A DNA stretch of 64,000 nucleotides from Acidithiobacillus caldus ATCC 51756 (GTDB taxonomy: Bacteria; Pseudomonadota; Gammaproteobacteria; Acidithiobacillales; Acidithiobacillaceae). The notes beneath the pieces were generated by a model, which was not told the origin of the DNA, did not search any database, and was given only the letters and a program-made list of their open reading frames with translations. The stretch covers positions 999,549-1,063,548 of the forward strand of contig NZ_CP005986.1 in the NCBI RefSeq assembly GCF_000175575.2. The letters are read 5' to 3'. The position numbers and the translations under genes are program-made. Numbering within the stretch: position 1 is the stretch's first letter; every line of letters starts with the position of its first letter. Positions 1 to 64,000 of the stretch are shown piece after piece.

Positions 1-916
1 CCACCAGGGGCAGACCAAAACCCTCGGCAAAAGAAGGGAACAGAAGGGCCTGGGCGTGTTTGAGCCAGGTGGCAATCTCTTCGTCGGCGCAAGGTCCCAG
101 CTCTACCACCTGCCCCCGCAGCCAATGAGAGCGTTCCAACAGATCCAGCACCTGTTCGCACTCCCAACCCCGCCGTCCCAGGAGCACGAGCTTGGGAACG
201 ATCTCCGCATTTCTTGCCGTCTCCAGCCAGTGGCGCCAGATCTGTAACAGCAGTAGATGGTTTTTGCGTGCCTCGATGGTACCAAGCACCACAAAGTACG
301 GATCGGCCAATGGACGCTGCCCCGAGGCTTTGGGTAGGGAGCCGCAGCCCAGGGGCGCGACCAGCTCTGGCCCGGGTGCACGGATCCCATGCTGTGCCCA
401 GTAGTGGTGCAAGCTTTGCCGGGTCGCCTCGGAGTTGAAGATCCGTGCCCCGGCGCTCTTGCGGATGGTCTCCAGCCTATGGGCGTGACGCACCTCTTCT
501 CCCGGCCGACCGTATTCGGGATAGACAACGGGTATCAGATCGTGAATAAAAAACAGCGGGCGCAACCCGAGCCGTTTCAGTATGTCGCCATAGCGGGTAT
601 CCTCGAGACCGCTGTGGCTCAGGTTGAAAAACCAGCAATCCTCACACCTGCTGGCACGCATGAGGTGGGCTCGGGCAACGGCCGAGCGGATGCGCTTGCG
701 CCCATTGTCGCCCGTCTCCAAAATTGCCGAGAGGATGTCGCTGGATCCCTTGGCCGACAGTCGCAGCCAGCGTCCCCCGTGGCGGACGACGGCGCGTACG
801 CGTGGACGATAGTGACGCAAATAGGCAAGGGTCACCCGGTCTATCCCGGTGGGATGCAAGCCCTCCAGATGCCGGGCGCACAGACGAGTGACGTCCACCA
901 GAATGGGTGTGTTCAC
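1..916 (-). CDS. GT4-type glycosyltransferase, partial (C-terminus off the left edge)
   Basis: I read this frame directly from the minus strand. It opens with GTG at 916-914, overlapping the TGA of the upstream gene (GTGA overlap), and stays open for about 305 codons to the window edge. The N-terminal part contains HPTGIDRVTLAYLRHY and FFIHDLIPVVYPEYG, typical of capsule/EPS glycosyltransferases. The GT-B C-terminal half contains VVLGTIEARKNHLLLLQIW and the LFPSFAEGFGLPLV signature of the GT4 nucleotide-sugar site. It should transfer a sugar from a nucleotide donor at the cytoplasmic face of the membrane. It is the last visible gene of a four-gene coupled operon (4324 to 1). Donor and acceptor are unknown. 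Confidence 0.85.
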   Translation of the reverse strand, partial: MNTPILVDVTRLCARHLEGLHPTGIDRVTLAYLRHYRPRVRAVVRHGGRWLRLSAKGSSDILSAILETGDNGRKRIRSAVARAHLMRASRCEDCWFFNLSHSGLEDTRYGDILKRLGLRPLFFIHDLIPVVYPEYGRPGEEVRHAHRLETIRKSAGARIFNSEATRQSLHHYWAQHGIRAPGPELVAPLGCGSLPKASGQRPLADPYFVVLGTIEARKNHLLLLQIWRHWLETARNAEIVPKLVLLGRRGWECEQVLDLLERSHWLRGQVVELGPCADEEIATWLKHAQALLFPSFAEGFGLPLV

Positions 917-2178
917 CGGGCCATTTCTCCCTTGGTCCGATGGGGATACACCAGTTCGCCCACCGTGTTGGTTCGCAGCCGGTAGCAGGTTTCGGTCACC
1001 GCCTCCGTTACGCCAGGCTCCTGAAAAAACACTCCCCGCACCTGCACGGTGGCGGCCAACGCCGTGAAAAAATCTTCCCGCAGTTGCGGATCCGGGGGCG
1101 TGCCCTGCGTCCAGAAGTCGTCCAGATTCCCCTGAAAAGTCAAGCCCGGCACGTCGAATACCGCGCTGCCCAAGGCTTTGAGAGGACGATGCAGCTGCAG
1201 CGCGCGCAGGCCCGTGCTGCTGTTGACCAGAACCACGCCGCGTGAGCGCTGGATGAGCCCGTTGAGGTCGCCCCCTCGCAGATACACCAGGCGACCTTCC
1301 ACCTGCAGCTCGCGGCGACGGCGATGCAGATAGCGCTCCCAGTCGGGCAAGGCGGGATCCCACGGGTGCTCCTTCACGACCAGAAGCGCGTCCTGCGGCG
1401 CGCAACGGAGGAAAGAATCCAAAACCAGTTCCAGGGCGGCTTCCATGCGCGTAAAGGGAGAGTAAGCCACCATCTGGAAGTCGAAATTGAGCTGAATGGG
1501 GAAAAGGTAATAAGACCGTCCGCTGTTCCAGAGCTCCTCGCATTGGGCCAGAGTGCGGGTCTTGCGCAGGCGATTACCCAGAAGCCGCCAACCACTGGCC
1601 AGGGTATACAAGATGGTGGGAGGGCGCATGTCACTGCGTTGGTAGCGGGGAAAGAAAGGCCAACCCAGTATGTTGGCGTAGTTTTGCGCAAGGTCTCCCA
1701 CGGCCATTTGATAGGCGCTATCCACAAAACGTTGCTCCCAGTCCAATACCACCGCCTGCCGGGCAATGGCGTGAATGGACTGGGCATCTTTGGGAAAGTG
1801 GGAGTTCCCGCACATCCCATCGCGCTCCAAGGTGATCCAGTCGGGGCGGAGGTAGCCAAAGTCGGTGACGGTAACGCGAATGCCGAGCCCCTGAGCGATA
1901 GCCACCGCCTCCTTGTGGTAGCGGCGCTGCTCGCCCAGAAGGAAGAGGTCCGAGACCCCCTCGCGCTGGAAAAAGTCGTGTAAGAAAGCGGGCCAATCGG
2001 CGAGGCTACCGCGATAATTAATGGCGTGATCATCGTGCCAGAACAGCCAGTCGCCAGCCGACAGATTGATACGCGTGACCCGCCAGCCCGCCTCGACGAG
2101 GCAGACCCCTACACGGCGAAAGAACGGGGAGGGCATGCCCTGGAGAAAGACGATGTGTGCTCTGGAACCGCTGCTCAT
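913..2178 (-). CDS. KpsS-like capsular polysaccharide biosynthesis protein (Capsule_synth family)
   Basis: 421 residues, start ATG overlapping the stop of the upstream SDR gene by 4 bp. The N-terminal half has IVFLQGMPSPFFRRVG and a central FGYLRPDWITLERDGM followed by GNSHFPK, which match KpsS/LipB-type proteins (G-Y-x-R-P-D/W-x-T-x-E and G-x-N-S). In group 2 capsules KpsS adds the first Kdo to a phosphatidylglycerol acceptor, starting the glycolipid linker. The C-terminal half has VVKEHPWDPALPDWE and VVLVNSSTGLRALQ, the GT-B-like lower lobe. No KpsC homologue is visible nearby, so the linker may differ from the E. coli type. Family is well supported, exact reaction is inferred. Confidence 0.8.
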   Translation of the reverse strand: MSSGSRAHIVFLQGMPSPFFRRVGVCLVEAGWRVTRINLSAGDWLFWHDDHAINYRGSLADWPAFLHDFFQREGVSDLFLLGEQRRYHKEAVAIAQGLGIRVTVTDFGYLRPDWITLERDGMCGNSHFPKDAQSIHAIARQAVVLDWEQRFVDSAYQMAVGDLAQNYANILGWPFFPRYQRSDMRPPTILYTLASGWRLLGNRLRKTRTLAQCEELWNSGRSYYLFPIQLNFDFQMVAYSPFTRMEAALELVLDSFLRCAPQDALLVVKEHPWDPALPDWERYLHRRRRELQVEGRLVYLRGGDLNGLIQRSRGVVLVNSSTGLRALQLHRPLKALGSAVFDVPGLTFQGNLDDFWTQGTPPDPQLREDFFTALAATVQVRGVFFQEPGVTEAVTETCYRLRTNTVGELVYPHRTKGEMAR

Positions 2179-3164
2179 CGTCCGCGGAGAAAGGCGGTCA
2201 CTGCGCCTTCTAGACTTTTTTCGTAGGTGACCCTCCCCAACGGCGCCCCCGCGCTGCGGATCTTATCGATGTCGTGACCACAGGTTCGACCGAAAATCTT
2301 CACTACGAGTGGGTGCAAGAGGGGTTCGGAGCGCAGTCCAAAAGCGGAGTAAGGTGCGGACATGGCATACCCGGCAGCCATGGCCACCCCGTAGGGCAGG
2401 CGCAGTACGATCCCTTTACCCTTCAGAGCCCGGCGTAGGTCGGCCACGAAACGTTGCCAGGAGAGGCTCATGGGGTCACGCAGATTGTAGGTTTCGCCCG
2501 CGGTACGAGGGTTTTCCACAAGCCACAGGGCGACGTCGACCAGGTTCTTCACATCTAGATAACCACAGTCGGCACGACCACCGTCCACGAGGAGCATGAG
2601 TCCGGATCGCAATTCCGTGCCGATGCGTTCCACAAAGGGACTTCCTTCGCCCATGACGTTGCAAGGACGCAGGATAGAGTAGGGGAGAGAGAGCGCGGCA
2701 GCCCGATCGCGCAGGAGGGCCTCGCCCGCCTGTTTGCTGTCGCCGTAGCCAAAACCCGTGGTGGCGGGCAGAGGATCCTGCTCACGGGCCGGAGCCTCGG
2801 GGAAGCCGTAAACATCGACACTGGAAAAATGCAGGAAGAAGTTCGGCATGGACCCCGAGTTCTGCAGAGCGTCCAGCAGGTTGCCCAGGCCATCCACGTT
2901 GGCCGCCCAGTAAGCCGCTCGCTGGTCCCAGGTATGGACGTTGGCGGCACAGTGGAATACCCCGGAGATGCCGCGCGTGGGCGCCAACAGGCTGTCCCGT
3001 AAGGTCAAGTCCCCAGGATAAATCTGCGCGCTTTGGCGTAGCCGAGGATCGAGCCGTTGGGGATCGCGGACCAGTAGGCGTACCGGCTTACCTTGATCCA
3101 CCAAGCGCAGGGCCAGATGGCGTCCGATGAAACCCGTGGCCCCCGTCACCAGAATGGGTTTCAT
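2175..3164 (-). CDS. NAD(P)-dependent epimerase/reductase, extended SDR family
   Basis: 329 residues with the N-terminal Rossmann motif ILVTGATGFIGRHLALRL (TGxxGxxG). The Ser/Tyr/Lys active site is HFSSVDVYG with YGDSK (YxxxK, Tyr in GFGYGDSKQAGEALL). The length and the C-terminal part (about residues 220-329, with YGVAMAAGYAMSAPYSAFG) fit 3-beta-hydroxysteroid dehydrogenase-like and ceramide-reductase-like SDRs as well as sugar epimerases. ATG overlaps the stop of the preceding acyltransferase gene (ATGA), so the two are translationally coupled. Being next to a GNAT acyltransferase raises the possibility of a lipid keto-reductase (CerR-like) rather than a sugar epimerase. Substrate not decidable from sequence alone. 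Confidence 0.75.
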   Translation of the reverse strand: MKPILVTGATGFIGRHLALRLVDQGKPVRLLVRDPQRLDPRLRQSAQIYPGDLTLRDSLLAPTRGISGVFHCAANVHTWDQRAAYWAANVDGLGNLLDALQNSGSMPNFFLHFSSVDVYGFPEAPAREQDPLPATTGFGYGDSKQAGEALLRDRAAALSLPYSILRPCNVMGEGSPFVERIGTELRSGLMLLVDGGRADCGYLDVKNLVDVALWLVENPRTAGETYNLRDPMSLSWQRFVADLRRALKGKGIVLRLPYGVAMAAGYAMSAPYSAFGLRSEPLLHPLVVKIFGRTCGHDIDKIRSAGAPLGRVTYEKSLEGAVTAFLRGR

Positions 3165-4324
3165 GGGGTTTCCTCGGCGGCCTGCTGCTTGAATACCGGC
3201 CGTTTACCCGGCTTGGGGACTGCGTTCAGTAAACGATAGCCCAGACCCACGAAAGGATTCATCCAGCCCCAACGGGCGCGCAGGGCCATGTGGATAGGCA
3301 CCGCCTCTGCTCCCAGATCCATCTTGACGTCGTAGGTCGTGAGCCCCATCTCCAGACGCTCGGCCCCGAGTTCAATGGCCGTATCCACCACTTTGGTAGC
3401 GATGTATAGATATATACCGTCGTTTTGCGCCCGGTTACGACCCACATACAGCCAGCGGATCATGGGGCCGTCGCGCATCATCAAGGCGTGGGCCACGAGC
3501 TCTTCGCCCCGATGGAAAAGCAGCACCCAGGAGTCTGGCCCCAGAGCGCGGGAAAATTCCCGATAAAAGGCTGGAGTCAGGACCTCGCGCTGAAACTCCT
3601 TGGCATTCTCGTGCACTTCGCGCCATTGGGCACAGAGGATATCGGCAAGGTCGGCAAAATCCTCCTGCCGTTCTACCCGGATGCCACTAGATTCCACGCG
3701 CCGTCGGTATTTGTTGAGTTTGCTGCGGTAGTAGCTGCGCATGGCGTCTCGGTAGGCCTGTGGGTCTTTCCAGGGAATCTCGAGATAGGTGTTGGGCAAA
3801 CCTTCGATCCAGTGGTAGCCATGGACCGCCAGATCCTCTCGAAAGTCTTCAGAGTTATGCTCAAAATCGCGAATCACGATGAGCAGACTGCGCCGTTTGC
3901 TTGCCTCCTCCCGGAGCGAGCGCGCCAGCGCCGCCACCAGGGATGCGCGGTGTACGTTGGATGACTGCGTGATGGGTGGGCTGACGATGGTGATGGGAGT
4001 TCCACATTCCAGCAGGTTCCACTTGAGAAAGCTGGGAAAACGTCGACGGATGAACTCCAGGACCTTGCGCAAAGGTTCCGGTGCAAAGATGGCAATGTCG
4101 GTGGTGACGGTATATACCCCCCAAAAAGCTCTTGGCTTGCCGCCATCGTCGCGCATGAGCGCATAGCGGTAACTGAAGCCCTCGAGCCCAGCCCTTTCCA
4201 GAACTCGCCAAAAGCACGGCGCCAGGGCCAGAGACCCCGGCGTGCCTAGTTCTTCCCAGACCTCAGGGGGAATATCGTCTATACGCTCCAAAATTTCTAC
4301 CGAGTAGTGCGGCGCTAAGGACAT
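3161..4324 (-). CDS. GNAT/FemAB-like N-acyltransferase (candidate ceramide-synthase-like)
   Basis: About 387 residues from the ATG at 4324, chosen over an upstream in-frame ATG (4453) because the extra 43 residues are low-complexity. The C-terminal half has the BioF2/FemAB-like fold signature: YYRSKLNKYRRRV, then LVAHALMMRDGPMIRWLYVG, RAQNDGIYLYIATKVVDTA and GLTTYDVKMDLGAEAVP. This resembles peptidoglycan-bridge-type and bacterial ceramide synthase-type GNAT proteins that transfer an acyl group to an amine. It is the first gene of the coupled operon with an SDR, a KpsS-like protein and a glycosyltransferase. The acceptor is unknown. N-acylation of an amino sugar in the glycan is the main alternative. 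Confidence 0.6.
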   Translation of the reverse strand: MSLAPHYSVEILERIDDIPPEVWEELGTPGSLALAPCFWRVLERAGLEGFSYRYALMRDDGGKPRAFWGVYTVTTDIAIFAPEPLRKVLEFIRRRFPSFLKWNLLECGTPITIVSPPITQSSNVHRASLVAALARSLREEASKRRSLLIVIRDFEHNSEDFREDLAVHGYHWIEGLPNTYLEIPWKDPQAYRDAMRSYYRSKLNKYRRRVESSGIRVERQEDFADLADILCAQWREVHENAKEFQREVLTPAFYREFSRALGPDSWVLLFHRGEELVAHALMMRDGPMIRWLYVGRNRAQNDGIYLYIATKVVDTAIELGAERLEMGLTTYDVKMDLGAEAVPIHMALRARWGWMNPFVGLGYRLLNAVPKPGKRPVFKQQAAEETP

Positions 4325-4497
4325 GCGGGACTGGGTCTTGGGCTTATGGGCGCGTTGCGTTTGCCGCAGTCTAGCACGGATGGAAGGCTGCCCAAAGCAA
4401 AATGCCGCCGCCCCATACCCGGGGATGACGCCTGCGGATACAGCGGCTGGCAAAGCGTGCTAGTCTGCCCCCCAAATCGGGATCATCGGGGGCAGCG

Positions 4498-5682
4498 GTG
4501 CGGGTGCTCGTGGCGTGTAAAGGCGGATTCGGTGATGTATTGCCCCTGGTGGCCGTTGCCCAGGAGTTGCGCGCGCGGGGGCACGTGCCCATCCTTGCCG
4601 CCGAAAGGCACCATCGGGTGCTCGCACGGGATCTGGGGATGGCATTCCGCGTATTGCCGGGACCAAGCGGCAGCCCCTTTGCCGAGGTCCGGGCAGAGGA
4701 GGTGCGTGCGCTCCTGCCCTTGCTCGACTCCGTCGATCTCGTGCTCATCAATCCCCTTGCCCCTGCTGTGGTGCTTGCCGCTCGGTACATCAAAAAAACC
4801 TGGGTGTACGCCTCGGCCACACCCATGGTCTTTGCAAGCCCCGAGGATCCTCCCTGGTGGCCCGGTCTGGCGCGCGGTCAGCGGTTTCTGGCGTCCTGTT
4901 CCCATGCCCAGCGCGCGGCCTTTCGCCTGGCGCGCTTCGTGGCCGCCCGACAGAGCCGCGATATCGCCCACGTTGCCCAAGCTTTTGGCATTATCTTGCC
5001 CGGCCACCCGCGCTTTGAGGGTCTTTATTCACCTGCCGCAAACCTCCTGCTGGCAAGCACCCTGCTCAGTCCGGCATTGCCCCACGGCCCATCTGCCATC
5101 CACTGCTTGGGTTTTTGCCCCTACATTCCACCGAGCCTCGAAAATATCGATGCACAGAGGGCTCTGGAGGACTTCGTCGGCCGGGGCGAGCCGCCCGTGA
5201 TCATTGCCCCCGGCGGTGCCGACCGGGCCAATCCCCGTCCCTTTGTGGAACTCGCGCGGGCGGCCTGTCGAGACCATGGCCTGCGTGCCGTGGTTTCGGC
5301 GCGGGCGGGCAGCCTGCGGCAGCTGGACCTGGGGCCAGACCTCCTGATTCTCCCCTACCTGCCGTATTCCATCCTGTTCCAAGGTGCCCGAGCCGTCATC
5401 CACTCCGGGGGCATCGGCAGCCTGAGCTGGGCCTTGCGCAGCGGCATCCCATCCATCGTCCTGCCCTCGGTCTGGGATCAGTTCGACAATGCCCGACGTG
5501 CCGTGGCACGCGGCTACGGGCTTTGGCCCAAGCGCAGCCGCCGCCATCTGTACTGGGCCTTGCAGGATCTCGTGCGCCTAGAGAGCGGGCGCATCCTGCG
5601 GGATGCCGTGGCACTGGGGCGCGAAGATGGGGCAAAAAGCGCGGCTGATTTTCTGGCTGCCCGGTTTTCCGTGTTAACGTAA
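4498..5682 (+). CDS. GT1/GT28-type glycosyltransferase (YjiC/MGT-like)
   Basis: 394 residues from a GTG start. N-terminus MRVLVACKGGFGDVLPLVAV is the usual acceptor-domain opening of macrolide/sterol-type glucosyltransferases, with ELRARGHVPILAAE following. The C-terminal nucleotide-sugar site is HSGGIGSLSWALRSGIPSIV then WDQFDNARRAVARGYG, the HxGGxGTxxEAL / P...DQ..NA pattern. Such enzymes glycosylate small or lipid acceptors rather than growing polysaccharides, so glycosylation of a lipid made by this locus is conceivable. It is divergent from the GNAT operon with about 170 bp between them and is followed by a convergent gene. Acceptor unknown. Confidence 0.8.
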   Translation: MRVLVACKGGFGDVLPLVAVAQELRARGHVPILAAERHHRVLARDLGMAFRVLPGPSGSPFAEVRAEEVRALLPLLDSVDLVLINPLAPAVVLAARYIKKTWVYASATPMVFASPEDPPWWPGLARGQRFLASCSHAQRAAFRLARFVAARQSRDIAHVAQAFGIILPGHPRFEGLYSPAANLLLASTLLSPALPHGPSAIHCLGFCPYIPPSLENIDAQRALEDFVGRGEPPVIIAPGGADRANPRPFVELARAACRDHGLRAVVSARAGSLRQLDLGPDLLILPYLPYSILFQGARAVIHSGGIGSLSWALRSGIPSIVLPSVWDQFDNARRAVARGYGLWPKRSRRHLYWALQDLVRLESGRILRDAVALGREDGAKSAADFLAARFSVLT

Positions 5683-5768
5683 GAAGCAATCTTGGCGCCA
5701 TAGAACCACGACGACGCCCACATGCACCACTATCCCAGGATAACAGATACTACGGTGCCCCTTCGCCG

Positions 5769-7382
5769 CTAAGGACGTACCCGGCGCAGAAAGGCCTCCC
5801 ACTCCGGCAGGATGCGCTCCGGCAGGTAGCGTTCACTGTGGCGTACCCCGCGCTCGCGCAGGGCTTCCCGGCGGGCTTCGGCTTCCGAACCGTAGAGCAG
5901 GGGGCGCAAGGCCTGGACGAGGCTGGCCGTGTCGTAAGGGTCAAAGTAGACCGTGGCATCGCCATAGACCTCGCGGTGGACGGGAATGTCGGAAGCTGCG
6001 GTCACCCCTGCACAGCGCATGGCCTCGATACCCGAAAAATCGAAACCCTCACCCACGCTGGGACAAACGGTGACCAAGGCTTGGCGGAACAATAGCCGTA
6101 AACTATCGCTGGGCACATTCTGAAGCAAAAAGAGGCTTCCTTCTTCCACCCAGGGGATCATGGCGTCAAGGGCCTGCTCGTAGTCCCAGCCGATATGCCC
6201 CACCAAAATCAGGCGCAGCTGCGGATCTTCGGCGTGGAGGGCCTCCCAGGCCGCCAAAAGGCGCGCGTGGTTCTTGCGGGGCTCGATGGTGGAAACCATC
6301 AGCAAAAATCGATTACCCGGTCCCAGGGTCCGCTGCAAGAATTCGGCGCGCTGCTCCTCGGAGGAAAAGCGCCGCTGCAATGCCCAGGTTTTCCAGGGGA
6401 GCTTTCCCGCTGCCGTCCCGCCCGTTTTGCTTTTGCCGCGGAATTCCACATGGCTGTAGCGGCGGACGATGCCCGGGATGCGCTCTGGCTCCGGCTCCGT
6501 GGGGTGGTAATGGGAAGGAATCATGTTGTACACGGTGGATGAGCGCGTTTCCGCCTCGGGAAAGAGGCGCAGCAGGTCCTGACGAGTGGTTTCCGATACG
6601 CAGGCAAACCAGGCCCCATCGCGCACGTTGGCGGCCAAGGCATGGTAGTGACTCGCCTGATGAAAGGCGCGGTCAGAAATGGTGTGGGGCATGAGCACCG
6701 GGATGGCATCGTGGTAATGGACCACCAGCGCCGTTTCGTGACGCACCCGGCCCGGAAAGGGCGTCTGGGCGATAAAGATATCCGCGCCGCGGGTATCGAC
6801 GCGTGGATAACGGGAACGTCCCAAAACCTGGGCCCGCTCGATGCCCGCCAGGTGCATCCAACGCCACGGTTCGGCACAAATACGGTACTGGGCATGGCGC
6901 AAAACCCGCTCGCGCTCCGCCGCGGGTAGACTCCGGCCAAAGAGTTCTTGCCACAGATAATCGGCAAAAGGGCTGCCGTCAAAGCGACCGGTGGCCATCT
7001 GCCCCGTCAGCCAGGTCCGCCAGCGCAGCCGCAGGTCCGCCCACTGCTCCTGCAGCCACTCCACCACCGTCGTTTTCCAATCCAAGGCCGTCTGCCCCTT
7101 GAGGGAGACCACCACTTGGGAGGCACGCTGAATACTTTCTGCGGTGTCGTGAGCCTTTTGCCCGTACACACCACCACGCAGCCGCCGCTTGGACATCTGC
7201 AGGAACCCTGAGAGCTCCAAATGCTCCAGGCTGGCCAGGGCACTGAAGAGCAATCGGGTTTCTTGGGGAATGCCATAAAAGCCATCCAGGGCTGGGCGCA
7301 GCTCCAGCCACACGCGCAAAGCCGCTGGCGCACCTGCCGTACCCTCTCCCCCGACCGACTGGTACTCAAGCCCCTGTTCCAT
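5769..7382 (-). CDS. GT4-family glycosyltransferase
   Basis: 537 residues, ATG start. The N-terminal half holds LRPALDGFYGIPQETRLLFS, then VVHYHDAIPVLMPHTIS and CVSETTRQDLLRLFPEA. The C-terminal GT-B lobe carries LLMVSTIEPRKNHARLLAAW, LVGHIGWDYEQALD and VTVCPSVGEGFDFSGIEAM, so the EGFxxxxxE nucleotide-sugar motif is present as EGFDFSGIE. It probably adds a sugar to the capsule or EPS repeat. It lies alone between a convergent GT1 gene and the divergent hipBA module, so it may have its own promoter in 7383-7566. The N-terminus is longer than in a minimal GT4, with about 150 extra residues before the first typical block. Confidence 0.85.
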   Translation of the reverse strand: MEQGLEYQSVGGEGTAGAPAALRVWLELRPALDGFYGIPQETRLLFSALASLEHLELSGFLQMSKRRLRGGVYGQKAHDTAESIQRASQVVVSLKGQTALDWKTTVVEWLQEQWADLRLRWRTWLTGQMATGRFDGSPFADYLWQELFGRSLPAAERERVLRHAQYRICAEPWRWMHLAGIERAQVLGRSRYPRVDTRGADIFIAQTPFPGRVRHETALVVHYHDAIPVLMPHTISDRAFHQASHYHALAANVRDGAWFACVSETTRQDLLRLFPEAETRSSTVYNMIPSHYHPTEPEPERIPGIVRRYSHVEFRGKSKTGGTAAGKLPWKTWALQRRFSSEEQRAEFLQRTLGPGNRFLLMVSTIEPRKNHARLLAAWEALHAEDPQLRLILVGHIGWDYEQALDAMIPWVEEGSLFLLQNVPSDSLRLLFRQALVTVCPSVGEGFDFSGIEAMRCAGVTAASDIPVHREVYGDATVYFDPYDTASLVQALRPLLYGSEAEARREALRERGVRHSERYLPERILPEWEAFLRRVRP

Positions 7383-7566
7383 AGGATGCCCGAAGAGTGA
7401 AAATGGGCTAAACCATAGAGCACAGAAGCGGTGAGCTCAATAGCCACGACCCAGAAAGATCCGATCCGGACGCGGGGGTATCCGAATAGATCCCGCTGGG
7501 AGTAAACTGCGCCGAGCTTTGGGTGGGGCAGGCTGTGTACCATCGCTGAAGCTCCATTCCCTCCAG

Positions 7567-7587
7567 GGTGTATTCCCAAAATACACC
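7567..7587. promoter_or_regulatory. Perfect dyad, candidate HipB operator
   Basis: Arms GGTGTATT and AATACACC (8 bp, perfect) are separated by 5 nt. The dyad lies 43 bp upstream of the hipB ATG, where HipB-type HTH antitoxins bind to autorepress their operon. No second copy of the same dyad is seen, but a smaller AT palindrome (TATACCGTATA) lies closer to the start. Operator function is inference from position and symmetry. Confidence 0.5.
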
Positions 7588-7630
7588 TTAAAAGGTATGA
7601 TGCGCAGATATACCGTATAGGGGATGTGCC

Positions 7631-7906
7631 ATGTCGCCAAGCACCGTTCGCACGCCGCAGCAACTCGCACAGCTATTGCAGCAACAGCGGCGCAAGCTGG
7701 GTCTTACGCAAGACGATCTGAGTAAAAGCTTCGGCCTGCTGCCGAAGACTATCTCCCTACTCGAAAACCATGCGGAAAGAAGCAAAATCAGCACCTTATT
7801 TCGGCTCTGTGCGGCTTTGGGTGTGGAGATCGTGATACAAGGAAAGGTCGGAAAGCCTGGTCTTCCGGATGGTCCGACGGCCACACACGCCGAGACGGAG
7901 TGGTGA
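7631..7906 (+). CDS. hipB: HipB-like antitoxin / HTH regulator
   Basis: 91 residues with an Xre-type helix-turn-helix (about residues 12-65): LQQQRRKLGLTQDDLSKSFG followed by LPKTISLLENHAERSKI. The C-terminus ...LGVEIVIQGKV is typical of HipB, where a beta strand forms the dimer core. It is immediately followed by hipA with no gap (TGA then GTG). It should neutralise HipA and repress the operon through the dyad upstream. The last 15 residues (GLPDGPTATHAETEW) are a short tail of the kind HipB uses to contact HipA or be degraded. Confidence 0.88.
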   Translation: MSPSTVRTPQQLAQLLQQQRRKLGLTQDDLSKSFGLLPKTISLLENHAERSKISTLFRLCAALGVEIVIQGKVGKPGLPDGPTATHAETEW

Positions 7907-9217
7907 GTGCGTAGACGGTCCCGAACAACGCGCCTCGGCGTCTGGATGAACGGACTTCGGGTGGGCGATTGGTTGGTTGATGGCCACGGAACCCATATCT
8001 GGACCTACGATCCCGCGTGGCTCGCATCGCCGTACCGGCGTCCCATTTCGCTCTCCCTGCCGTTGTCCGGCGCTCCAAGTCGTGGCCAACGAGTGCGGCG
8101 CTATTTCGATAACCTCTTGCCCGACAGCCCAGAAATCCGCCGCCGAATCCAACGGCGTTTCAATGCGCCATCCATGACGCCCATGGATCTGCTCGCCGAG
8201 ATTGGCCGCGATTGTGTCGGTGCCGTGCAACTCCTGCCCGACGACCAAAGCCCGCAAGATCCAGACGGCATAGCGGCAGAACCCCTGTCGGAAGCACAGG
8301 TGGCCGCGGTACTCGCGCAAATCACCACAGCAGCGTATGCAGACGCGGATGACTTTCGCATCTCACTGGCTGGTGCACAAGAGAAAACGGCTCTGCTCTT
8401 TTTGCGGGGTCAGTGGTACAAGCCCAAAGGACCCACGGCCACCACGCATATTCTCAAGCTTCCCATCGGACAAAAGCACGCCCACGCCGTGGATTTGCGC
8501 GAATCCGTAGAGAACGAGTGGCTTTGTATCCAGATTCTCCAAGCGTATGGACTGCCGACGGCACAGGCGACCATCGAAACCTTTATCGACCAAAAGGTGC
8601 TGGTGGTGGAACGTTTTGATCGAAGGCTCACCGCCGATGGACGCTTGTTGCGGTTGCCGCAAGAGGATTTGTGCCAAGCTCTGGGCGTGGGACCAGAGCA
8701 GAAATATGAAACCGAAGGTGGCCCAGATATTCCTTCCGTTCTGGATGTGCTCCTTGGTTCTGATGATCCCGCAGAAGATCGCCTCCGCTTCTTTCTGGCG
8801 CAAGTTGTCTTTCTGCTGCTGGCAGCCATCGACGGGCATGGAAAAAACTTCAGTATTTTTCTGGAAGTGGACGGGCGATATCGCTTGACGCCCTTGTACG
8901 ACGTCCTTTCTGCCTATCCCATTTTGGGTAATGGACCAGGTCAAATCGCCCCGCAAAAACTGAAGATGGCGATGGCATGGCAGGGTGAGCGAAATCGGAC
9001 TTATCACTGGCAGCAAATATCGCGACACCACATTCTCGCAACCGCAAAGAAGTGCGGTATCCCCAATGGAGAAGTACTGCTGGACGAGCTTCTCAGCAAC
9101 ACTCCCCATGTGATCGACACGGTCGGCGCAAAGCTGTATCCGGATTTTCCGCAATTGCTCGCCGAGACCATTTTGCAGGGCATGAAACAAAAGGCGCGTC
9201 AACTGACGACGTCCTGA
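7907..9217 (+). CDS. hipA: HipA-type serine/threonine kinase toxin
   Basis: 436 residues, full length for HipA, GTG start directly after the hipB stop. Visible motifs are LVDGHGTHIWTYDPAWL (N-subdomain), YFDNLLPDS (the FDNLLP signature), SLAGAQEKTALL (nucleotide-binding loop), VVERFDR, AIDGHGKNFSIF (catalytic Asp and Asn, usually DGHAKNFS) and LYDVLSAYP (metal-binding Asp). All key kinase residues are therefore present. HipA kinases phosphorylate glutamyl-tRNA synthetase or related targets and induce growth arrest. It sits within the glycan locus without obvious link to it. Confidence 0.9.
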   Translation: MRRRSRTTRLGVWMNGLRVGDWLVDGHGTHIWTYDPAWLASPYRRPISLSLPLSGAPSRGQRVRRYFDNLLPDSPEIRRRIQRRFNAPSMTPMDLLAEIGRDCVGAVQLLPDDQSPQDPDGIAAEPLSEAQVAAVLAQITTAAYADADDFRISLAGAQEKTALLFLRGQWYKPKGPTATTHILKLPIGQKHAHAVDLRESVENEWLCIQILQAYGLPTAQATIETFIDQKVLVVERFDRRLTADGRLLRLPQEDLCQALGVGPEQKYETEGGPDIPSVLDVLLGSDDPAEDRLRFFLAQVVFLLLAAIDGHGKNFSIFLEVDGRYRLTPLYDVLSAYPILGNGPGQIAPQKLKMAMAWQGERNRTYHWQQISRHHILATAKKCGIPNGEVLLDELLSNTPHVIDTVGAKLYPDFPQLLAETILQGMKQKARQLTTS

Positions 9218-9266
9218 AGCCTTTTCCTGCGCCCTGCGCGGTATGCCCATCAATACTCCTTATCGT

Positions 9267-11045
9267 TCAGCGTAAAACAGCGATATGCTCCGGCCAGCCG
9301 GGCGCCCCCCGTAGCTGCCAGACATCCTCCTGGGGTAGAAAGTGTTGCTCCAAAAACTGCCGTGCGGTGGCGTTGCGGCCGGTATCCACCCAATCCGCCC
9401 GCAACGTCTGTCCCTGGTCACCCAGGCGGCAAAGGTGCTGTAGCAGGGTGTCCTCGAGACCCAATCCAAAGACGCGGCAGGAAAGCACCAATTGCCGCAG
9501 ACGATTACCCTGTAGCAGGGCTAACCCGACCAAGCCATGCTCGGTCATGCGGTCGCGGGCGCGCAGGGCATAGAGCTGCCCCCCCTCCGCCACAAAGGCA
9601 CCTATCTCCGCCATCGTCCAGCGTTGGCCGGTGGTATTGAACTGGTTGGTCTTGTTGAGCAATTCCAGGGCGCGGGCAAACTGCGGGCTTTGCAGGTCTA
9701 GGGTCAGGATTTCCACCGCCAAGCCCAGCTCCCGCAAGTAGCCCTCTCGATCTCCACTGGCGAGGTGGCTATCGCGTTGCACTTTGGCCTGGATGGCCTC
9801 GGTACGTTGCTGGCTCTCAGCACTCAGCCGGGGCACCTGATAGGGAACGCCATACAAGAGCTCCGCGCGCCAGGTGTGAGGGTCGCCCGTTAGGGTCCGC
9901 ATTTGCGGAAAGGCGCGGGTGACTTCGGCAATTTCGAGGGGGTTGTCGTCAATAAAGACGGTATGTTCGGGCAGCACATTGACGGCCTGCAGAATCTCCC
10001 GCACGTTTTGCGATTTGGGCTGCCAATTGACGCGGGTAACCGCAAAGTCCTCCCAGCGAATCCGCCCGTACCACACTTTATCGAAGTTGGCGCGGGTTAG
10101 TGCCTCCTCATTTTTGGAGCAGATGGCGAGCACAATGCCACGGCGTTTGCACTCGATGAGGGCTTCGGCATAGCCAATGGGCCAGCCTTCGGTATGGTCG
10201 CCGGGCACGATTTCTTCTTCTTCGGCAAGGACGCCTTTCCAGAGGGTATTGTCGAGGTCGGTGATGATGAGTTTGACGGGTTGCTCGGCATCCAAAACGG
10301 AGAGCATTTGGTCGAGGCGTTGCAGGATGCGCCCCGGCAAGGGGTGTTCGTCACGACCAGAAAGCAGGCCCGCATGGGCAAAGCAGAAGTCATAGCCGTC
10401 GTAGATGCCACGGTCGCCCTCGGCGCGGAGGAGGTCGTTGATTTCTAGATAGTAGCTGCTGGGATTTTGCGACAGACGCGCAGCGAGATGGTTATTGAGG
10501 GCGTGCACCAATTGGTAAATACCCCCGCGCTGCCGGGGCGTGAACAGCCCAGAGCTGGTGGCAGGGGGCTCAATAAAGGAGAGTAAGAAGACGGGTGTAC
10601 CGCCTTGCATGGCATCGGTAAAGTGCTGCAATAATCCATCGAGCACATCTTGTGCGCGGCTGATGACGGCGTCGGGATCCAGGTCTTTTTGGTAAAGCAG
10701 GTCTGCATCGTGAAACTCAACCAATTCCTGCGCGGCTTGCCCGAGTATGGTTCGCAGTGATAGGACCACCAGAACCCCATCGAACTTTACAACCTTAGGG
10801 AGCGCGGGGAGCTCGTGCAGGCCCGATTGATAGAGCACGTGCTCCATTTGCCAGCCCAATGCCATGGCGCAGTTTGCGAGGTGTTCAGCTAGGCAACCGC
10901 CGAAAAGTAGAATGCGTCGTGAACAACATTCGTTTTGCTGGGTGGTGACAGATGGCCGCCGATAATCGCTGGCTACCAATTTTTCTCCGCGCAAGCGAAC
11001 TTTAAGACGTAACCAGTGCAGCCAATTCATGATCAAGACAACCAT
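9267..11045 (-). CDS. FkbH-like HAD-superfamily protein
   Basis: 592 residues, ATG at 11045 (a second ATG lies at 11030). N-terminal about 230 residues contain ILLFGGCLAEHLAN, an SGNH-like segment typical of long FkbH proteins. The HAD domain (about residues 240-390) has IITDLDNTLWKGVLAEE with the DxDxT nucleophile block, AICSKNEEAL and FIDDNPLEIAEV. The C-terminal part has LLNKTNQFNTTGQRW and a GNAT-like GLVGLALLQGN, as in FkbH. Classical FkbH dephosphorylates 1,3-bisphosphoglycerate to load glyceryl units on an ACP. Stand-alone FkbH homologues are common in polysaccharide loci with unknown role. No dedicated ACP is next to it; the nearest ACP is in the PKS at 38.7 kb. Confidence 0.85.
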   Translation of the reverse strand: MVVLIMNWLHWLRLKVRLRGEKLVASDYRRPSVTTQQNECCSRRILLFGGCLAEHLANCAMALGWQMEHVLYQSGLHELPALPKVVKFDGVLVVLSLRTILGQAAQELVEFHDADLLYQKDLDPDAVISRAQDVLDGLLQHFTDAMQGGTPVFLLSFIEPPATSSGLFTPRQRGGIYQLVHALNNHLAARLSQNPSSYYLEINDLLRAEGDRGIYDGYDFCFAHAGLLSGRDEHPLPGRILQRLDQMLSVLDAEQPVKLIITDLDNTLWKGVLAEEEEIVPGDHTEGWPIGYAEALIECKRRGIVLAICSKNEEALTRANFDKVWYGRIRWEDFAVTRVNWQPKSQNVREILQAVNVLPEHTVFIDDNPLEIAEVTRAFPQMRTLTGDPHTWRAELLYGVPYQVPRLSAESQQRTEAIQAKVQRDSHLASGDREGYLRELGLAVEILTLDLQSPQFARALELLNKTNQFNTTGQRWTMAEIGAFVAEGGQLYALRARDRMTEHGLVGLALLQGNRLRQLVLSCRVFGLGLEDTLLQHLCRLGDQGQTLRADWVDTGRNATARQFLEQHFLPQEDVWQLRGAPGWPEHIAVLR

Positions 11046-11174
11046 CCAATTTCGCGCTTCCCGGTTTCGCTGCCCAAGCGTCTTATGAGGTGGTCCATAT
11101 AGTTTGGACAGCCTGCCGGGTTGATTAAGCTCTGGGCAGTTTTCATAGCAGGTCAGATACCGTCTTGCGCGTAA

Positions 11175-12143
11175 TCAGGCAACCTTAAATTCGGGATCGA
11201 AGGGTTTGCCAGATTTGAGCACACCAAAAGCGAGATGCAGTAGCTTGCGCATGGCGGCCACCACCAGTTGCATGGGACGTTTGCCGTTGAGGAGGAGTCG
11301 GTTGCAGAAGGCGGAGATCAAGGGATTGTACCGTTTGGCTACCACGGCCGGCAGGTACAATGCCTTACGCAGCAAGGCGTTCCCCGCCTTGGCAATGGGA
11401 GTCTTCCCCGCCCATTGTCCTGATTGGCGAACGGTAGGATTAAGACCGGCGTAAGCGACCACCTGCTTGACCGAAGGAAAGCGGTCCAGAGGACTGAGAA
11501 AGGCCAGCACGGTGGCGGCTGTACTGTCTCCAATGCCCGGAATCGTGGAAAGCAAATCCTGTTGCCTCTTCAGGTCAGGGTGGTTGTCGATATGAATCTC
11601 GATTTGAGCACGGACGATCTGAATTTGCTGACCCAGGAATTCCAAGTGCGCTTCCACCGATTGCCGAGCTAACCCTTCTGCGGATTCCAGGCGGTTGTTC
11701 TCCATGGTCTGCAACGTCAAAAGATCTTCCAGGCGTTATATCAGAGCCTGGAGCGCAACGATCTCCTCCGCCGGGGATACCCACGCTGCAGGACGATGCA
11801 TCCGGCAGTAGCGGGCAATGAGTCGGGCATCGGCCTTGTCCGTTTTGGCTCGAGTCAACTCGGTCTTGCCAAAGGCGTGGATCTGGGCTGGGTTGACGAC
11901 ACTGACCAAGAGCTGCTGTTGCGAAAGGTAACGCGCCAGATTCCGCCCATAGGCGCCGGTGGCTTCCATGCACAAGTGGGCTTCCCGAGCCTCGTATCGG
12001 CCCAGCCAAGCCACAAATTGCCGATAACCCACAGGATGGTTGGGAAAGGCTTTGCTGTGATACTTGCCCTCAGTAGTCAGGAGGGCTACATCGAACTTGG
12101 CCTTGGCCACATCGATGCCGACAAAAAGGGTGGTTTCTGCCAT
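11175..12143 (-). pseudogene. IS110-family transposase, nonsense-interrupted
   Basis: A 969-bp frame that would encode 322 residues is broken by an in-frame TAA at 11736-11738. The N-terminal part (12143-11739) has the DEDD domain: LFVGIDVAKAKFDVALL, CMEATGAYGRNLA, TKTDKADARLIARYC. The C-terminal part has the transposase_20 helix-hairpin-helix: LLSTIPGIGDSTAATVLAFL and AYAGLNPTVRQSGQW with GNALLRKALYLPA. Reading through the stop gives a contiguous IS110 protein, so only one nonsense codon separates the halves. IS110 elements usually lack terminal inverted repeats, so exact ends cannot be set; flanks 11046-11174 and 12144-12287 show no other gene. Confidence 0.9.
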
Positions 12144-12287
12144 ACCGATCTCCTTTCAAAAGATTACAGCGATCTACGGACTATGCCGGTTCATCCTTAT
12201 GGGTGCAGGCTCTTGCCCAGGGCAGGCCTTGGATACCGTCCGAACTAATGGCAAAGTTGAGGTGGACCATTCATCTGACTTTCAGGA

Positions 12288-13205
12288 TCAAGTCCTTAGG
12301 CTACCTACAATCTTGCCCACCTCGCTCCGGGGATCAGCCGAAGGGTGCCAATCCAGAAGGACTGGTATGGTGGACCAAAACATAAGGCTGCCTGTCTCGC
12401 TAAACCTTCGGCGTAGATCGCCTCCGGGGTTTTCCCTCCGAGGGAGGAATGCGGCCTTTCGCCATTGTACCAGGCAAAGTAGCTCCTGAGACCCGCTTTG
12501 AGTTCTGTCGGTGTCCGCTGGCCGCAGATAGACGTGCTCATACTTGACGGTACGCCAGAGCCGCTCTACGAAAACGTTGTCCAGCGCTCGTCCTTTGCCA
12601 TCCATGCTAATGCGCACGTCGTGCCGCCGCAGTACCCCGAGGAACGCCTCCGAAGTGAACTGCGCGCCCTGGTCGGTATTGAAGATCTCCGGCGCACCGT
12701 ATCGACGTAGGGCCTCCTCCAAGGCTTCGACACAGAATCCCGCATCCAGGCTATTGGAGACCCGCCAAGACAGCACCTTCCGGCTGAACCAGTCCACGAC
12801 GGCGACGAGGTACTGAAATCCCCGGGCCATGGGCAGATAGGTCACGTCTGCGGACCAGACCTGGTTCGGGCGATCGATGGCCACGCCGCGCAGCAGGTAG
12901 GGGTACTTGGGGTGTTGTGGATGGGGCTTGCTCGTGTGCGGCCCAGGGGCTACGGCTGCCATACCGAGGATACGCATGGCACGGTGCACGGTTTTGAGAT
13001 TGACCACAGCCCCCTCCGCCTTCAGCATCCGATGGATCTGCCGCCTGCCCATGAACGGAAAGGCCGTGTAGACACGGTCGATGGCCCGCAACAGGCGATC
13101 GTCCACCGGCCGGGGATGGGCACGGTAATAGATGGTACTGCGAGGCACACCGAGCAGCACGCACTGGCGGTGTACGGATATACGAGAATGGGCCCGATCG
13201 CTCAT
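12288..13205 (-). pseudogene. IS3-family transposase OrfB, frameshifted near the C-terminus
   Basis: The rve integrase core is visible: PNQVWSADVTYLPMARGFQY (first Asp), VVDWFSRKVLSW, FNTDQGAQFTSEAF (second Asp) and SMDGKGRALDNVFVERLWRT (Glu region). Near 12510-12525 the frame is lost after YEHVYLRPADT. The expected continuation LKAGLRSYFAWYNGERPHSS lies in another frame (ending 12305). The start overlaps the upstream orfA stop (ATGA), the normal IS3 arrangement. The displaced NGERPHSSLGGKTP block is strongly conserved in IS3 OrfB, so a single indel is the simplest reading. Confidence 0.85.
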
Positions 13206-13566
13206 TTGCCGCCTCTCCCGATCCGGGACATGAGACCGGGCCTGGAGGCTAAAAAATCGCGCTCTACCTCCAGCTGGCCGATCTTCCGATACAGCGCCTG
13301 CACGTCCACGGACTCCTCAGGCTGGGTCCTTCCCCGCTCGAAGGCCGTAGCCGCGTGTTCCACCAGCTGCCGACGCCAAGCGTTGATCATAGTGGGATGC
13401 ACCCCAAACTCCTGAGCCAGCTCTGCTATCGTCTTATCGCCCTGCAATGCCGCCAGAGCCACCTGCGCCTTAAACTCCGGCCTGTACTGCTTGCGTTTCC
13501 CCTTCATCTCCGACTCCTTGTTCAGAAGCCCAGAGCTTAACTCCCTGCCCAACTTTTGGGTGCCAC
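12367..13566 (-). mobile_element. IS3-family insertion sequence (approximate limits)
   Basis: Both transposase reading frames lie on the minus strand. The upstream end next to orfA reads TGGCACCCAAAAGTTGGG inward from 13564. The distal end near 12370 has an imperfect counterpart, TGGACCAAAACAT. The similarity is weak and no target duplication was found, so the limits are approximate. It abuts the IS110 copy. Confidence 0.55.
13202..13507 (-). CDS. IS3-family transposase OrfA (HTH_Tnp_1)
   Basis: About 101 residues from MKGKRKQYRPEFKAQVALAA, the typical start of IS3-group OrfA; an upstream in-frame start at 13552 is less likely. The helix-turn-helix AELAQEFGVHPTMINAWRRQ is followed by a leucine-zipper-like region (VDVQALYRKIGQLEVERDFL). 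In IS3 elements OrfA and OrfB are joined by programmed -1 frameshifting to give the active transposase. Here OrfB has lost its C-terminal frame, so the copy is probably inactive by itself. Confidence 0.88.
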   Translation of the reverse strand: MKGKRKQYRPEFKAQVALAALQGDKTIAELAQEFGVHPTMINAWRRQLVEHAATAFERGRTQPEESVDVQALYRKIGQLEVERDFLASRPGLMSRIGRGGK

Positions 13567-13680
13567 TTCATTAATCCGCAACGCATCTACCGATGCGAGC
13601 GTGATGCAAATGCTTAATTTTAACGCAACAAATCGCACGCGTCAATTTGGTTCGCCGATAATTTTTTGAGCGCCTGCAAT

Positions 13681-15141
13681 TTAAGAAAGCTCAATGGATA
13701 TTTTAATGATAGGGCTTGATGGGTGCGAAATCCAACAGCCATTGACTGCTGACAAAATGGTCCCATCGAGAAATTCTATTCGGTAAGCCAGGTTTAACCG
13801 TGAGTAAGAATTGATTTTCAAACGGAACCCTTTGATATATCTGGATTGATTCCTAGTACCACAGAATTCTCCACCGAAACAGATATCCGAAACATCTCCT
13901 TCAATAAACATTACCTGGTATCTAATGTCAGACCATTTTAACGCAGCGCTTGCGGGATATATGCAAATACCCTCGATACAGTTGCCATCTCGAGATGAAA
14001 TTTCTTGTTCTGGCCAGAACGAAATGTCTCCAATGTTTGAGATGTGAGCATCGATATCTAAATGAGCAGTTTTATTTAGTAATTTGCGATTCGAGTTATA
14101 AATATCGTCGGAACCACATATCAATGCTCTAAACTCATTTAAGACTGCCGCATAGTAGCGTTCGACGTTTGATCTTGTTAATAAGGACGAAAACAATGAT
14201 GCCGAGTTTTCAGCAATTCTATTATATAGGACGTGGTTATGCTCGAACTCTGAAACAACTTTTTCGATGTCTGAATGTTCTTTAATTTCAATATAATTTA
14301 CTCCTTCTTGTAAGGCTCTGTGGTAATAGCTGATCCAATCAGACCTATATTTTAATAACAATGAATTACTAAGCAAAGCAATAGCAACGCGAGACAGAGT
14401 CGGTCCATTTCCATCTACGGAAATGATATATTTGTATGCGAACTGCTCTTGCCACCCTATGTATCGCGGCTTGCAAAAATCAAATGATCTCAAGTATGCT
14501 TCTGTTTCGCCATTGTCGCACTGAACAATATTGGGAAGCCTGAAGATTACCTGATCGCTATTAGAAAAGTGCTTTGCTGCGCTTACGCGAACAGATGGAT
14601 CGTTATCGATATTCTCTCTAGTATTTTGGCAGCCGCGGGTTTCTCTTTGATTGGTGCCCGTAGTGCTGCCAACGAATATTGCCATATTTATCTTTTCGAG
14701 AAACGTCAGTGGGTCAATAAACTGTCTTCGGTGATAGTAATTTTGTTCGAAAATCTCGAAATCCGGAACTACTATAACACCGAGCTGTCCAACTCTTTTA
14801 TGAAAGCTAAAAATCGGAATATCACGATCGTCTGTCATATCTTCAAATTCATAGAATATTTTTAATCCTTGGATATTGATAAATCGCGCAATTCTTTGGA
14901 GCTGCGAGTGCACGCTGATAACGCGAGACTCAATGGCATCCCATTTGCACTCTTCTGGCTCTCGAGTCACTTCGTTATTAGCATCGATAGTGAATGCGTA
15001 AACGCTCTTAGATTGGAGTTGGGCATTTGCAGCCGCGTTGTAAAAATTTTGTGGCATTGACTTCAATAGTTCACCTGCACCAGCTATATCTTCCTTCATG
15101 AAATTAAGAAAGTCATCATAAGTCATAAAATATTTAGACAT
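13681..15141 (-). CDS. GT90 (CAP10/LpsA-like) glycosyltransferase with C-terminal ChW-like domain
   Basis: 486 residues, ATG preceded by AAGGAGA. The central signature is KYIISVDGNGPTLSRVAIAL then SNSLLLKYRSDWISYYHRAL and GVNYIEI. This closely fits the Glyco_transf_90 pattern (KYxxxxDGxGxSxR...L.SNS..lK..S....Y.ALxPxxHYxxI). The C-terminal about 85 residues (GGEFCGTRNQSRYIKGFRLK and NGCWIS) look like a clostridial-hydrophobic-W (ChW)-type beta domain. GT90 enzymes transfer xylose, glucose or related sugars to glycan or LPS acceptors. The gene is visibly AT-richer than its neighbours. ISL3 and IS5 elements separate it from the rest of the capsule operon. GT90 assignment is good, ChW assignment tentative. 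Confidence 0.7.
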   Translation of the reverse strand: MSKYFMTYDDFLNFMKEDIAGAGELLKSMPQNFYNAAANAQLQSKSVYAFTIDANNEVTREPEECKWDAIESRVISVHSQLQRIARFINIQGLKIFYEFEDMTDDRDIPIFSFHKRVGQLGVIVVPDFEIFEQNYYHRRQFIDPLTFLEKINMAIFVGSTTGTNQRETRGCQNTRENIDNDPSVRVSAAKHFSNSDQVIFRLPNIVQCDNGETEAYLRSFDFCKPRYIGWQEQFAYKYIISVDGNGPTLSRVAIALLSNSLLLKYRSDWISYYHRALQEGVNYIEIKEHSDIEKVVSEFEHNHVLYNRIAENSASLFSSLLTRSNVERYYAAVLNEFRALICGSDDIYNSNRKLLNKTAHLDIDAHISNIGDISFWPEQEISSRDGNCIEGICIYPASAALKWSDIRYQVMFIEGDVSDICFGGEFCGTRNQSRYIKGFRLKINSYSRLNLAYRIEFLDGTILSAVNGCWISHPSSPIIKISIELS

Positions 15142-15161
15142 ATAATATTCTCCTTGGTGTT

Positions 15162-16471
15162 GGTTCTTTGACGTTTCATGTGGGTATCCTGAGATCCAGT
15201 TTACCGAGGATCAGGTAGGTCATGTTGATAAAGTTATTGTGAGTGCTGTTGCCACGGGCTCTGGCCTTGGCCTTGGCAGATGGGATGGGGCTATTGAAGC
15301 CTTCCAGAATCCTGCGGGTGTCTTGACTCTCGAACCAGCGGAGCACCCCATCCCAGTGATTCATGAGGATGTAGACGACCTTGACCATTGGCGGTAATCC
15401 GCTGTCTTTGGCGTTTTCCACCCAGGCCGTGAGCAGGGTGGTGTCCTGGTGGCGATTCCGGACGGTGAAGATTTCTTGGAAGGTCAGGCGAAGCGGATAA
15501 GCCTGAGCTGTCTTGAGGTTCTGGTTCTTGAGGATCTCCTGGAGCCTGGCGCTTTGCTTGGCGGAGAGCTTTCCCAGGTTCTTGAGCCGAAGCCAGCGGC
15601 TCTTTTTCAGGTCGGGTTGTGAGAGGACTTCCCCCTTGCGCACGGCATCTACGGCCTCATTGACGAGCTTCAAGAGGTGGAAGCGATCGAAGGTGACCTG
15701 GGCGTTGGGCAGGTGTTCTGCGGCCCCTTTTTGGAAGGCTGGCGAGAGGTCCATGCTGACCTCCGTAATGGCCTTGGCGCTACCGCCATGGGCCTGCAGA
15801 TCTTCGGAGAACTGCTCAAAGGTCTTGGCATCCTTGCCGGGTGTGGCAAAGAGCAAGCGCTTGGCCTCCAGGTCCACAAACAGGGTGATGTAATCATGGC
15901 CGCGCCGGCCGCTCGTCTCATCGACACCGACGGAATGGACATCGGACATACCTACGGCCTTGCGGGCCTTGGCGACGTAGTGATCGAGCACCCGCCAGAG
16001 TCGCTGGTCCGTCTCCCGCACCAGGCGGGAGACCGTGAATACCGGCATCTCCCGGACCATGGCCATGACGAGAGCCTCGAAAAGCAGCGTGAATCCCGAA
16101 CCCTCCTGCGCCCAAGGGGCGGAAACCAAATGCACGCCGTGTTCCGGGCATCGGACCAGCGGTACCCGGGCATCGAGATAAGCCGCATGCTGGAAGAAGT
16201 CGAGGTGGCACCAGACCTTCTCCTGGGTGTCATAGACCGGACAATCCTGGCCGCAGACAGGGCACGGAAAACGACTGCCCTTGAGCAAGTTCACGTGCAG
16301 GTCCAGGCGCTTCTCCTCCAACGTGAATCGCACCTCGTCCACAACCCACGGCGGAACCAACCCCAACGCCAGAGCGAACAGTTGATTACCTTGGTCCATC
16401 CTCATCCTCAGCTCGCTGCCCTTCTCATAAAGCAATCATACCGCCTTACCCACTCAATGTGTCGAGGAGCC
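15162..16471. mobile_element. ISL3-family insertion sequence with imperfect terminal repeats
   Basis: Ends found by eye: left GGTTCTTTGACGTTTCATG from 15162 and right end, read inward on the minus strand, GGCTCCTCGACACATTGAG from 16471. Both continue into TGGGT, and about 16 of 24 positions match. That gives an element of about 1,310 bp around one transposase gene, the expected size for ISL3. No clear 8-bp target duplication is seen, so the flank may have been rearranged. It lies 20 bp upstream of the GT90 start and could supply or block its transcription. Confidence 0.75.
15176..16435 (-). CDS. ISL3-family transposase
   Basis: 419 residues. The N-terminal zinc-finger segment is RFPCPVCGQDCPVYDTQ plus VRCPEHG, followed by a helix-turn-helix region. 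The DDE_Tnp_ISL3 domain begins with VGVDETSGRRGHDYITLFVD (first Asp), continues with ITEVSMDLSPAFQKG (second Asp) and ends with LEGFNSPIPSAKAKARG (catalytic Glu region). The start may be one of the later ATGs (16408 or 16399). The frame is intact, so the copy is probably active. Confidence 0.92.
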   Translation of the reverse strand: MLYEKGSELRMRMDQGNQLFALALGLVPPWVVDEVRFTLEEKRLDLHVNLLKGSRFPCPVCGQDCPVYDTQEKVWCHLDFFQHAAYLDARVPLVRCPEHGVHLVSAPWAQEGSGFTLLFEALVMAMVREMPVFTVSRLVRETDQRLWRVLDHYVAKARKAVGMSDVHSVGVDETSGRRGHDYITLFVDLEAKRLLFATPGKDAKTFEQFSEDLQAHGGSAKAITEVSMDLSPAFQKGAAEHLPNAQVTFDRFHLLKLVNEAVDAVRKGEVLSQPDLKKSRWLRLKNLGKLSAKQSARLQEILKNQNLKTAQAYPLRLTFQEIFTVRNRHQDTTLLTAWVENAKDSGLPPMVKVVYILMNHWDGVLRWFESQDTRRILEGFNSPIPSAKAKARARGNSTHNNFINMTYLILGKLDLRIPT

Positions 16472-16482
16472 CCCATACCTCT

Positions 16483-17716
16483 GGGCACCTCGATAAACCC
16501 CAAAAATCAGACCACACGGCATGAAGAAACCTGTCGAGGCTCAAAAATGGACTTTTTGAGCCGTTTTCTCATCCTGTTGTAGGATTTTTTCCTCTATTTC
16601 CTGACCTCTGGACGCATTACGCCCCCAGAAAGGCCAAACGGCGCATGTTGTAGACCACTACCATCATGCCCATGGCGAAGGTGGCACGGGCCTGGCCGAT
16701 GGTGCGGATCTGCTTGCCACCCCACTGGTGGATGGCGGCAAAAACATGCTCTACGCGTGCTCGGACCTTCGCGATGCGTCGATTCCGCCGCTCCTGGCAG
16801 GCCGAGAGTGGCTTGCCAGGCTTCGCTTTGCGCTGGATCTTTGGGCGATAGCCTTGCTCCCGTAAACGCTCCTCTCGATCGGCCCCAACATACCCTTTGT
16901 CGGCATAGATCTCCGCACTGGTGTTCCACTCGTCCAGCGCTGCTTCCAAGTGCTGGGAATCATGGACCTTGGCGGTGTCGGCAATCCAGGTCCGAACCAA
17001 CTTGTGCTTGCGATCCACGCTCACGGTGAACTTGTAGCCGTGGTGGGACTTGCCATGCTTTTTGGTCCAGCTGGCATCGACGTCCTTCTGCCGCCGCTTG
17101 GCGGGCTTCCAGCCGGCGGGCATGGCATCCTGCTCCAAGACTTCTTTCTCTACCCGGGTAAAATGCTGCTTGGGGGCAGGCACCAAGGTGGCATCCACGA
17201 TCTGCCCCGCACGAGCCTCCAGGCCATGAGCACGAATCTGTCGATCCAACTCGTTGAACAGGGCCGTGACTCCCTCTACCCCAATCCGATTCTCAAAGTT
17301 CCAGATTGTGGTCCGATCCGGAATATTGCGGGAATGCTCGAGGCCACAGAAGCGCCGGAAACTGCGACGATCCAGCAGTTGAAACTCGGTCTGCTCGTCA
17401 GAAAGGCCGTGCAAACGTTTGACCAACAAGACCCGAACCATCACCTCGGTAGGATAGGGAGGACGCCCACCCTTGGGCTGCTCTGGACGGGGAGCGATCT
17501 CCTCTACCGCCTGCGCCAACGCAGAGAAATCGACCACCGCCTCGATCTTCTGCAGCGGATCCCCAATGGTATCCATCTTCTGGACGTAACCGTCATCTGC
17601 CAACAGATCATTCGTCACCGCAGTCCTGCGAGCAATCATCCCGTCTATCCTGCTGCCATCTACCTGCCCACCATTTTACCAAAAACTCGGGCAGGATGGG
17701 GTTTTTCGAGGCGCCC
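16483..17716. mobile_element. IS5-family insertion sequence with CTCT target duplication
   Basis: Terminal inverted repeats are GGGCACCTCGATAAACCCCA (16483-16502) and, inward from 17716, GGGCGCCTCGAAAAACCCCA; 18 of 20 match. The 4-bp target duplication CTCT flanks both ends (16479-16482 and 17717-17720). Length 1,234 bp. It inserted next to the stop codon of a small AT-rich gene (17719-17979) and 11 bp from the ISL3 end. Confidence 0.85.
16617..17639 (-). CDS. IS5-family transposase
   Basis: 340 residues. N-terminal DUF772-type block: PRPEQPKGGRPPYPTEVMVR and LLVKRLHGLSDEQTEFQLLD, then FCGLEHSRNIPDRTTIWNFE. DDE core: GQIVDATLVPAPKQH (first Asp), EIYADKGYVGADREERL (second Asp) and KVRARVEHVFAAIHQWGG (catalytic Glu), with a YREK-like RNRRIAKVRARVEH. 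Frame intact. It is a different subgroup from the second IS5 at 24 kb, as the two sequences do not resemble each other beyond family motifs. Confidence 0.92.
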   Translation of the reverse strand: MIARRTAVTNDLLADDGYVQKMDTIGDPLQKIEAVVDFSALAQAVEEIAPRPEQPKGGRPPYPTEVMVRVLLVKRLHGLSDEQTEFQLLDRRSFRRFCGLEHSRNIPDRTTIWNFENRIGVEGVTALFNELDRQIRAHGLEARAGQIVDATLVPAPKQHFTRVEKEVLEQDAMPAGWKPAKRRQKDVDASWTKKHGKSHHGYKFTVSVDRKHKLVRTWIADTAKVHDSQHLEAALDEWNTSAEIYADKGYVGADREERLREQGYRPKIQRKAKPGKPLSACQERRNRRIAKVRARVEHVFAAIHQWGGKQIRTIGQARATFAMGMMVVVYNMRRLAFLGA

Positions 17717-17718
17717 CT

Positions 17719-17979
17719 CTATAATCGTTCTAGAAACAGAACTTCCAGGATCAATGCCAAATATTCCGTCATTGAAAGCCAAGTAATCATCTTGTGGGAT
17801 ATTGTGCGCCATCCATAAAATCTTTTATTTTCTCGCATTATAGACAGATTGCCTATAAAATCAAATGAAGTATTTTGAATTACTGAATCTGCAGCTATAT
17901 AAATAATCCATCCTTTATATTCATCGTCAAAAAAGATCGCGCAAAATTTTTGTTCTGTTGTACGCGGCATGGTGTGCAT
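17719..17979 (-). CDS. Small AT-rich hypothetical protein
   Basis: 86 residues from ATG at 17979; not recognised. It contains FDDEYKGWIIYIAADSVIQN and ends ...ALILEVLFLERL. The stop codon TAG straddles the CTCT duplication of the adjacent IS5 and is native, because restoring the target keeps it. Base composition is much AT-richer than the housekeeping genes. It follows another small frame (17989-18204) by 10 bp, so both probably belong to the capsule operon before the insertions. Some chance it is non-coding. Confidence 0.4.
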   Translation of the reverse strand: MHTMPRTTEQKFCAIFFDDEYKGWIIYIAADSVIQNTSFDFIGNLSIMRENKRFYGWRTISHKMITWLSMTEYLALILEVLFLERL

Positions 17980-17988
17980 AGCAGCCTC

Positions 17989-18204
17989 TTATAATTCCAA
18001 CATAACCCCTGTAGGCCATGCCAATACTTTTGGCCACTCAAATATGTCTTTGTATTTGTACGGATCGCACGTTTGCACCACTGTGACCGAATTTTGAAAT
18101 CCATCCTGAAGTTCTCCTGATATGGTAGCGTCAGCTATCCTCTGCCTGATCCATTCATAAAGGCGATCGTTTTTTTCTTTTAAAGATGATGATACTTCTA
18201 GCCT
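17989..18204 (-). pseudogene. Small coding remnant with a strong ribosome site but no standard start codon
   Basis: An open minus-strand frame of about 70 codons contains DRLYEWIRQRIADATISGEL and YKDIFEWPKVLAWPTGV. Upstream lies a perfect AGGAGG (about 18198-18203), but the following bases are CTAGAAGTATCATC, with no ATG, GTG or TTG at working distance. Codon usage and sequence look protein-like. Either the start was mutated (for example to GTA or ATC) or this is a degraded gene. Function unknown. Confidence 0.35.
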
Positions 18205-18227
18205 CCTATATTAAATAGTTGTTACGC

Positions 18228-18641
18228 TCAAATCAGTCTGTTTACCGCATACGTTAAGGGGTCATGAATAGATGTCGCCGATCCCAGAATGCGTTGCAAT
18301 TCAATATACTCTAAGATCAGATTAGTTTCCTCGGAAACAAAAATTCGAATTTCATAATCTTTGCAAGAATCTCTTAATTCAAAGTGCTCATGAAGATCCA
18401 ATCGGCTGGAGTTTTTAAATGGACTGTCTTTTTTAAAGATAATTGTTCTGGCCTGATCGCAAACAACGTCTAATACCTCTAGTCCGGTCACATTGTTCAC
18501 TAAAGCCGATACTCGCACTTCATACTGTCCGGGCGGCAACTGAGTATAAGGGCCATGAAGTAAATGGCCAGCTTGTCCGTTCGTGCGAATGCTTTTACCG
18601 AAACAGGGGCCGACCTGCGAACGTAGTCTTGGGTCTGCGCC
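18228..18641 (-). pseudogene. C-terminal beta-sandwich of the large glycosyltransferase, behind an amber codon
   Basis: The frame of the upstream glycosyltransferase continues in phase past TAG (18642-18644) for 137 codons to a TGA at 18228. The text GHLLHGPYTQLPPGQYEV and the preceding DPRLRSQVG match the small carbohydrate-binding-like domain often found at the end of glycosyl- and methyltransferases in polysaccharide loci (G.LLxGPYxxLxxGxYxV). The restored domain runs to about NLILEYIELQRILGS. As sequenced it is not translated unless the amber codon is suppressed. A sequencing error at TAG is possible. Confidence 0.75.
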
Positions 18642-21600
18642 CTAGAAGCGTCGTACTCCATCTGGCAACCAAGATTTGTAGTGCTGCTTTTGTGGATGAA
18701 TCGCTGAGAGCACCTGTTGTGCGCTTTGATGCCATGTTTGGATGGGCATTTCATCGCTGCGCGGTTGAGCGCCCTTCTTATACAAATCAAGCCAGGTTTG
18801 TACTGCCGTGGAAATAGCTTCTGGCGTGCGGTTGTTTTCAAAGATATAAGCGTGGTTTGCTGTCACTTCGCGGAATACGGGTATATCGCGCACGAGGAGC
18901 GGCAAGCCGTGTTTGGCGGCCTCGATCAGCGGCAGGCCAAAACCTTCGTCAAAACTCGCGGCAATGAGGCAGCTTGCTGCGGCGTAGACCTTCTCCAAAT
19001 ATTCATCGCTGATGCCATCGAGCCAGAACAGGCGCTGGCCGAGTTCAGGATGAGAGCGCAGAGCTAGCATGGTTTGCGGAATGTCACGGCGCTGCGCATC
19101 GGGCAGGGGTTTCCAGCCTTCTTTGCCGACGATGACGAGATTCGCGTCTACACCCTGCGCCCAGACTCGATCAAACGCCTGCAGGGTTTGTAGGTAGCCT
19201 TTGCGGGGCTCGATGGTGCCCACCATCAGGAAGGTGGTGCGCTGGGTAAACGCAGACAGCGTTTTTTCCGCATCGGATGGCAGCCCGCGTGTGGGAGCGC
19301 TGTTTTCCAGGTCAGCGCCGTGGTGGAACCAATCGATGCAGAATGGCCGCTCGCGCTTCTTTCCAAAAACTTGCAGCCATTCGAATAATTCGTCTGCAAC
19401 GTGGCGCGATACGCAGATCGCTCCGTCGAATAGAGACATTGTCTCTAGCCACCGTTGCTGGTGTTGCGCGCTGCCCTCAGGAAAAACCTCGGGCAGGGTG
19501 ACGGGCAAGAGATCGTGCACGACAAAATAAAGCCGAATACCTCGCGCGCTCCAATTCTTGAGAGTGCTCTCCTGGGTGGGAATGATGGATGGGCTGTAGT
19601 CAAGCCCTAAAAAGACATCGCCGTGCCATAACTGAATGGGCGCGTCTTCTGCCCAGTCATCGGGAATACCGAGAAACCGGCACATGAATTTTCTGGCATA
19701 ACGAAACCCTGGCTGATCAGCTACTGCGTAAACCGGTTCGACATGCCAGGGTAAATCTTCGCTTAGCGCAATTTCGCGCAAAAGCGAGCGAGTCACTCGC
19801 TCGATACCGCTCCATAAATCCGTTTTTATGAGTGTGGAAACGTCGAGCAGTAACTGCGGCCTGCGCGGCCTGGGTGGAATGTTGTTGGAGAGCGCCGACG
19901 CAAAGGCGGGGAGTTCGCCTGGCACTAGATGTGGGGTGAGGCGGGGTAAGGTTTGCACCACGCCTTGCACGCCGAGATTCGCGTTGCGATACATGCGTTC
20001 GATCGCTTGAGCGTATTGATCAGCGCACTGACGCGGATTGTGTTTGGACAAGATGTGGGATCGAGCGCGCGCGCCGAGTTCGCTGCGAAGCGCCGGGTCT
20101 TTCCAGAGAGCGAGGAGTGCATCACGAAGCTGTGCGTCGGTAAACTCATCCGGCAGCATCCACACGACATCCTCAGGCGAATCGGCCATGGAACCGTGGG
20201 CGTTGATGATGGTGGGCAGGCCGTAATTCATACAGTCGAGCACTGTTCCCGAGGTTTCTCCTCGCGACAAGGTACGCAACTGCACCGCCACATCGGCTGC
20301 AGCAAGCCAGAGGCGGTAGGCGTCTATATCCACCCAGCCGGTGATGTTAATGCGGTTGTTTGCAGGGTTTTGCTCAATTTGCTCTAAAAGAGTTTTTCCG
20401 TAATCACCGCCATCATTTTCGCCAACGAAAACCAGTCGGCAGCGCGTGTCATTTGCGAGCGGCGATGCCAACCAGGCGTCGAGCAAGCGAGTGTTGAGTT
20501 TTGAGGGGCCGAGTACCCCAAAGCTACAAAGGATGAAACTCGTTTCAGAAATTCCGAGTTGTTTACGTGCAGACTTTTTGTCGATATGGTCTGCCGATGT
20601 TCGCAAATGCGGAATGAGTGCCCAATCGTTAGCAACTCGATCACCATAAAAGTTTTGAGCGAGGCGACGGGAAAAATCGGAGTGAATGATGACGCCAAGC
20701 GATTGATTCAAGACAGACAGATTACACGGCCATTCCCAGATTGCTTTTTCATTTTTGAAGCGTTGCAGTAGGGCCGGCCATCCATGAGAATGGTAAATAT
20801 TCTTCGTCCAGTGCCTTCGATACTCTTGGCTCTCCTCCATGACCCAGCCGTAGACGCCGGACATGAAAAAGTCATGCAACACGATGACACCGGGGATGTC
20901 GGCAAGCAGGCCGAACATGAAAACATGTTTATCCGAGTTTCCGATTTGATAGAGAATGCGGTCGAACCCTGCGGCATGTTGGCGAAACCAGGCCACATCA
21001 CGAATCGGCGCATTGGCCTGCACCCACGCATCAATGACCTCGGCCTGCTGCACAATCACGGTAATCTCGTAATGCCGCGCCAGTTCGGGTAAAAGCTCGG
21101 CAGCGTAGTCAGCAATGCCAGTTTTTTCGGGCGGTAGAGGGGATACAAAAGCTAGCCGCGGGCGTTGGGATAGCGGGAGCGTCATTTGTGGTTTTTTGTG
21201 AGAGCGGTGCAGCGCCTCAAGGGCTTGCCAAGCGCACTGCGCGCTGGCATTCCAAGAGAATTTTTTGGCCTGCTCTAAGCCGTGGCGCTCAAGTTCTTGA
21301 CGGAACTCAGGGTTGTTAAGTACCTCTGCCATCTTCGCGCTTAGCGCGACATCGTCGCGTGGGGCGAACAGGGCATCTAAGCGTCCAATCACTTCGGGTA
21401 GGCTGGAGCTGTTCGCAGCGATAACAGCTTTTCCGCAGGCCATCGCTTCCAGTACTGGCAGACCAAAGCCTTCGTGCCATGAAGGAAAAACAAATAAGGT
21501 ACAGGCGTTATACAGAAGTGCCAGATCATCATCCTGGACATAGCCAGTGAAAATCAGTTCGCTTTCGCGCAACCCTGCCTGTTGTGCGATGTTAAGAAGC

Positions 21601-21954
21601 TGCGGTTTCTGTTCTGCGACTTCCCATCCGACGAGAGTGAGTGCATAGGATTGACGCAACTTCGCAGGCAGAAGCGCGAAAGCGCGGAACAGACCGTCTA
21701 GATTTTTGCGATGATCGGCGCCGCCTGCATTCATTACAAAAGGTCGATCGATATTATACTTTCGCTTCAGGTATTCATTCTGCGCGGCGGTGAGTTTGAT
21801 TGGTTGGAATCGATTGTCGCAGGCATTTTGAACGCACGCGATTTGCGTTGGCGGGAAATCGAGATAATCTATTGCCTCTTGCTTAGACGCCTCAGACACA
21901 GATAAAAGCAGTTCGGCGCGACGCAAATATTTAATTTTGCTATAGTACCATCGC
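18642..21954 (-). pseudogene. Large multi-domain GT4 glycosyltransferase, main fragment (5' end cut off by IS256)
   Basis: About 1,100 codons from the IS256 target site to the amber codon. Three GT-B units can be read. The remainder of the first has LLLSVSEASKQEAIDYL, NAGGADHRKNLDGLFRAF and FVFPSWHEGFGLPVLEAM. The second starts RLAFVSPLPPEKTGIADYAA and has VLHDFFMSGVYGWVMEE and ADVAVQLRTLSRGETSGTVL. The third has LWSGIERVTRSLLREI, LYFVVHDLLPVTLPEVFP, MVGTIEPRKGYLQTLQAF and IAASFDEGFGLPLIEAA. Such tandem GT4 enzymes are polymerases of ABC-exported capsules or O-antigens (WbdA-like mannan synthases, with manC nearby). A TTG at 21926 could still start a truncated protein. Confidence 0.88.
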
Positions 21955-21963
21955 GATACGGCT

Positions 21964-23382
21964 GAGCTATGCTCGAATCTGGTGTACGGGAGGTCTACAA
22001 CTAGCTTGAGGAGGGTGGCGCACTGTTGCTAGAAAAGGGTTTCTGGATCCGATTCGCAACGAATGAGGAGTGCGCCATGCAAGAGAGTACTGGTTTCGAC
22101 GGAGGAATGGGAGAGTTGGGCCTGAACATCGAGGGCTTATTGCGGCGGTCCGCGCGCCAGCTGATCCAACAGGCCATCGAGGGCGAGGTGCAGGTGCTGC
22201 TGGAGGAGTATGCCGCGGTACGCATGGTCGATGGTCGCCGGGCCGTCGTGCGGAATGGATATCTGCCGGAGCGGGAGATCCTGACAGCGGTCGGCCCCGT
22301 GCCTGTACAGGTCCCCAAGGTGCGAGACCGCTCCGGTTCGGGCGTGGTCTTCCGTTCTTCCCTGGTACCGCCCTACGTGCGCAAGTCGCGGACCGTGGCC
22401 GCAGCGCTCCCCTGGTTGTACCTGCACGGGGTATCGTCGGGACGGATGCACGAGGCGCTGTCTGTTCTCCTGGGCGAGGAGGCCAAGGGGCTTTCTCCGG
22501 CCGTGCTGGGACGCTTGAAAGTCGAATGGGCGCAAGAGCATGCCCAATGGCAGCGCCGGTCTCTACAGGGAAAACGCTACGCCTATTGGTGGGCCGACGG
22601 GGTCTATACCCAGCTGCGGGCGGAGGACGATCCCCGGATGTGTCTCTTGGTCATTATTGGCGTGACGGCCGAGGGCAAGAAGGAGGTCGTGGCGGTCACC
22701 GACGGTTTACGGGAGTCCAAAGCCTCCTGGCTAGAGATCCTGCGGGACTTGCGCGACCGCGGGCTGCAGGAGGCGCCACTACTGGCCATAGGAGATGGGG
22801 CGATGGGTTTCTGGGCCGCCCTGGACGAGATTTACCCACAAACCCGTCATCAGCGCTGTTGGGTGCACAAGACGGCCAACATCCTCAACGAGCTACCGAA
22901 GCGCCTTCAGGGGAAAGCCAAGGCCGCCCTGCAGGCGATCTGGATGGCCGACACCCGTGAAGCTGCGGAGAAAGCCTGGCAAGCCTTCGTGCGGGACTAC
23001 CAGGCCAAATATCCCAGAGCGGTCGCAAAGCTCGAGAAGGACCGGGACGTGCTGCTGACCTTCTTCGACTTCCCGGCAGAGCACTGGCGGCATATCCGCA
23101 GCAGCAACGCCATCGAATCGACCTTCGCCACCGTACGGCAACGCAGCAGCCGCACTAAAAACTGTGTCTCTCGAGCCACTTTCCTTGGCCTGAGCTACAA
23201 GCTCATCCAGCAGGCAGAGAGACACTGGCGCGGGATTCAGCATCCGGAAAGACTGCGCGAGCTCTTTGCCGGGGTGACATTTGTCGATGGGATGCCTGCC
23301 AACGAAACCCGGCTGGATCCTCAACAGGACGCCGCCTGAATCGTGTTAGCAAATGCTCATACACCAATCTTGACCATAGCTC
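21964..23382. mobile_element. IS256-family insertion sequence with 9-bp target duplication
   Basis: Terminal inverted repeats are GAGCTATGCTCGAATCTGG (from 21964) and GAGCTATGGTCAAGATTGG (inward from 23382). The 9-bp duplication GATACGGCT is present at 21955-21963 and 23383-23391. Deleting the element plus one duplication fuses the flanking minus-strand frames exactly in phase (codons GTA-TCG-CGA-TGG). Length 1,419 bp. A decayed relative lies at 42,248-42,831. Confidence 0.93.
22026..23339 (+). CDS. IS256-family (mutator-type) transposase
   Basis: 437 residues from 22026; an ATG at 22077 (MQESTGFDGGMGELGLNIEG) is a good alternative start. The DDE core reads WADGVYTQLRAEDDPRMCLL (first Asp), IGDGAMGFWAALDEIYP (second Asp) and IRSSNAIESTFATVRQRSSR (catalytic Glu), with QRCWVHKTANILNELPK between. 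All are complete, so the element should be able to move. Two other places in the window carry IS256 ends of the same type. Confidence 0.95.
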   Translation: MLEKGFWIRFATNEECAMQESTGFDGGMGELGLNIEGLLRRSARQLIQQAIEGEVQVLLEEYAAVRMVDGRRAVVRNGYLPEREILTAVGPVPVQVPKVRDRSGSGVVFRSSLVPPYVRKSRTVAAALPWLYLHGVSSGRMHEALSVLLGEEAKGLSPAVLGRLKVEWAQEHAQWQRRSLQGKRYAYWWADGVYTQLRAEDDPRMCLLVIIGVTAEGKKEVVAVTDGLRESKASWLEILRDLRDRGLQEAPLLAIGDGAMGFWAALDEIYPQTRHQRCWVHKTANILNELPKRLQGKAKAALQAIWMADTREAAEKAWQAFVRDYQAKYPRAVAKLEKDRDVLLTFFDFPAEHWRHIRSSNAIESTFATVRQRSSRTKNCVSRATFLGLSYKLIQQAERHWRGIQHPERLRELFAGVTFVDGMPANETRLDPQQDAA

Positions 23383-23846
23383 GATACGGCTGTGTCTTGG
23401 AGGTAAATATCGCGGTGGATTAAAGGGATAAGATCGTGCAGGGTAACTACCGTCGGAATGGTAGTCTGAAATGCATGTACACTAGTTACTGCCGCACCAA
23501 CTATTCCTTCGAAGAGAGCAGGAATGAAAATCACATCTGGGTCGAAGCTTGCGTAAAACGCTTCGAGCATCACTTCCGCCGCGTTGCGACGGGCATCGTT
23601 GGCTGAGTCGTGGCCGCCAACAGGGCCGGCGACTTCGAAGACCCGAATGGCGTCGAAGGGCAGTAAGCCCCCGAACGCGGCGCGGATCGGTTCGATGGTT
23701 TCGGGATAGGCCGCGTTAAGCGCGAGGATGATTTCATGTTCGCCCCGCTGCCGCGCCATTTCCTTGACTAGCGCCATGGTATAGCGGCCAATGCCGCGAA
23801 AGCGGCTTTCTGTTTGCGCGCCCTGCATGTCAATAACGATAAGCAT
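23383..23846 (-). pseudogene. N-terminal fragment of the large GT4 glycosyltransferase, cut by IS256
   Basis: ATG at 23846, 15 bp after the native stop of the DUF4214 gene. The 154 intact codons encode MLIVIDMQGAQTESRFRGIG then RYTMALVKEMARQRGEHEII, an opening shared by capsule GT4 enzymes, and TVVTLHDLIPLIHRDIYLQD. At 23383 the sequence enters IS256, adding a few foreign residues before a stop at 23346. The rest of the same domain resumes at 21954 as RWYYSKIKYLRRAELLLS. Together with the main fragment this restores one protein of 1,258 residues, or 1,396 if the amber codon is also sense. Confidence 0.9.
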
Positions 23847-23963
23847 TTTCTTCCCTGTGGTCTAGTTTGTGGGCTGCCACTTATAGTTTCGGACTATTTG
23901 ATCAAGAAGTTTGCTCGCATATTCCCCTGGTGCCTTACTACGATACTCGCGGCTTTCCATTAG

Positions 23964-25112
23964 GGAGTCTCTGATTTAGCCATCTGATACAATGGGCTGA
24001 CCGAGTAGCGAGGAGATGCTATCCATGTCCGGACAGATAACCTTTGCCGAGGAGCCCAGCCTGTCGCGACGCCGCAAGCAGACCAAGCGAGAACGCTTTC
24101 TGGCCGAGATGGATGCCGTGGTTCCCTGGGCCAGGCTTGTGGCCTTGATCGAGCCGCACTACCCCAAGGGGGGCAGCGGCCGCAAACCTATGCCTTTGGA
24201 GCGGATGCTGCGGATCCACTTTCTCCAGCAATGGTTCGGCTACTCCGATCCGGGGATGGAAGAGGCCCTGTACGAGGTTCCTCTGCTCCGTCAATTCGTC
24301 GGTATCGACTTGGGTCGGGACTTCGTTCCCGATGAGACCACGATCCTGAAGTTCCGCCGCTTACTGGAGCGCCATGCGCTTGCCCAGGCCATCTTTGCCG
24401 AGGTGCAGTCCGTGTTGCAGGAGAAAGGGCTCTTGCTGCAGGAAGGCAAGACCGTGGATGCCACCTTGATTCACGCCCCGAGCTCCACCAAGAACCGAGA
24501 CCGCAAGCGGGATCCAGAGATGAGTTCCACCAAGAAAGGGAATCAGTGGTATTTCGGGATGAAGGCGCATGTGGCAACGGATCTCCAAGGTATCGTACAG
24601 GCGGTGGACTTCACGGCGGCCAAGGTACCGGATCATCAGCGGCTGGAGGGGCTCCTTACCGGAGAGGAGTCGGTGGTCCTCGCTGACCGGGGCTATGACT
24701 ATCCCCAGGTGCATGACACGCTGGTGGCCCGAGGCATACGGAACGCGGTAGCGCGGCGACGCTATCCTGGGCAGAAAACCGGCTTGGCGGCCCTCAAGCG
24801 CTACAACCGCGCCATTGCCCGGATCCGTGCCCGGGGAGAACACGCCTTCCGGGTGCTGAAGTGCCAATTCGGTTATCAGCGAACCAGATATCGGGGTCTG
24901 GCCAAGAACGGTGCTCAACTGACCACGCTCTTTGCCTTGGCCAATCTGTACATGCTGAGGAGATATCTCCTGGCCGCGTAGGGAGTGGTGTGCCCAATAT
25001 CCAATAATTCTCCAGAAAATGGGGGAATTTGACGGATAAGTGACCTGATAGCAACGTGCTTAGGTCAATACTGGGGACAAGGCGCACCTTTTTAGGCTAG
25101 GTCAGAGCTTCC
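23964..25112. mobile_element. IS5-family insertion sequence with TTAG target duplication
   Basis: Terminal repeats are GGAGTCTCTGATTTAGCC (from 23964) and, inward from 25112, GGAAGCTCTGACCTAGCC; 14 of 18 match. The target duplication TTAG (23960-23963 and 25113-25116) fits the YTAR preference of true IS5 elements. Length 1,149 bp. Excision in silico restores 222 codons of the DUF4214 gene. Strand of the transposase is plus. Confidence 0.92.
24016..24981 (+). CDS. IS5-family transposase (IS5 group)
   Basis: 321 residues; MSGQITFAEEPSLSRRRKQT (ATG at 24025) is the natural start. It follows the E. coli IS5 pattern: PWARLVALIEPHYPKGGSGR, MLRIHFLQQWFGYSDPGMEE, FVPDETTILKFRRLLERH, VDATLIHAPSSTKN (first Asp), KGNQWYFGMKAHVATD, VLADRGYDYPQ (second Asp) and RIRARGEHAFRVLKCQFGYQ (Glu). 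Frame intact. Confidence 0.94.
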   Translation: MLSMSGQITFAEEPSLSRRRKQTKRERFLAEMDAVVPWARLVALIEPHYPKGGSGRKPMPLERMLRIHFLQQWFGYSDPGMEEALYEVPLLRQFVGIDLGRDFVPDETTILKFRRLLERHALAQAIFAEVQSVLQEKGLLLQEGKTVDATLIHAPSSTKNRDRKRDPEMSSTKKGNQWYFGMKAHVATDLQGIVQAVDFTAAKVPDHQRLEGLLTGEESVVLADRGYDYPQVHDTLVARGIRNAVARRRYPGQKTGLAALKRYNRAIARIRARGEHAFRVLKCQFGYQRTRYRGLAKNGAQLTTLFALANLYMLRRYLLAA

Positions 25113-25680
25113 TTAGTGCTATTCGTAGCGCTTCTAGGGTTGGTAGTCGCGCGTGATGGGCAACAACCTCTTCGTTCTCTGGCTCACGCCCTAGAACGTC
25201 CAGAAAAGCATTGCACACGTCCTCTCGAGAGAGACGATGGTCAGCGCTTCCCTCGTGTGAGAGCTTAACTGACATTTCGCGAACATATTCCGAAAGCTTT
25301 AAGATTATCTCTTGCAAAGAGGTACAGATAGGAATCAAGCCAATCACGTTCTGGCGATGAGCAGCTTGTTCCATGCCGATCGATCGAATCGTACGTTCCA
25401 GTCGGCTCGCACGGCCAAAGCGTCCCCAAAGCCAATGATTCGATTTCCGAACTTGATTCACCAGTGATTTTAGACCCTGGACTTTATCGAATTGCTTACA
25501 CTCAGTCGATAAGGCCAACTGGGTAACAACTTCTTCTTTGCTGTAGCCAACGGCTAATCTCCCCAAATAATACGCGAGGCCATGTTCATCCGGGTCGCGT
25601 CCGAGCAAGCAGCGATAGGCCTCTACGACAAACGTTTCACTATCCAGAATAAACAGCTCGTAGATGTTTTCAATCGCCAT
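25113..25680 (-). pseudogene. DUF4214-domain protein, 3' end displaced by IS5
   Basis: ATG at 25680, overlapping the methyltransferase stop by 11 bp. Residues about 12-62 (SETFVVEAYRCLLGRDPDEH, then GLAYYLGRLAVGYSKEEVV) form one DUF4214 repeat. A second begins at VCNAFLDVLGREPENEEVVA. As sequenced the protein ends ...ALRKL after running a few codons into the IS5 terminal repeat. The native last codons lie at 23959-23862 and read MESREYRSKAPGEYASKLLD to a TAG, giving 221 residues. DUF4214 modules occur fused to or beside glycosyl- and methyltransferases in surface polysaccharide loci. Function unknown. The truncated form may still fold. Confidence 0.82.
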
Positions 25681-26485
25681 CTTTAGATCTATCTCTCTTC
25701 ATAACTCGAGACTTTCTGGGAGCGTGTTCCAGGAGACTTCTGAGAGACTGATCGTAGCGCGACGCAAGTTCCCCCAAGGTTAGTCCCCATCGCCGTGTGA
25801 AGGCCTCATTGAATACAGACATTACTGCAGCTGGAGCTTCCTTTTGAGCGATAACTGCGTAATCGGGGCTAACTCCGGAGAGCACCTGCAAAAGCGAAGG
25901 AGAAGGCTCTTCTTGCAGTTTGGGATCTTCTTGGAGACGCGCGATATGCCATCGAGCGAATCCCACATACTCGACAAGAAACTCAAGCAAAGCTGGCGGG
26001 AGAGGTCGCCGATGGGTTGGATCCAGATAGAAGTTGCCACTGCCTAGCACGATGTTCTCGGGATTCGGTGTCTCGTAAATCAATAGACCCCCTGGCTGAA
26101 GCACGCGCAACACTTCCTCAGTCCAACGATGAAGCTCCTCGAAACCAATATGCTCGACCACATGAAAAGCCGTTACCAAGGAAAGACTCTCGTCTGTGCA
26201 TTCTTGTAAGACATGAAGACCATCCTGCAACCGGACGGCTAGTCCCCTTTCTTTGCAAGCGGCGAGCATACCGCGGTCCAAATCCACGCCGCGAGCGCCA
26301 ATCCCGAGGGTTCCGAGATATTCCAACCACTCACCCCGCCCGCAGCCCAAATCCAGAGCCCGAGGTTCCGAAGTAACCGCCATTATGGATTCCAGGAAAG
26401 GAGCGTATTGCTTCAAGCGCTCGATAATAAGCTCTCTCGAACCTCGGTGACGGTCCTCAAAGGCGCGGTAGAAAGATCTCGTCAT
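25670..26485 (-). CDS. Class I SAM-dependent methyltransferase of the capsule operon
   Basis: 271 residues, ATG 10 bp downstream of the kpsT stop. Motif I is ALDLGCGRGEWLEYLG (DxGxGxG). Then come GVDLDRGMLAACKERG (acidic end of beta 2), LSLVTAFHVVEHIGFEEL (motif II region) and RVLQPGGLLIYETPNPEN (post II). The C-terminal part has FYLDPTHRRPLPPALLEFLV, as in WbdD-type and other O-antigen chain methyltransferases. With an ABC exporter and a large GT4 polymerase beside it, a role in capping or decorating the glycan end is likely by analogy with mannan O-antigens. No kinase domain is present, unlike WbdD. Confidence 0.85.
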   Translation of the reverse strand: MTRSFYRAFEDRHRGSRELIIERLKQYAPFLESIMAVTSEPRALDLGCGRGEWLEYLGTLGIGARGVDLDRGMLAACKERGLAVRLQDGLHVLQECTDESLSLVTAFHVVEHIGFEELHRWTEEVLRVLQPGGLLIYETPNPENIVLGSGNFYLDPTHRRPLPPALLEFLVEYVGFARWHIARLQEDPKLQEEPSPSLLQVLSGVSPDYAVIAQKEAPAAVMSVFNEAFTRRWGLTLGELASRYDQSLRSLLEHAPRKSRVMKRDRSKDGD

Positions 26486-26495
26486 CGACTAACGC

Positions 26496-27170
26496 TCATT
26501 GGAGGGCCTGATAGGCATCAATAGCCCCGTCCACGGTGTCAAAATGTTGCAATCTGCCGTTCTCCAGGAGTGCTGCCCGGTCGCAGTGGGCACGAATGAT
26601 GTCCACACTGTGGGAGACGATGATCATGGCGCGGTCACCGCGGTTTTCGAACAGATCCCGATTGCACTTTTCTGTAAAGCGATGATCCCCGACGGCCATC
26701 ACTTCGTCAATGAGATAGCAATCGAACTCTATGGCCATGGAGATGGCGAAGGCGAGTCTCGCCTGCATACCGTGGGAGTAGGACTTTACCGGTTCCCCAA
26801 TATATGGACCAAGTTCGGCAAAGTCTTTCACGTACTCCAACATCTGGTGATAGTCAACGCCATAAACCCGGGCGATGAGTCGGGTGTTGTCCTTGCCCGT
26901 CAGGCTGCCGATAAACGCGCCACCAAAGGCCAAGGGCCAGGACAAGGACATCCCCCGCACAATCTCTCCGCTATTGGCCGACTCTGAACCGCTGATGATC
27001 CGCACCAGGGTCGATTTACCCGCACCATTACGTCCCAGGATGCCCAGTTTCTCTCCGGGGCGCAAGGTAAACGATATTCCGTCCAGAATCACACGCTCGT
27101 TGCGCCCATGGTTTATGGGGTAGCGTTTGACGATGTTGCACACCTCCAGATTCCCTTTAGCCGCCGCCAT
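26496..27170 (-). CDS. kpsT: ABC transporter ATP-binding protein, KpsT-like polysaccharide export
   Basis: 224 residues. Walker A is GILGRNGAGKSTLVRIISG, the signature is SYSHGMQARLAFAISMAI, Walker B is FDCYLIDEVMAVGDH, and the switch His is in IIVSHSVDII. The length fits KpsT, which lacks the C-terminal glycan-binding domain of Wzt. So the exporter should recognise a common lipid terminus rather than the chain end. The start overlaps the permease stop. It powers translocation of lipid-linked polysaccharide across the inner membrane with KpsM. Confidence 0.93.
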   Translation of the reverse strand: MAAAKGNLEVCNIVKRYPINHGRNERVILDGISFTLRPGEKLGILGRNGAGKSTLVRIISGSESANSGEIVRGMSLSWPLAFGGAFIGSLTGKDNTRLIARVYGVDYHQMLEYVKDFAELGPYIGEPVKSYSHGMQARLAFAISMAIEFDCYLIDEVMAVGDHRFTEKCNRDLFENRGDRAMIIVSHSVDIIRAHCDRAALLENGRLQHFDTVDGAIDAYQALQ

Positions 27171-27978
27171 GCACCTTGACCCGCTTGATGGCTATCTCCG
27201 TCAGTGTGTATCCCAACAAGGTCATCGCAATGATGGCCGCGATGGTGTACGGAATATGGTAATACGTCGGCATCTGACTACCAAAGTAACCGTGATGAAA
27301 GTACTCCACCGCATCGATGAGGGGGAAATAGAGCAAATAATGACGATAGGGCTCCGGTACCAAGTACATAGGTATAAAAACCCCAGAGAAAGGCAGCATG
27401 AGGTAGAGGATGATGTGAGAGGTTTTCTCGATGGTTTCCGATAGTTCCGCCAGCGCCGCCATGATGAGCACGAAGGCAAAGGAAAACCAGATTACCAACA
27501 GGTAACCCATACCAAAGGCATACCAATTGGCCGGTAGATGGGTAACCCCGATAAAGGTAAAGATGGGATAGAGCACCATGAATGCGGCCGCACCACTGGC
27601 AAAGGTGAGGATGATGCGCGCGTAAATGATGTCCATTGGGCGAATGAGCTGGTGGTGGAGTAAGGATCGATTGATGTCGATGGCTTTAGTCACTCGGCCC
27701 GTGCCGTTACGCCAGAACAGTAGGGTGGGGTAACTCACCGCCAGATACTCCGCTGGGCTGATACCGTTGATGTAATCGGCCTCGATGTAGGAAAAGATGA
27801 TCATCACACCGATGACGAACATGGCCGGCTCGGCAATGATCCAGAGTACGCCCAAGCCTTCGCGACCATACATGGTAATGGTTTCGCGCATCACCAATGC
27901 CCAAATGACGCGACGTTGGATGGCGAACTGTTTCCACAAGGATGCCTTGTGCTCGCGCCCTTGCAGCTCAGCGCTCAT
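27157..27978 (-). CDS. kpsM: ABC-2 polysaccharide export permease, KpsM-like
   Basis: 273 residues from ATG at 27978, which has AAGGAG just upstream; an in-frame TTG at 27999 is less likely. The N-terminal cytoplasmic helix is QRRVIWALVMRETITMYG. Six membrane segments can be read, including LGVLWIIAEPAMFVIGVMII, ASGAAAFMVLYPIFTFIGV, YLLVIWFSFAFVLIMAAL and HIILYLMLPFSGVFIPMYLV. This is the ABC2_membrane pattern of KpsM/Wzm. It overlaps kpsE by 11 bp and kpsT by 14 bp, forming a coupled kpsE-kpsM-kpsT unit. Confidence 0.93.
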   Translation of the reverse strand: MSAELQGREHKASLWKQFAIQRRVIWALVMRETITMYGREGLGVLWIIAEPAMFVIGVMIIFSYIEADYINGISPAEYLAVSYPTLLFWRNGTGRVTKAIDINRSLLHHQLIRPMDIIYARIILTFASGAAAFMVLYPIFTFIGVTHLPANWYAFGMGYLLVIWFSFAFVLIMAALAELSETIEKTSHIILYLMLPFSGVFIPMYLVPEPYRHYLLYFPLIDAVEYFHHGYFGSQMPTYYHIPYTIAAIIAMTLLGYTLTEIAIKRVKVHGGG

Positions 27979-29086
27979 GGTGCTCCTTGATACCGCCAAT
28001 GACTACGACCAGCACGCCCCAAATCATGAGGGATATCACCAGAGTCGCCAAGATCCCCTCCAGGCGCCGTGGTAACTGTGGAGCATCCGGCGCGTTGGGT
28101 GCACTGATGGTTTCCAGGTACAACTCCTGTTTTTGCGCCGTGATTCGCGCCTGTTCCAGGGCCGTCACCGCCGCTTCCAAGAGCTTCTGGGCGATGGCCT
28201 GATTCACCTGCAGGGTTTCATATTCTGTATCTTTGCTCGCCAACGATTGATGATCGCCGGTGATCTGGGCGTTGGCCGCTGCAATCTGGGTCTCCAGGGC
28301 CTGCACACCAGAGCGCAGGACGGGAATATTGGGGTTCTGCGGGGCGTGCGCAAGAATGGCCGCGAGCTGGGTCTTTTCCTGAATCAGCTGGTCCTGCAGC
28401 TTGTTTACCAGAGCCAGCTGCAACTGGGACTGCTGCAGTGGGCTGATTACCTGCTGGCCATTGCGGTAGCGAGTGAGGGCGACGGTGGCGGCGGCCAGGT
28501 TGGCCCGGGCTTGCTCGACGTCCTGACGGGCAAACTTGACCGCCTCCTCCCGGGCCCCGGCGTTGAGTTGGTTGACGATGGCTTGCCCCTTGGCCAGGAG
28601 GAAGCGGTTCATTTCCTGGGCCGCCTGGGGACTGTAGGCCTTGACCTTGAGGGTGCTGATGCCGCTGGTGGGATCCACGGAATCCGTGGTCATGCTCTGG
28701 TAGTAGCGCCACAGCCGCACCTGGTTTTTGAAGGGATGAAAGAGCCCACCGTAGCGGTCCAGCCAATCCACCCCCTGGGAATAGAGTTTGGCCAGATCAA
28801 AACGGCGATTGAGCGTCATCATGGCATCCCAGGAGGAGATATAGGCCATGATGGTTTGGGATGCGCTGCTGGAATAGCTTCCCTCCAGCCCGCTGATGAG
28901 GCTGGCCAGCCCGCCAGAACTGCTGAAATGCTCACCGGGGCTGTAGACCACATAGCGCGATTCGCTGATGTAGACGGGCGAGGCGATGAAGCCAAAGTAC
29001 AAAATGGACAGACCCGTGGGGACGACGACCACCCAGACGAACAATTTGCTCAGGTTGCGAAACCAGTTCCAAATCGAGGACAGCAA
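27968..29086 (-). CDS. kpsE: Capsule polysaccharide export inner-membrane protein, KpsE-like
   Basis: 372 residues. The start codon is probably TTG at 29086, with AAGGAAAA 8 nt upstream. One N-terminal membrane helix (LFVWVVVVPTGLSILYFGFI) is followed by a Wzz-like periplasmic domain (ISESRYVVYSPG), then long coiled coils (about residues 180-320, rich in Gln/Ala/Leu). A C-terminal membrane helix is ATLVISLMIWGVLVVVI. This is the PCP-3 (KpsE/CtrB/BexC) layout. The protein bridges the KpsMT exporter and the KpsD outer-membrane channel encoded divergently. Confidence 0.9.
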   Translation of the reverse strand: MLSSIWNWFRNLSKLFVWVVVVPTGLSILYFGFIASPVYISESRYVVYSPGEHFSSSGGLASLISGLEGSYSSSASQTIMAYISSWDAMMTLNRRFDLAKLYSQGVDWLDRYGGLFHPFKNQVRLWRYYQSMTTDSVDPTSGISTLKVKAYSPQAAQEMNRFLLAKGQAIVNQLNAGAREEAVKFARQDVEQARANLAAATVALTRYRNGQQVISPLQQSQLQLALVNKLQDQLIQEKTQLAAILAHAPQNPNIPVLRSGVQALETQIAAANAQITGDHQSLASKDTEYETLQVNQAIAQKLLEAAVTALEQARITAQKQELYLETISAPNAPDAPQLPRRLEGILATLVISLMIWGVLVVVIGGIKEHHER

Positions 29087-29097
29087 ACGGCTTTTCC

Positions 29098-30570
29098 TTA
29101 TGGTGTGGGGGCCGAGGCCTCGACCCTCCCGTAAATGTCCTCAAAGCGGACGATGTCGTCCTCACCCAGGTAGGCGCCACTTTGCACTTCGATGAGCACC
29201 AAGGGGATGACCCCCGGATTCTCCAGGCGATGGGCCGTGCCGGCGGCGATGAAGGTGGACTCGTTGGTCATTACCAGGCGTTCATCCTTCCCGACAACCA
29301 CCTTAGCCGTACCCGATACCACGATCCAGTGTTCGCTGCGGTGGTAGTGCATCTGCAAAGAAAGCTTTTCTCTGGGCTTGACCAGGATCCGTTTGATTTT
29401 GAAGTGTTCGCCTTCCTCGAGGACCGTATACGTGCCCCAAGGCCGATGCACGGTGATGTGGGTATCCGCCAGAGGGTGGCTGGACCCCTTCAGGCGCTCC
29501 ACGATCCGCTTGACGTCCTGGTCTCGATCGCGGCGGGCGATGAGCAGGGCATCGGGTGTATCCACCACCAAAAGGTCCTCCACCCCCAGTAGCGCGGTCA
29601 AGCGCTCGGGGCTGTACACCACGCACTGGCGGCTGTCTTCCCACAGCAGCTCACCATGGCCGCGGTTGCCCTCGGAATCAGCGGGCAGGAGCTCACCCAT
29701 GGCTTCCCAGGCACCCAGGTCGTTCCAGTCGAAAGTGGCGGGGACGACGGCGACCCGGTCGTGGGATTCCATCACGGCGTAGTCGATGGAGATATCCGGA
29801 CTCTGGGAAAAGGCCTTGCCCAGCCACCAGGTATCGCCGTTGGCCTGTCCTTGCGCCCAGGCGGCAAGGGTGGCCTCGTGGACGGCGGGAGCATGTTCGG
29901 ACATGGCCTGCAGAAGGTTTTTGGCAGTAAAGCAGAAAATCCCAGCATTCCAGAGGTACTGACCACCGGCTAGGTAGGCCTCTGCCGTCTCCCGATTGGG
30001 TTTTTCCAGAAAACGGTCCACCACAAAGCCGCCTTCCAGCGCCGCGCCTTGCGCGATATACCCATAACCCGTCTCGGGACGGGAAGGGACGACCCCAAAG
30101 GTGACCAAGTAGCCTTGTTGCGCAAGGCGTGCCGCCTTGCCCACGGCTGCACAGAAACCTGCCGCATCCTCGATGAGGTGATCGCTGGGCAAGACCAACA
30201 GTACTGCTTCCGGGCCCACTTGATCCTGTGCCCAGAGCGCCGCCGCCGCGATGGCTGCAGCCGTGTTGCGGGCTTTGGGCTCCAGTAGGTACTCCACGCG
30301 GTCCTCGTGATCCGCGCCCAGGGCCGACGCTATGGTGTCCCGTGATAGAAAATAGTAATCCCGATTGGTGACCATGAGTAGCCGGCCGCCGTGGGGTAGT
30401 GCCTGCACGCGCTTGAGGGTTTTGCCGAGGAGATTCTCGCCATCCGGAAGAGGAATGAAGGGCTTGGGTTGTTGAGTGCGCGACAGGGGCCACAGACGAC
30501 TGCCGGTACCTCCCGACAGTATGACGGGGACGACCTGCGGCGAATGGCAATCTGACCCAGAAAAATGCAT
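29098..30570 (-). CDS. manC: Bifunctional mannose-1-phosphate guanylyltransferase / mannose-6-phosphate isomerase
   Basis: 490 residues from ATG at 30570 (MHFSGSDCHSPQ); an earlier in-frame ATG at 30627 would overlap the divergent promoter region. The nucleotidyltransferase part has PVILSGGTGSRLWPLSRTQQ, LLVLPSDHLIED, FLEKPNRETAEAYL and YAVMESHDRVAVVPATFDWN. The C-terminal cupin isomerase has VHRPWGTYTVLEEGEHFKIK and LSLQMHYHRSEHWIVVSG. It makes GDP-mannose, so the capsule probably contains mannose or a GDP-mannose-derived sugar. It is the first gene of the minus-strand operon leading into kpsEMT. Confidence 0.94.
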   Translation of the reverse strand: MHFSGSDCHSPQVVPVILSGGTGSRLWPLSRTQQPKPFIPLPDGENLLGKTLKRVQALPHGGRLLMVTNRDYYFLSRDTIASALGADHEDRVEYLLEPKARNTAAAIAAAALWAQDQVGPEAVLLVLPSDHLIEDAAGFCAAVGKAARLAQQGYLVTFGVVPSRPETGYGYIAQGAALEGGFVVDRFLEKPNRETAEAYLAGGQYLWNAGIFCFTAKNLLQAMSEHAPAVHEATLAAWAQGQANGDTWWLGKAFSQSPDISIDYAVMESHDRVAVVPATFDWNDLGAWEAMGELLPADSEGNRGHGELLWEDSRQCVVYSPERLTALLGVEDLLVVDTPDALLIARRDRDQDVKRIVERLKGSSHPLADTHITVHRPWGTYTVLEEGEHFKIKRILVKPREKLSLQMHYHRSEHWIVVSGTAKVVVGKDERLVMTNESTFIAAGTAHRLENPGVIPLVLIEVQSGAYLGEDDIVRFEDIYGRVEASAPTP

Positions 30571-30647
30571 TGTGAAGTACCCGATCCGGCCATGTGCCTT
30601 GTAATGTCTGGGGTAGGACGGTACCATCGGCCATAAAATTGGTCAAT
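30571..30647. promoter_or_regulatory. Divergent promoter region between manC and kpsD-PKS operons
   Basis: Only 77 bp separate the proposed manC and kpsD starts, so both operon promoters must lie here or inside the 5' coding ends. This would link transcription of GDP-mannose supply and inner-membrane export to the outer-membrane channel, PKS and AOS genes. No clear consensus -35/-10 pair is visible by eye. Confidence 0.4.
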
Positions 30648-31862
30648 ATGCAAGACACTCTACGAACACCTACCGCCAAGGATAGACTGCGCTTGTCGAA
30701 CATCAAGATCTGCTTCATCGCTCTCGGATTCGCACCCCTGTTGCTTAGCGGTTGCAGTGCTTACCTGCCGTACTCTGGTCCCCGCGCCGCACGCGTCGAC
30801 AACGTCGAGCACAATCAAGAGTTGCGGGGCATTCGCCTGGTGGATGTGGATTATGGCCTTGCGCATCTGCTGCGTACCCGGATGGATAGTCCGGATATGG
30901 AGCTCCTGCAGGACTTCTCCAATCCCACGCCTTCTCTCTACACCGTGGGTCCTGGCGATGTGCTGGAGGTGCACATCTGGGAAGCGCCTCCGGCCATGCT
31001 CTTCGCTACAGGCTTGACGTCCACGAGCACGCCTTCGGGTTCCATGATGACCACCATTCCACCGCAGATGGTCAATGCCGGTGGCACTATTTTTGTACCC
31101 TTTGCTGGCCGTGTCCCCTGCGCGGGCAAGAGCACACAGGAAATCGCCGAAGAGATTCGCAGGGATCTCCAGGGTAAAGCCCATGACCCGCAGGTGGTGG
31201 TGAGCTTGGTCCGCAATCGGGCGCAAAGTATCTCGGTGGTGGGTAACGTCAAGGACAGCAAACAAGTACCCCTTGAGCCAGGTGGTGTGAGTATCCTCCA
31301 GGCCTTGGCGGCGGCGGGTGGCGTGGTCCAGCCCGTGAGTAAGGTGACCATACAGATATCCCGGGCCGGCCGGGTGCTGCGCCTGCCGCTGGAAAAGGTG
31401 ATCAGTGACCCCGCAGCCAATATCTCCCTGCGCGCGGGGGATGTGGTCACGGCGCTCTACCGGCCTTTGCATGTGACGGTGATGGGTGCCACCCGCGAGA
31501 CCAAGGAGATCGACTTTGAGGCCACCGGTATCAGTCTTGCCCGGGCGCTGGCGCGGGCGGGCGGGCTCAATGGTAATGAGGCCGATGCGCGGGCGGTGTA
31601 CGTGTTTCGCATGGAGCCCCCGGAGCTGCTGCCCGACCTCGCCCGAAGAGGCAATCTGGTGGATGGCAAGGTCCCGGTGGTTTTTCGCTTCAACTTCAGC
31701 AATCCAGCCACCCTCTTTGCGGCTCAGCAATTTCCGGTCCAGAACGGGGATCTCATCTACGTGGCCAGTGCTCCGGTCACCGATTTGCAAAAGTTCCTGG
31801 GCCTGATCGTGCAGATCGTTTATCCCATTCAGGGCCTCACCACTGCTGGCGTCATCAAATAA
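30648..31862 (+). CDS. kpsD: Outer-membrane polysaccharide export lipoprotein, KpsD/Wza-like
   Basis: 404 residues from ATG at 30648. The signal peptide ends in the lipobox LLLSGC (Cys after IKICFIALGFAPLLLSG). The Poly_export domain starts at YTVGPGDVLEVHIWEAP and includes GGTIFVPFAGRVPCAGKSTQ. SLBB domains follow: VVGNVKDSKQVPLEPGGVSI with LQALAAAGG, and VMGATRETKEIDFEATGISL with ARALARAGGLNG. It should form the periplasmic/outer-membrane part of the capsule channel. Its stop is 4 bp before the PKS start codon, which places export and lipid synthesis in one transcription unit. Confidence 0.9.
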   Translation: MQDTLRTPTAKDRLRLSNIKICFIALGFAPLLLSGCSAYLPYSGPRAARVDNVEHNQELRGIRLVDVDYGLAHLLRTRMDSPDMELLQDFSNPTPSLYTVGPGDVLEVHIWEAPPAMLFATGLTSTSTPSGSMMTTIPPQMVNAGGTIFVPFAGRVPCAGKSTQEIAEEIRRDLQGKAHDPQVVVSLVRNRAQSISVVGNVKDSKQVPLEPGGVSILQALAAAGGVVQPVSKVTIQISRAGRVLRLPLEKVISDPAANISLRAGDVVTALYRPLHVTVMGATRETKEIDFEATGISLARALARAGGLNGNEADARAVYVFRMEPPELLPDLARRGNLVDGKVPVVFRFNFSNPATLFAAQQFPVQNGDLIYVASAPVTDLQKFLGLIVQIVYPIQGLTTAGVIK

Positions 31863-31866
31863 ATCC

Positions 31867-34800
31867 ATGCCGCGTTTGCCATCCATTGCTATCATTGGGT
31901 ACGCGACACGCTTACCCAAAACCTCCGACCCGCATTTTTGGGAAGATCTCCGCCAGGGTAAAAACCTACTCTCACAGGTGGAGCCCGACCGTTGGGCGCA
32001 ATCCGCCTTTTGGCACCCGCGGCGCAGCCACCCGGGGACGTCCGTCACCTTCGCGGCGGGGAGTCTGGGCGACGTAGCGGGTTTTGATGCGGGCTTCTTT
32101 CGGATCTCGCCCCGTGAGGCGGTGGCCATGGACCCGCAGCAGCGCCTCCTGCTGGAAATGTCCTGGGAGGCGCTGGAGCGGGCTGGCTTGCGGCCCCGAC
32201 GCCTGCGTGGCAGCAATACGGGAGTTTTTGTGGGGCTGGCGAGCACAGATTACGCCTACCGCAACGCCGATGATTTTGCCGCCATCGGCCCGAATTCTGC
32301 GACGGGAGCGACGGCCAGCATTGCCGCCAACCGCATTTCCTTTGTATACGATTGGCGTGGGCCAAGCTTTGTGGTGGACACCGCATGTTCTTCGGGCATG
32401 GTGGCTTTTCACCTTGCCTGTATGGCCCTGGCGCGCGGCGACTGCGATCTGGCGCTGGCCGGGGCCATCAATCTGCACCTCCATCCCTATGGCTTCCTGA
32501 TTTTTTCCAAGGCCTCGATGCTCTCGCCTCAAGGCTTGAGCCGTCCTTTTGCAGCGGGTGCAGACGGTTATGTGCGTTCTGAAGGCGGCGGCGTTTTCGT
32601 CCTGAAACCCTTGGATCGGGCCCGCCGCGACGGCGACAGGATACTTGCGGTGGTGGTGGCCACGGGCATGAATACCGACGGCAACAAAAGTGGCATTACC
32701 GTGCCGCGGGCAGAAACGCAAGCGGCCTTGCTGGAGAAGGTCTACGCCCAGGCTGGTCTCGCGCCGGAAGATCTGCATTACCTGGAGGCCCATGGTACCG
32801 GTACGGCGGTGGGAGATCCCATCGAACTCGAAGCTATTGGTCTGGCCCTCGCGCGCCATCGCCGCCAGGCGCTGCCCGTGGGCTCCGTCAAGAGCAATCT
32901 TGGGCATTTGGAGACCGCCTCGGCCGTTCCGGGCTTGCTCAAGGCCATCCACTGCCTGCGGGAGCGGGAGATTCCACCCAGCATTGGCGCTGAGGAAATC
33001 AACCCCAAGTTGCCCTTGGATCGTTATCCCTTGGACATCGTTCGGGAACGGCGATCCTTACCCCAGGATGGGGTGCTGCACATCGGCGTCAATTCCTTTG
33101 GTTTCGGCGGCGCCAATGCGCACGCCTTGCTGCAGAGTCCGCCCCGGTGGCGGCGGCCTCAGCGAGTTGTTTGGAACCCGTCGCCCACGCCTACAGATGG
33201 CTGGCGTCCTCTCCTGCTGACGGGGGCGGAGGCCCAGGGCTTGCGGGCTTTGGCGGCGGAGCTTGCCGACTTTCTGGAGACCTTGAGTCGCCGGGACTTC
33301 GAGCGCGCTATTTACCAGCAGAATTTCCGGCGCGAGGCTTTGGGCTTTGGTGTTGCCTTCTGGTTCCGCAACCGCGATGACCTTGGCCTGCAACTGCGCC
33401 AGTTTGCCGATGGAGCGGAGGTGCCGGTCGTGGTGCGTCGCCCCGATTGGCGGGATGCGCGGGCTGCGGTACGCGGTGTGGTCCTCATCTATTCCGGAAA
33501 CGGCTGTCAGTGGCCGGGCATGGGGCGCGCACTCCTGTCTCATCCCGTCGCCCGCGCGGTCGTAGAGGAAATCGACACCACCTTTGCTCCCCTTGCGGGC
33601 TATCGGCTGGTGGACGAGCTGCTCCGCGAAGATTCTCTCGATCTGTACGATTCCACTGCCCGGGCACAACCGGCACTTTTTGCCTTGCAGGTGGCGCAGA
33701 CGCAATTGGCAGTGTCGTTCGGCGCGGAACCGTTAGCCGTCGTGGGCCACAGTGTAGGCGAGGTCGCGGCAGCATGGGCTTGCGGCGCGCTGACTCTCGC
33801 CGAAGCAGCGCGGGTAATTTACTACCGTAGCATTGCCCAGGAGCGCACCCGTGGCTTGGGGCAGATGACTGCCGTGGCCGTCTCTCCCGAGGTGCTGCCG
33901 GACCTGCTGCGGGCGGAGGGGTTGGACTCCGAGCTGCATCTGGCCGCCATCAACAGTCCGCGGGGGGTGACGGTGGTGGGGGCCGCGCAGGCCCTGGATC
34001 GACTGGAGCGTGTGCTCAAGACCCAAGGTATCGCCTGCAAGCGCCTGGGCTTGGACTACCCCTTTCACGGTCCCGCCATGGATTCCCTACGCGACGAACT
34101 GCGAAACCATCTCGCCAGCCTGCAGCCTAGAGCCGAGCGTATTCCGTTTTTGTCCACCGTGACGGGAAAATCGCTGCCTGGAACGTCCCTGGACGGCGAG
34201 TACTGGTGGCACAACGTCCGGGAACCAGTGCGCTTTGCGGAGGCGGCAGAGCGGAGTCTGGAGCAATCGCCCTATTTCTTGGAGTTGGGCGGTCATCCAG
34301 TGCTCCGTGGCTATCTGCGCGAGATTTTCGAACATCGGCAGTGCGAAGGACACGTCGTTGGCGCCTTGCGGCGCGGGCAAGGCGACGCAGTAGCGGCGCT
34401 GCGTCAGGCCGTGGGCGAGCTCTGGGCGGCAGGTCTCGATAAGGATCTGCAACGCTATTATCCCCAAGAGTTGCCACCGCTGGATCTGCCACCGTATCCC
34501 TGGCAGCGACAACGCTTTTGGCAGGAGCCCACCGCGGAATCCTATCGCTTGCTTCAGCGCGACCCCGTCCACGAACTCCTGGGCCATGCGCTTGCCCAGC
34601 ATCCCCACACCTGGGAGCAAGTGCTGGATCTTGCCACGCAGTCCTGGCTCCGGGACCATCGCGTGGGAGACAGCGTGCTCCTGGCGGGCGCCGCATTCCT
34701 GGAAATCGTTCTCGCTGCGGGTCATGAAATTTTTCCCGAGAGCGAGGGGCTCTGTGTCGAGAACTTCGAGATTCTGGCTCCTTTGGTCCTGGAGGAAGAG

Positions 34801-37800
34801 CACAGCCGTATCTTGCGCACCCACTGGGCCGAGGGGTTGTTGCACCTGCGCTCCCGGGCCCAGATGGGCGATGGCTGGGTGGAGCATGTGCGTGCGGAGA
34901 TCCGCCCCTTGGGGCACCAGCGTCCGCAGGCCTGGCCAAGCCTCACAGGTGGTGTGGACGTGGTGGACGCGCAGACCCATTACGTCCGCACCGCGCAACT
35001 CGGTTTGCACTATGGGCCGGCCTTCCGCACGGTGCGGGCGGGGAGCCGCCTGGGCGACCGGCTCGACGGTGCGTTGGAACGCCCGATGGACCAGTCTACT
35101 GGCCCCTTTTACCTGGATCCCAGGGTGCTGGACGGAGCTTTTCAGCTCTTCGTCGATCTTTTGGCCGACGACACGCAGCGCGAGGCCCTTCCCTATGTCC
35201 CGGTACGTATCGATCGCGTGGACTGGTGGGGAAGCGCGGAGCCTTTATCCTCGGCGCGACTGCATCTCTTGCGGCGTTCTCCCCACTCAGTGCTGGCGGA
35301 CCTGCAGATGGTGAATACCAGCGGGCTGCTCTGCGTCCGCTGTGTGGGTTTACGCCTGCAGCAGGCCCGGCTGGCCGTCGAGCACGGACGACCACTCCCC
35401 CGTTATTTTGTCTCTCACCTGGAGCGCGTTCGCGCCCCCGATGCGCCCAGTGCGCTGGATGCGTCGGCACTGCACGAGGCTTTGGAGCATTTCTGGCGGT
35501 CCGATGCTCTCCTGTCACGTTGGCGTGAGGAATTCCTTCCCCTCCTGCAAAGCTATCTGGAGATGGGTGACGATCCGAACCGGACGCGTCTTTGGCGCAC
35601 GCTTTTGGAGGACTACCCAGAGCACCTGGCATGGACGTTGGCCGTCGGGCGCGGCGCCAGCAAGGCTTGCGGCCTCGAAGTGGAAGCCGCTGGTTCAGTT
35701 TTCCTGGAGGATTGGCAAGCGCGGGATCTACAGTTATGGGCGCCGCGGATAGCGGCCTTTTTGGCCCAAACCCTAACGCAGCAGTTGGGCGAGGGATTCG
35801 CCTTTGACGATCTTGCGGTGGCGGAGTTCTGCGATGGCGGGTGGACGCTCCTGCCGCCCTTGGGCGCGGGGCATCCCCACTTGTCCCTCTGGGGGTTGCT
35901 GTCGGAGGCCTTGGAGGATGAGGCGTCGTGGCCCAGGGCGTTACTGGGTGAGATTCCGCAGGGTTTCCCCAAGCTGGATCTGCTCTGGGCGCAGCTGGCA
36001 AGCGAGCCGAGCGACCCCGGCGGCTTTCTCGATCGGATTGCCCCACTGCTGCGCCCGGGAGCTCTTCTGCTGTGCCTGGGTGTGGAGGCCGGATGGCTTG
36101 CTAAATGTTCAGGTATGGGGATAGCTCCGAGCGCCATGGATGCCTTGGGCGAATTGGCCCAGACCCGGGCGTGGACGGTGCATAGTCTTGGTGAGGGCTT
36201 GGGGCCGCGCATAATGATCCTCCAGGCTCCCGCGGCTGAGCGAGGGCAGACGCAGGACGATCGGCGGCGCATTCTGTACCTAGGGCGAGGGCAGGGTGCC
36301 TTGTTGTCGGCGCTGCAACGTCGCAGCCGGGTTCTGGTGGCCGAGTCGGGTGATTTGATCGATACCTCAGATGTCCCGTCGGCTGAAATCTGGATCCATG
36401 CGCCTGTTCTCGAATGCAGAACGGGATCCTGGACGGCGCATCTCGCGACGCAAACGATGCGCCTGCGGGACATCGCTCGCGTGTGCCGGAAGCAGGTTGG
36501 TGGATCGCGTCTCGACCTGCTGCTTCCCGGCGCCTTGCGCCCGCGAGGCAGACCTGAAGACCTGGCGGCGGCCGCCCTGGCCGCTTTTGCGCGCAGTCTC
36601 ATCAACGAGTGGTCCGACCTCAGCCTACGCATTCTGGATCTCGATCTGGAACAGCCGGCAGCGGTCGAGGCGGCGCTTGCGGCCCTGCTTGACCCTGAGC
36701 CTTCGCGCCGGGAGCTCACTTGGGACGATGCAGGACGGTGTTGGATTCCGCGTACGACGGTCTATGGGTACTCCGAACCGGTGCAGGGTGATGGAGCACG
36801 CTTGATCACGACTCAGTCGGGGCAGTTGAAGTATTTGGCCTGGGAGACTTGCCCCGCCGACGCCCAATTGGCCTCTGAAAGTGTCGAGGTGGAGGTGGAG
36901 GCAGCGGGCCTCAACTTCCGGGACGTCATGTACGCTCTGGGTTTGCTCGGAGACGAGGCGCTGGAAGCGGGCTTTGCTGGCCCTGGCCTTGGTCTTGAGT
37001 TTGCCGGCACCATTCGCCGCGTTGGTGCCAACGTAACGGATTTTCGCCCTGGAGATCGGGTCTTGGGCTTTGGTCCCTACAGTCTGGCCAGCCGGGTGGT
37101 CACGCCGACCTTCGCCGTTGCCCCGCTTCCCGACGGTCTGGATATGGTGGCGGCGGCGGGCTTGCCCGTCGCCTTTTTCACGGCCTGGTATGCCCTGAAA
37201 ACCCTGGGACGGCTCCAAGCCGGTGAGCGGGTGCTCGTCCACGGCGGAACGGGTGCGGTGGGCATGGCCGCCATCCAGATTGCCGAACTCCTTGGGGCGG
37301 AAATCTGGGCAACGGCGGGCTCCCCAGCCAAGCGCGATTTGTTGCGTTTGCTGGGCGTTGACCACGTCCACGACTCCCGCACTTTGGACTTTGCCGACGC
37401 GATCCTTGCGGAGACGTCGGGAGAGGGCGTGGATGTGGTGCTCAACAGCCTCGCCGGGCTGGCGATGGACCAGAGCTTGCGCCTGCTCCGCCCCTTCGGC
37501 CGCTTTCTGGAGCTCGGAAAACGCGATTTTTATGGTAATACCCGTTTGGGTTTGCGGCCCATGCGCCAGAATCTGCAATATTTTGGGATCGACGCGGATC
37601 AACTTTTGGCACAGTGTCCAGAGCGCGCCCGCGAGATTTTTAGCGAATGTCTTGCGCACTTTCACCGTGGTGAGTTACGTCCCTTACCGGCGTCCCGCTT
37701 CCCCAGTTTTGCCGTGCAGGACGCCTTCCGGTTTATGCAGCGCTCCCGACAGCTGGGAAAAATCGTCATCGATACGCGCGGGCCGCACCTGCCGCAACGC

Positions 37801-39006
37801 TCGCCTTTACGACCCGCGTCGCAACCCCTGCGGCTGGATCCCGAGGCGATCTATCTGGTCACCGGTGGAAATCGCGGTCTGGGCTGGCGCAGCGCACGAC
37901 GCTTGATCGAACGTGGTGCACGTAAGCTGGCGCTCTTGAGTCGCAGCGGCGTACTTGCGCCGGAGGCCGGCGAATTTCTCGCGACCAATGCGCTCGAGGA
38001 TTTGGAATACCGTAGTCTTGCCGTAGATGTGACCGATGCCTCGGCCCTGGAGAACTGCCTGCAGGACCTGGAGGCTTGGGGACGCATCGGTGGGATCGTA
38101 CATGCCGCCGCCGTGATCGAAGACCAACTTGCCGAGGATTTGGACGCGGAGACGCTGCGCCGGGTGCTGGCCCCCAAAGTTGAGGGAGCCTGGGTGCTTC
38201 ACCGTTGGAGTCTGCAGCGGGAGCCCGACTTTTTTGTGCTCCTTTCTTCTATCTCCAATCTCCTGGGTAATATCGGACAGGGCGCCTATCTCGCCGCCAA
38301 CGGCTTTTTGGAGGCGCTGGCCGCGTTGCGCCGGTCCCAAGGCATGCCGGCGACGGTATTGCAGTTGGGTCCAGTTTCTGACGCGGGCTTTCTGACGCAG
38401 AACAATGAAACGCTGTCGCTCTTGGAGCGACGCTTGGGAGGCAGCGCCATTCGTGCCGAACAGGCTTTGGACGCGCTGGAGTTGGCCATCCACCGGGATA
38501 TTCCAGTGCTTGCCTTAGCCGATGTGCGCTGGAATGGGTTGCGTGCCGCGCTCCCGTATGTGGATTCAGCCCGTTTTGTAGCGCTGGATACGGATATCGA
38601 CGGCCATCAGGGACATTCCGATACGGATCTTGATTGGCGTGCCCGGCTCCATGGGATGGCCGCCGATGCCGCTCAACAGGAACTTGCCCAATGGATCGCT
38701 GAGGAAGTCGCCCAGATCTTGCGTCTCCACGCTGCCGACCTCGACCAGCGTAAAAAGCTCAGCGAATTGGGCTTTGACTCCCTCATGGGCATGGAACTGG
38801 CCCTTGCCCTGGAGGAGCGCCTCGGCATGCGTATTCCCAGTTTCATTCTCAGTGAAGCGCCCACGATCCATAGCCTGGCGAGTCGACTCTGGCACAGCCT
38901 GCAGGAGCAGCATCCTGCAGACGTGGAGGGTCAGGCGAAGGAGGCCCTCGCGCAAACCCACGGCGCGCTCGAGGAATATCGACGCACTGCAGCGCAGGTC
39001 CGTTGA
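31867..39006 (+). CDS. Type I polyketide synthase, single highly reducing module KS-AT-DH-(psiMT)-ER-KR-ACP
   Basis: 2,379 residues. KS (about 4-425) has Cys174 in DTACSSGMV, His309 in EAHGTGT and His347 in KSNLGHLE. AT (about 540-840) has Ser629 in GHSVGE and YPFHGPAMD, which suggests malonyl specificity. DH (about 895-1185) keeps His931 and DPRVLDGAFQ, but HxxxGxxxxP is altered (DHRVGDSVLLAG). About 1,190-1,640 look like an inactive methyltransferase and the KR structural half. ER (about 1,640-1,975) has VLVHGGTGAVGMAAIQIAE. KR has TGGNRGLGWRSA and Tyr2141. ACP carries Ser2305 in GFDSLMGME. No thioesterase is present. Iterative use would give a saturated or partly reduced chain, which the adjacent oxoamine synthase could offload. 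Confidence 0.95.
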   Translation: MPRLPSIAIIGYATRLPKTSDPHFWEDLRQGKNLLSQVEPDRWAQSAFWHPRRSHPGTSVTFAAGSLGDVAGFDAGFFRISPREAVAMDPQQRLLLEMSWEALERAGLRPRRLRGSNTGVFVGLASTDYAYRNADDFAAIGPNSATGATASIAANRISFVYDWRGPSFVVDTACSSGMVAFHLACMALARGDCDLALAGAINLHLHPYGFLIFSKASMLSPQGLSRPFAAGADGYVRSEGGGVFVLKPLDRARRDGDRILAVVVATGMNTDGNKSGITVPRAETQAALLEKVYAQAGLAPEDLHYLEAHGTGTAVGDPIELEAIGLALARHRRQALPVGSVKSNLGHLETASAVPGLLKAIHCLREREIPPSIGAEEINPKLPLDRYPLDIVRERRSLPQDGVLHIGVNSFGFGGANAHALLQSPPRWRRPQRVVWNPSPTPTDGWRPLLLTGAEAQGLRALAAELADFLETLSRRDFERAIYQQNFRREALGFGVAFWFRNRDDLGLQLRQFADGAEVPVVVRRPDWRDARAAVRGVVLIYSGNGCQWPGMGRALLSHPVARAVVEEIDTTFAPLAGYRLVDELLREDSLDLYDSTARAQPALFALQVAQTQLAVSFGAEPLAVVGHSVGEVAAAWACGALTLAEAARVIYYRSIAQERTRGLGQMTAVAVSPEVLPDLLRAEGLDSELHLAAINSPRGVTVVGAAQALDRLERVLKTQGIACKRLGLDYPFHGPAMDSLRDELRNHLASLQPRAERIPFLSTVTGKSLPGTSLDGEYWWHNVREPVRFAEAAERSLEQSPYFLELGGHPVLRGYLREIFEHRQCEGHVVGALRRGQGDAVAALRQAVGELWAAGLDKDLQRYYPQELPPLDLPPYPWQRQRFWQEPTAESYRLLQRDPVHELLGHALAQHPHTWEQVLDLATQSWLRDHRVGDSVLLAGAAFLEIVLAAGHEIFPESEGLCVENFEILAPLVLEEEHSRILRTHWAEGLLHLRSRAQMGDGWVEHVRAEIRPLGHQRPQAWPSLTGGVDVVDAQTHYVRTAQLGLHYGPAFRTVRAGSRLGDRLDGALERPMDQSTGPFYLDPRVLDGAFQLFVDLLADDTQREALPYVPVRIDRVDWWGSAEPLSSARLHLLRRSPHSVLADLQMVNTSGLLCVRCVGLRLQQARLAVEHGRPLPRYFVSHLERVRAPDAPSALDASALHEALEHFWRSDALLSRWREEFLPLLQSYLEMGDDPNRTRLWRTLLEDYPEHLAWTLAVGRGASKACGLEVEAAGSVFLEDWQARDLQLWAPRIAAFLAQTLTQQLGEGFAFDDLAVAEFCDGGWTLLPPLGAGHPHLSLWGLLSEALEDEASWPRALLGEIPQGFPKLDLLWAQLASEPSDPGGFLDRIAPLLRPGALLLCLGVEAGWLAKCSGMGIAPSAMDALGELAQTRAWTVHSLGEGLGPRIMILQAPAAERGQTQDDRRRILYLGRGQGALLSALQRRSRVLVAESGDLIDTSDVPSAEIWIHAPVLECRTGSWTAHLATQTMRLRDIARVCRKQVGGSRLDLLLPGALRPRGRPEDLAAAALAAFARSLINEWSDLSLRILDLDLEQPAAVEAALAALLDPEPSRRELTWDDAGRCWIPRTTVYGYSEPVQGDGARLITTQSGQLKYLAWETCPADAQLASESVEVEVEAAGLNFRDVMYALGLLGDEALEAGFAGPGLGLEFAGTIRRVGANVTDFRPGDRVLGFGPYSLASRVVTPTFAVAPLPDGLDMVAAAGLPVAFFTAWYALKTLGRLQAGERVLVHGGTGAVGMAAIQIAELLGAEIWATAGSPAKRDLLRLLGVDHVHDSRTLDFADAILAETSGEGVDVVLNSLAGLAMDQSLRLLRPFGRFLELGKRDFYGNTRLGLRPMRQNLQYFGIDADQLLAQCPERAREIFSECLAHFHRGELRPLPASRFPSFAVQDAFRFMQRSRQLGKIVIDTRGPHLPQRSPLRPASQPLRLDPEAIYLVTGGNRGLGWRSARRLIERGARKLALLSRSGVLAPEAGEFLATNALEDLEYRSLAVDVTDASALENCLQDLEAWGRIGGIVHAAAVIEDQLAEDLDAETLRRVLAPKVEGAWVLHRWSLQREPDFFVLLSSISNLLGNIGQGAYLAANGFLEALAALRRSQGMPATVLQLGPVSDAGFLTQNNETLSLLERRLGGSAIRAEQALDALELAIHRDIPVLALADVRWNGLRAALPYVDSARFVALDTDIDGHQGHSDTDLDWRARLHGMAADAAQQELAQWIAEEVAQILRLHAADLDQRKKLSELGFDSLMGMELALALEERLGMRIPSFILSEAPTIHSLASRLWHSLQEQHPADVEGQAKEALAQTHGALEEYRRTAAQVR

Positions 39007-39007
39007 G

Positions 39008-40339
39008 ATGGCTTCCTCATCGCGATTGAGTTCCGAGGAGAAGCACTCGCTCCTGCAGCGAGGCAAGGCCTTGCTCCAGGGTCGGGTAGCCCCCGAAGAT
39101 CCGGAGAACGATAATAATCCACTGGGGATTGCCGAGGACTTGGTGGACTTTCGCAAGCATCCGGGTTACCTGCAGGTTGCGCGGCTGCGGGAGGGGGGAC
39201 GTCTCCTGGGGGTACAGAGCCCTTTCTTTCGCGTGCACGATGGGATAGCCGGGGCGCATAGCCGCATCGAGGGGCGCGAGGTCGTCAACTATGCGAGCTA
39301 TAACTACCTGGATCTCGCCGGACATCCGGCGGTGATGAACGCCGCTCAGGCCGCCGTCGCGGAGTTTGGCACGACGGTATCGGCCAGTCGTATTGTGTCC
39401 GGCGAGCGTCCCTTTCACCGTCGGCTCGAGAAGGCTCTGGCAGAGCACTACGGGGTAGAGGATGCCGTTGCCTTTGTCAGTGGTCACGCTACCAATGTAA
39501 GCCTTCTGGGCCAGCTGCTCGGCCCGCGGGATGTACTGCTCCACGATGAATATGCGCACAACAGCATCGTCGTGGGTGCTCGCCTTTCCGGCGCGCAGCG
39601 CCTGCCTTTTCCTCATAACGATCTGGCACAGCTGGAGCATCTGCTGCGTACCCACCGTCGCCAGGCGGAGCGCTGCATAATTGCCGTCGAAGGGATCTAC
39701 AGCATGGACGGGGATTACCCAGATCTCCCACGTCTGTTGGAGATCAAGACTCGTTACCGTTCTTGGCTCATGGTGGACGAGGCCCACAGTTTGGGGGTGC
39801 TGGGTGCAACCGGCCGAGGCGTGGCGGAGCATTTCCACGTCGATGCTCGCGACGTGGACATCTGGATGGGAACGCTGAGCAAGACCTTAGCCAGCTGCGG
39901 AGGCTACGTTGCCGGAAGCGCGGCGTTGGTGGAGCAAATTCGCTATCTGGCTCCTGGGTTTTTGTATAGTGTCGGCCTCGCTCCGCCCCTAGCTGCCGCA
40001 GCGGAGGCCGCCATGGCTGTACTCCACCGTGAACCGCAGCGGGTCCGAGTGCTCCACGACAACGGTGCCTACTTTCGAGAGGGCCTGCAGAGATTGGGCC
40101 TCGATACGGGTAGCGCCGTAGGCTATGCGGTTATTCCGTGGATCGTAGGAAGCTCCCTCAAGGCCGTGCGCTACTCCGCGCAACTTCTGGAGCGAAACAT
40201 TAACGTCCAGCCCATACTATACCCCGCCGTCCCCGAGCAACGAGCCCGACTGCGCTTTTTTGTGAGTAGCGCCCACAGCCGCGGAGATTTGGACCAGACC
40301 ATCGCGGCCATCCAGGATATCCAGAACGCGATGTCCTGA
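39008..40339 (+). CDS. PLP-dependent alpha-oxoamine synthase (AONS/serine palmitoyltransferase-like)
   Basis: 443 residues from ATG 1 bp after the PKS stop, about 50-60 residues longer at the N-terminus than BioF. Family signatures are NYASYNYLDLAGHP, GTTVSASRIVSGERPFHRRL, FVSGHATNVSLLGQLLGP, DEYAHNSIVVGARLSGAQ, MVDEAHSLGVLGATGRGVAE (PLP Asp) and MGTLSKTLASCGGYVAG with the PLP Lys292. These enzymes condense an acyl thioester with an amino acid, with loss of CO2. Location behind a PKS that lacks a thioesterase suggests it takes the chain from the PKS ACP and makes a 2-amino-3-ketone. A true BioF role is unlikely since bioA lies elsewhere (58 kb) and the context differs. Amino-acid substrate unknown. 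Confidence 0.88.
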   Translation: MASSSRLSSEEKHSLLQRGKALLQGRVAPEDPENDNNPLGIAEDLVDFRKHPGYLQVARLREGGRLLGVQSPFFRVHDGIAGAHSRIEGREVVNYASYNYLDLAGHPAVMNAAQAAVAEFGTTVSASRIVSGERPFHRRLEKALAEHYGVEDAVAFVSGHATNVSLLGQLLGPRDVLLHDEYAHNSIVVGARLSGAQRLPFPHNDLAQLEHLLRTHRRQAERCIIAVEGIYSMDGDYPDLPRLLEIKTRYRSWLMVDEAHSLGVLGATGRGVAEHFHVDARDVDIWMGTLSKTLASCGGYVAGSAALVEQIRYLAPGFLYSVGLAPPLAAAAEAAMAVLHREPQRVRVLHDNGAYFREGLQRLGLDTGSAVGYAVIPWIVGSSLKAVRYSAQLLERNINVQPILYPAVPEQRARLRFFVSSAHSRGDLDQTIAAIQDIQNAMS

Positions 40340-40369
40340 GGTGTCCTGGCAATAATAGACACTATCGTT

Positions 40370-40576
40370 TCAAGCGGCTGATCTCCAGTAGGACTGGGCG
40401 AAGACAGCCGGCGCCAAGTAACCAAGCCGTGAGTGGCGACGCTGGCGGTTGTAAAAAATCTCGATGTACTCCCGGATGGCCGCCTCGGCCTCTGTACGGG
40501 TTGCAAAGGGGCGATGATGCACCATTTCGTTCTTGAGGTTCCCCCAGAAGGGCGTGCTCCCCATCATAAAGGGCAT
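40370..40576 (-). pseudogene. IS3-family transposase C-terminal remnant
   Basis: About 55 meaningful codons give NLKNEMVHHRPFATRTEAEA and YIEIFYNRQRRHSRLGYLAP, the conserved end of IS3-family (IS150-like) OrfB. The catalytic parts are missing. Its 5' side is fused directly to a fragment of an hsdR-like gene. It lies 30 bp after the oxoamine synthase stop and marks the end of the capsule/PKS region. Confidence 0.8.
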
Positions 40577-40682
40577 CGTTGGGGCTGATGGTGCTGCCTT
40601 GGGGTGGCGTGTAGAGCCAGCCTCGAGATGCCAGGTCCGTGCAGATTTCGGTTTCTAGGGCAAATTCGTTGTGGATGGCCAT
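40563..40682 (-). pseudogene. Type I restriction HsdR N-terminal fragment
   Basis: From ATG at 40682 the frame reads MAIHNEFALETEICTDLASR followed by GWLYTPPQG and SPNDALYD. This matches the typical start of type I restriction endonuclease R subunits (HNE..FE.EIC..LA..GWLY....A..YD.A.ALFP). After NDALYD the sequence changes into the IS3 remnant. Only about 40 codons remain, so it is dead. It starts 2 bp after the PIN toxin stop, an arrangement seen where toxin-antitoxin genes are embedded in restriction operons. Confidence 0.6.
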
Positions 40683-40684
40683 AG

Positions 40685-41095
40685 TCAGGATTCCCAGGCG
40701 ATGCAATCGACGAGAGGGGAATAGGGAACCAGGGCGGCGTCCGTGGTGAGTAAGCGGGAAGGCAGGGTCACGGCTTGGGCAACCAGAAGCCGGTCGAAGG
40801 GGTCCTTGTGGTGCCACGGAAGGCTGGCCAAAAGAAAGGTGTGGATGCTTTCCATGGGGAGTTCCGTAAAGCCCGTTTCCTGAGCCAATTGATAAATATC
40901 TTGGGGCTCGAAGTCAAAATCGGGGCGGCGGAGGGAAGATTTGATGGCAATCTCCCAGAGGCTGACGGCACTGAAAAGTATCGTGTGGTTGGGATCCGTC
41001 AGGATGGTCTGGGTGGTCTTGGGTAGGCGGTCTGGGGACAGCAGGCTGGCTAGCAGGACGTTGGTGTCCAGCAGCAGACGAGATGAGGGCATCAA
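40685..41095 (-). CDS. PIN-domain toxin (VapC-like)
   Basis: 136 residues (ATG at 41095 or 41092). PIN signature: RLLLDTNVLLASLLSPDRLP (first Asp), SAVSLWEIAIKSSL (Glu), WHHKDPFDRLLVAQAV (DPFDRLL, second Asp) and LLTTDAALVPY (third Asp). It fits PIN proteins paired with Phd antitoxins, which cleave tRNA or other RNA. ATG overlaps the antitoxin stop, so translation is coupled. All four acidic residues are present, so the toxin is probably functional. Confidence 0.9.
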   Translation of the reverse strand: MMPSSRLLLDTNVLLASLLSPDRLPKTTQTILTDPNHTILFSAVSLWEIAIKSSLRRPDFDFEPQDIYQLAQETGFTELPMESIHTFLLASLPWHHKDPFDRLLVAQAVTLPSRLLTTDAALVPYSPLVDCIAWES

Positions 41096-41334
41096 TCCGC
41101 AGATCCGGAAAACATGCGCAGAATTTCTTCCTGAGCCATTTGGTCCAAATCTTTGGGTAGGTGAAAACGTCCGGCACCCAAGCCCAACGTGCGGGGCTTG
41201 GTGGGTGTAGCAAGGGACACCAACCGGGCTACGGGTTTGCCGGAGCGGGCAATGATGATTTCCTCCCCAGCCGCCGCCTGATCCACATAGCGGGAGAGCT
41301 GGGTTTTGGCTTCGTGGATATTGACAATGGTCAC
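41092..41334 (-). CDS. Phd/YefM-family antitoxin
   Basis: About 80 residues from GTG at 41334; an in-frame ATG at 41385 would add 17 atypical residues. The N-terminus TIVNIHEAKTQLSRYVDQAA and GEEIIIARSGKPVARLV are diagnostic for Phd antitoxins. The C-terminal LGLGAGRFHLPKDLDQMAQE is the usual toxin-binding tail of Phd partners of PIN toxins (G...G.f..P.D.d). Paired with the downstream PIN toxin. Confidence 0.9.
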   Translation of the reverse strand: MTIVNIHEAKTQLSRYVDQAAAGEEIIIARSGKPVARLVSLATPTKPRTLGLGAGRFHLPKDLDQMAQEEILRMFSGSAD

Positions 41335-41417
41335 GGTGGCGGTCTCCGATAGCGTAACTTGGTCTAGTTTAGTCAACCAGGGCAATAGTTGGCAATCAGA
41401 CTTCCAGCAACTCTGTC

Positions 41418-41655
41418 ATGCCACCGCTACCGCAGAGGAACTGGCGGTGCTACCTCAGCGTTGAGGCGGCCTGCACTTTGCTCGACGGAACGGCGGGCAC
41501 GAGCTACCTTTTGCTGCAGGTAATCCCGGTAGCCTTGCTCAGCCCGCTGCTGGGCAATGTATTCCCGCAGCACCTCAGAGGCAGGTCGGTAGGCAGCATC
41601 GGCGGCGGCAAAAAACTCAGAGCTCTGGCTCCAGTTCCGAAGTGAAGCCAGAATG
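41418..41655 (-). pseudogene. Antitoxin-like fragment (decayed toxin-antitoxin remnant)
   Basis: A minus-strand open stretch without a good start reads LRNWSQSSEFFAAADAAYRP, EVLREYIAQQRAEQGYRDYL and QQKVARARRSVEQSAGRLNA, then stops with TAG near 41430. The composition and the VLREYI...YLxxKVxxAR pattern resemble the C-terminal part of ParD/CopG-like antitoxins. An ATG (MTELLEV) follows a few bases later but stops after seven codons, as if the toxin gene were deleted. Low certainty. Confidence 0.35.
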
Positions 41656-41788
41656 TTGGGCCATGTTCAGATCTACCGCCCTACAGAATATGGGAGCAGC
41701 ATGTATCAGGTCGTGCAGGATGTCGGTCTGGCCACTTCACCGCACTCTACCATCGGAGCAATCAAATGAGCATCTCCCTCTGACTTGG

Positions 41789-42246
41789 TTACGCAACCAA
41801 CTGACTTTCGGCGCTGGTGACCTGCTCTGCGGCAATGAGTCCTTGGCGATTGTCCATGAGCACATGCCCAAGATAGGCCAAGCGGGAAGCTTCGCCGGGC
41901 GCCTTTTTGTAGAGCCGAGCATCGGGGTCGGTCACCGAGGCGTGCGTCGTATTACGGCGCGACTGGCCGCGGAAATCGGAACCATCGCCCTCACGGTCCT
42001 CAGGATCTTTCGGCTGGAAGGATTTCTGCGAAGCCCAAGCTTCCAGCAGGGTGCCATCGACGGAGAAATGCTCTTCGGAAAGCAGATCACGATAGCGGGC
42101 CTGTTCCAACACGGAGCGGAAGCATTCCCGCACTGTCCCTTTATCCAGCAGCCGATCCCGATGCTTGCTGAAGACCGTGGACACCCAGACGTCGTCGTCC
42201 ATTCCCAAACCCACAAACCAACGGAACAGCAGGTGTTCCGTTGGTG
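41789..42246 (-). pseudogene. IS5/IS1182-like transposase fragment
   Basis: The frame reads EHLLFRWFVGLGMDDDVWV from about 42,240, then STVFSKHRDRLL, HFSVDGTLLEAWASQKSF (first catalytic Asp) and RQGLIAAEQVTSAESQLVA. This is the N-terminal and central part of a transposase of the IS1182/IS5 type (FRWFVGLxxDDxVWDHSTFSKNRxRLL). The C-terminus with the last catalytic residue is missing and the 5' side is cut by an IS256 end at 42,248. Confidence 0.75.
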
Positions 42247-42247
42247 A

Positions 42248-42831
42248 GCTATGGTCAAGATTGGTGTATGAGCATTTGCTAACACGATTCAGGCGGCGTC
42301 CTGTTGGGGATCCTGCCGGGTTTCGTTGGCAGGAAGTCCATCGATAAATATCACCCTGGCAAAGAGCTCGCGCAGTCTTTCCGGATGCTGAATCCCGCGC
42401 CAGTGTCTCTCTGCCTGCTGGATGAGCTTGTAGCTCAGGCCAAGGAAGCTGTTGCGCGAGACGCAGTTCTTGGTACGGCTGCTGCGATGCCGTACGGTGG
42501 CGAAGGTCGATTCGATGGCGTTGCTGCTGCGGATATGCCGCCAGTGCTCTGCCGGGAAGTCGAAGAAGGTCAGCAGCACGTCCCGGTCCTTCTCGAGTTT
42601 TTCGACCGCTCTGGGATATTTGGCCTGGTAGTCCCGCACGAAGGCTTGCCAGCTCTTCTACGCCGCTTCTCGGGTATCGGCCATCCAGATGGCCTGCAAA
42701 GCGGCCTTGGCCCTCCCCTGGAGCCGCTTCGGTAGCTCGTTGAGGATATTGGCAAAACCAAGGAAAAGAACGCCGTCTGGCGGTCGCTTACTTAGCAAAT
42801 GCTGATACACCCATCTTGACCATAGCTCGGT
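42248..42831 (-). pseudogene. Decayed IS256 copy bounded by two inverted ends of the same type
   Basis: The transposase 3' part (about 42289-42755) reads ANILNELPKRLQGRAKAALQ, a TAG at 42658-42660, then DYQAKYPRAVEKLEKDRDVL, IRSSNAIESTFATVRHRSSR and GIQHPERLRELFARVIF. It is closely related to the intact IS256 at 22 kb. The left boundary begins GAGCTATGGTCAAGATTGG at 42248. The right boundary, inward from 42831, is GAGCTATGGTCAAGATGGG. Both resemble the 3' terminal end, not one of each, and the 5' part of the gene is absent. Confidence 0.8.
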
Positions 42832-42871
42832 CCATCCCATGGAGATCTATTACGTGTCCAATTCGTGCAGA

Positions 42872-43025
42872 AACTAGAGCCAGCAAGGGTTAGAAAAGTT
42901 TTTGTCATGTTATGCCATATGATGTCATCCACAGCGCCAGCGCGCGAAAACTAGAGCCAGATGGGAATATTGTAGCCAGCATCTGGCGGGAGGCGTTGGC
43001 AGAACTAGAGCCAGACTAGAGCCAG
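42872..43025 (+). repeat. Four short direct repeats ACTAGAGCCAG
   Basis: Copies at 42872-42883, 42949-42960, 43003-43014 (all AACTAGAGCCAG) and 43015-43025 (ACTAGAGCCAG). The spacing is irregular (77, 54 and 12 bp between starts), which excludes a CRISPR array. No gene is seen in 42841-43030. They could be binding sites at the end of a lost mobile element (IS21-type ends carry such repeats). Confidence 0.6.
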
Positions 43026-43034
43026 ATAAGCAAA

Positions 43035-43063
43035 AGGCACTTAGGTGATATTCCTAAGTGCCT
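43035..43063 (-). terminator. Rho-independent terminator of tRNA-Lys
   Basis: Perfect 11-bp stem AGGCACTTAGG / CCTAAGTGCCT with a 7-nt loop. On the minus strand it is followed by TTTTGCTT, just downstream of the tRNA 3' end. On the plus strand it is followed by GTTTTATTT, so it may act in both directions. Confidence 0.85.
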
Positions 43064-43071
43064 GTTTTATT

Positions 43072-43147
<76 letters not shown>

Positions 43148-43238
43148 GAGGCGTGAAATTATAAACGGCTGCCAGCAAAAATCAACACGGCCACCCCAGG
43201 AGCGCGCCCGCGGGCACCGACGCGCGTGCGCTGGGGTT

Positions 43239-43682
43239 TCAGGCGCGCGCAACGGTGCTGGAGTTCGTCTTACGCCGCAGACGGATGACGATGTCCACTT
43301 GCTGCAGTTCGGTGTCCTCGGGGAGATCCGGGAGGCTGCGCACCTGTAGATCGTGGGCCGGGATGTCCACCAACTCGCCGCTGTCCACGTAGTAGAAGTG
43401 GTGATGCGGGGAGACGTTGGGGTCATAAAAGACCTTGCCCGGTTCGACGATGACCTCACGTACGAGCCCATGTTCGGCGAAGATACCCAAGGTGTTGTAG
43501 ACCGTAGCCTTGGAGACTACCGGGTAATCCGCGTTGACGCGTTGCATGATCTCTTCGGCGGACAGGTGAGCACAGGCGGAGAACAGCACGAAGCCGATCT
43601 CGACGCGCTGACTGGTGGGGTTGACCCCGGCGTCGCGGAGCACCTCAAGAACCTGCTGTTTGCTCGTAGCTGGATTCTGCAT
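43239..43682 (-). CDS. Fur-family transcriptional regulator
   Basis: 147 residues. Winged helix: QVLEVLRDAGVNPTSQRVEI, LSAEEIMQRVNADYPVVSKA, TVYNTLGIFAEHGLVREV. Metal/dimer domain: VFYDPNVSPHHHFYYVDSGE (HHHFYxxxxGE, site 1 and 2 His) and VDIPAHDLQVRSLPDLPEDT. No CxxC zinc site occurs, which is closer to Irr-type or divergent Fur proteins than to classical Fur or PerR. It lies 170 bp downstream of a TonB-dependent receptor gene on the same strand and may regulate metal uptake. Metal specificity cannot be told. Confidence 0.88.
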   Translation of the reverse strand: MQNPATSKQQVLEVLRDAGVNPTSQRVEIGFVLFSACAHLSAEEIMQRVNADYPVVSKATVYNTLGIFAEHGLVREVIVEPGKVFYDPNVSPHHHFYYVDSGELVDIPAHDLQVRSLPDLPEDTELQQVDIVIRLRRKTNSSTVARA

Positions 43683-43852
43683 AGCTGTTCTCTCTTTACT
43701 TTTAAACCGATTGTAAGGCCAACCTTAACGAGACGCGCAGAAAAGATCAAGGGAAAGCGACGACGGCTGCGGGCAGGTCACCTTCCTCAGGACGCAGGAC
43801 GCGACGGGGGAGGGTACACCTGGTGGCCGCACCCATCCCGCGTGCAGCGGCC

Positions 43853-46057
43853 CTAGAAGGTGTAGGAGACGGCCAATTGCACCGAGCGCCCCGGCCCGGG
43901 TACGGGCGTGCCGGCCATGAAGGGCCGCTGTCCCAGATAGGTACTGCCCAAGGGATCAAAATACAGGCGGTTGAGCAGATTCTGCAGGCGCAGGCTCGCC
44001 TGCCAGGGGCCGCGGCCATATTCCGTTGCCAGATCCAGCAGCGCATAGGCTCCTGTCCGTGGTTCGTTGCGGGTGGGATCCACTCGATTCTGGGCGGCCA
44101 CCAGGGTTTCCTCCATGCGGTTGGTAAAGGCACCCCAGTGCTGTACCAGCGCCAGACGCAGGGTGGGCGGCGCAATCTCATACAGAGGTGTGTGCAGGGC
44201 AAGGTTGTCGCCCCGGGTGTAGGATCCTGCCGTCTCCAGGTCCCAATCCCCAGCGGTGCTGTGGTGCAGAACGGGCATCCTCGCACGGAAATCGACGCCA
44301 TAGAGCGCGGCGCGCTGGTTTTGGAACTGCAGATAGACAAAACCGCTGGTCGCTGTGAGGTTGGCTGGCGTACAGGCACCACCCAGGGTAACCGGACAGC
44401 GCTGTACCCCAATGTAGTGCTCGATGTAGCTGTAGTGGGGCTGAATACGTAGTTCCCAGCCTTTGTTCGCACTCTGCCATTGCAGGGACAGGCTGGCCGT
44501 ATTGGCGGTTTGGGGCTGTAAGGCGAGGTTGCCGATGTAGCCGTTACCATCGCCAAACCAACCGTTCATGAGCATGGCCATAGCTTGGCTCGACCAGGCA
44601 TAGCGCTCGTAAAGGCCAGGGGCCTGACTGCGCCGCGATAGACCCAATTCCAGTTCCCACTGCGCATTGGGCCGGTAATCGGTGACGAAGCTCAGGGATC
44701 CCAGTGCAAAAAGCTCCCGGCGATGGGCGGCGTTGAATACACCGGGCTGGGACGTGGCCAGATCGGGATTTCCGTACATCATGGCGTTGTAGCCCTGCAC
44801 GGGGCCGGTGCCTTGCTCGACGAAGTCGCCGCGCAGTCCCACCAGGCTGCTCCAATGGGCTGACCAATCCCGGTGCCATTGGGCATAGACGTGGTAATCG
44901 TCCTGCCGGGCGTGGTTCAGATTGACAAAGGTCAGCGGACCCATGGACTGCATCGCCATGGGCATGGAGGTGAGGTTGCGGGCGGGTGGCCAGCGGTCGT
45001 CCAGGTCCTCATGATCGTAGCCTGCCCCCACCTCCAGGGTGTCCTCCGGGTCCAGGTTCAGGCGCAGCTCCGAGCGCAGACCATTGTGCACGGCATTGGT
45101 CTGCATGGGCATATCCATGCTAGCACCGATCATTTTATCGGCGAGGAAATTCATGCGATGTAGGATGTGCTCTTGGTAGGCGCGGATGGACCATTTGCCC
45201 CAACCGTAATCGTGGGTGAAGTGCAGGTTTATGCCGACGCTCTCATTCTTGGTCATGTCCATGCGCGCGTTGGGAAAGGCTTGATAGGGGATATATTGGT
45301 AATTTAGGTGCAGGTCCAAAAAATTTGCGCCGCTTTTATGGGCTAATTGTAGACTTTGGTTACTGCTCAGGTACTGTGTCGATCCCACGATGTTCCCGGG
45401 AATACCGGGAATCGTTGGCTTGAACGGAGCTGCAGCGCGGTAATCGGATCCAGCGGAAACCGCGCCATCGTAGCGTACATAGGTCGTGCGGGTGGCGGCG
45501 TAGATGGCAGCGGAGCCACCGTGGATATTGCCGTTGCTCTGATAAAAGCTCCCCACGCGGCCACCCACGACGGGATTTTGACCGCTGGCGAAAAGCGCTT
45601 TCGGACTTTCCACCGCGATAGCGCCACCCATGGCATTGCCGCCAACGCTCACGGGTGCCACGGTCGGGTAGACGTGAATCTGGCCAATCTGGTTGGGGGA
45701 TACGTAGGACAGTGGCGGATTCATGCCGTTGGCGCAAGCCGTGGGTGTGCGGACACCGTCCACACTCTGGACGATATCGCTGGCCGCAAAACCGTCGAGA
45801 ACCGGAAGGCCAGATGCACCACCGCCCCGCAGAGCAGCAAAACCGGGCAGTTGGTTCAGGATGTCGAGGGTATTGCCGCCCGTGGCAAGCTCCGGGTGGA
45901 GGGTCTGGCCTCCGGGTGTCGAACTGGGGCGGTTCTGCACGTGCACTTCCACGACCAAGGGAGTGGATTCCTCCAGATCGCCGGCGGGCACTTCCTGCGC
46001 TCCCATGGTCAATACTCCGATCCCCATGGCCAGATACGTACGTCGTTTTAGGTTCAT
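43853..46057 (-). CDS. TonB-dependent outer-membrane receptor, possibly copper (OprC/NosA-like)
   Basis: 734 residues with a signal peptide (MNLKRRTYLAMGIGVLTMGA). The plug domain has NTLDILNQLPGFAALRGGGA, SGLPVLDGFAASDIVQSVDG and VYPTVAPVSVGGNAMGGAIA. The beta-barrel ends with PGRSVQLAVSYTF, terminal Phe as required for BAM. A segment ACANGMNPPLSYVSPNQI and Met-rich stretches (SMDMPMQTNA, SMPMAMQSMGP, SSQAMAMLMNG) recall OprC/NosA copper receptors. No TonB box is obvious to the eye. Uptake of a metal or metal chelate is likely, and copper is inference. Confidence 0.85.
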   Translation of the reverse strand: MNLKRRTYLAMGIGVLTMGAQEVPAGDLEESTPLVVEVHVQNRPSSTPGGQTLHPELATGGNTLDILNQLPGFAALRGGGASGLPVLDGFAASDIVQSVDGVRTPTACANGMNPPLSYVSPNQIGQIHVYPTVAPVSVGGNAMGGAIAVESPKALFASGQNPVVGGRVGSFYQSNGNIHGGSAAIYAATRTTYVRYDGAVSAGSDYRAAAPFKPTIPGIPGNIVGSTQYLSSNQSLQLAHKSGANFLDLHLNYQYIPYQAFPNARMDMTKNESVGINLHFTHDYGWGKWSIRAYQEHILHRMNFLADKMIGASMDMPMQTNAVHNGLRSELRLNLDPEDTLEVGAGYDHEDLDDRWPPARNLTSMPMAMQSMGPLTFVNLNHARQDDYHVYAQWHRDWSAHWSSLVGLRGDFVEQGTGPVQGYNAMMYGNPDLATSQPGVFNAAHRRELFALGSLSFVTDYRPNAQWELELGLSRRSQAPGLYERYAWSSQAMAMLMNGWFGDGNGYIGNLALQPQTANTASLSLQWQSANKGWELRIQPHYSYIEHYIGVQRCPVTLGGACTPANLTATSGFVYLQFQNQRAALYGVDFRARMPVLHHSTAGDWDLETAGSYTRGDNLALHTPLYEIAPPTLRLALVQHWGAFTNRMEETLVAAQNRVDPTRNEPRTGAYALLDLATEYGRGPWQASLRLQNLLNRLYFDPLGSTYLGQRPFMAGTPVPGPGRSVQLAVSYTF

Positions 46058-46199
46058 TGTTGGGCTCCCTGTTTTTTTTCAAACCTAAACTATTTTCAGG
46101 ATGGTTTCAAATTAATAAATAACTACTATGAAATATACTATAATTATTTTTGGGATGTTCCGGCGAAAGATGAATGACTTCTTCGCGATCGCTGCGCTT

Positions 46200-46325
46200 G
46201 CATCGCGCGCGATGAGGAGTCTGCGAGTACCCAGTTTCTGGACAACGGCGAGGCGGACGATGCCGAACGGACGATCAACCTTTGCCGGAAATGGAGTTTT
46301 GTCGGGTGTGGTGACGGCGCCGTCC
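46200..46325 (+). pseudogene. Possible IS66-type transposase remnant
   Basis: In the gap 46058-46325 one plus-strand frame reads STQFLDNGEADDAERTINLC then RKWSFVGCGDGA. This resembles the [26 protein letters not shown] block at the end of IS66 TnpC. There is no start codon and only about 40 codons. The rest of the gap is AT-rich and holds the probable promoter of the receptor gene. Confidence 0.25.
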
Positions 46326-47420
46326 CTAGGACGGCATCACGGCAGGTGCTCTGGTCGGTTCCCCGAGGATCTGTTCCCGGAGAATGCTTGCGGTGGCGGG
46401 CGCCATGGTCAGACCGTAGCGGAAGTGGCCACTGGCGATATAGAGGCCAGAACCGTCGAAAACGGCGCCGATGAAGGGGCGGTTTTCCGGGCTCCCCGGC
46501 CGTAGTCCTGCCCACTGGCGCAGCACGGGGTAGTCTCGGGCGGGAGGAAAGAATTCGTGGATAAAAGCCAGGAGTTCCTCACGAATGGCTACGGTGCTGG
46601 ATTTGTCGAAGCCCACATCCTCCGTGCTGCTGCCCACCAGGAGCAGCCCATCGCGACGTTGCACCAGATAATGCGGGCCGTGCAGCAGCAGGCTGGGAAG
46701 GGCGCCCGGTTCACCCTGCAGAAGCAGCATCTGACCACGCATGGGTTTGATGGGGAATTCAAGACCGGCATCCACAAGCAGTTGTCTGCTCCAGGCACCC
46801 GCCGTGACGATGGCGCGGGTAGAGGAAATCTCTCCCTGGTCGGTGACGATGGTACGCAGTTTGCCTGCGTCGTCGCGAACAAAGGCGCGGACTTCTGTTC
46901 CCGGGAAGAAGCGCACCCCGAGCTGTTGGCAGCGCCGATGCAATGCCTTCAGCAGGCGGGGGTTACGGACCTGCGCCACTTCCGGGCACCACAGCGCCCG
47001 TTGTCCGTGGCGCAGGCGAAAGTCGGGAAACTGGGCCGCGGCGGTCACACCGTCCCATAGGTGCCAGGTCTGCCCCTCGCCGGCGCCAAAGCCCACGGGG
47101 TCCGTGGGGAAGGGATGATCCGTGGACTCCAGGATCAGCAGACCGCTGGCCTGCCATTCGGGATCGATCCCGGTGTGTTCCAGCAGGCTCCTGGCCAGTT
47201 CGGGGTAGGCCGCCATCCCCGCCGCCGCCAGACGGCGCACTTCAGGGAGGTAGCGCCAGGGGTGGAGCGGGCTCAAGATGCCCCCACCAGCCCAGGATGC
47301 TTCCTGTCCAATCTGCCCGCGTTCCAGCACGCGCACAGCCAGTCCCGACTCCGCCAGAAACAGGGCGGAGACCAGACCGATAACGCCGGCGCCCACGATC
47401 ACGACATCGTCGGTACGCAC
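46326..47420 (-). CDS. thiO: FAD-dependent glycine/D-amino acid oxidase, ThiO-like
   Basis: 364 residues. FAD-binding DVVIVGAGVIGLVSALFLAE (GxGxxG) and E in RVLERGQIGQEASWAGGGIL, with SPLHPWRY, typical for ThiO. The C-terminal part has PIKPMRGQMLLLQGEPG, YLVQRRDGLLLVGSSTEDVG and GLRPGSPENRPFIGAVFDGS then SGHFRYGLTMAPATA. ThiO oxidises glycine to iminoglycine for the thiazole of thiamine in aerobes. No thiG or thiS neighbours are visible; it sits between tamB and the receptor. A related DadA-type oxidase is the alternative. Confidence 0.85.
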   Translation of the reverse strand: MRTDDVVIVGAGVIGLVSALFLAESGLAVRVLERGQIGQEASWAGGGILSPLHPWRYLPEVRRLAAAGMAAYPELARSLLEHTGIDPEWQASGLLILESTDHPFPTDPVGFGAGEGQTWHLWDGVTAAAQFPDFRLRHGQRALWCPEVAQVRNPRLLKALHRRCQQLGVRFFPGTEVRAFVRDDAGKLRTIVTDQGEISSTRAIVTAGAWSRQLLVDAGLEFPIKPMRGQMLLLQGEPGALPSLLLHGPHYLVQRRDGLLLVGSSTEDVGFDKSSTVAIREELLAFIHEFFPPARDYPVLRQWAGLRPGSPENRPFIGAVFDGSGLYIASGHFRYGLTMAPATASILREQILGEPTRAPAVMPS

Positions 47421-47433
47421 GCTGCCCTACCCA

Positions 47434-50400
47434 CTAGAAATCGATCCGGTAGAAGATATTGGCGCCATTCTGGGTGCCGCTTTCGGTCTGCAGCTCGATG
47501 TTGCGCGTCAGACGGTAGCGTAGGCGGGCTACCGTACCCTGGCCGATGATGGACTGTCCCACACTCAGATAGAGGTCGGGGGTTATATAGCGACCCAGGG
47601 TGACCATGGCGCCCGACAGGGTGTTGCTGCCATTGGAGGTGACACCGAAGTCGAAGCCGCCCGGCCCGCCGTTGCCGTGGTTACCGAAAAGCGCAGAGCT
47701 GCCCGCCGAGAAGAGCTGGCCGGCAGCGGCGGAGAGCAGCGCGTTCTGGCTCTGGAGACCGGTACTGGGGGTGCCCAGCACCAGGTACGAGAGGATATCG
47801 CTCTGGGCCATGCTGGGGTCGGAGTACAGGCTGACCTGAGGATGGGTGAGGGTACCATTGACCTCGACACCGGCCTGAATGGGTCGGTTGTCCACGGCAA
47901 AGCTGTTGGAATTCTTGATGGTGCGCACGGCCAGGACATCCAGGGTCGCGGCATTGGGCGGGCCACGAAAGAGAATTGCGCCGCGTTCGAAGGTGAGGGA
48001 GTTGCCGTAGATGTCGTAGTGGCCATCCACCATGCGCAGGGTTCCGTCCATGCTCGGCGGCCCGCCGTTTTCCATGCGCACTTGTAGGTCGCCGGCAAGG
48101 CCCGCGCGCAGGCCACCGATGAGCACCTTGGCATCGTGGCCCAGGGACACGCGAATGTCCGCCGAGAGCGCTGGCCCGACACTGGGCTTCTTGGCATTCT
48201 TGACGTAGACCACGTCGCTGGAAGGCTGCGGTCCGCCGAAATCCGTGCCCAATATGCGGAGACGGTCGGTGTGCACCGAGCCCGCGATATCGATACGCTT
48301 GCTGTCGCCGCGTACCGTGAGATCCGGACTCACCGCTGCCTGCACTTGCGGCAGGTTCACTGCCGTGAAGCGGTTACCGCGAATACCCAGCTGAAAATGT
48401 AAGGCAGGTTGCCAGTGTACGGAGCCGGAACCCTCTATCTGGCCGTCGCCGGAATCCGCCTGAAGTCCATCGATGACCAGTTCCTGGCCATTTCCGCGCA
48501 GATCTGCCGCGATCTTGTGCACGAAAAGTCCGGCCTGGGGGGCGTAGAAAGCGAGATCACGGATCCTGCCGCTACCACTCCACTGCGGCTTGGCTACTTC
48601 GCCGCCGATGGTGAGATCAAGGTGCGCCGAGCCTTGGTCCTTGAATTGCAGGGGTTTCAGGGGGAGGGCGGCGAAGAGCGGGCCGGCGAGATCCGTGCGC
48701 AGAGTGCCCTGCAACGGCGCCTGTTTCTGCAAGGTGAAAGGTAAACGCAGGACCATGGGGCTTGCCAGGTGCAGGTGCATATTGCCGAAGCCGTGACCAA
48801 GCTCCAGGTCGCTCTGCAGCTGGAGTCCATCCGTCTGCCAGCTCAACTTGCCGACGAAGCGCTGGATGGGTAGAGACTTGGCGACGCGGTCCTGGTGCCA
48901 ATGGAGCACGGTATCCTGCACCCGCCAGTCTGCCGTCAATGTGCAGCTGCCTTGGCATTGTCCCTTCAATGCGGCATCCCAGCGCCCGCGCACGCCGCCG
49001 TTCATACTGTCGTCGTGAAAGTCCAGAGGGATTTCGTGCAGCCGCAGATCCACCTTTGCCGGTCCCTTGGGGCCGGAATACTGGCCGTCGGCGTCGATGC
49101 GCGCGCCGTGGGCCCCATTCAGGCGGAAATTCTGGATGCTCGCCTGACCGCTGTTCTGCCAGAGCACTTGCGCTGGCTGGGCGAGTCGCCAGGGACCGAT
49201 CTCGGGACCGTCCAGAGCCAGTGTCTGCAACTGCAGCCGCCAGGAAGCTGGGGTCTTTCGCAGTTCACCCGCAAGGTCGACGCGGTTGCCGGCGGAGCGG
49301 GCTTTCAATTCGGTGTGCAATGCCTGGAGGGGCCCCGTCGCCGCAAGCTCCAGATCCACCTGCCTTTTACCAATGTACAGATCTTCGACCTGCGCGTCGG
49401 CAGAGAGGATCTGGGCTGGCGATAGCGTGGCATGCAGCTGCGCCCGACGCAGGGATTCGCTGCGGTAATGCAGATCTTCGGCAAGCAGCTGGACCGAGCC
49501 ATGCCAGGCCTTGCCCGTCCGGGCGAGCGTGGCCTGCAGTGAGCTGTGTCCGCGCGCACCCGGCACAAGACCCTGCCACTGTTGCACGTAAGCCGCAAGA
49601 CGCAGGCCTTGCTGCAGGTTGCCAGAGCCGGTGAGTTTCACTCCGGGGCCGTAGAATCGGGCATCCCTGAGATCGAAGCCCGCGGCGCTGAACTGCACCC
49701 GTGCCTGTCCCTGGAGACTCTGGCGATGAATCTGGCTGGGCAGTAGCCGCAGCGTGCTCTGTCCCTGCCAGCCCGCTTTTGCCTTCACCGCATCCACGTG
49801 GAGCTCGGCGGAGATCTGGCCGGGGAGGGCGGGGTCGAGGCGCTGCGTGGGTAATTCCTGCAGCCGCAGGTCGCCGTGCAGGGCCAGGTGGGGTTTGAAC
49901 TGTAGCTGCAGCTGCGCTCGCAAGAGCGTTCCGCCAAGAATCGCTCCCTTGTAGCGCACGTCGAGTTGTTGCGCCGTACCCTGCAACTCCGTCTGCAACC
50001 GGGCGATGCCGGGAGCGGCAATGAGTTGTACGCTACCTGCGTAGTGCTGCGGCGTTCCACGCAGGTGCAGGGAGAGAGCAACGTCCGCACCCTTCAGGGG
50101 TTTTCCCTTCAGGGGCGGGCGAATTCCGGTGAATTGCCCGGCAATCTGGTAGTCGCCGTGCAGCGTCTGCGGCAGGTCCACACGCAGCTCGCCGTGGACA
50201 GGACTGGTCAGAGCGGGGGTGTGCAGCAGAATGTGGCCGAGTTCGAGTCGCGTGGGGGCCATGAGCAACGTGCTGGTCAAGCTTTCCGTAAGCTTGCCGC
50301 GGCGGTAGGCGACTTCTAGAGGTCCACCGATCCCGCGCCTGCCTTGGGACTTCCAGTGAGTCTTCAGGACGATTTCGGTCGTGCCGGCAGCGCGGCTAGC

Positions 50401-51009
50401 TGGTGGAGAAAAATGCGCCATCAGGGACAACCGGCGCGCCCAGATGCCGACGCTGGCATCGGCTTGCAGCTGTCCCTGGGGCAGTGTTGCGGCGAGTTTG
50501 TCCGCCAGCAGCCAGCCGTGATCCCAGCGCAATTCACGCCAGGAGGCGGAATCCAGCCGAAAGGGGGCGGCACTGCCCTGGATCACGCTGAGCTGATGAA
50601 TGGCGGCATCGGGGAGGGACAGGGTAAAGAGCCTGGTCCACAGCGGCAGGACGGGCCAGTCGAGGCGCAGCGCAGTGTTACTCGCCGCTGGTGGTGGGAG
50701 TTCCACCTGCGCGGTCTCCAGCCGCAGGTGGGAAAGGCGCAACTCCCCGGTCAGCAGATCCATGGGGTGACCGCGCCAGGACAGACGCTTGGCGGCGATG
50801 TGCAGATTCGCGCTCGCGTAGCGCAGATCGTGGGCGTCGAGGCCCGTCATGAGGGTCCCCCGCAGGCTGCTGTAGTGTAACCCCGGGACCTGCTGCAAGG
50901 CCCAACGGGCACCACTCGGTGTGAACAAGAGCCAGAACAGGAGTGCCAGGAGGGTCGCCAGAGGGAGCAGGAATCCCGCGAGCAGCCACTGGAGCAGGCG
51001 TGCCCGCAT
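47434..51009 (-). CDS. tamB: Translocation and assembly module subunit TamB (AsmA/DUF490 superfamily)
   Basis: 1,191 residues. N-terminal signal anchor LLQWLLAGFLLPLATLLALL, then long beta-taco repeats through the middle. The conserved DUF490 C-terminus has VNGTLTHPQVSLYSDPSMAQ with DILSYLVLG, VTLGRYITPDLYLSVGQSI and GTQNGANIFYRIDF. ATG overlaps the tamA stop (ATGA). TamB spans the periplasm and moves phospholipids, or assists autotransporter assembly, together with TamA. Slightly shorter than the E. coli protein (about 1,259). Confidence 0.95.
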   Translation of the reverse strand: MRARLLQWLLAGFLLPLATLLALLFWLLFTPSGARWALQQVPGLHYSSLRGTLMTGLDAHDLRYASANLHIAAKRLSWRGHPMDLLTGELRLSHLRLETAQVELPPPAASNTALRLDWPVLPLWTRLFTLSLPDAAIHQLSVIQGSAAPFRLDSASWRELRWDHGWLLADKLAATLPQGQLQADASVGIWARRLSLMAHFSPPASRAAGTTEIVLKTHWKSQGRRGIGGPLEVAYRRGKLTESLTSTLLMAPTRLELGHILLHTPALTSPVHGELRVDLPQTLHGDYQIAGQFTGIRPPLKGKPLKGADVALSLHLRGTPQHYAGSVQLIAAPGIARLQTELQGTAQQLDVRYKGAILGGTLLRAQLQLQFKPHLALHGDLRLQELPTQRLDPALPGQISAELHVDAVKAKAGWQGQSTLRLLPSQIHRQSLQGQARVQFSAAGFDLRDARFYGPGVKLTGSGNLQQGLRLAAYVQQWQGLVPGARGHSSLQATLARTGKAWHGSVQLLAEDLHYRSESLRRAQLHATLSPAQILSADAQVEDLYIGKRQVDLELAATGPLQALHTELKARSAGNRVDLAGELRKTPASWRLQLQTLALDGPEIGPWRLAQPAQVLWQNSGQASIQNFRLNGAHGARIDADGQYSGPKGPAKVDLRLHEIPLDFHDDSMNGGVRGRWDAALKGQCQGSCTLTADWRVQDTVLHWHQDRVAKSLPIQRFVGKLSWQTDGLQLQSDLELGHGFGNMHLHLASPMVLRLPFTLQKQAPLQGTLRTDLAGPLFAALPLKPLQFKDQGSAHLDLTIGGEVAKPQWSGSGRIRDLAFYAPQAGLFVHKIAADLRGNGQELVIDGLQADSGDGQIEGSGSVHWQPALHFQLGIRGNRFTAVNLPQVQAAVSPDLTVRGDSKRIDIAGSVHTDRLRILGTDFGGPQPSSDVVYVKNAKKPSVGPALSADIRVSLGHDAKVLIGGLRAGLAGDLQVRMENGGPPSMDGTLRMVDGHYDIYGNSLTFERGAILFRGPPNAATLDVLAVRTIKNSNSFAVDNRPIQAGVEVNGTLTHPQVSLYSDPSMAQSDILSYLVLGTPSTGLQSQNALLSAAAGQLFSAGSSALFGNHGNGGPGGFDFGVTSNGSNTLSGAMVTLGRYITPDLYLSVGQSIIGQGTVARLRYRLTRNIELQTESGTQNGANIFYRIDF

Positions 51010-52790
51010 CAGAGTCCGAACCCCACGGAAAAGGCGATGCGTACGGCGGGCGCCTTGGGGTTGACCAGAGGGTGGGCCAGTTCCAGGCGGATGGGGCCAA
51101 CGGGAGAAAACCAGCGTACTCCCAGACCGACATCCTGGAGTACCCGAAAATCCGCGGGGCTGTCAAAGGCGTTGCCGGCATCGTAAAAGGCAATGATGGC
51201 GATGTCCTTGGTAATGAAGCGCTGCAGATTCGCGCCCACCACAGCGAGATAACGACCACCCTCCACCTGACCGTTGCCGGCGCGGGGTCCCTGCGAAAGG
51301 TAGGCGTAGCCCGGCAGACTGTCCTGTCCGCCGGCAAAGAAGCGGAGGTTGGGGGGCAGATCGCCAATGGGTCCGGAGACCTGCAAGGCCCCGATACGGG
51401 CACGCAGCCCGGCGGCCCACAGGGGAGCCAGACGGGTATCCCATCGTCCACGCGCAGAAAAGCGCAGAAAATTGGTGGTACTTCCCAGAACCTTGCTGCT
51501 GCCCTCTACTGTCGCCGTGAGGGAATAACCGGAAATGGGACGAAGGATATTGTCGTAGTCGCTCAGGGCGAAATTGATGGAGGGATAGATGTAATGTGAG
51601 TTGTTGGACTGGCTGGCAACGGTATAGTTGGCCTGTTCCAGATTCATCAGGATACGCACGGTTTCCGTGCGGTTGGGGTTGGCGCCGTGGCCGATCGTCC
51701 ATTGCCGACCAATGTTTGCCGTCAGGGCATTGTTGGTGTAGACATTGAGCACCTCATTTTGAAAGGCGGCATTGGCGAGGTATTCCGATCCCAGCGTTTT
51801 GCCCACAGGCCAAGTATAGGCAAAGCCGATGTTGCGGGTTTTCTGTGCTACCGTGGCGTCGATCTTGAGGTGCTGGGCGGCATCGAACATATCGTAGTTG
51901 TCGTAGCCCAGCACCCCATTGACGCCGATATCGGTGCTGTAGCCGACCCCCACCTTGAAATGCTGGGCAGGAAGGCTCTTCAGGCGCACGGCAATGGGGA
52001 CCTTGCCGTTGGCCGCCTCCTTGGTCAGGCCGGTTACCGATACCGCCGAGAAGCGGTCGGCATTGCGCAGATTGCTTTGGGACACGGCCAAGGCCTCGGG
52101 CGAATACCAGTCCCCCGGGGCAATACTCAGATAACGGGTGATGAACCAGCGTGGATAACGATCGGCTCCTTCTATGCGGATATCGCCCACCTTGAAGCGC
52201 TCCCCGCTATTGAGCCAGAGGTAGATATCGGCCCAATAGGCATCGCGGTCCATCAGAATTTCGTGACGCTGATATTGTGCTTGGACATAACCGCGGGCGT
52301 GGAGCAGTTCCAGCGATTTATCTTTCCATTCCTCGTAGAGGACTTGATCGAGCACCGCGCCTCGCTTGAGCGGGAACTCGTTCCAGCGCTTTTTGAAAGC
52401 CGGGTCTTCTGCGGCTGGACCCTGTAGACGAAGGTCGATGTCACGCAGAACGATGGGGCGGCCGGCGTGGACGTCGTAGACCACCTCATAGGAATCCCCC
52501 TCCAGCGCTATTTCCCTGCGGGTCCAGGTGGCGGCGTAATACCCATAGGCCTCGAGGGCCGACTTCAGGCGCAGATCTTCGGAAAGCAGCAACTCTTCGC
52601 GGCGTGCGCCCTTGCCGTCGTAGGGGATGGCGGGGAGCGCCTTGTTGAGCAACTCGCGCAGGTGCGCATCGACCCCGATCACCCGAAAATGCAGACGATC
52701 GTCAGCGCTGGCCGTCGCCGAAAACCCCAGTAACAGGAGCAGTAGTCCCAGTCGCGCCCGTCCGAGGCTATCGTGCTTTCGTGTCGCCAT
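51009..52790 (-). CDS. tamA: Translocation and assembly module subunit TamA (Omp85 family)
   Basis: 593 residues from ATG at 52790 (an ATG at 52805 adds five). The signal peptide is RLGLLLLLLGFSATASA. Three POTRA domains follow (about 25-270): LHFRVIGVDAHLRELLNKAL, YDVHAGRPIVLRDIDLRLQG, FKVGDIRIEGADRYPRWFIT. The 16-strand barrel has the Omp85 motif region FFAGGQDSLPGYAYLSQGPR (a variant of GGxxSVRGY) and ends VRIAFSVGFGL. It inserts in the outer membrane and partners TamB, encoded just downstream. Confidence 0.95.
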   Translation of the reverse strand: MATRKHDSLGRARLGLLLLLLGFSATASADDRLHFRVIGVDAHLRELLNKALPAIPYDGKGARREELLLSEDLRLKSALEAYGYYAATWTRREIALEGDSYEVVYDVHAGRPIVLRDIDLRLQGPAAEDPAFKKRWNEFPLKRGAVLDQVLYEEWKDKSLELLHARGYVQAQYQRHEILMDRDAYWADIYLWLNSGERFKVGDIRIEGADRYPRWFITRYLSIAPGDWYSPEALAVSQSNLRNADRFSAVSVTGLTKEAANGKVPIAVRLKSLPAQHFKVGVGYSTDIGVNGVLGYDNYDMFDAAQHLKIDATVAQKTRNIGFAYTWPVGKTLGSEYLANAAFQNEVLNVYTNNALTANIGRQWTIGHGANPNRTETVRILMNLEQANYTVASQSNNSHYIYPSINFALSDYDNILRPISGYSLTATVEGSSKVLGSTTNFLRFSARGRWDTRLAPLWAAGLRARIGALQVSGPIGDLPPNLRFFAGGQDSLPGYAYLSQGPRAGNGQVEGGRYLAVVGANLQRFITKDIAIIAFYDAGNAFDSPADFRVLQDVGLGVRWFSPVGPIRLELAHPLVNPKAPAVRIAFSVGFGL

Positions 52791-52935
52791 CGTTCCCGTT
52801 GCCACTCCCCTGCTCGCGCAGAACGCCGCCCAGCGTCTTGGCCGACCTTCATTGTCACCAAAAGCGCGCGCTCAAGTCCAGCCGAGGGGCTGGGCAAGCC
52901 ACGGGGTCTGGACCACCGGAAGATTCGTCGGGCGA

Positions 52936-52964
52936 TTGACCCTCCGCAGTGCTGCTGGTAGATT
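52936..52964 (+). promoter_or_regulatory. Sigma-70-like promoter of tRNA-Val
   Basis: TTGACC (52936-52941/2) and TAGATT (52959-52964) are separated by 16-17 nt and lie 27 bp upstream of the tRNA 5' end. This is the best consensus-like promoter seen in the window. Confidence 0.6.
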
Positions 52965-52990
52965 ACTGCCCTTGCGCACAGACGACGATC

Positions 52991-53065
52991 GGGCGGTTAG
53001 CTCAGCGGTAGAGCACTGCCTTCACACGGCAGGGGTCGCAGGTTCGAACCCTGCACCGCCCACCA
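52991..53065 (+). tRNA. tRNA-Val (CAC anticodon)
   Basis: 75 nt with encoded CCA. Acceptor GGGCGGT pairs with ACCGCCC. The D-arm is AGCTCAGCGGTAGAGC. The anticodon stem CTGCC/GGCAG encloses TTCACAC, so the anticodon is CAC (Val, GTG codons). The T-arm GCAGGTTCGAACCCTGC is perfect. Confidence 0.95.
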
Positions 53066-53142
53066 AATACTCCCCGATTCCTGCGCACTGTGCCTTGCGG
53101 TTTTGCCAGGCGCAGGTCTCAACTCTACAGAGTCATGATATC

Positions 53143-53262
53143 TATGGCGACAAAGATCGGTCCCCTCGCAGTGGTACGTGGTGAACCCCGTCAGGCCCGG
53201 AAGGGAGCAGCGGCAGCCGCCGATCCAGGTGCCGGGGTGTGGCTGGTTGGCGTCGCCACCCA
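53143..53262 (+). ncRNA. ffs: Signal recognition particle RNA (4.5S)
   Basis: The conserved SRP core CAGGCCCGGAAGGGAGCAGC (GGTCAGGYCCGGAARGRAGCAGC pattern) lies at about 53189-53210. The closing stem TGGCGAC (53145-53151) pairs with GTCGCCA (53252-53258), giving about 114 nt, the usual length of bacterial 4.5S RNA. It sits between tRNA-Val and dnaX, a common position. Ends are estimated from the stem. Confidence 0.92.
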
Positions 53263-53271
53263 TTTCCGCCC

Positions 53272-54957
53272 GTGACGGTTCGTCCCTACCTGGCTCTGGC
53301 TCGGCGCTGGCGCCCGCAACGTTTCGAAGATTTCGTCGGGCAAGAAGCCGTTGTCGCGGCCTTGCGGCATGGCCTGGACTCGGGGCGCGTGCACCACGCC
53401 TTTCTTTTCACCGGTACCCGCGGCGTGGGCAAGACCACGCTCGCCCGCCTGCTTGCCAAATCCCTCAACTGCGAAGAGGGTGTCAGCAGTAGGCCCTGTG
53501 GCGAGTGCAGCGCCTGCCGTAGCATAGCCAACGGTAATTTCGTGGATTTACTCGAGGTGGATGCCGCCAGCCGCACGCGCGTCGACGAAACCCGGGAGCT
53601 GCTGGACAACGTCCAGTACGCACCGACGGTGGGCCGCTACAAGGTCTACCTCATCGACGAGGTGCACATGCTCTCCAGTCACAGCTTCAATGCTTTGCTG
53701 AAGACTTTGGAAGAGCCGCCGGAGCACGTCAAATTCCTGTTGGCGACCACCGATCCGCAAAAACTTCCCGTCACCATTCTGTCCCGCTGTCTGCAACTCC
53801 AGTTGCGGCGGCTGGAACCTGCCCGCATACGCGAGCGTTTGCGCACGATTGTCGACGCCGAGGGGATTGCGGCGGAGGACACGGCTCTGGAGCTGCTTTC
53901 CCATGCCGCCGACGGCAGTTTGCGCGATGCCCTCAGCCTTCTCGATCAGGCCATCGTGCATGGCGCCGGCACGGTGGCCGCCCAGGCGGTCCGAGACATG
54001 CTGGGAGTGGCGCCAGAGGCGGTCGTCTGGAGTCTGGTGACGGGATTGTTGCGCGACGATGGGCCGACCGTGCTTCGCCTCGTGCAAGAACACATGGATC
54101 TGGGACAGGATCCCGCGGGGCTTTTGGATGCGGTCATCGAAGCGCTGCATCGACTGAGCCTTGCCCGCTATGTGGAGGACGTGCGGCGCGCCTTGCCGCC
54201 GCCCTGGGATGGGGGTGCGTTACCCGATGCCCTGAGTCTGCAGGCGTTTCACGCGATACTGTTATCGGCACGGAGAGATTTCTATCTGTATCCGGATGGC
54301 CGTATGGCTCTGGAGATGGCCGTCCTGCGGGTGCTGGCCTTCCGCGAGGAGGACGGGGATGGCGGCCAACCCGGGGCCCCCAAAGCGCTCGCCCAAGAAC
54401 CTTCGGCGGCGGCAGAGGAGCTTGGGCGAAGCGCATCCGTATCGCCTCGTTCCGGTACGCAGCCCACGCGGGACGCGGGGCCCATATCCGGGCGACAACC
54501 GTCGGAGCAGGCGGCACCTCCGCCAGCGATGGCCGAAAATGCGGCAGCACGCTGGGCAGAGATCTTGCCTCAACTAGCGCTCAGCCCTATGCTCCGGGCG
54601 TCCTTTGGCCATACGCGGGCGACGCGTTGCGATGTCGAGCTCGTGGAGCTCTGGGCCGAGGCCGGTCACCTGGAATTCTTGCGTGCCGAGATGGATACGC
54701 TCGCCGTCGCGCTGGAGAGTTTCTGGGGGCGGCGCCCGCAGTTGCGCCTGGACCTGCTGGCCGGTGAGGACGCGGTGGATACCGTAGTGGGTGCCCGGGA
54801 ACGCGCAGCAGCGGCGGATCGGCAACGTCTGCACGAACGGGTGCATCAGGATCCAGAGGTGCGGGAATATCTGGAGACTTTCGGCGCGAAGGTGGTGGCC
54901 ATTCGCAGGATAGGGGACGCCGACGCGGGTCCGTCGGAGGCGTTCGGGGCATCGTGA
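53272..54957 (+). CDS. dnaX: DNA polymerase III subunits gamma/tau
   Basis: 561 residues from GTG at 53272 ([20 protein letters not shown]). An upstream in-frame ATG at 53239 lies inside the SRP RNA and is rejected. AAA+ motifs: [20 protein letters not shown] (Walker A), zinc site [10 protein letters not shown] with an upstream [22 protein letters not shown] (Walker B) and the SRC motif in [12 protein letters not shown]. Domain III follows and then a tau-like tail with a Pro/Ala-rich linker (about residues 370-440). No A-rich slippery site like that of E. coli is seen. It is the first gene of a plus-strand block reaching miaA. Confidence 0.94.
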
Positions 54958-54979
54958 GCAATGGGATCGGAGGGGTGAA

Positions 54980-55303
54980 ATGAAGGGTGGTCTCGGCAAC
55001 ATCATGAAGCAGGCGCAGCAGTTGCAGGAGCGCTTGCAGAAGGCGCAGGAAGAGTTGGCTCAGGTAGAGGTACAGGGACACGCCGGTGGTAATCTGGTGG
55101 AAGTCACGATGACCTGTCGCAATGACGTGCGCCGGGTGCGCATCGACCCCAGCCTGCTTGCGGAGAACGATCCGGAAATGCTGGAGGATCTCATCGCAGC
55201 GGCGGTGAACGATGCGTTGCGCAATGCCGAAAAGACCAGCGCCGAGCGGATGTCGGCTCTGACCGGTGGAATGAACATACCCGGTTTGAATCTACCCTTC
55301 TGA
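54980..55303 (+). CDS. ybaB: YbaB/EbfC nucleoid-associated protein
   Basis: 107 residues, [20 protein letters not shown] then [20 protein letters not shown], a full YbaB/EbfC. It forms tweezer-like DNA-binding dimers. The dnaX-ybaB-recR order is conserved in many bacteria and supports the assignment. 22 bp after dnaX and 6 bp before recR. Confidence 0.95.
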
Positions 55304-55309
55304 CACGGC

Positions 55310-55909
55310 ATGTCCGAAAGCCCCAGTTTCACCGCCTTGACCAGGCTGCTGCGCCGTCTACCGGGGGTCGGCCCGCGTTCGTCGCAACGTATCGCCTACG
55401 ATCTCCTGATGCGCAAGCGCGAGCTCATGCCAGCCCTGGCCATGGCGCTGCAGGCCGCGCACGAGCATATCCGTTCTTGCAGCCGGTGCAACAACCTCTG
55501 CGAGGCGGAGCTCTGTGCCATCTGCAGCGATACCCAGCGCCAACGTGAGCTGCTCTGTGTGGTGGAATCGCCCGTGGACCTGGCGGCCATCGAGGAGTCG
55601 GGCGCCTATGGGGGCGACTATTTCGTGCTCATGGGGCATCTCTCGCCCCTGGACGGGATCGGGCCGGAAGACCTGCACATCGACCGTTTCACGGCGCGTC
55701 TCGCCGAGCCCGGCCTGCGCGAGGTCATTTTTGCCACCAATTCGACCCTGGAGGGAGAAGCCACTGCCCAGTTTCTGGCTGGCTATGTCCCGGCAGGAGT
55801 GCGCAGCAGTCGCATCGCCCGCGGGATTCCCATGGGTGGCGAACTGGAATACGTCGATCGCGGTACCCTGGGGCGGGCCCTGCTGGGGCGCCGCGACCTC
55901 GAAGAATAA
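55310..55909 (+). CDS. recR: Recombination mediator RecR
   Basis: 199 residues. N-terminal HhH RLLRRLPGVGPRSSQRIAYD, zinc finger CSRCNNLCEAELCAICSD, Toprim LLCVVESPVDLAAIEESGAY and GGDYFVLMGHLSPLDGIGPE, and a C-terminal Walker-like block with SRIARGIPMGGELEYVDRGT. With RecO/RecF it loads RecA on gapped DNA. Full length, with all four Cys in place. Confidence 0.96.
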   Translation: MSESPSFTALTRLLRRLPGVGPRSSQRIAYDLLMRKRELMPALAMALQAAHEHIRSCSRCNNLCEAELCAICSDTQRQRELLCVVESPVDLAAIEESGAYGGDYFVLMGHLSPLDGIGPEDLHIDRFTARLAEPGLREVIFATNSTLEGEATAQFLAGYVPAGVRSSRIARGIPMGGELEYVDRGTLGRALLGRRDLEE

Positions 55910-55935
55910 TTCCTGACCCATCGGAGCTTTGTCCC

Positions 55936-57153
55936 ATGACCCACGCCGCTGCCAGCCTTCCCGGTGCCAATGTTTTTTTCCTGCTCATGGGAGCCATCCT
56001 GGTGCTCGCCATGCACGCGGGCTTTGCCTTCCTGGAGCTTGGCACCGTGCGGCGGCGCAGCCAAGTCAATGCTCTGGTCAAGATACTGAGCGACTTTGGT
56101 ATCTCGACCATCGTCTATTTCTTCATCGGTTTTCACATTGCCTACGGCATCAGCTTTTTTGGCAATGTGGCCAGTCTTACCGACCATGGGCACGGCTTCG
56201 AGATGGTCCGATTCTTTTTCTTGTTGACCTTTGCCGCGGCGGTACCGGCCATCATTTCCGGGGGAATTGCCGAGCGCGCCCGCTTCGTGCCCCAGCTCCT
56301 GGCTACGGCCTTTTTGGTCGGTCTGGTCTATCCCCTCTACGAAGGTATCGTCTGGAATGGAAACTTTGGCATCCAGGCCTGGTTCAGTCAGGTTTTTGGC
56401 GCTCCCTTTCATGACTTTGCCGGTTCCGTGGTGGTACACGCCATGGGTGGCTGGATGGCGCTCGTGGCCGTTTGGTTGTTGGGGCCACGCCGCGGACGCT
56501 ATGGCAAGGACGGCAGCATCCATCCCATGCCGCCATCCAACATTCCATTTCTTGCCCTGGGCTCCTGGATCCTCATCATCGGCTGGTTTGGTTTCAATGT
56601 GATGAGCGCGCAGCGGCTGGAGGCGGTACAAGGTCTGGTGGCCTTGAATTCCCTCATGGCATTGGTGGGAGGGATGCTCACCGCCCTTGCCTTGGGTCGG
56701 GGGGATCCCGGCTTTGCCCATAATGGTGCCCTGGCTGGCCTGGTGGCCATCTGTGCCGGCTCGGACGTGGTGCAGCCCATCGGGGCGCTGGTCATCGGCG
56801 GCATTGCCGGTGCTATTTTCGTCTACCTCTTTACCCTGGTACAGCATCGCCTGCGTCTGGATGACGTCTTGGGCGTGTGGCCCCTGCACGGGGTCTGTGG
56901 CGTCTGGGGAGGTATCGCGGTGGGAATCTTTGGCCTGCGCGTCTTGGGAGGAGCCGGTGGGGTCAGTTTCGGCGCGCAGTGTGCCGGGACGCTGTTGGGC
57001 GTGCTCATTGCCCTGCTCGGCAGTGCCATCGTCTACGGTGCCATCCGCCGTTTCATCGGTATCCGGCTGGATCCCGAGGCGGAATTCATGGGCCCGGACC
57101 TTGCCATTCACCATGTGGGTGCCTATCCTGAGGCCGACATCGAGAGAGCCTGA
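55936..57153 (+). CDS. amtB: Ammonium transporter Amt
   Basis: 405 residues. Eleven membrane segments can be counted, starting NVFFLLMGAILVLAMHAGFA. The pore twin histidines are in VVVHAMGGWMALVAVWLLG and WPLHGVCGVWGGIAVGIFG. The phenylalanine-gate region is in the segments between them. The C-terminal IGIRLDPEAEFMGPDLAIHH with VGAYPE is the cytosolic tail with which GlnK-type PII proteins interact. It conducts ammonium/ammonia into the cell. No glnK is beside it, which is unusual, since it lies between recR and nnrD. Confidence 0.94.
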   Translation: MTHAAASLPGANVFFLLMGAILVLAMHAGFAFLELGTVRRRSQVNALVKILSDFGISTIVYFFIGFHIAYGISFFGNVASLTDHGHGFEMVRFFFLLTFAAAVPAIISGGIAERARFVPQLLATAFLVGLVYPLYEGIVWNGNFGIQAWFSQVFGAPFHDFAGSVVVHAMGGWMALVAVWLLGPRRGRYGKDGSIHPMPPSNIPFLALGSWILIIGWFGFNVMSAQRLEAVQGLVALNSLMALVGGMLTALALGRGDPGFAHNGALAGLVAICAGSDVVQPIGALVIGGIAGAIFVYLFTLVQHRLRLDDVLGVWPLHGVCGVWGGIAVGIFGLRVLGGAGGVSFGAQCAGTLLGVLIALLGSAIVYGAIRRFIGIRLDPEAEFMGPDLAIHHVGAYPEADIERA

Positions 57154-57155
57154 GT

Positions 57156-57998
57156 TTGGTGGAACCACCGGCAGTATCTACCCTGCGCTGGCCGGATCTG
57201 GCGCCTTTGCCAAAACGCCCGTCGGCGGCCCACAAGGGCGACTTTGGTCACGTCTTTGTGGTGGGCGGCAGCCGTACCATGGGTGGTGCCCTGGCGCTGG
57301 CGAGTCTGGCGGCCTATCGTGCTGGCGCCGGTCTGGTCACCGCAGTAGGGCAGGCGCAGAGCCAGATCTACCTTGCCGCTCAGCTACCGGAAGCCACCTG
57401 GTGGGACTGGCCGGCCCACTTTCGTGACCTGCCCGCCAAGGCGGTCCTGGCCGTCGGCCCCGGTCTGGGTCAGGGGCTCGCCAGTCACGACCTGGTTCGC
57501 GAAATCGGAAGCCTGACGGTACCAGCGGTGTGGGATGCCGATGCCCTGAATATTCTGGCGCGCCTCGGCCCGAAGCTGTGGTCGCAACCCGCCCAACGCC
57601 TGGCCACACCCCATCCCGGGGAGGCCGCCCGGCTGCTGCAGACCAGCACAGCCGCGGTGCAACGGGACCGGGTCGGCGCCATTCGTGCCCTGGCAGCATG
57701 CTACGGCGGCATCTGGATCCTGAAGGGCGAGGGCACCCTGATCCTGGGAGCGCAGGGTCTATGGCGGTGTCCCCTGGGTAATCCCGGCATGGCCACGGGG
57801 GGCAGTGGGGACGTGCTTACCGGCCTCTGTGCCGGTCTGCTGGCCCAGGGGATACCGGCGGAGGAGGCGGCCCGGCTGGCCGTCTGCGTACACGCCCGCG
57901 CTGGCGACCTGGCCGCGCACAAGCTGGGTGAGGCGAGCGTCTTGGCCGCCGACATCCTCGCACATATTCCCGATGCCTTGCGAGAGCTTGCGGCGTGA
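57156..57998 (+). CDS. nnrD: ADP-dependent NAD(P)H-hydrate dehydratase
   Basis: 280 residues; start TTG at 57156 or GTG at 57159. Carbohydrate-kinase-like fold: HKGDFGHVFVVGGSRTMGGA, LAVGPGLGQG, VWDADALNILA, LATPHPGEAARLL and NPGMATGGSGDVLTGLCAGL (ribokinase-like active site Asp). It repairs hydrated NAD(P)H (NADHX). The N-terminal NnrE epimerase domain seen in many homologues is absent, so an epimerase must be encoded elsewhere. Start is 2 bp after amtB. Confidence 0.9.
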   Translation: MVEPPAVSTLRWPDLAPLPKRPSAAHKGDFGHVFVVGGSRTMGGALALASLAAYRAGAGLVTAVGQAQSQIYLAAQLPEATWWDWPAHFRDLPAKAVLAVGPGLGQGLASHDLVREIGSLTVPAVWDADALNILARLGPKLWSQPAQRLATPHPGEAARLLQTSTAAVQRDRVGAIRALAACYGGIWILKGEGTLILGAQGLWRCPLGNPGMATGGSGDVLTGLCAGLLAQGIPAEEAARLAVCVHARAGDLAAHKLGEASVLAADILAHIPDALRELAA

Positions 57999-59344
57999 CG
58001 ATGGACCTCGAGACCCTACGCGCCTGGGATCGGCGCTACTTCTGGCATCCTTTCACGCAGATGGCGTGCTGGGGCGATGACGATCCCTGGATCATCGTCG
58101 AAGGTCGCGGCAACTACGTCTACGATGCCCAGGGGAGGCGCGCCCTGGATGCCATTGCCAGCCTGTGGTGCAATGTCCATGGACACCGGCATCCGCGTCT
58201 GGACGCGGCCCTCGTGGAGCAACTCGGCCGCATCGCCCACAGCACCGTTCTGGGTGCCAGTCACCCCGGTGGTATCCGTCTTGCCAGTGCTTTGGTGGAG
58301 TGCACGCCGGCCTCCCTGCAACACGTGTTTTTCTCGGAGGACGGCGCCGAGGCGGTGGAGATCGCCATCAAGATGGCGGCCCAATACTGGATCAATCGCG
58401 GTCGCCCGGAAAAGAGCCTGTTTCTGACCTTGGACAACGCCTATCATGGCGACACCGTGGGAGCGAGTTCCTTGGGCGGATTCCCGCTTTTTCACGCGGT
58501 CTATGGCCGTCTGCATTTTCCCACCCGGCGTTTGCCGAGCCCTTACGCACTCACGCAGGCCGAGGGCGATGCCGGACGCGGGCTCGACGCCTGGCTCCAG
58601 GCGCTGGATGCGCTCATGGAGGAGGAAGGCGGGCGCACTGCGGCACTCATCCTCGAAGGGGGGGTACAGGGAGCGGCGGGGATACTACCCTATCCGCCGG
58701 GTCTGCTGGCGGCGGCAGCACAGCGTTGTCGGGCGCACGAGGTTTTGCTCATCGTCGATGAGGTGGCCACGGGCTTTGGACGCAGCGGAACCCTCTTCGC
58801 CTGCGAACAAGAAGGGGTGGAGCCCGATCTGCTGGCGCTGGGTAAGGGCATCAGCGGCGGTTACCTGCCTCTGGCGGCCACGCTGGCCAGCGAGGATATC
58901 TATCAGGCCTTTCTCGCACCCTTTGCCGAGGCCAAGCAGTTCTACTATGGCCACACCTACACCGCCAATCCCTTGGCCTGCGCCGTTGCCTTGGCGAGCC
59001 TCGAGCTTTTTGCCGAACCGCAGCTGCTTGCCGGTGTGCGCGAGCGCATCGCCACCCTGTCCGCAGGTCTCGCGCGTTTTGCCGAGCTTCCCTACGCGGC
59101 GCCCGCGCGTCAGTTTGGGCTCATGGCGGCCGTACCGCTGCGCGATCCGCACAGCGGTCAGGCTTTTCCCTACGGTGACCGGCGTGAGTATGCGGTATGC
59201 CGCCGTGCGCGGGATCTGGGCGTCTACCTGAGGCCCTTGGGCGACAGCATCGTCATCGTGCCGCCACTGTCGGTGACAGCCGAGGAGATTCACACTATCC
59301 TCAGGGTATTGGATAACGCCATGGCCGAGGAATGCGCCCGATGA
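57995..59344 (+). CDS. bioA: Adenosylmethionine-8-amino-7-oxononanoate aminotransferase
   Basis: 449 residues; start GTG at 57995 or ATG at 58001. BioA hallmarks are YFWHPFTQMACWGDDDPWII, DAIASLWCNVHGHRHPRLDA, DNAYHGDTVGASSLGG, LIVDEVATGFGRSGTLFACE (PLP Asp) and LLALGKGISGGYLPLAATLA (PLP Lys). It transfers the amino group of S-adenosylmethionine to KAPA in biotin synthesis. It overlaps nnrD by 4 bp and the CBS gene by 4 bp. No other biotin genes are in the window. Confidence 0.95.
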   Translation: MTMDLETLRAWDRRYFWHPFTQMACWGDDDPWIIVEGRGNYVYDAQGRRALDAIASLWCNVHGHRHPRLDAALVEQLGRIAHSTVLGASHPGGIRLASALVECTPASLQHVFFSEDGAEAVEIAIKMAAQYWINRGRPEKSLFLTLDNAYHGDTVGASSLGGFPLFHAVYGRLHFPTRRLPSPYALTQAEGDAGRGLDAWLQALDALMEEEGGRTAALILEGGVQGAAGILPYPPGLLAAAAQRCRAHEVLLIVDEVATGFGRSGTLFACEQEGVEPDLLALGKGISGGYLPLAATLASEDIYQAFLAPFAEAKQFYYGHTYTANPLACAVALASLELFAEPQLLAGVRERIATLSAGLARFAELPYAAPARQFGLMAAVPLRDPHSGQAFPYGDRREYAVCRRARDLGVYLRPLGDSIVIVPPLSVTAEEIHTILRVLDNAMAEECAR

Positions 59345-59826
59345 CTGCTGCCCCTGGAACCGCTGCCCCGAAGACCGCCGCAACCATCATGACCCGCGAG
59401 GTCGTCCACGTGGCCGAGGGCGACGACGTCCAGGTCGTCGCCAAGCGTTTGCTGGAGTCGGGACATCACAGCCTGCCGGTATTGGACCAGGACGGCAGGG
59501 TGGTGGGGATGATCGGCGAGCGCGATCTCATCGATGCCCACCGCCAGATCCATCTGCCCACCGTGTTGTCGCTGCTGGACAGCGTCATCCCCATCTCGGG
59601 TTGGCGCGAATACGAAGAAGAACTGCGCAAGGCGACGGCCGTGACGGCGCTGCAGCTGGCCACCCCCAAACCCGAGGTCGCCCACCTCGGCGATAGTGTC
59701 GAGAGCCTCGCCGACCGGATACTCAAGCGTAATCTCCACGCCCTCCCGGTGGTGGACGACGGCGGTCATCTGCTGGGTATCGTCAGCCGTTCCGATATTC
59801 TGAGGGCCCTCATCCAAGGATCATGA
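59341..59826 (+). CDS. CBS-domain pair protein
   Basis: 161 residues from ATG at 59341 (ATGA overlap with bioA). Two CBS motifs: TIMTREVVHVAEGDDVQVVA, SGHHSLPVLDQDGRVVGMIG with ERDLID, and DSVESLADRILKRNLHALPV, VDDGGHLLGIVSRSDILRAL. Stand-alone CBS pairs bind adenine nucleotides and often regulate a partner. The partner is not evident. It overlaps tsaE by 4 bp. Confidence 0.9.
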   Translation: MTAAPGTAAPKTAATIMTREVVHVAEGDDVQVVAKRLLESGHHSLPVLDQDGRVVGMIGERDLIDAHRQIHLPTVLSLLDSVIPISGWREYEEELRKATAVTALQLATPKPEVAHLGDSVESLADRILKRNLHALPVVDDGGHLLGIVSRSDILRALIQGS

Positions 59827-60311
59827 GCCGCTGGCGTTGGTCCTGCCTCGAGGATACCGGCGCCTTTGCCGCCGCTCTGGTGGCGGCTGGGCCCATTCCT
59901 GCCGTCGTTTACCTTCATGGTGACCTGGGCGCCGGCAAGACTACTCTGGCTCGGGAAATAGTGCGTGCGGCGGGCTACCGTGGCGTGGTCAAAAGTCCCA
60001 CCTACACCCTCCTGGAGGTTTATCCCACGCCTCTTGGGCGCATCCTGCACCTGGATCTCTACCGCCTGGGCAGTGACGATGAACTGGAATTTCTGGGCCT
60101 GCGCGATTACCTGGACCAGCCAGCCTTGTGGTTGATCGAATGGCCTCGTCCGGGGGCAGCGGTCCTGCCGCCGGCGGATCTCGAGTGTTTCTTGTGTCTG
60201 GAGCCCGATGCGCGTCATACCCTGACGGCGCGCGCCGCCAGTCCTTCGGGGGAGGGCCTACTGGGGGCGCTGACGCGGGCGTTACCACCGGAACCTGGAG
60301 GTCGAAATTGA
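59823..60311 (+). CDS. tsaE: tRNA threonylcarbamoyladenosine biosynthesis ATPase TsaE
   Basis: 162 residues. Walker A is LHGDLGAGKTTLAREIVRAA. Then SPTYTLLEVY, HLDLYRLGSDDELEFLGLRD and LWLIEWP, all typical of TsaE (YjeE). It is the ATPase of the TsaB-TsaD-TsaE complex making t6A on tRNAs. Coupled to the CBS gene upstream and to mutL downstream (TTGA overlap). Confidence 0.94.
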   Translation: MSRWRWSCLEDTGAFAAALVAAGPIPAVVYLHGDLGAGKTTLAREIVRAAGYRGVVKSPTYTLLEVYPTPLGRILHLDLYRLGSDDELEFLGLRDYLDQPALWLIEWPRPGAAVLPPADLECFLCLEPDARHTLTARAASPSGEGLLGALTRALPPEPGGRN

Positions 60312-62140
60312 CGAGAAATCGCATCCGCGTGCTGGAGGCGACGGTGGCCAATCAGATAGCCGCCGGTGAAGTGGTGGAGCGACCGGCCTCGGTACTCAAG
60401 GAGCTTCTGGAAAACAGTCTGGATGCCGACGCCCAGCACCTGCGCATTCGTCTGGAGGAGGGTGGCCTGAGCCTGCTCGCGGTGGAGGACGATGGCATCG
60501 GCATCCCCGCGGAGGAACTGCCCTTGGCCCTCGAGCGTCATGCCACGAGCAAGCTCCGCTGTGCTGAGGATCTGCAACGGATCGCGAGTTTTGGCTTTCG
60601 CGGGGAGGCACTGCCGGCCATCGCCTCGGTGGCTCGTCTGCGCATCCAGTCGCGACCAGCCGAGGCGGGGGCTGCCGTGCAGATCGAGGTCGAGGGCGGA
60701 CGAGTGCTCTCGTCGCAGGTTTGCCCGCGAGCGCCGGGAACGACGGTGGAGGTGCGGGATCTCTTCTTCAATGTTCCGGCGCGACGCAAATTTCTTCGCA
60801 GCCCGACGACGGAGTTGGGGCGGATGCAAAAGGTGCTGCGCCAGACGGCGCTCGCGCATTTTGCCGTGGGTTTCGAGCTGATTCAGGGAAGCCGGATTCT
60901 GGCGCACTATGCTCCCGCGGCATCCGAAGCGGCGCAGGATGCGCGGGTAGGGGAGATCCTGGGCACGGATTTTCTGGCCAACTCCCTGCGTTTTGCCGAG
61001 GAGGACGGTGAACTGAGAATACGGGGCTGGCTGGGTCTGCCCACCTACAACCGCCCGCGCGCCGACGAGCAGCATTTTTTTGTGAACGGCCGCCCCGTGC
61101 GCGATTCTGCGCTGAATCATGCCCTGCGTGCCGCCTATGCCGACGTACTCTACCAGGATCGCCACCCGGTGGCGGTCCTGTATCTGTCCATGCCGCCGCA
61201 CTGGGTGGATGTCAACGTGCATCCTGCCAAGACCGAGCTGCGTTTTGCCGATAGCCGCCGGATTCACGATTTTCTTCGCCACGCCATCCGTAGCGTCATT
61301 GCCCACGAAGCCAAGCCGAGCCGACCCTTGGCGGGAGCGACAATCGTCCCTGAGGGGCAGGCGGTGGCGAGTCGTGGTCCCGGCGCCAATGCTGGTATGG
61401 CACCTGGTGGTGAAAGCAACGCGGCGCAGTGGCGCCTCTCCGGCCGTTCTGCGGCCAGCACCCTGGCAGAGCAGGCCGGGCGTTATTGGGAGCAGGTCGT
61501 AGCCCCTGCATACGCAAGCGAGAGTGACGCGCGGACGAAAACGGTAGTACCGACGGACCAGGAGCAGATGGAGGTCACCGCGCCGCCACTGGGTTACGCC
61601 ATTGGTCAGGTGCATCAGCGCTTTATCGTTGCCGTCAATGCCCAGGGCCTGATCCTGGTGGACCAGCACGCGGCCCATGAACGTATTCTCTATGAGCGGC
61701 TCAAGGCCAGACGGCCCGACGAGCGCAGCCAGACGCTGCTGCTGCCCCAGGTGCTGTCCCTGACCGCCACGGATGTCACCCGCCTCGACGAGCGCGCGGC
61801 ATGGCTGGAGGCCGCGGGTTTCCAATGGACTGTAACGGGACCACAGCACATCCATATCCAGGCGGGTCCGGCGGACATTCCCAGCGCGCAGTATCCAGAA
61901 CTTTTTCAGAGCTACCTGACGACCAGCTTCGCCGAGTTTCGGGACAGTGACGCCTTCCTCGCCGAGCGCGCCTGCAAAATGGCCATCAAGACCAATCACC
62001 CGCTGAGTCTGGCCGAGATGAACGCACTCTTGCGTCAGCTCGAGGCCTGCCCACGCTACAGCCAGTGCAATCATGGGCGACCTACCGTCGTGGAGATGCA
62101 GCTGGCAGAGCTAGACAGGCTTTTTCTGCGCGGTCGATGA
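60308..62140 (+). CDS. mutL: DNA mismatch repair protein MutL
   Basis: 610 residues from TTG at 60308, overlapping the tsaE stop. GHKL ATPase motifs: AAGEVVERPASVLKELLENS, LDADAQ, VEDDGIGIPAEELPLALERH, ATSKL and FGFRGEALPAIASVARL. The C-terminal dimerisation domain carries DQHAAHERILYE from Asp452 (the DQHA(x)2E(x)4E endonuclease motif) and CNHGRP near the end (the usual CPHGRP). It is therefore probably a nicking MutL as in organisms without Dam/MutH. The tsaE-mutL-miaA order is widely conserved. Confidence 0.95.
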   Translation: MTRNRIRVLEATVANQIAAGEVVERPASVLKELLENSLDADAQHLRIRLEEGGLSLLAVEDDGIGIPAEELPLALERHATSKLRCAEDLQRIASFGFRGEALPAIASVARLRIQSRPAEAGAAVQIEVEGGRVLSSQVCPRAPGTTVEVRDLFFNVPARRKFLRSPTTELGRMQKVLRQTALAHFAVGFELIQGSRILAHYAPAASEAAQDARVGEILGTDFLANSLRFAEEDGELRIRGWLGLPTYNRPRADEQHFFVNGRPVRDSALNHALRAAYADVLYQDRHPVAVLYLSMPPHWVDVNVHPAKTELRFADSRRIHDFLRHAIRSVIAHEAKPSRPLAGATIVPEGQAVASRGPGANAGMAPGGESNAAQWRLSGRSAASTLAEQAGRYWEQVVAPAYASESDARTKTVVPTDQEQMEVTAPPLGYAIGQVHQRFIVAVNAQGLILVDQHAAHERILYERLKARRPDERSQTLLLPQVLSLTATDVTRLDERAAWLEAAGFQWTVTGPQHIHIQAGPADIPSAQYPELFQSYLTTSFAEFRDSDAFLAERACKMAIKTNHPLSLAEMNALLRQLEACPRYSQCNHGRPTVVEMQLAELDRLFLRGR

Positions 62141-63051
62141 TACCCACGCTTTTCCTCATGGGTCCCACGGCCAGCGGCAAGACCGATCTTGCCTTGGCTC
62201 TGGCGGATCTTTTGCCCGTGAGCATCATCAGTGTCGACTCCCTACTGGTCTATCGCCACTTTGATTGCGGCAGTGCCAAGCCGTCTTTGGCGTTGCGTGC
62301 GCGCTATCCCCACGCCCTCATCGACATCCGTGAGCCGGAGTCCGTCTACTCCGCCGGCGATTTCTGCCGCGATGCCCGGATTGCCATCGACCTGGCCCGG
62401 GCGCAGGGGCGAATACCCGTACTGGTGGGCGGCACGGGCCTTTATTTCCGGGCCTTGGAGCGGGGCATTGCCGAGCTTCCTGGGGCGTCCGCCGAGTTTC
62501 GCGCAGGGCTCTCGGCGCGCGCTGAACGGGAGGGCTGGCCCGCCTTGCACGCCGAGCTCGAAGCGCTGGATCCGGCGCGGGCAAGACGCATAGATCCCCA
62601 CGACCGTCAGCGTATTCAGCGGGCCCTGGAGATCCACCGGCTCGGTGGCTCAACGCAGTCTGGCTGGAGCCGCGGACTGGACGGGCCGATCCTCAAGGTG
62701 GCTCTGTGCCCACCCCGGGCCGTGCTGCACCAACGCATCGCGATGCGCCTCGATGCCATGCTGGCATCGGGTTTTCTGGAGGAAGTGGAAAGGCTCTACC
62801 ACCGCTATGGAGAGCAGGATCTGCCCGCCATGCGTGCTGTGGGTTATCGCCAATTCTTTTCTTGGCGGCGCGGCGAAATAGATCTGGAAGCAGCGAAACG
62901 GCAGGCGCTTGCCGCAACGCGCCAGCTTGCCAAACGCCAGGAAACCTGGCTACGCGCGGAAGTTCTGCAGGCGCGGGTCGATCCGCGCTCGAGCGACGCG
63001 GCGGCGCAGATACTGAAGCTCCTGAAGGAGGCCGGCACCGAGGGTGTCTGA
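62137..63051 (+). CDS. miaA: tRNA dimethylallyltransferase
   Basis: 304 residues from ATG at 62137 (ATGA overlap with mutL). P-loop FLMGPTASGKTDLALALA; SVDSLLVYRHFDCGSAKPS is a variant of the DSxQVYxxxDIGTAKP motif, with Leu-Leu in place of Met-Gln. It continues with HALIDIREPESVYSAGDFCR, LVGGTGLYFRALERG and DPHDRQRIQRALEIHRLGGS. It adds dimethylallyl to A37 of tRNAs reading UNN codons. hfq, the common next gene, is absent here. Confidence 0.93.
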   Translation: MIPTLFLMGPTASGKTDLALALADLLPVSIISVDSLLVYRHFDCGSAKPSLALRARYPHALIDIREPESVYSAGDFCRDARIAIDLARAQGRIPVLVGGTGLYFRALERGIAELPGASAEFRAGLSARAEREGWPALHAELEALDPARARRIDPHDRQRIQRALEIHRLGGSTQSGWSRGLDGPILKVALCPPRAVLHQRIAMRLDAMLASGFLEEVERLYHRYGEQDLPAMRAVGYRQFFSWRRGEIDLEAAKRQALAATRQLAKRQETWLRAEVLQARVDPRSSDAAAQILKLLKEAGTEGV

Positions 63052-63157
63052 GGATGTCATCAAAACGCACCGGCGAACCTTGTCAATCGACGATCTTTGC
63101 GCGAATCTGCGCGCTTAACCTGCAAGGCAGATCACGCAACCGTATCGGGACACGCCC

Positions 63158-63382
63158 ATGGCAAGAATATCGGATGGACTGGAATTAAAGGAAATTCTTC
63201 GCACCATCGGCACCGCGCGCACGCCCTTGGGTGGAAGCATGAAGATGATAGCGCTGTACCTGGCATTCATCGTCTCGCTCCTCGTACCCATGGGCGTTCT
63301 CCTGATCTATTGGCTGTGGAGGCATGGGTCGAAGATACAGGAAGAACGCAGAACGCTGGGTCTGAAGGACTGGGTGGTATAA
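63158..63382 (+). CDS. Small single-pass membrane protein
   Basis: Up to 74 residues. A better start may be the ATG at 63239 (47 residues), which has GGTGGA upstream. The core is one membrane helix, MIALYLAFIVSLLVPMGVLL with IYWLW, followed by a basic cytosolic tail (RHGSKIQEERRTLGLKDWVV). I do not recognise it. It ends 7 bp before a GC palindrome and is convergent to the repeat protein. Confidence 0.5.
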   Translation: MARISDGLELKEILRTIGTARTPLGGSMKMIALYLAFIVSLLVPMGVLLIYWLWRHGSKIQEERRTLGLKDWVV

Positions 63383-63388
63383 ATGGAA

Positions 63389-63406
63389 CGGCCCCGGAAG
63401 GGGCCG
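63389..63406. terminator. GC palindrome between convergent genes
   Basis: CGGCCCC-GGAA-GGGGCCG, a perfect 7-bp stem with a 4-nt loop. It lies between the stop codons of the small membrane protein (plus) and the repeat protein (minus). No good U-tract follows on either strand, so termination strength is uncertain. Confidence 0.45.
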
Positions 63407-63417
63407 CTTCATCGGCG

Positions 63418-64000
63418 TTACGGCGGGCCACCAGGCCCACCAGGGGGAGGTCCGCCGGGTCCCCCAGGAGGAGGCCCACCGGGTCCACCGGGAGGAGGCC
63501 CACCAGGCCCACCGGGAGGAGGCCCACCAGGCCCACCGGGAGGAGGCCCACCAGGCCCACCGGGGGGAGGCCCACCAGGCCCACCGGGAGGAGGCCCACC
63601 GGGTCCACCGGGAGGAGGCCCACCAGGCCCACCGGGAGGAGGCCCACCAGGCCCACCGGGAGGAGGCCCGCCAGGCCCACCGGGTTGCCCCGGCGGAGGT
63701 GGGGGCGGGGCACCCGGTGGAGGCGGAGGCGGCGGTGCCACCCCCAGCGCACTGAAAAAGGCCCCCGGTGGCGGTGGTGGCGGTGCGCCGGGCGGTGGGG
63801 CTGGTGGCGGTGGTGCGCCGGGCGGAGGCGGAGGCGGCGGTGCGGGATAGTACTCGTAGTAGACCTGTGGGTAGTAGTACCACAACTCGTATTGTGCGTA
63901 GAGCGGCGGCGAGTACCAGGAAACATAGGGCTGTGGCGGCGCGAGGTAGTAATACTGTGGATAATTCGAGAACCCTACGCTGTATCCGGGCCCTCCCAGA
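63418..64000 (-). CDS. Tyr/Pro/Gly-rich repeat protein, partial (N-terminus off the right edge)
   Basis: The minus-strand frame is open from the window edge to TAA at 63418-63420, about 193 codons. It begins LGGPGYSVGFSNYPQYYYLA then QPYVSWYSPPLYAQYELWYY, a Tyr-rich part. Next is a Pro-rich part (APPPPPPPGAPPPPAPPPGA), then about 11 tandem copies of an 8-residue GGPGGPPP unit to the end. The complementary plus strand is also open but gives only low-complexity Gly/Pro. Composition suggests an extracellular or envelope structural protein. A signal peptide, if any, lies outside the window. Confidence 0.55.
   Translation of the reverse strand, partial: LGGPGYSVGFSNYPQYYYLAPPQPYVSWYSPPLYAQYELWYYYPQVYYEYYPAPPPPPPPGAPPPPAPPPGAPPPPPPGAFFSALGVAPPPPPPPGAPPPPPPGQPGGPGGPPPGGPGGPPPGGPGGPPPGGPGGPPPGGPGGPPPGGPGGPPPGGPGGPPPGGPGGPPPGGPGGPPPGGPGGPPPGGPGGPP
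63423..63686. repeat. 24-bp tandem repeat array, about 11 copies
   Basis: Unit GGCCCACCAGGCCCACCGGG plus AGGA, with point variants (GGGTCCACCGGG), encodes GGPGGPPP on the minus strand. Such an in-frame minisatellite can change copy number by slippage without shifting the frame. Confidence 0.85.

Follow-up and report, generated by a model that had tools for sequence, protein, structure and literature searches.

Defence genes inside type I restriction-modification operons have already been published, DarTG2 and TgvAB among them. The DarTG2 genes of enteropathogenic E. coli (EPEC) separate hsdS from hsdR in a type I system, and the report describing them calls this site a potential recombination hotspot (PMC12255303). 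TgvAB is embedded in the VPI-2 type I cluster of Vibrio cholerae, and one strain is described in which an IS256 insertion disrupts the hsdS gene of that cluster (PMC11411939). PrrC is encoded within the type IC locus EcoprrI (PMC12707154). For Acidithiobacillus caldus itself, ISRAcaTY.4 is reported to contain a restriction system and a genomic island to carry VapC/Phd (PMC3826726); either may be the locus described here. Among 30 plasmids from the species, 29 are reported to bear a toxin–antitoxin (TA) system (PMC12375680).

Organization of the block

We analysed a 64,000-nucleotide stretch of the genome of the acidophilic sulfur bacterium A. caldus ATCC 51756, referred to as the window. Plasmid-like contig C3 of the same assembly matches two A. 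caldus plasmids at 93–95%, over 34% and 32% of the 20 kb searched. At approximately 1.04 Mb on contig C1 (2,777,717 bp) of the four-contig assembly, its minus strand carries a Phd antitoxin gene, a PIN toxin gene and an hsdR fragment, in this order. The pair and the truncated hsdR appear to be what is left of a defence operon of an already known kind, and because defence genes within type I operons are on record, we regard the locus as a decayed example of that arrangement. Its likeness to DarTG2 is that of a TA pair between hsdS and hsdR (PMC12255303), but DarTG2 acts by DNA ADP-ribosylation and belongs to a complete operon, whereas the window holds Phd-VapC and a relic operon. TgvAB, likewise a defence module of two genes within a type I cluster, consists of type IV modification-dependent restriction genes rather than a TA pair. 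PrrC shares the placement of a gene for an RNA-cleaving enzyme inside a type I locus, but it is a single anticodon nuclease gene, whose product is activated upon inhibition of the type I enzyme. PrrC is not known to have a separate antitoxin gene. Ordinary Phd-VapC type II modules have domain content, gene order, overlap and conserved acidic residues in common with the window pair, which differs from them in standing before an hsdR relic. The features of the block and its flanks are as follows.

40337–40550, minus strand: 3′ remnant of an IS3-family transposase gene, recognized by similarity to another genomic copy
40551–40682, minus strand: hsdR 5′ fragment, 44 codons from ATG, truncated (tblastn, profile, IS3 junction)
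40685–41092, minus strand: PIN-domain (VapC-type) toxin gene, open, PF01850 over the Pfam cut-off
41092–41334, minus strand: Phd/YefM-type antitoxin gene, open, PF02604 over the Pfam cut-off
41356–41369, no strand assigned: inverted repeat AACT-N6-AGTT, 5′ of the antitoxin gene, found by eye
41430–41621, minus strand: candidate C-terminal piece of a second antitoxin, weak plasmid matches
41808–42234, minus strand: fragment from the interior of an IS5/IS1182-type element with many genomic copies
42244–42828, minus strand: IS256-type remnant, apparently deleted internally, multi-copy in the genome

Pfam assigned the toxin to PF01850 (E = 6.8e-9) and the antitoxin to PF02604 (E = 2.5e-12). With both frames open and both above their cut-offs, the PIN/Phd pair proposed in the preliminary description is confirmed, as is the intact toxin gene just before an HsdR N-terminus: its frame is open, and its stop codon lies 2 bp from the hsdR ATG. 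Conserved acidic residues in the PIN domain characterize VapC-type toxins, and D9, E47, D100 and D118 are invariant across all five aligned homologues. The toxin start overlaps the antitoxin stop (TGATG), and a Phd/YefM-domain gene upstream of and overlapping a toxin gene is what defines an antitoxin of this type. The antitoxin is 63–75% identical to three homologues, comparison with which points to GTG as its start codon. Many plasmid homologues carry a VapC annotation with an adjoining Phd.

The inverted repeat upstream of the pair is a possible operator; by eye, its pattern is present in two of four other loci (L032, L036), with the left half only in L037, and is absent from L035. The antitoxin fragment that had also been proposed is a weak candidate: its region, 41430–41621, gave three plasmid matches (42–44% identity, E = 3e-3 to 8e-3), of which one is annotated as an antitoxin, and no antitoxin match in Pfam.

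Identity of the hsdR fragment

Searched by tblastn, the first 41 residues of the fragment gave matches in eight of 72,556 plasmid records. The best of these (57.5% identity over 40 residues, E = 3e-5) falls at the 5′ end of a gene that is annotated as DEAD/DEAH helicase-family and immediately follows hsdM and hsdS. A profile of ten HsdR N-termini, built with the window sequence left out, recovered the window place in its own genome (E = 1.2e-8), one of its rows (from the relative G003) having originally been found with the window query. Used on its own against a set of eight stretches, the Formivibrio HsdR matched the fragment over residues 1–39 (38% identity, E = 1.8e-4). In G003, a similar N-terminus is followed by a frame change and then by an 882-residue body that PADLOC models recognize as a type I restriction enzyme.

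The preliminary description had read about 40 codons here as an HsdR N-terminus, which the plasmid hsdR match and the N-terminus profile bear out for the 44 codons present, and it had named a profile search as the test that could overturn this. Our ten-row profile matches the fragment; ready-made libraries miss it. The 41 residues had no match in Pfam, NCBIfam, PADLOC or PDB sequences, and in the G003 relative the Pfam HSDR_N match covers only profile positions 107–195. These library results are what could speak for a chance open frame unrelated to HsdR, a reading that we reject as scarcely credible since it is refuted by the tblastn matches in family genomes and plasmids, by the N-terminus profile and by the Formivibrio HsdR match.

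The fragment thus has its N-terminal sequence in common with HsdR proteins; with 44 codons left, and the nuclease motif and motor domains gone, it is a fragment and not a working HsdR. PF04313 found no HsdR anywhere in the own genome. Nor did the full-length Formivibrio HsdR find anything there at E = 0.01, a weak test because this query missed the known fragment as well. Among 369 genomes of the class searched with the 41 residues, only the own genome was recovered (E = 1e-5). In the alignment of HsdR N-termini, the window and loci L032, L033 and L034 carry extra residues (TPP-G-T-SP) after GWLY that are absent from the nine others aligned.

The arrangement in relatives

Within the family Acidithiobacillaceae, the 41-residue query found four places in three of 29 genomes (tblastn, E = 0.01), and at all four an open TA pair stands just upstream of a broken hsdR. 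The pair is Phd-VapC in the window and in L032; in L033 a BrnT-BrnA pair ends 49 bp before hsdR, and in L034 (the G003 locus) a Phd-PIN_3 pair overlaps hsdR by ATGA. The hsdR copies are broken in four different ways. Judged by similarity, the window keeps residues 1–39, L032 residues 1–60 plus a stretch matching 288–324 of the G003 body, and L033 residues 1–58 and 723–1031, with an ORF that by eye has an IS3-transposase-like start beginning between the two parts; L034 retains almost the full length, split into three pieces whose frames differ. The four loci were all found from one end of hsdR, so the pattern is only suggestive.

L032 belongs to G021, a genome of another genus, and has the same Phd-PIN-hsdR order. 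One 826-bp blastn alignment spans all three genes (window 40549–41374 against L032 10094–9272, 67% identity), with the toxin 61% and the hsdR start 74% identical. Since the order recurs in another genus as one alignment, the adjacency of the TA pair to hsdR is probably ancestral and older than the window locus, which supports the earlier suggestion of a link between the pair and the restriction system. Synonymous divergence between the window and L032 is 0.64 for hsdR (43 codons), 1.5 for PIN and 3.6 for Phd, the last near saturation. As hsdR is less diverged than the two TA genes, the parts may not have one common history, and the TA cassette could have been exchanged; the hsdR fragment compared is short.

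The wider HsdR profile also matched places in G009, G014 and G010 and a third place in G021. Three of these four were read (L121, L120 and L119), the G010 place (L189) being left out; all three have intact hsdR frames and no TA pair before hsdR. What precedes hsdR there is a 250-residue protein of unknown kind in L121, a Fic-like gene in L120 and an hsdS-like gene in L119 (by eye). Three genomes in which the 41-residue hsdR query finds nothing, G025, G017 and G010, also carry the same Phd-VapC lineage; in G017 and G010 the pair lies near capsule-like genes (by eye). The complete hsdMS-vapBC-hsdR locus that the preliminary description had proposed looking for in relatives was found in none of the genomes searched.

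Outside the family, a distant DNA search with the block gave 16 plasmid records, and among the 10 listed the matches were short and to TA genes. One scan of genome_contigs gave six loci. The viral_contigs set yielded a single weak match; the ORFs of that contig look phage-like by eye, and no hsdR was noticed among them.

Boundaries and neighbourhood

The IS3 remnant is 86% identical over 214 bp to G000:C1:234371, and the ORF at 40370–40576 matches rve_2 (Pfam, E = 5.3e-15) and the IS3 model NF033516 (NCBIfam, E = 2.3e-16). IS3 similarity stops at 40550 and hsdR similarity begins at 40549, so the two abut with an overlap of at most 2 bp. At the far end of the remnant, IS3 similarity sets in at the stop codon of an aminotransferase gene (40337–40339), and the aminotransferase product aligns with that of its G017 relative nearly to its end. 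Beyond the TA pair, the IS5/IS1182 piece is 80–93% identical to copies elsewhere in the genome (NF033581, E = 1.2e-28), and the IS256 remnant is 93% identical over 42244–42753, with a terminal-repeat match at 42792–42828 (NF033543, E = 5.2e-16).

The Formivibrio HsdM and HsdS queries had no match in the window or in two G021 stretches (E = 1e-3), and the single Methylase_S match in the own genome adjoins another hsdM some 820 kb away. With hsdM and hsdS not found beside the block, the full type I operon is only inferred. The idea that mobile elements erased the system is supported for hsdR, which is truncated at the junction with the IS3 remnant. The own genome does keep an hsdM-hsdS pair of another type (C1, approximately 1,861,300–1,865,200; L194 9302–13197, minus strand; PADLOC MTase_I and Specificity_I) and shows no HSDR_N match.

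A former position of the system after the PKS operon, the other part of the earlier proposal, found no backing in relatives: none of the 11 with the same aminotransferase gene (59–70% identical) has a TA pair or hsdR in the downstream flank examined, up to 1.5 kb (about 0.14 kb in L200). Against this result, G017 (L036) carries a same-lineage Phd-VapC pair, without hsdR, about 6.3 kb downstream of its aminotransferase gene, which leans toward a PKS link.

In L198 (G006), a BrnT/BrnA-like pair (by eye) at about 2839–3433 separates the PKS-linked aminotransferase gene from the gene after it, which resembles the one directly following the aminotransferase gene in G017 and G011. In the window itself, 25102–40339 contains ManC-, KpsE-, KpsM- and KpsT-like ORFs (by eye) divergent from large PKS and aminotransferase genes. 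Taken with the capsule-like genes into which relatives continue, these ORFs suggest a capsule-lipid cluster of the rhizobial rkp kind rather than a secondary-metabolite PKS.

Genes preceding hsdR in a wider survey

The HSDR_N survey of the family gave 69 places: 51 long-frame loci were read, the G003 place is L034, and 17 were left out. Upstream genes in these 51 loci and in 30 loci from the phylum were simple ORF calls made by eye, many of them spurious, and we therefore rely only on those checked with Pfam or tblastn.

In L099, L101 and L102, a Phd-like antitoxin and a ParE toxin stand 3 bp before an intact hsdR (1025 residues as called). The three toxins are 99–100% identical, so these loci count as one case and not three; the L099 antitoxin scored 28.4 bits, slightly below the Pfam cut-off of 29.8. 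L101 and L102 also have a Gp49/HTH_37 pair at least 621 bp upstream, and L103 has toxin matches in two frames. In the remaining loci of the 51, none of the TA proteins used as queries was found within 1 kb upstream of hsdR. At L125, L126 and L128, in three genomes, a long HSDR_N frame stands alone, with Phd and ParE matches following about 60 bp downstream.

Other proteins occupy the same site: L084 has a Fic protein, and L092 and likewise L098 a solo PIN protein of 295 residues (Pfam-checked in L092). The PIN gene (L092:5117–6001 in G002; L098:5097–5981, minus strand, in G010) has 4-bp overlaps, as called, with hsdR and with the neighbour on its hsdS side, and no antitoxin gene was seen adjoining it in either locus. 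By analogy, it is possibly a guard nuclease in the manner of PrrC.

HsdR N-termini of this kind occur in 56 of 398 genomes of the phylum sample (E = 1e-8). Ten upstream genes from the 30 phylum loci were run through Pfam, where HipA exceeded its cut-off twice and HTH_3, Fic, GmrSD, Mrr, DUF4268 and DUF4357 once each; one gene had a YafQ match below the cut-off and one had no match. By eye, hsdS stands directly before hsdR in seven of the 30.

One could see in this a standing plug-in site before hsdR for type II TA cassettes in Acidithiobacillaceae, used by four toxin types (VapC, PIN_3, ParE and BrnT), with the cassette outliving hsdR in one HsdR group (at four of four places). TA modules may then lock or guard type I systems and afterwards remain as fossils marking lost ones. 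We consider this generalization doubtful and offer it tentatively.

Origin of the locus

We conclude, with a probability of roughly 80%, that the block descends from a type I restriction-modification operon, now a relic, in which a Phd-VapC/PIN pair stood directly upstream of hsdR. The pair would have been co-transcribed with hsdR, and hsdM and hsdS would once have stood upstream and been lost in an IS-rich rearrangement. Presumably the pair is still a functional TA module: its toxin would cleave RNA when free of the antitoxin, and the toxin–antitoxin complex would repress its own promoter. Such a module would penalise its own loss and thus outlive hsdR; as judged from sequence, persistence of the pair by addiction is plausible.

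The adjacency might instead be an accident of an IS-rich region, with a free-roaming Phd-VapC module landing beside an already dead piece of hsdR. Many IS copies surround the block, the same lineage occurs without an hsdR match in three family genomes, two of them (G017 and G010) with the pair near capsule-like genes by eye, and hsdR is less diverged than the TA genes, as such a history would allow. Gene order and the tight toxin-hsdR spacing are nevertheless common to G021 within one alignment, and the other two places found with the hsdR query also carry upstream TA pairs. Given that single blastn alignment, we judge a late, independent insertion beside the relic less likely, and consider the accidental origin improbable overall.

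Slightly more improbable again is a guard role, present or past, in which the pair would watch over the restriction system as PrrC does over EcoprrI: a phage inhibiting the type I enzyme would thereby free the toxin, and the cell would shut down. The position before hsdR, the tight junctions (2 bp in the window, an ATGA overlap in G003) and the encoding of PrrC within a type IC locus (PMC12707154) are all consistent with such a role, but contact of Phd or VapC with Hsd proteins is hypothetical, the pair occurs without an hsdR match too, and nothing was found in the window for it still to guard.

Taken as the relic of a type I operon, the window locus alone is an ordinary case of defence genes embedded in such an operon and since decayed, and one in which a TA pair outlasted the restriction gene with which it travelled. 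The intact Phd-ParE-hsdR versions in the family provide a setting in which the addiction or guard idea can be tested.
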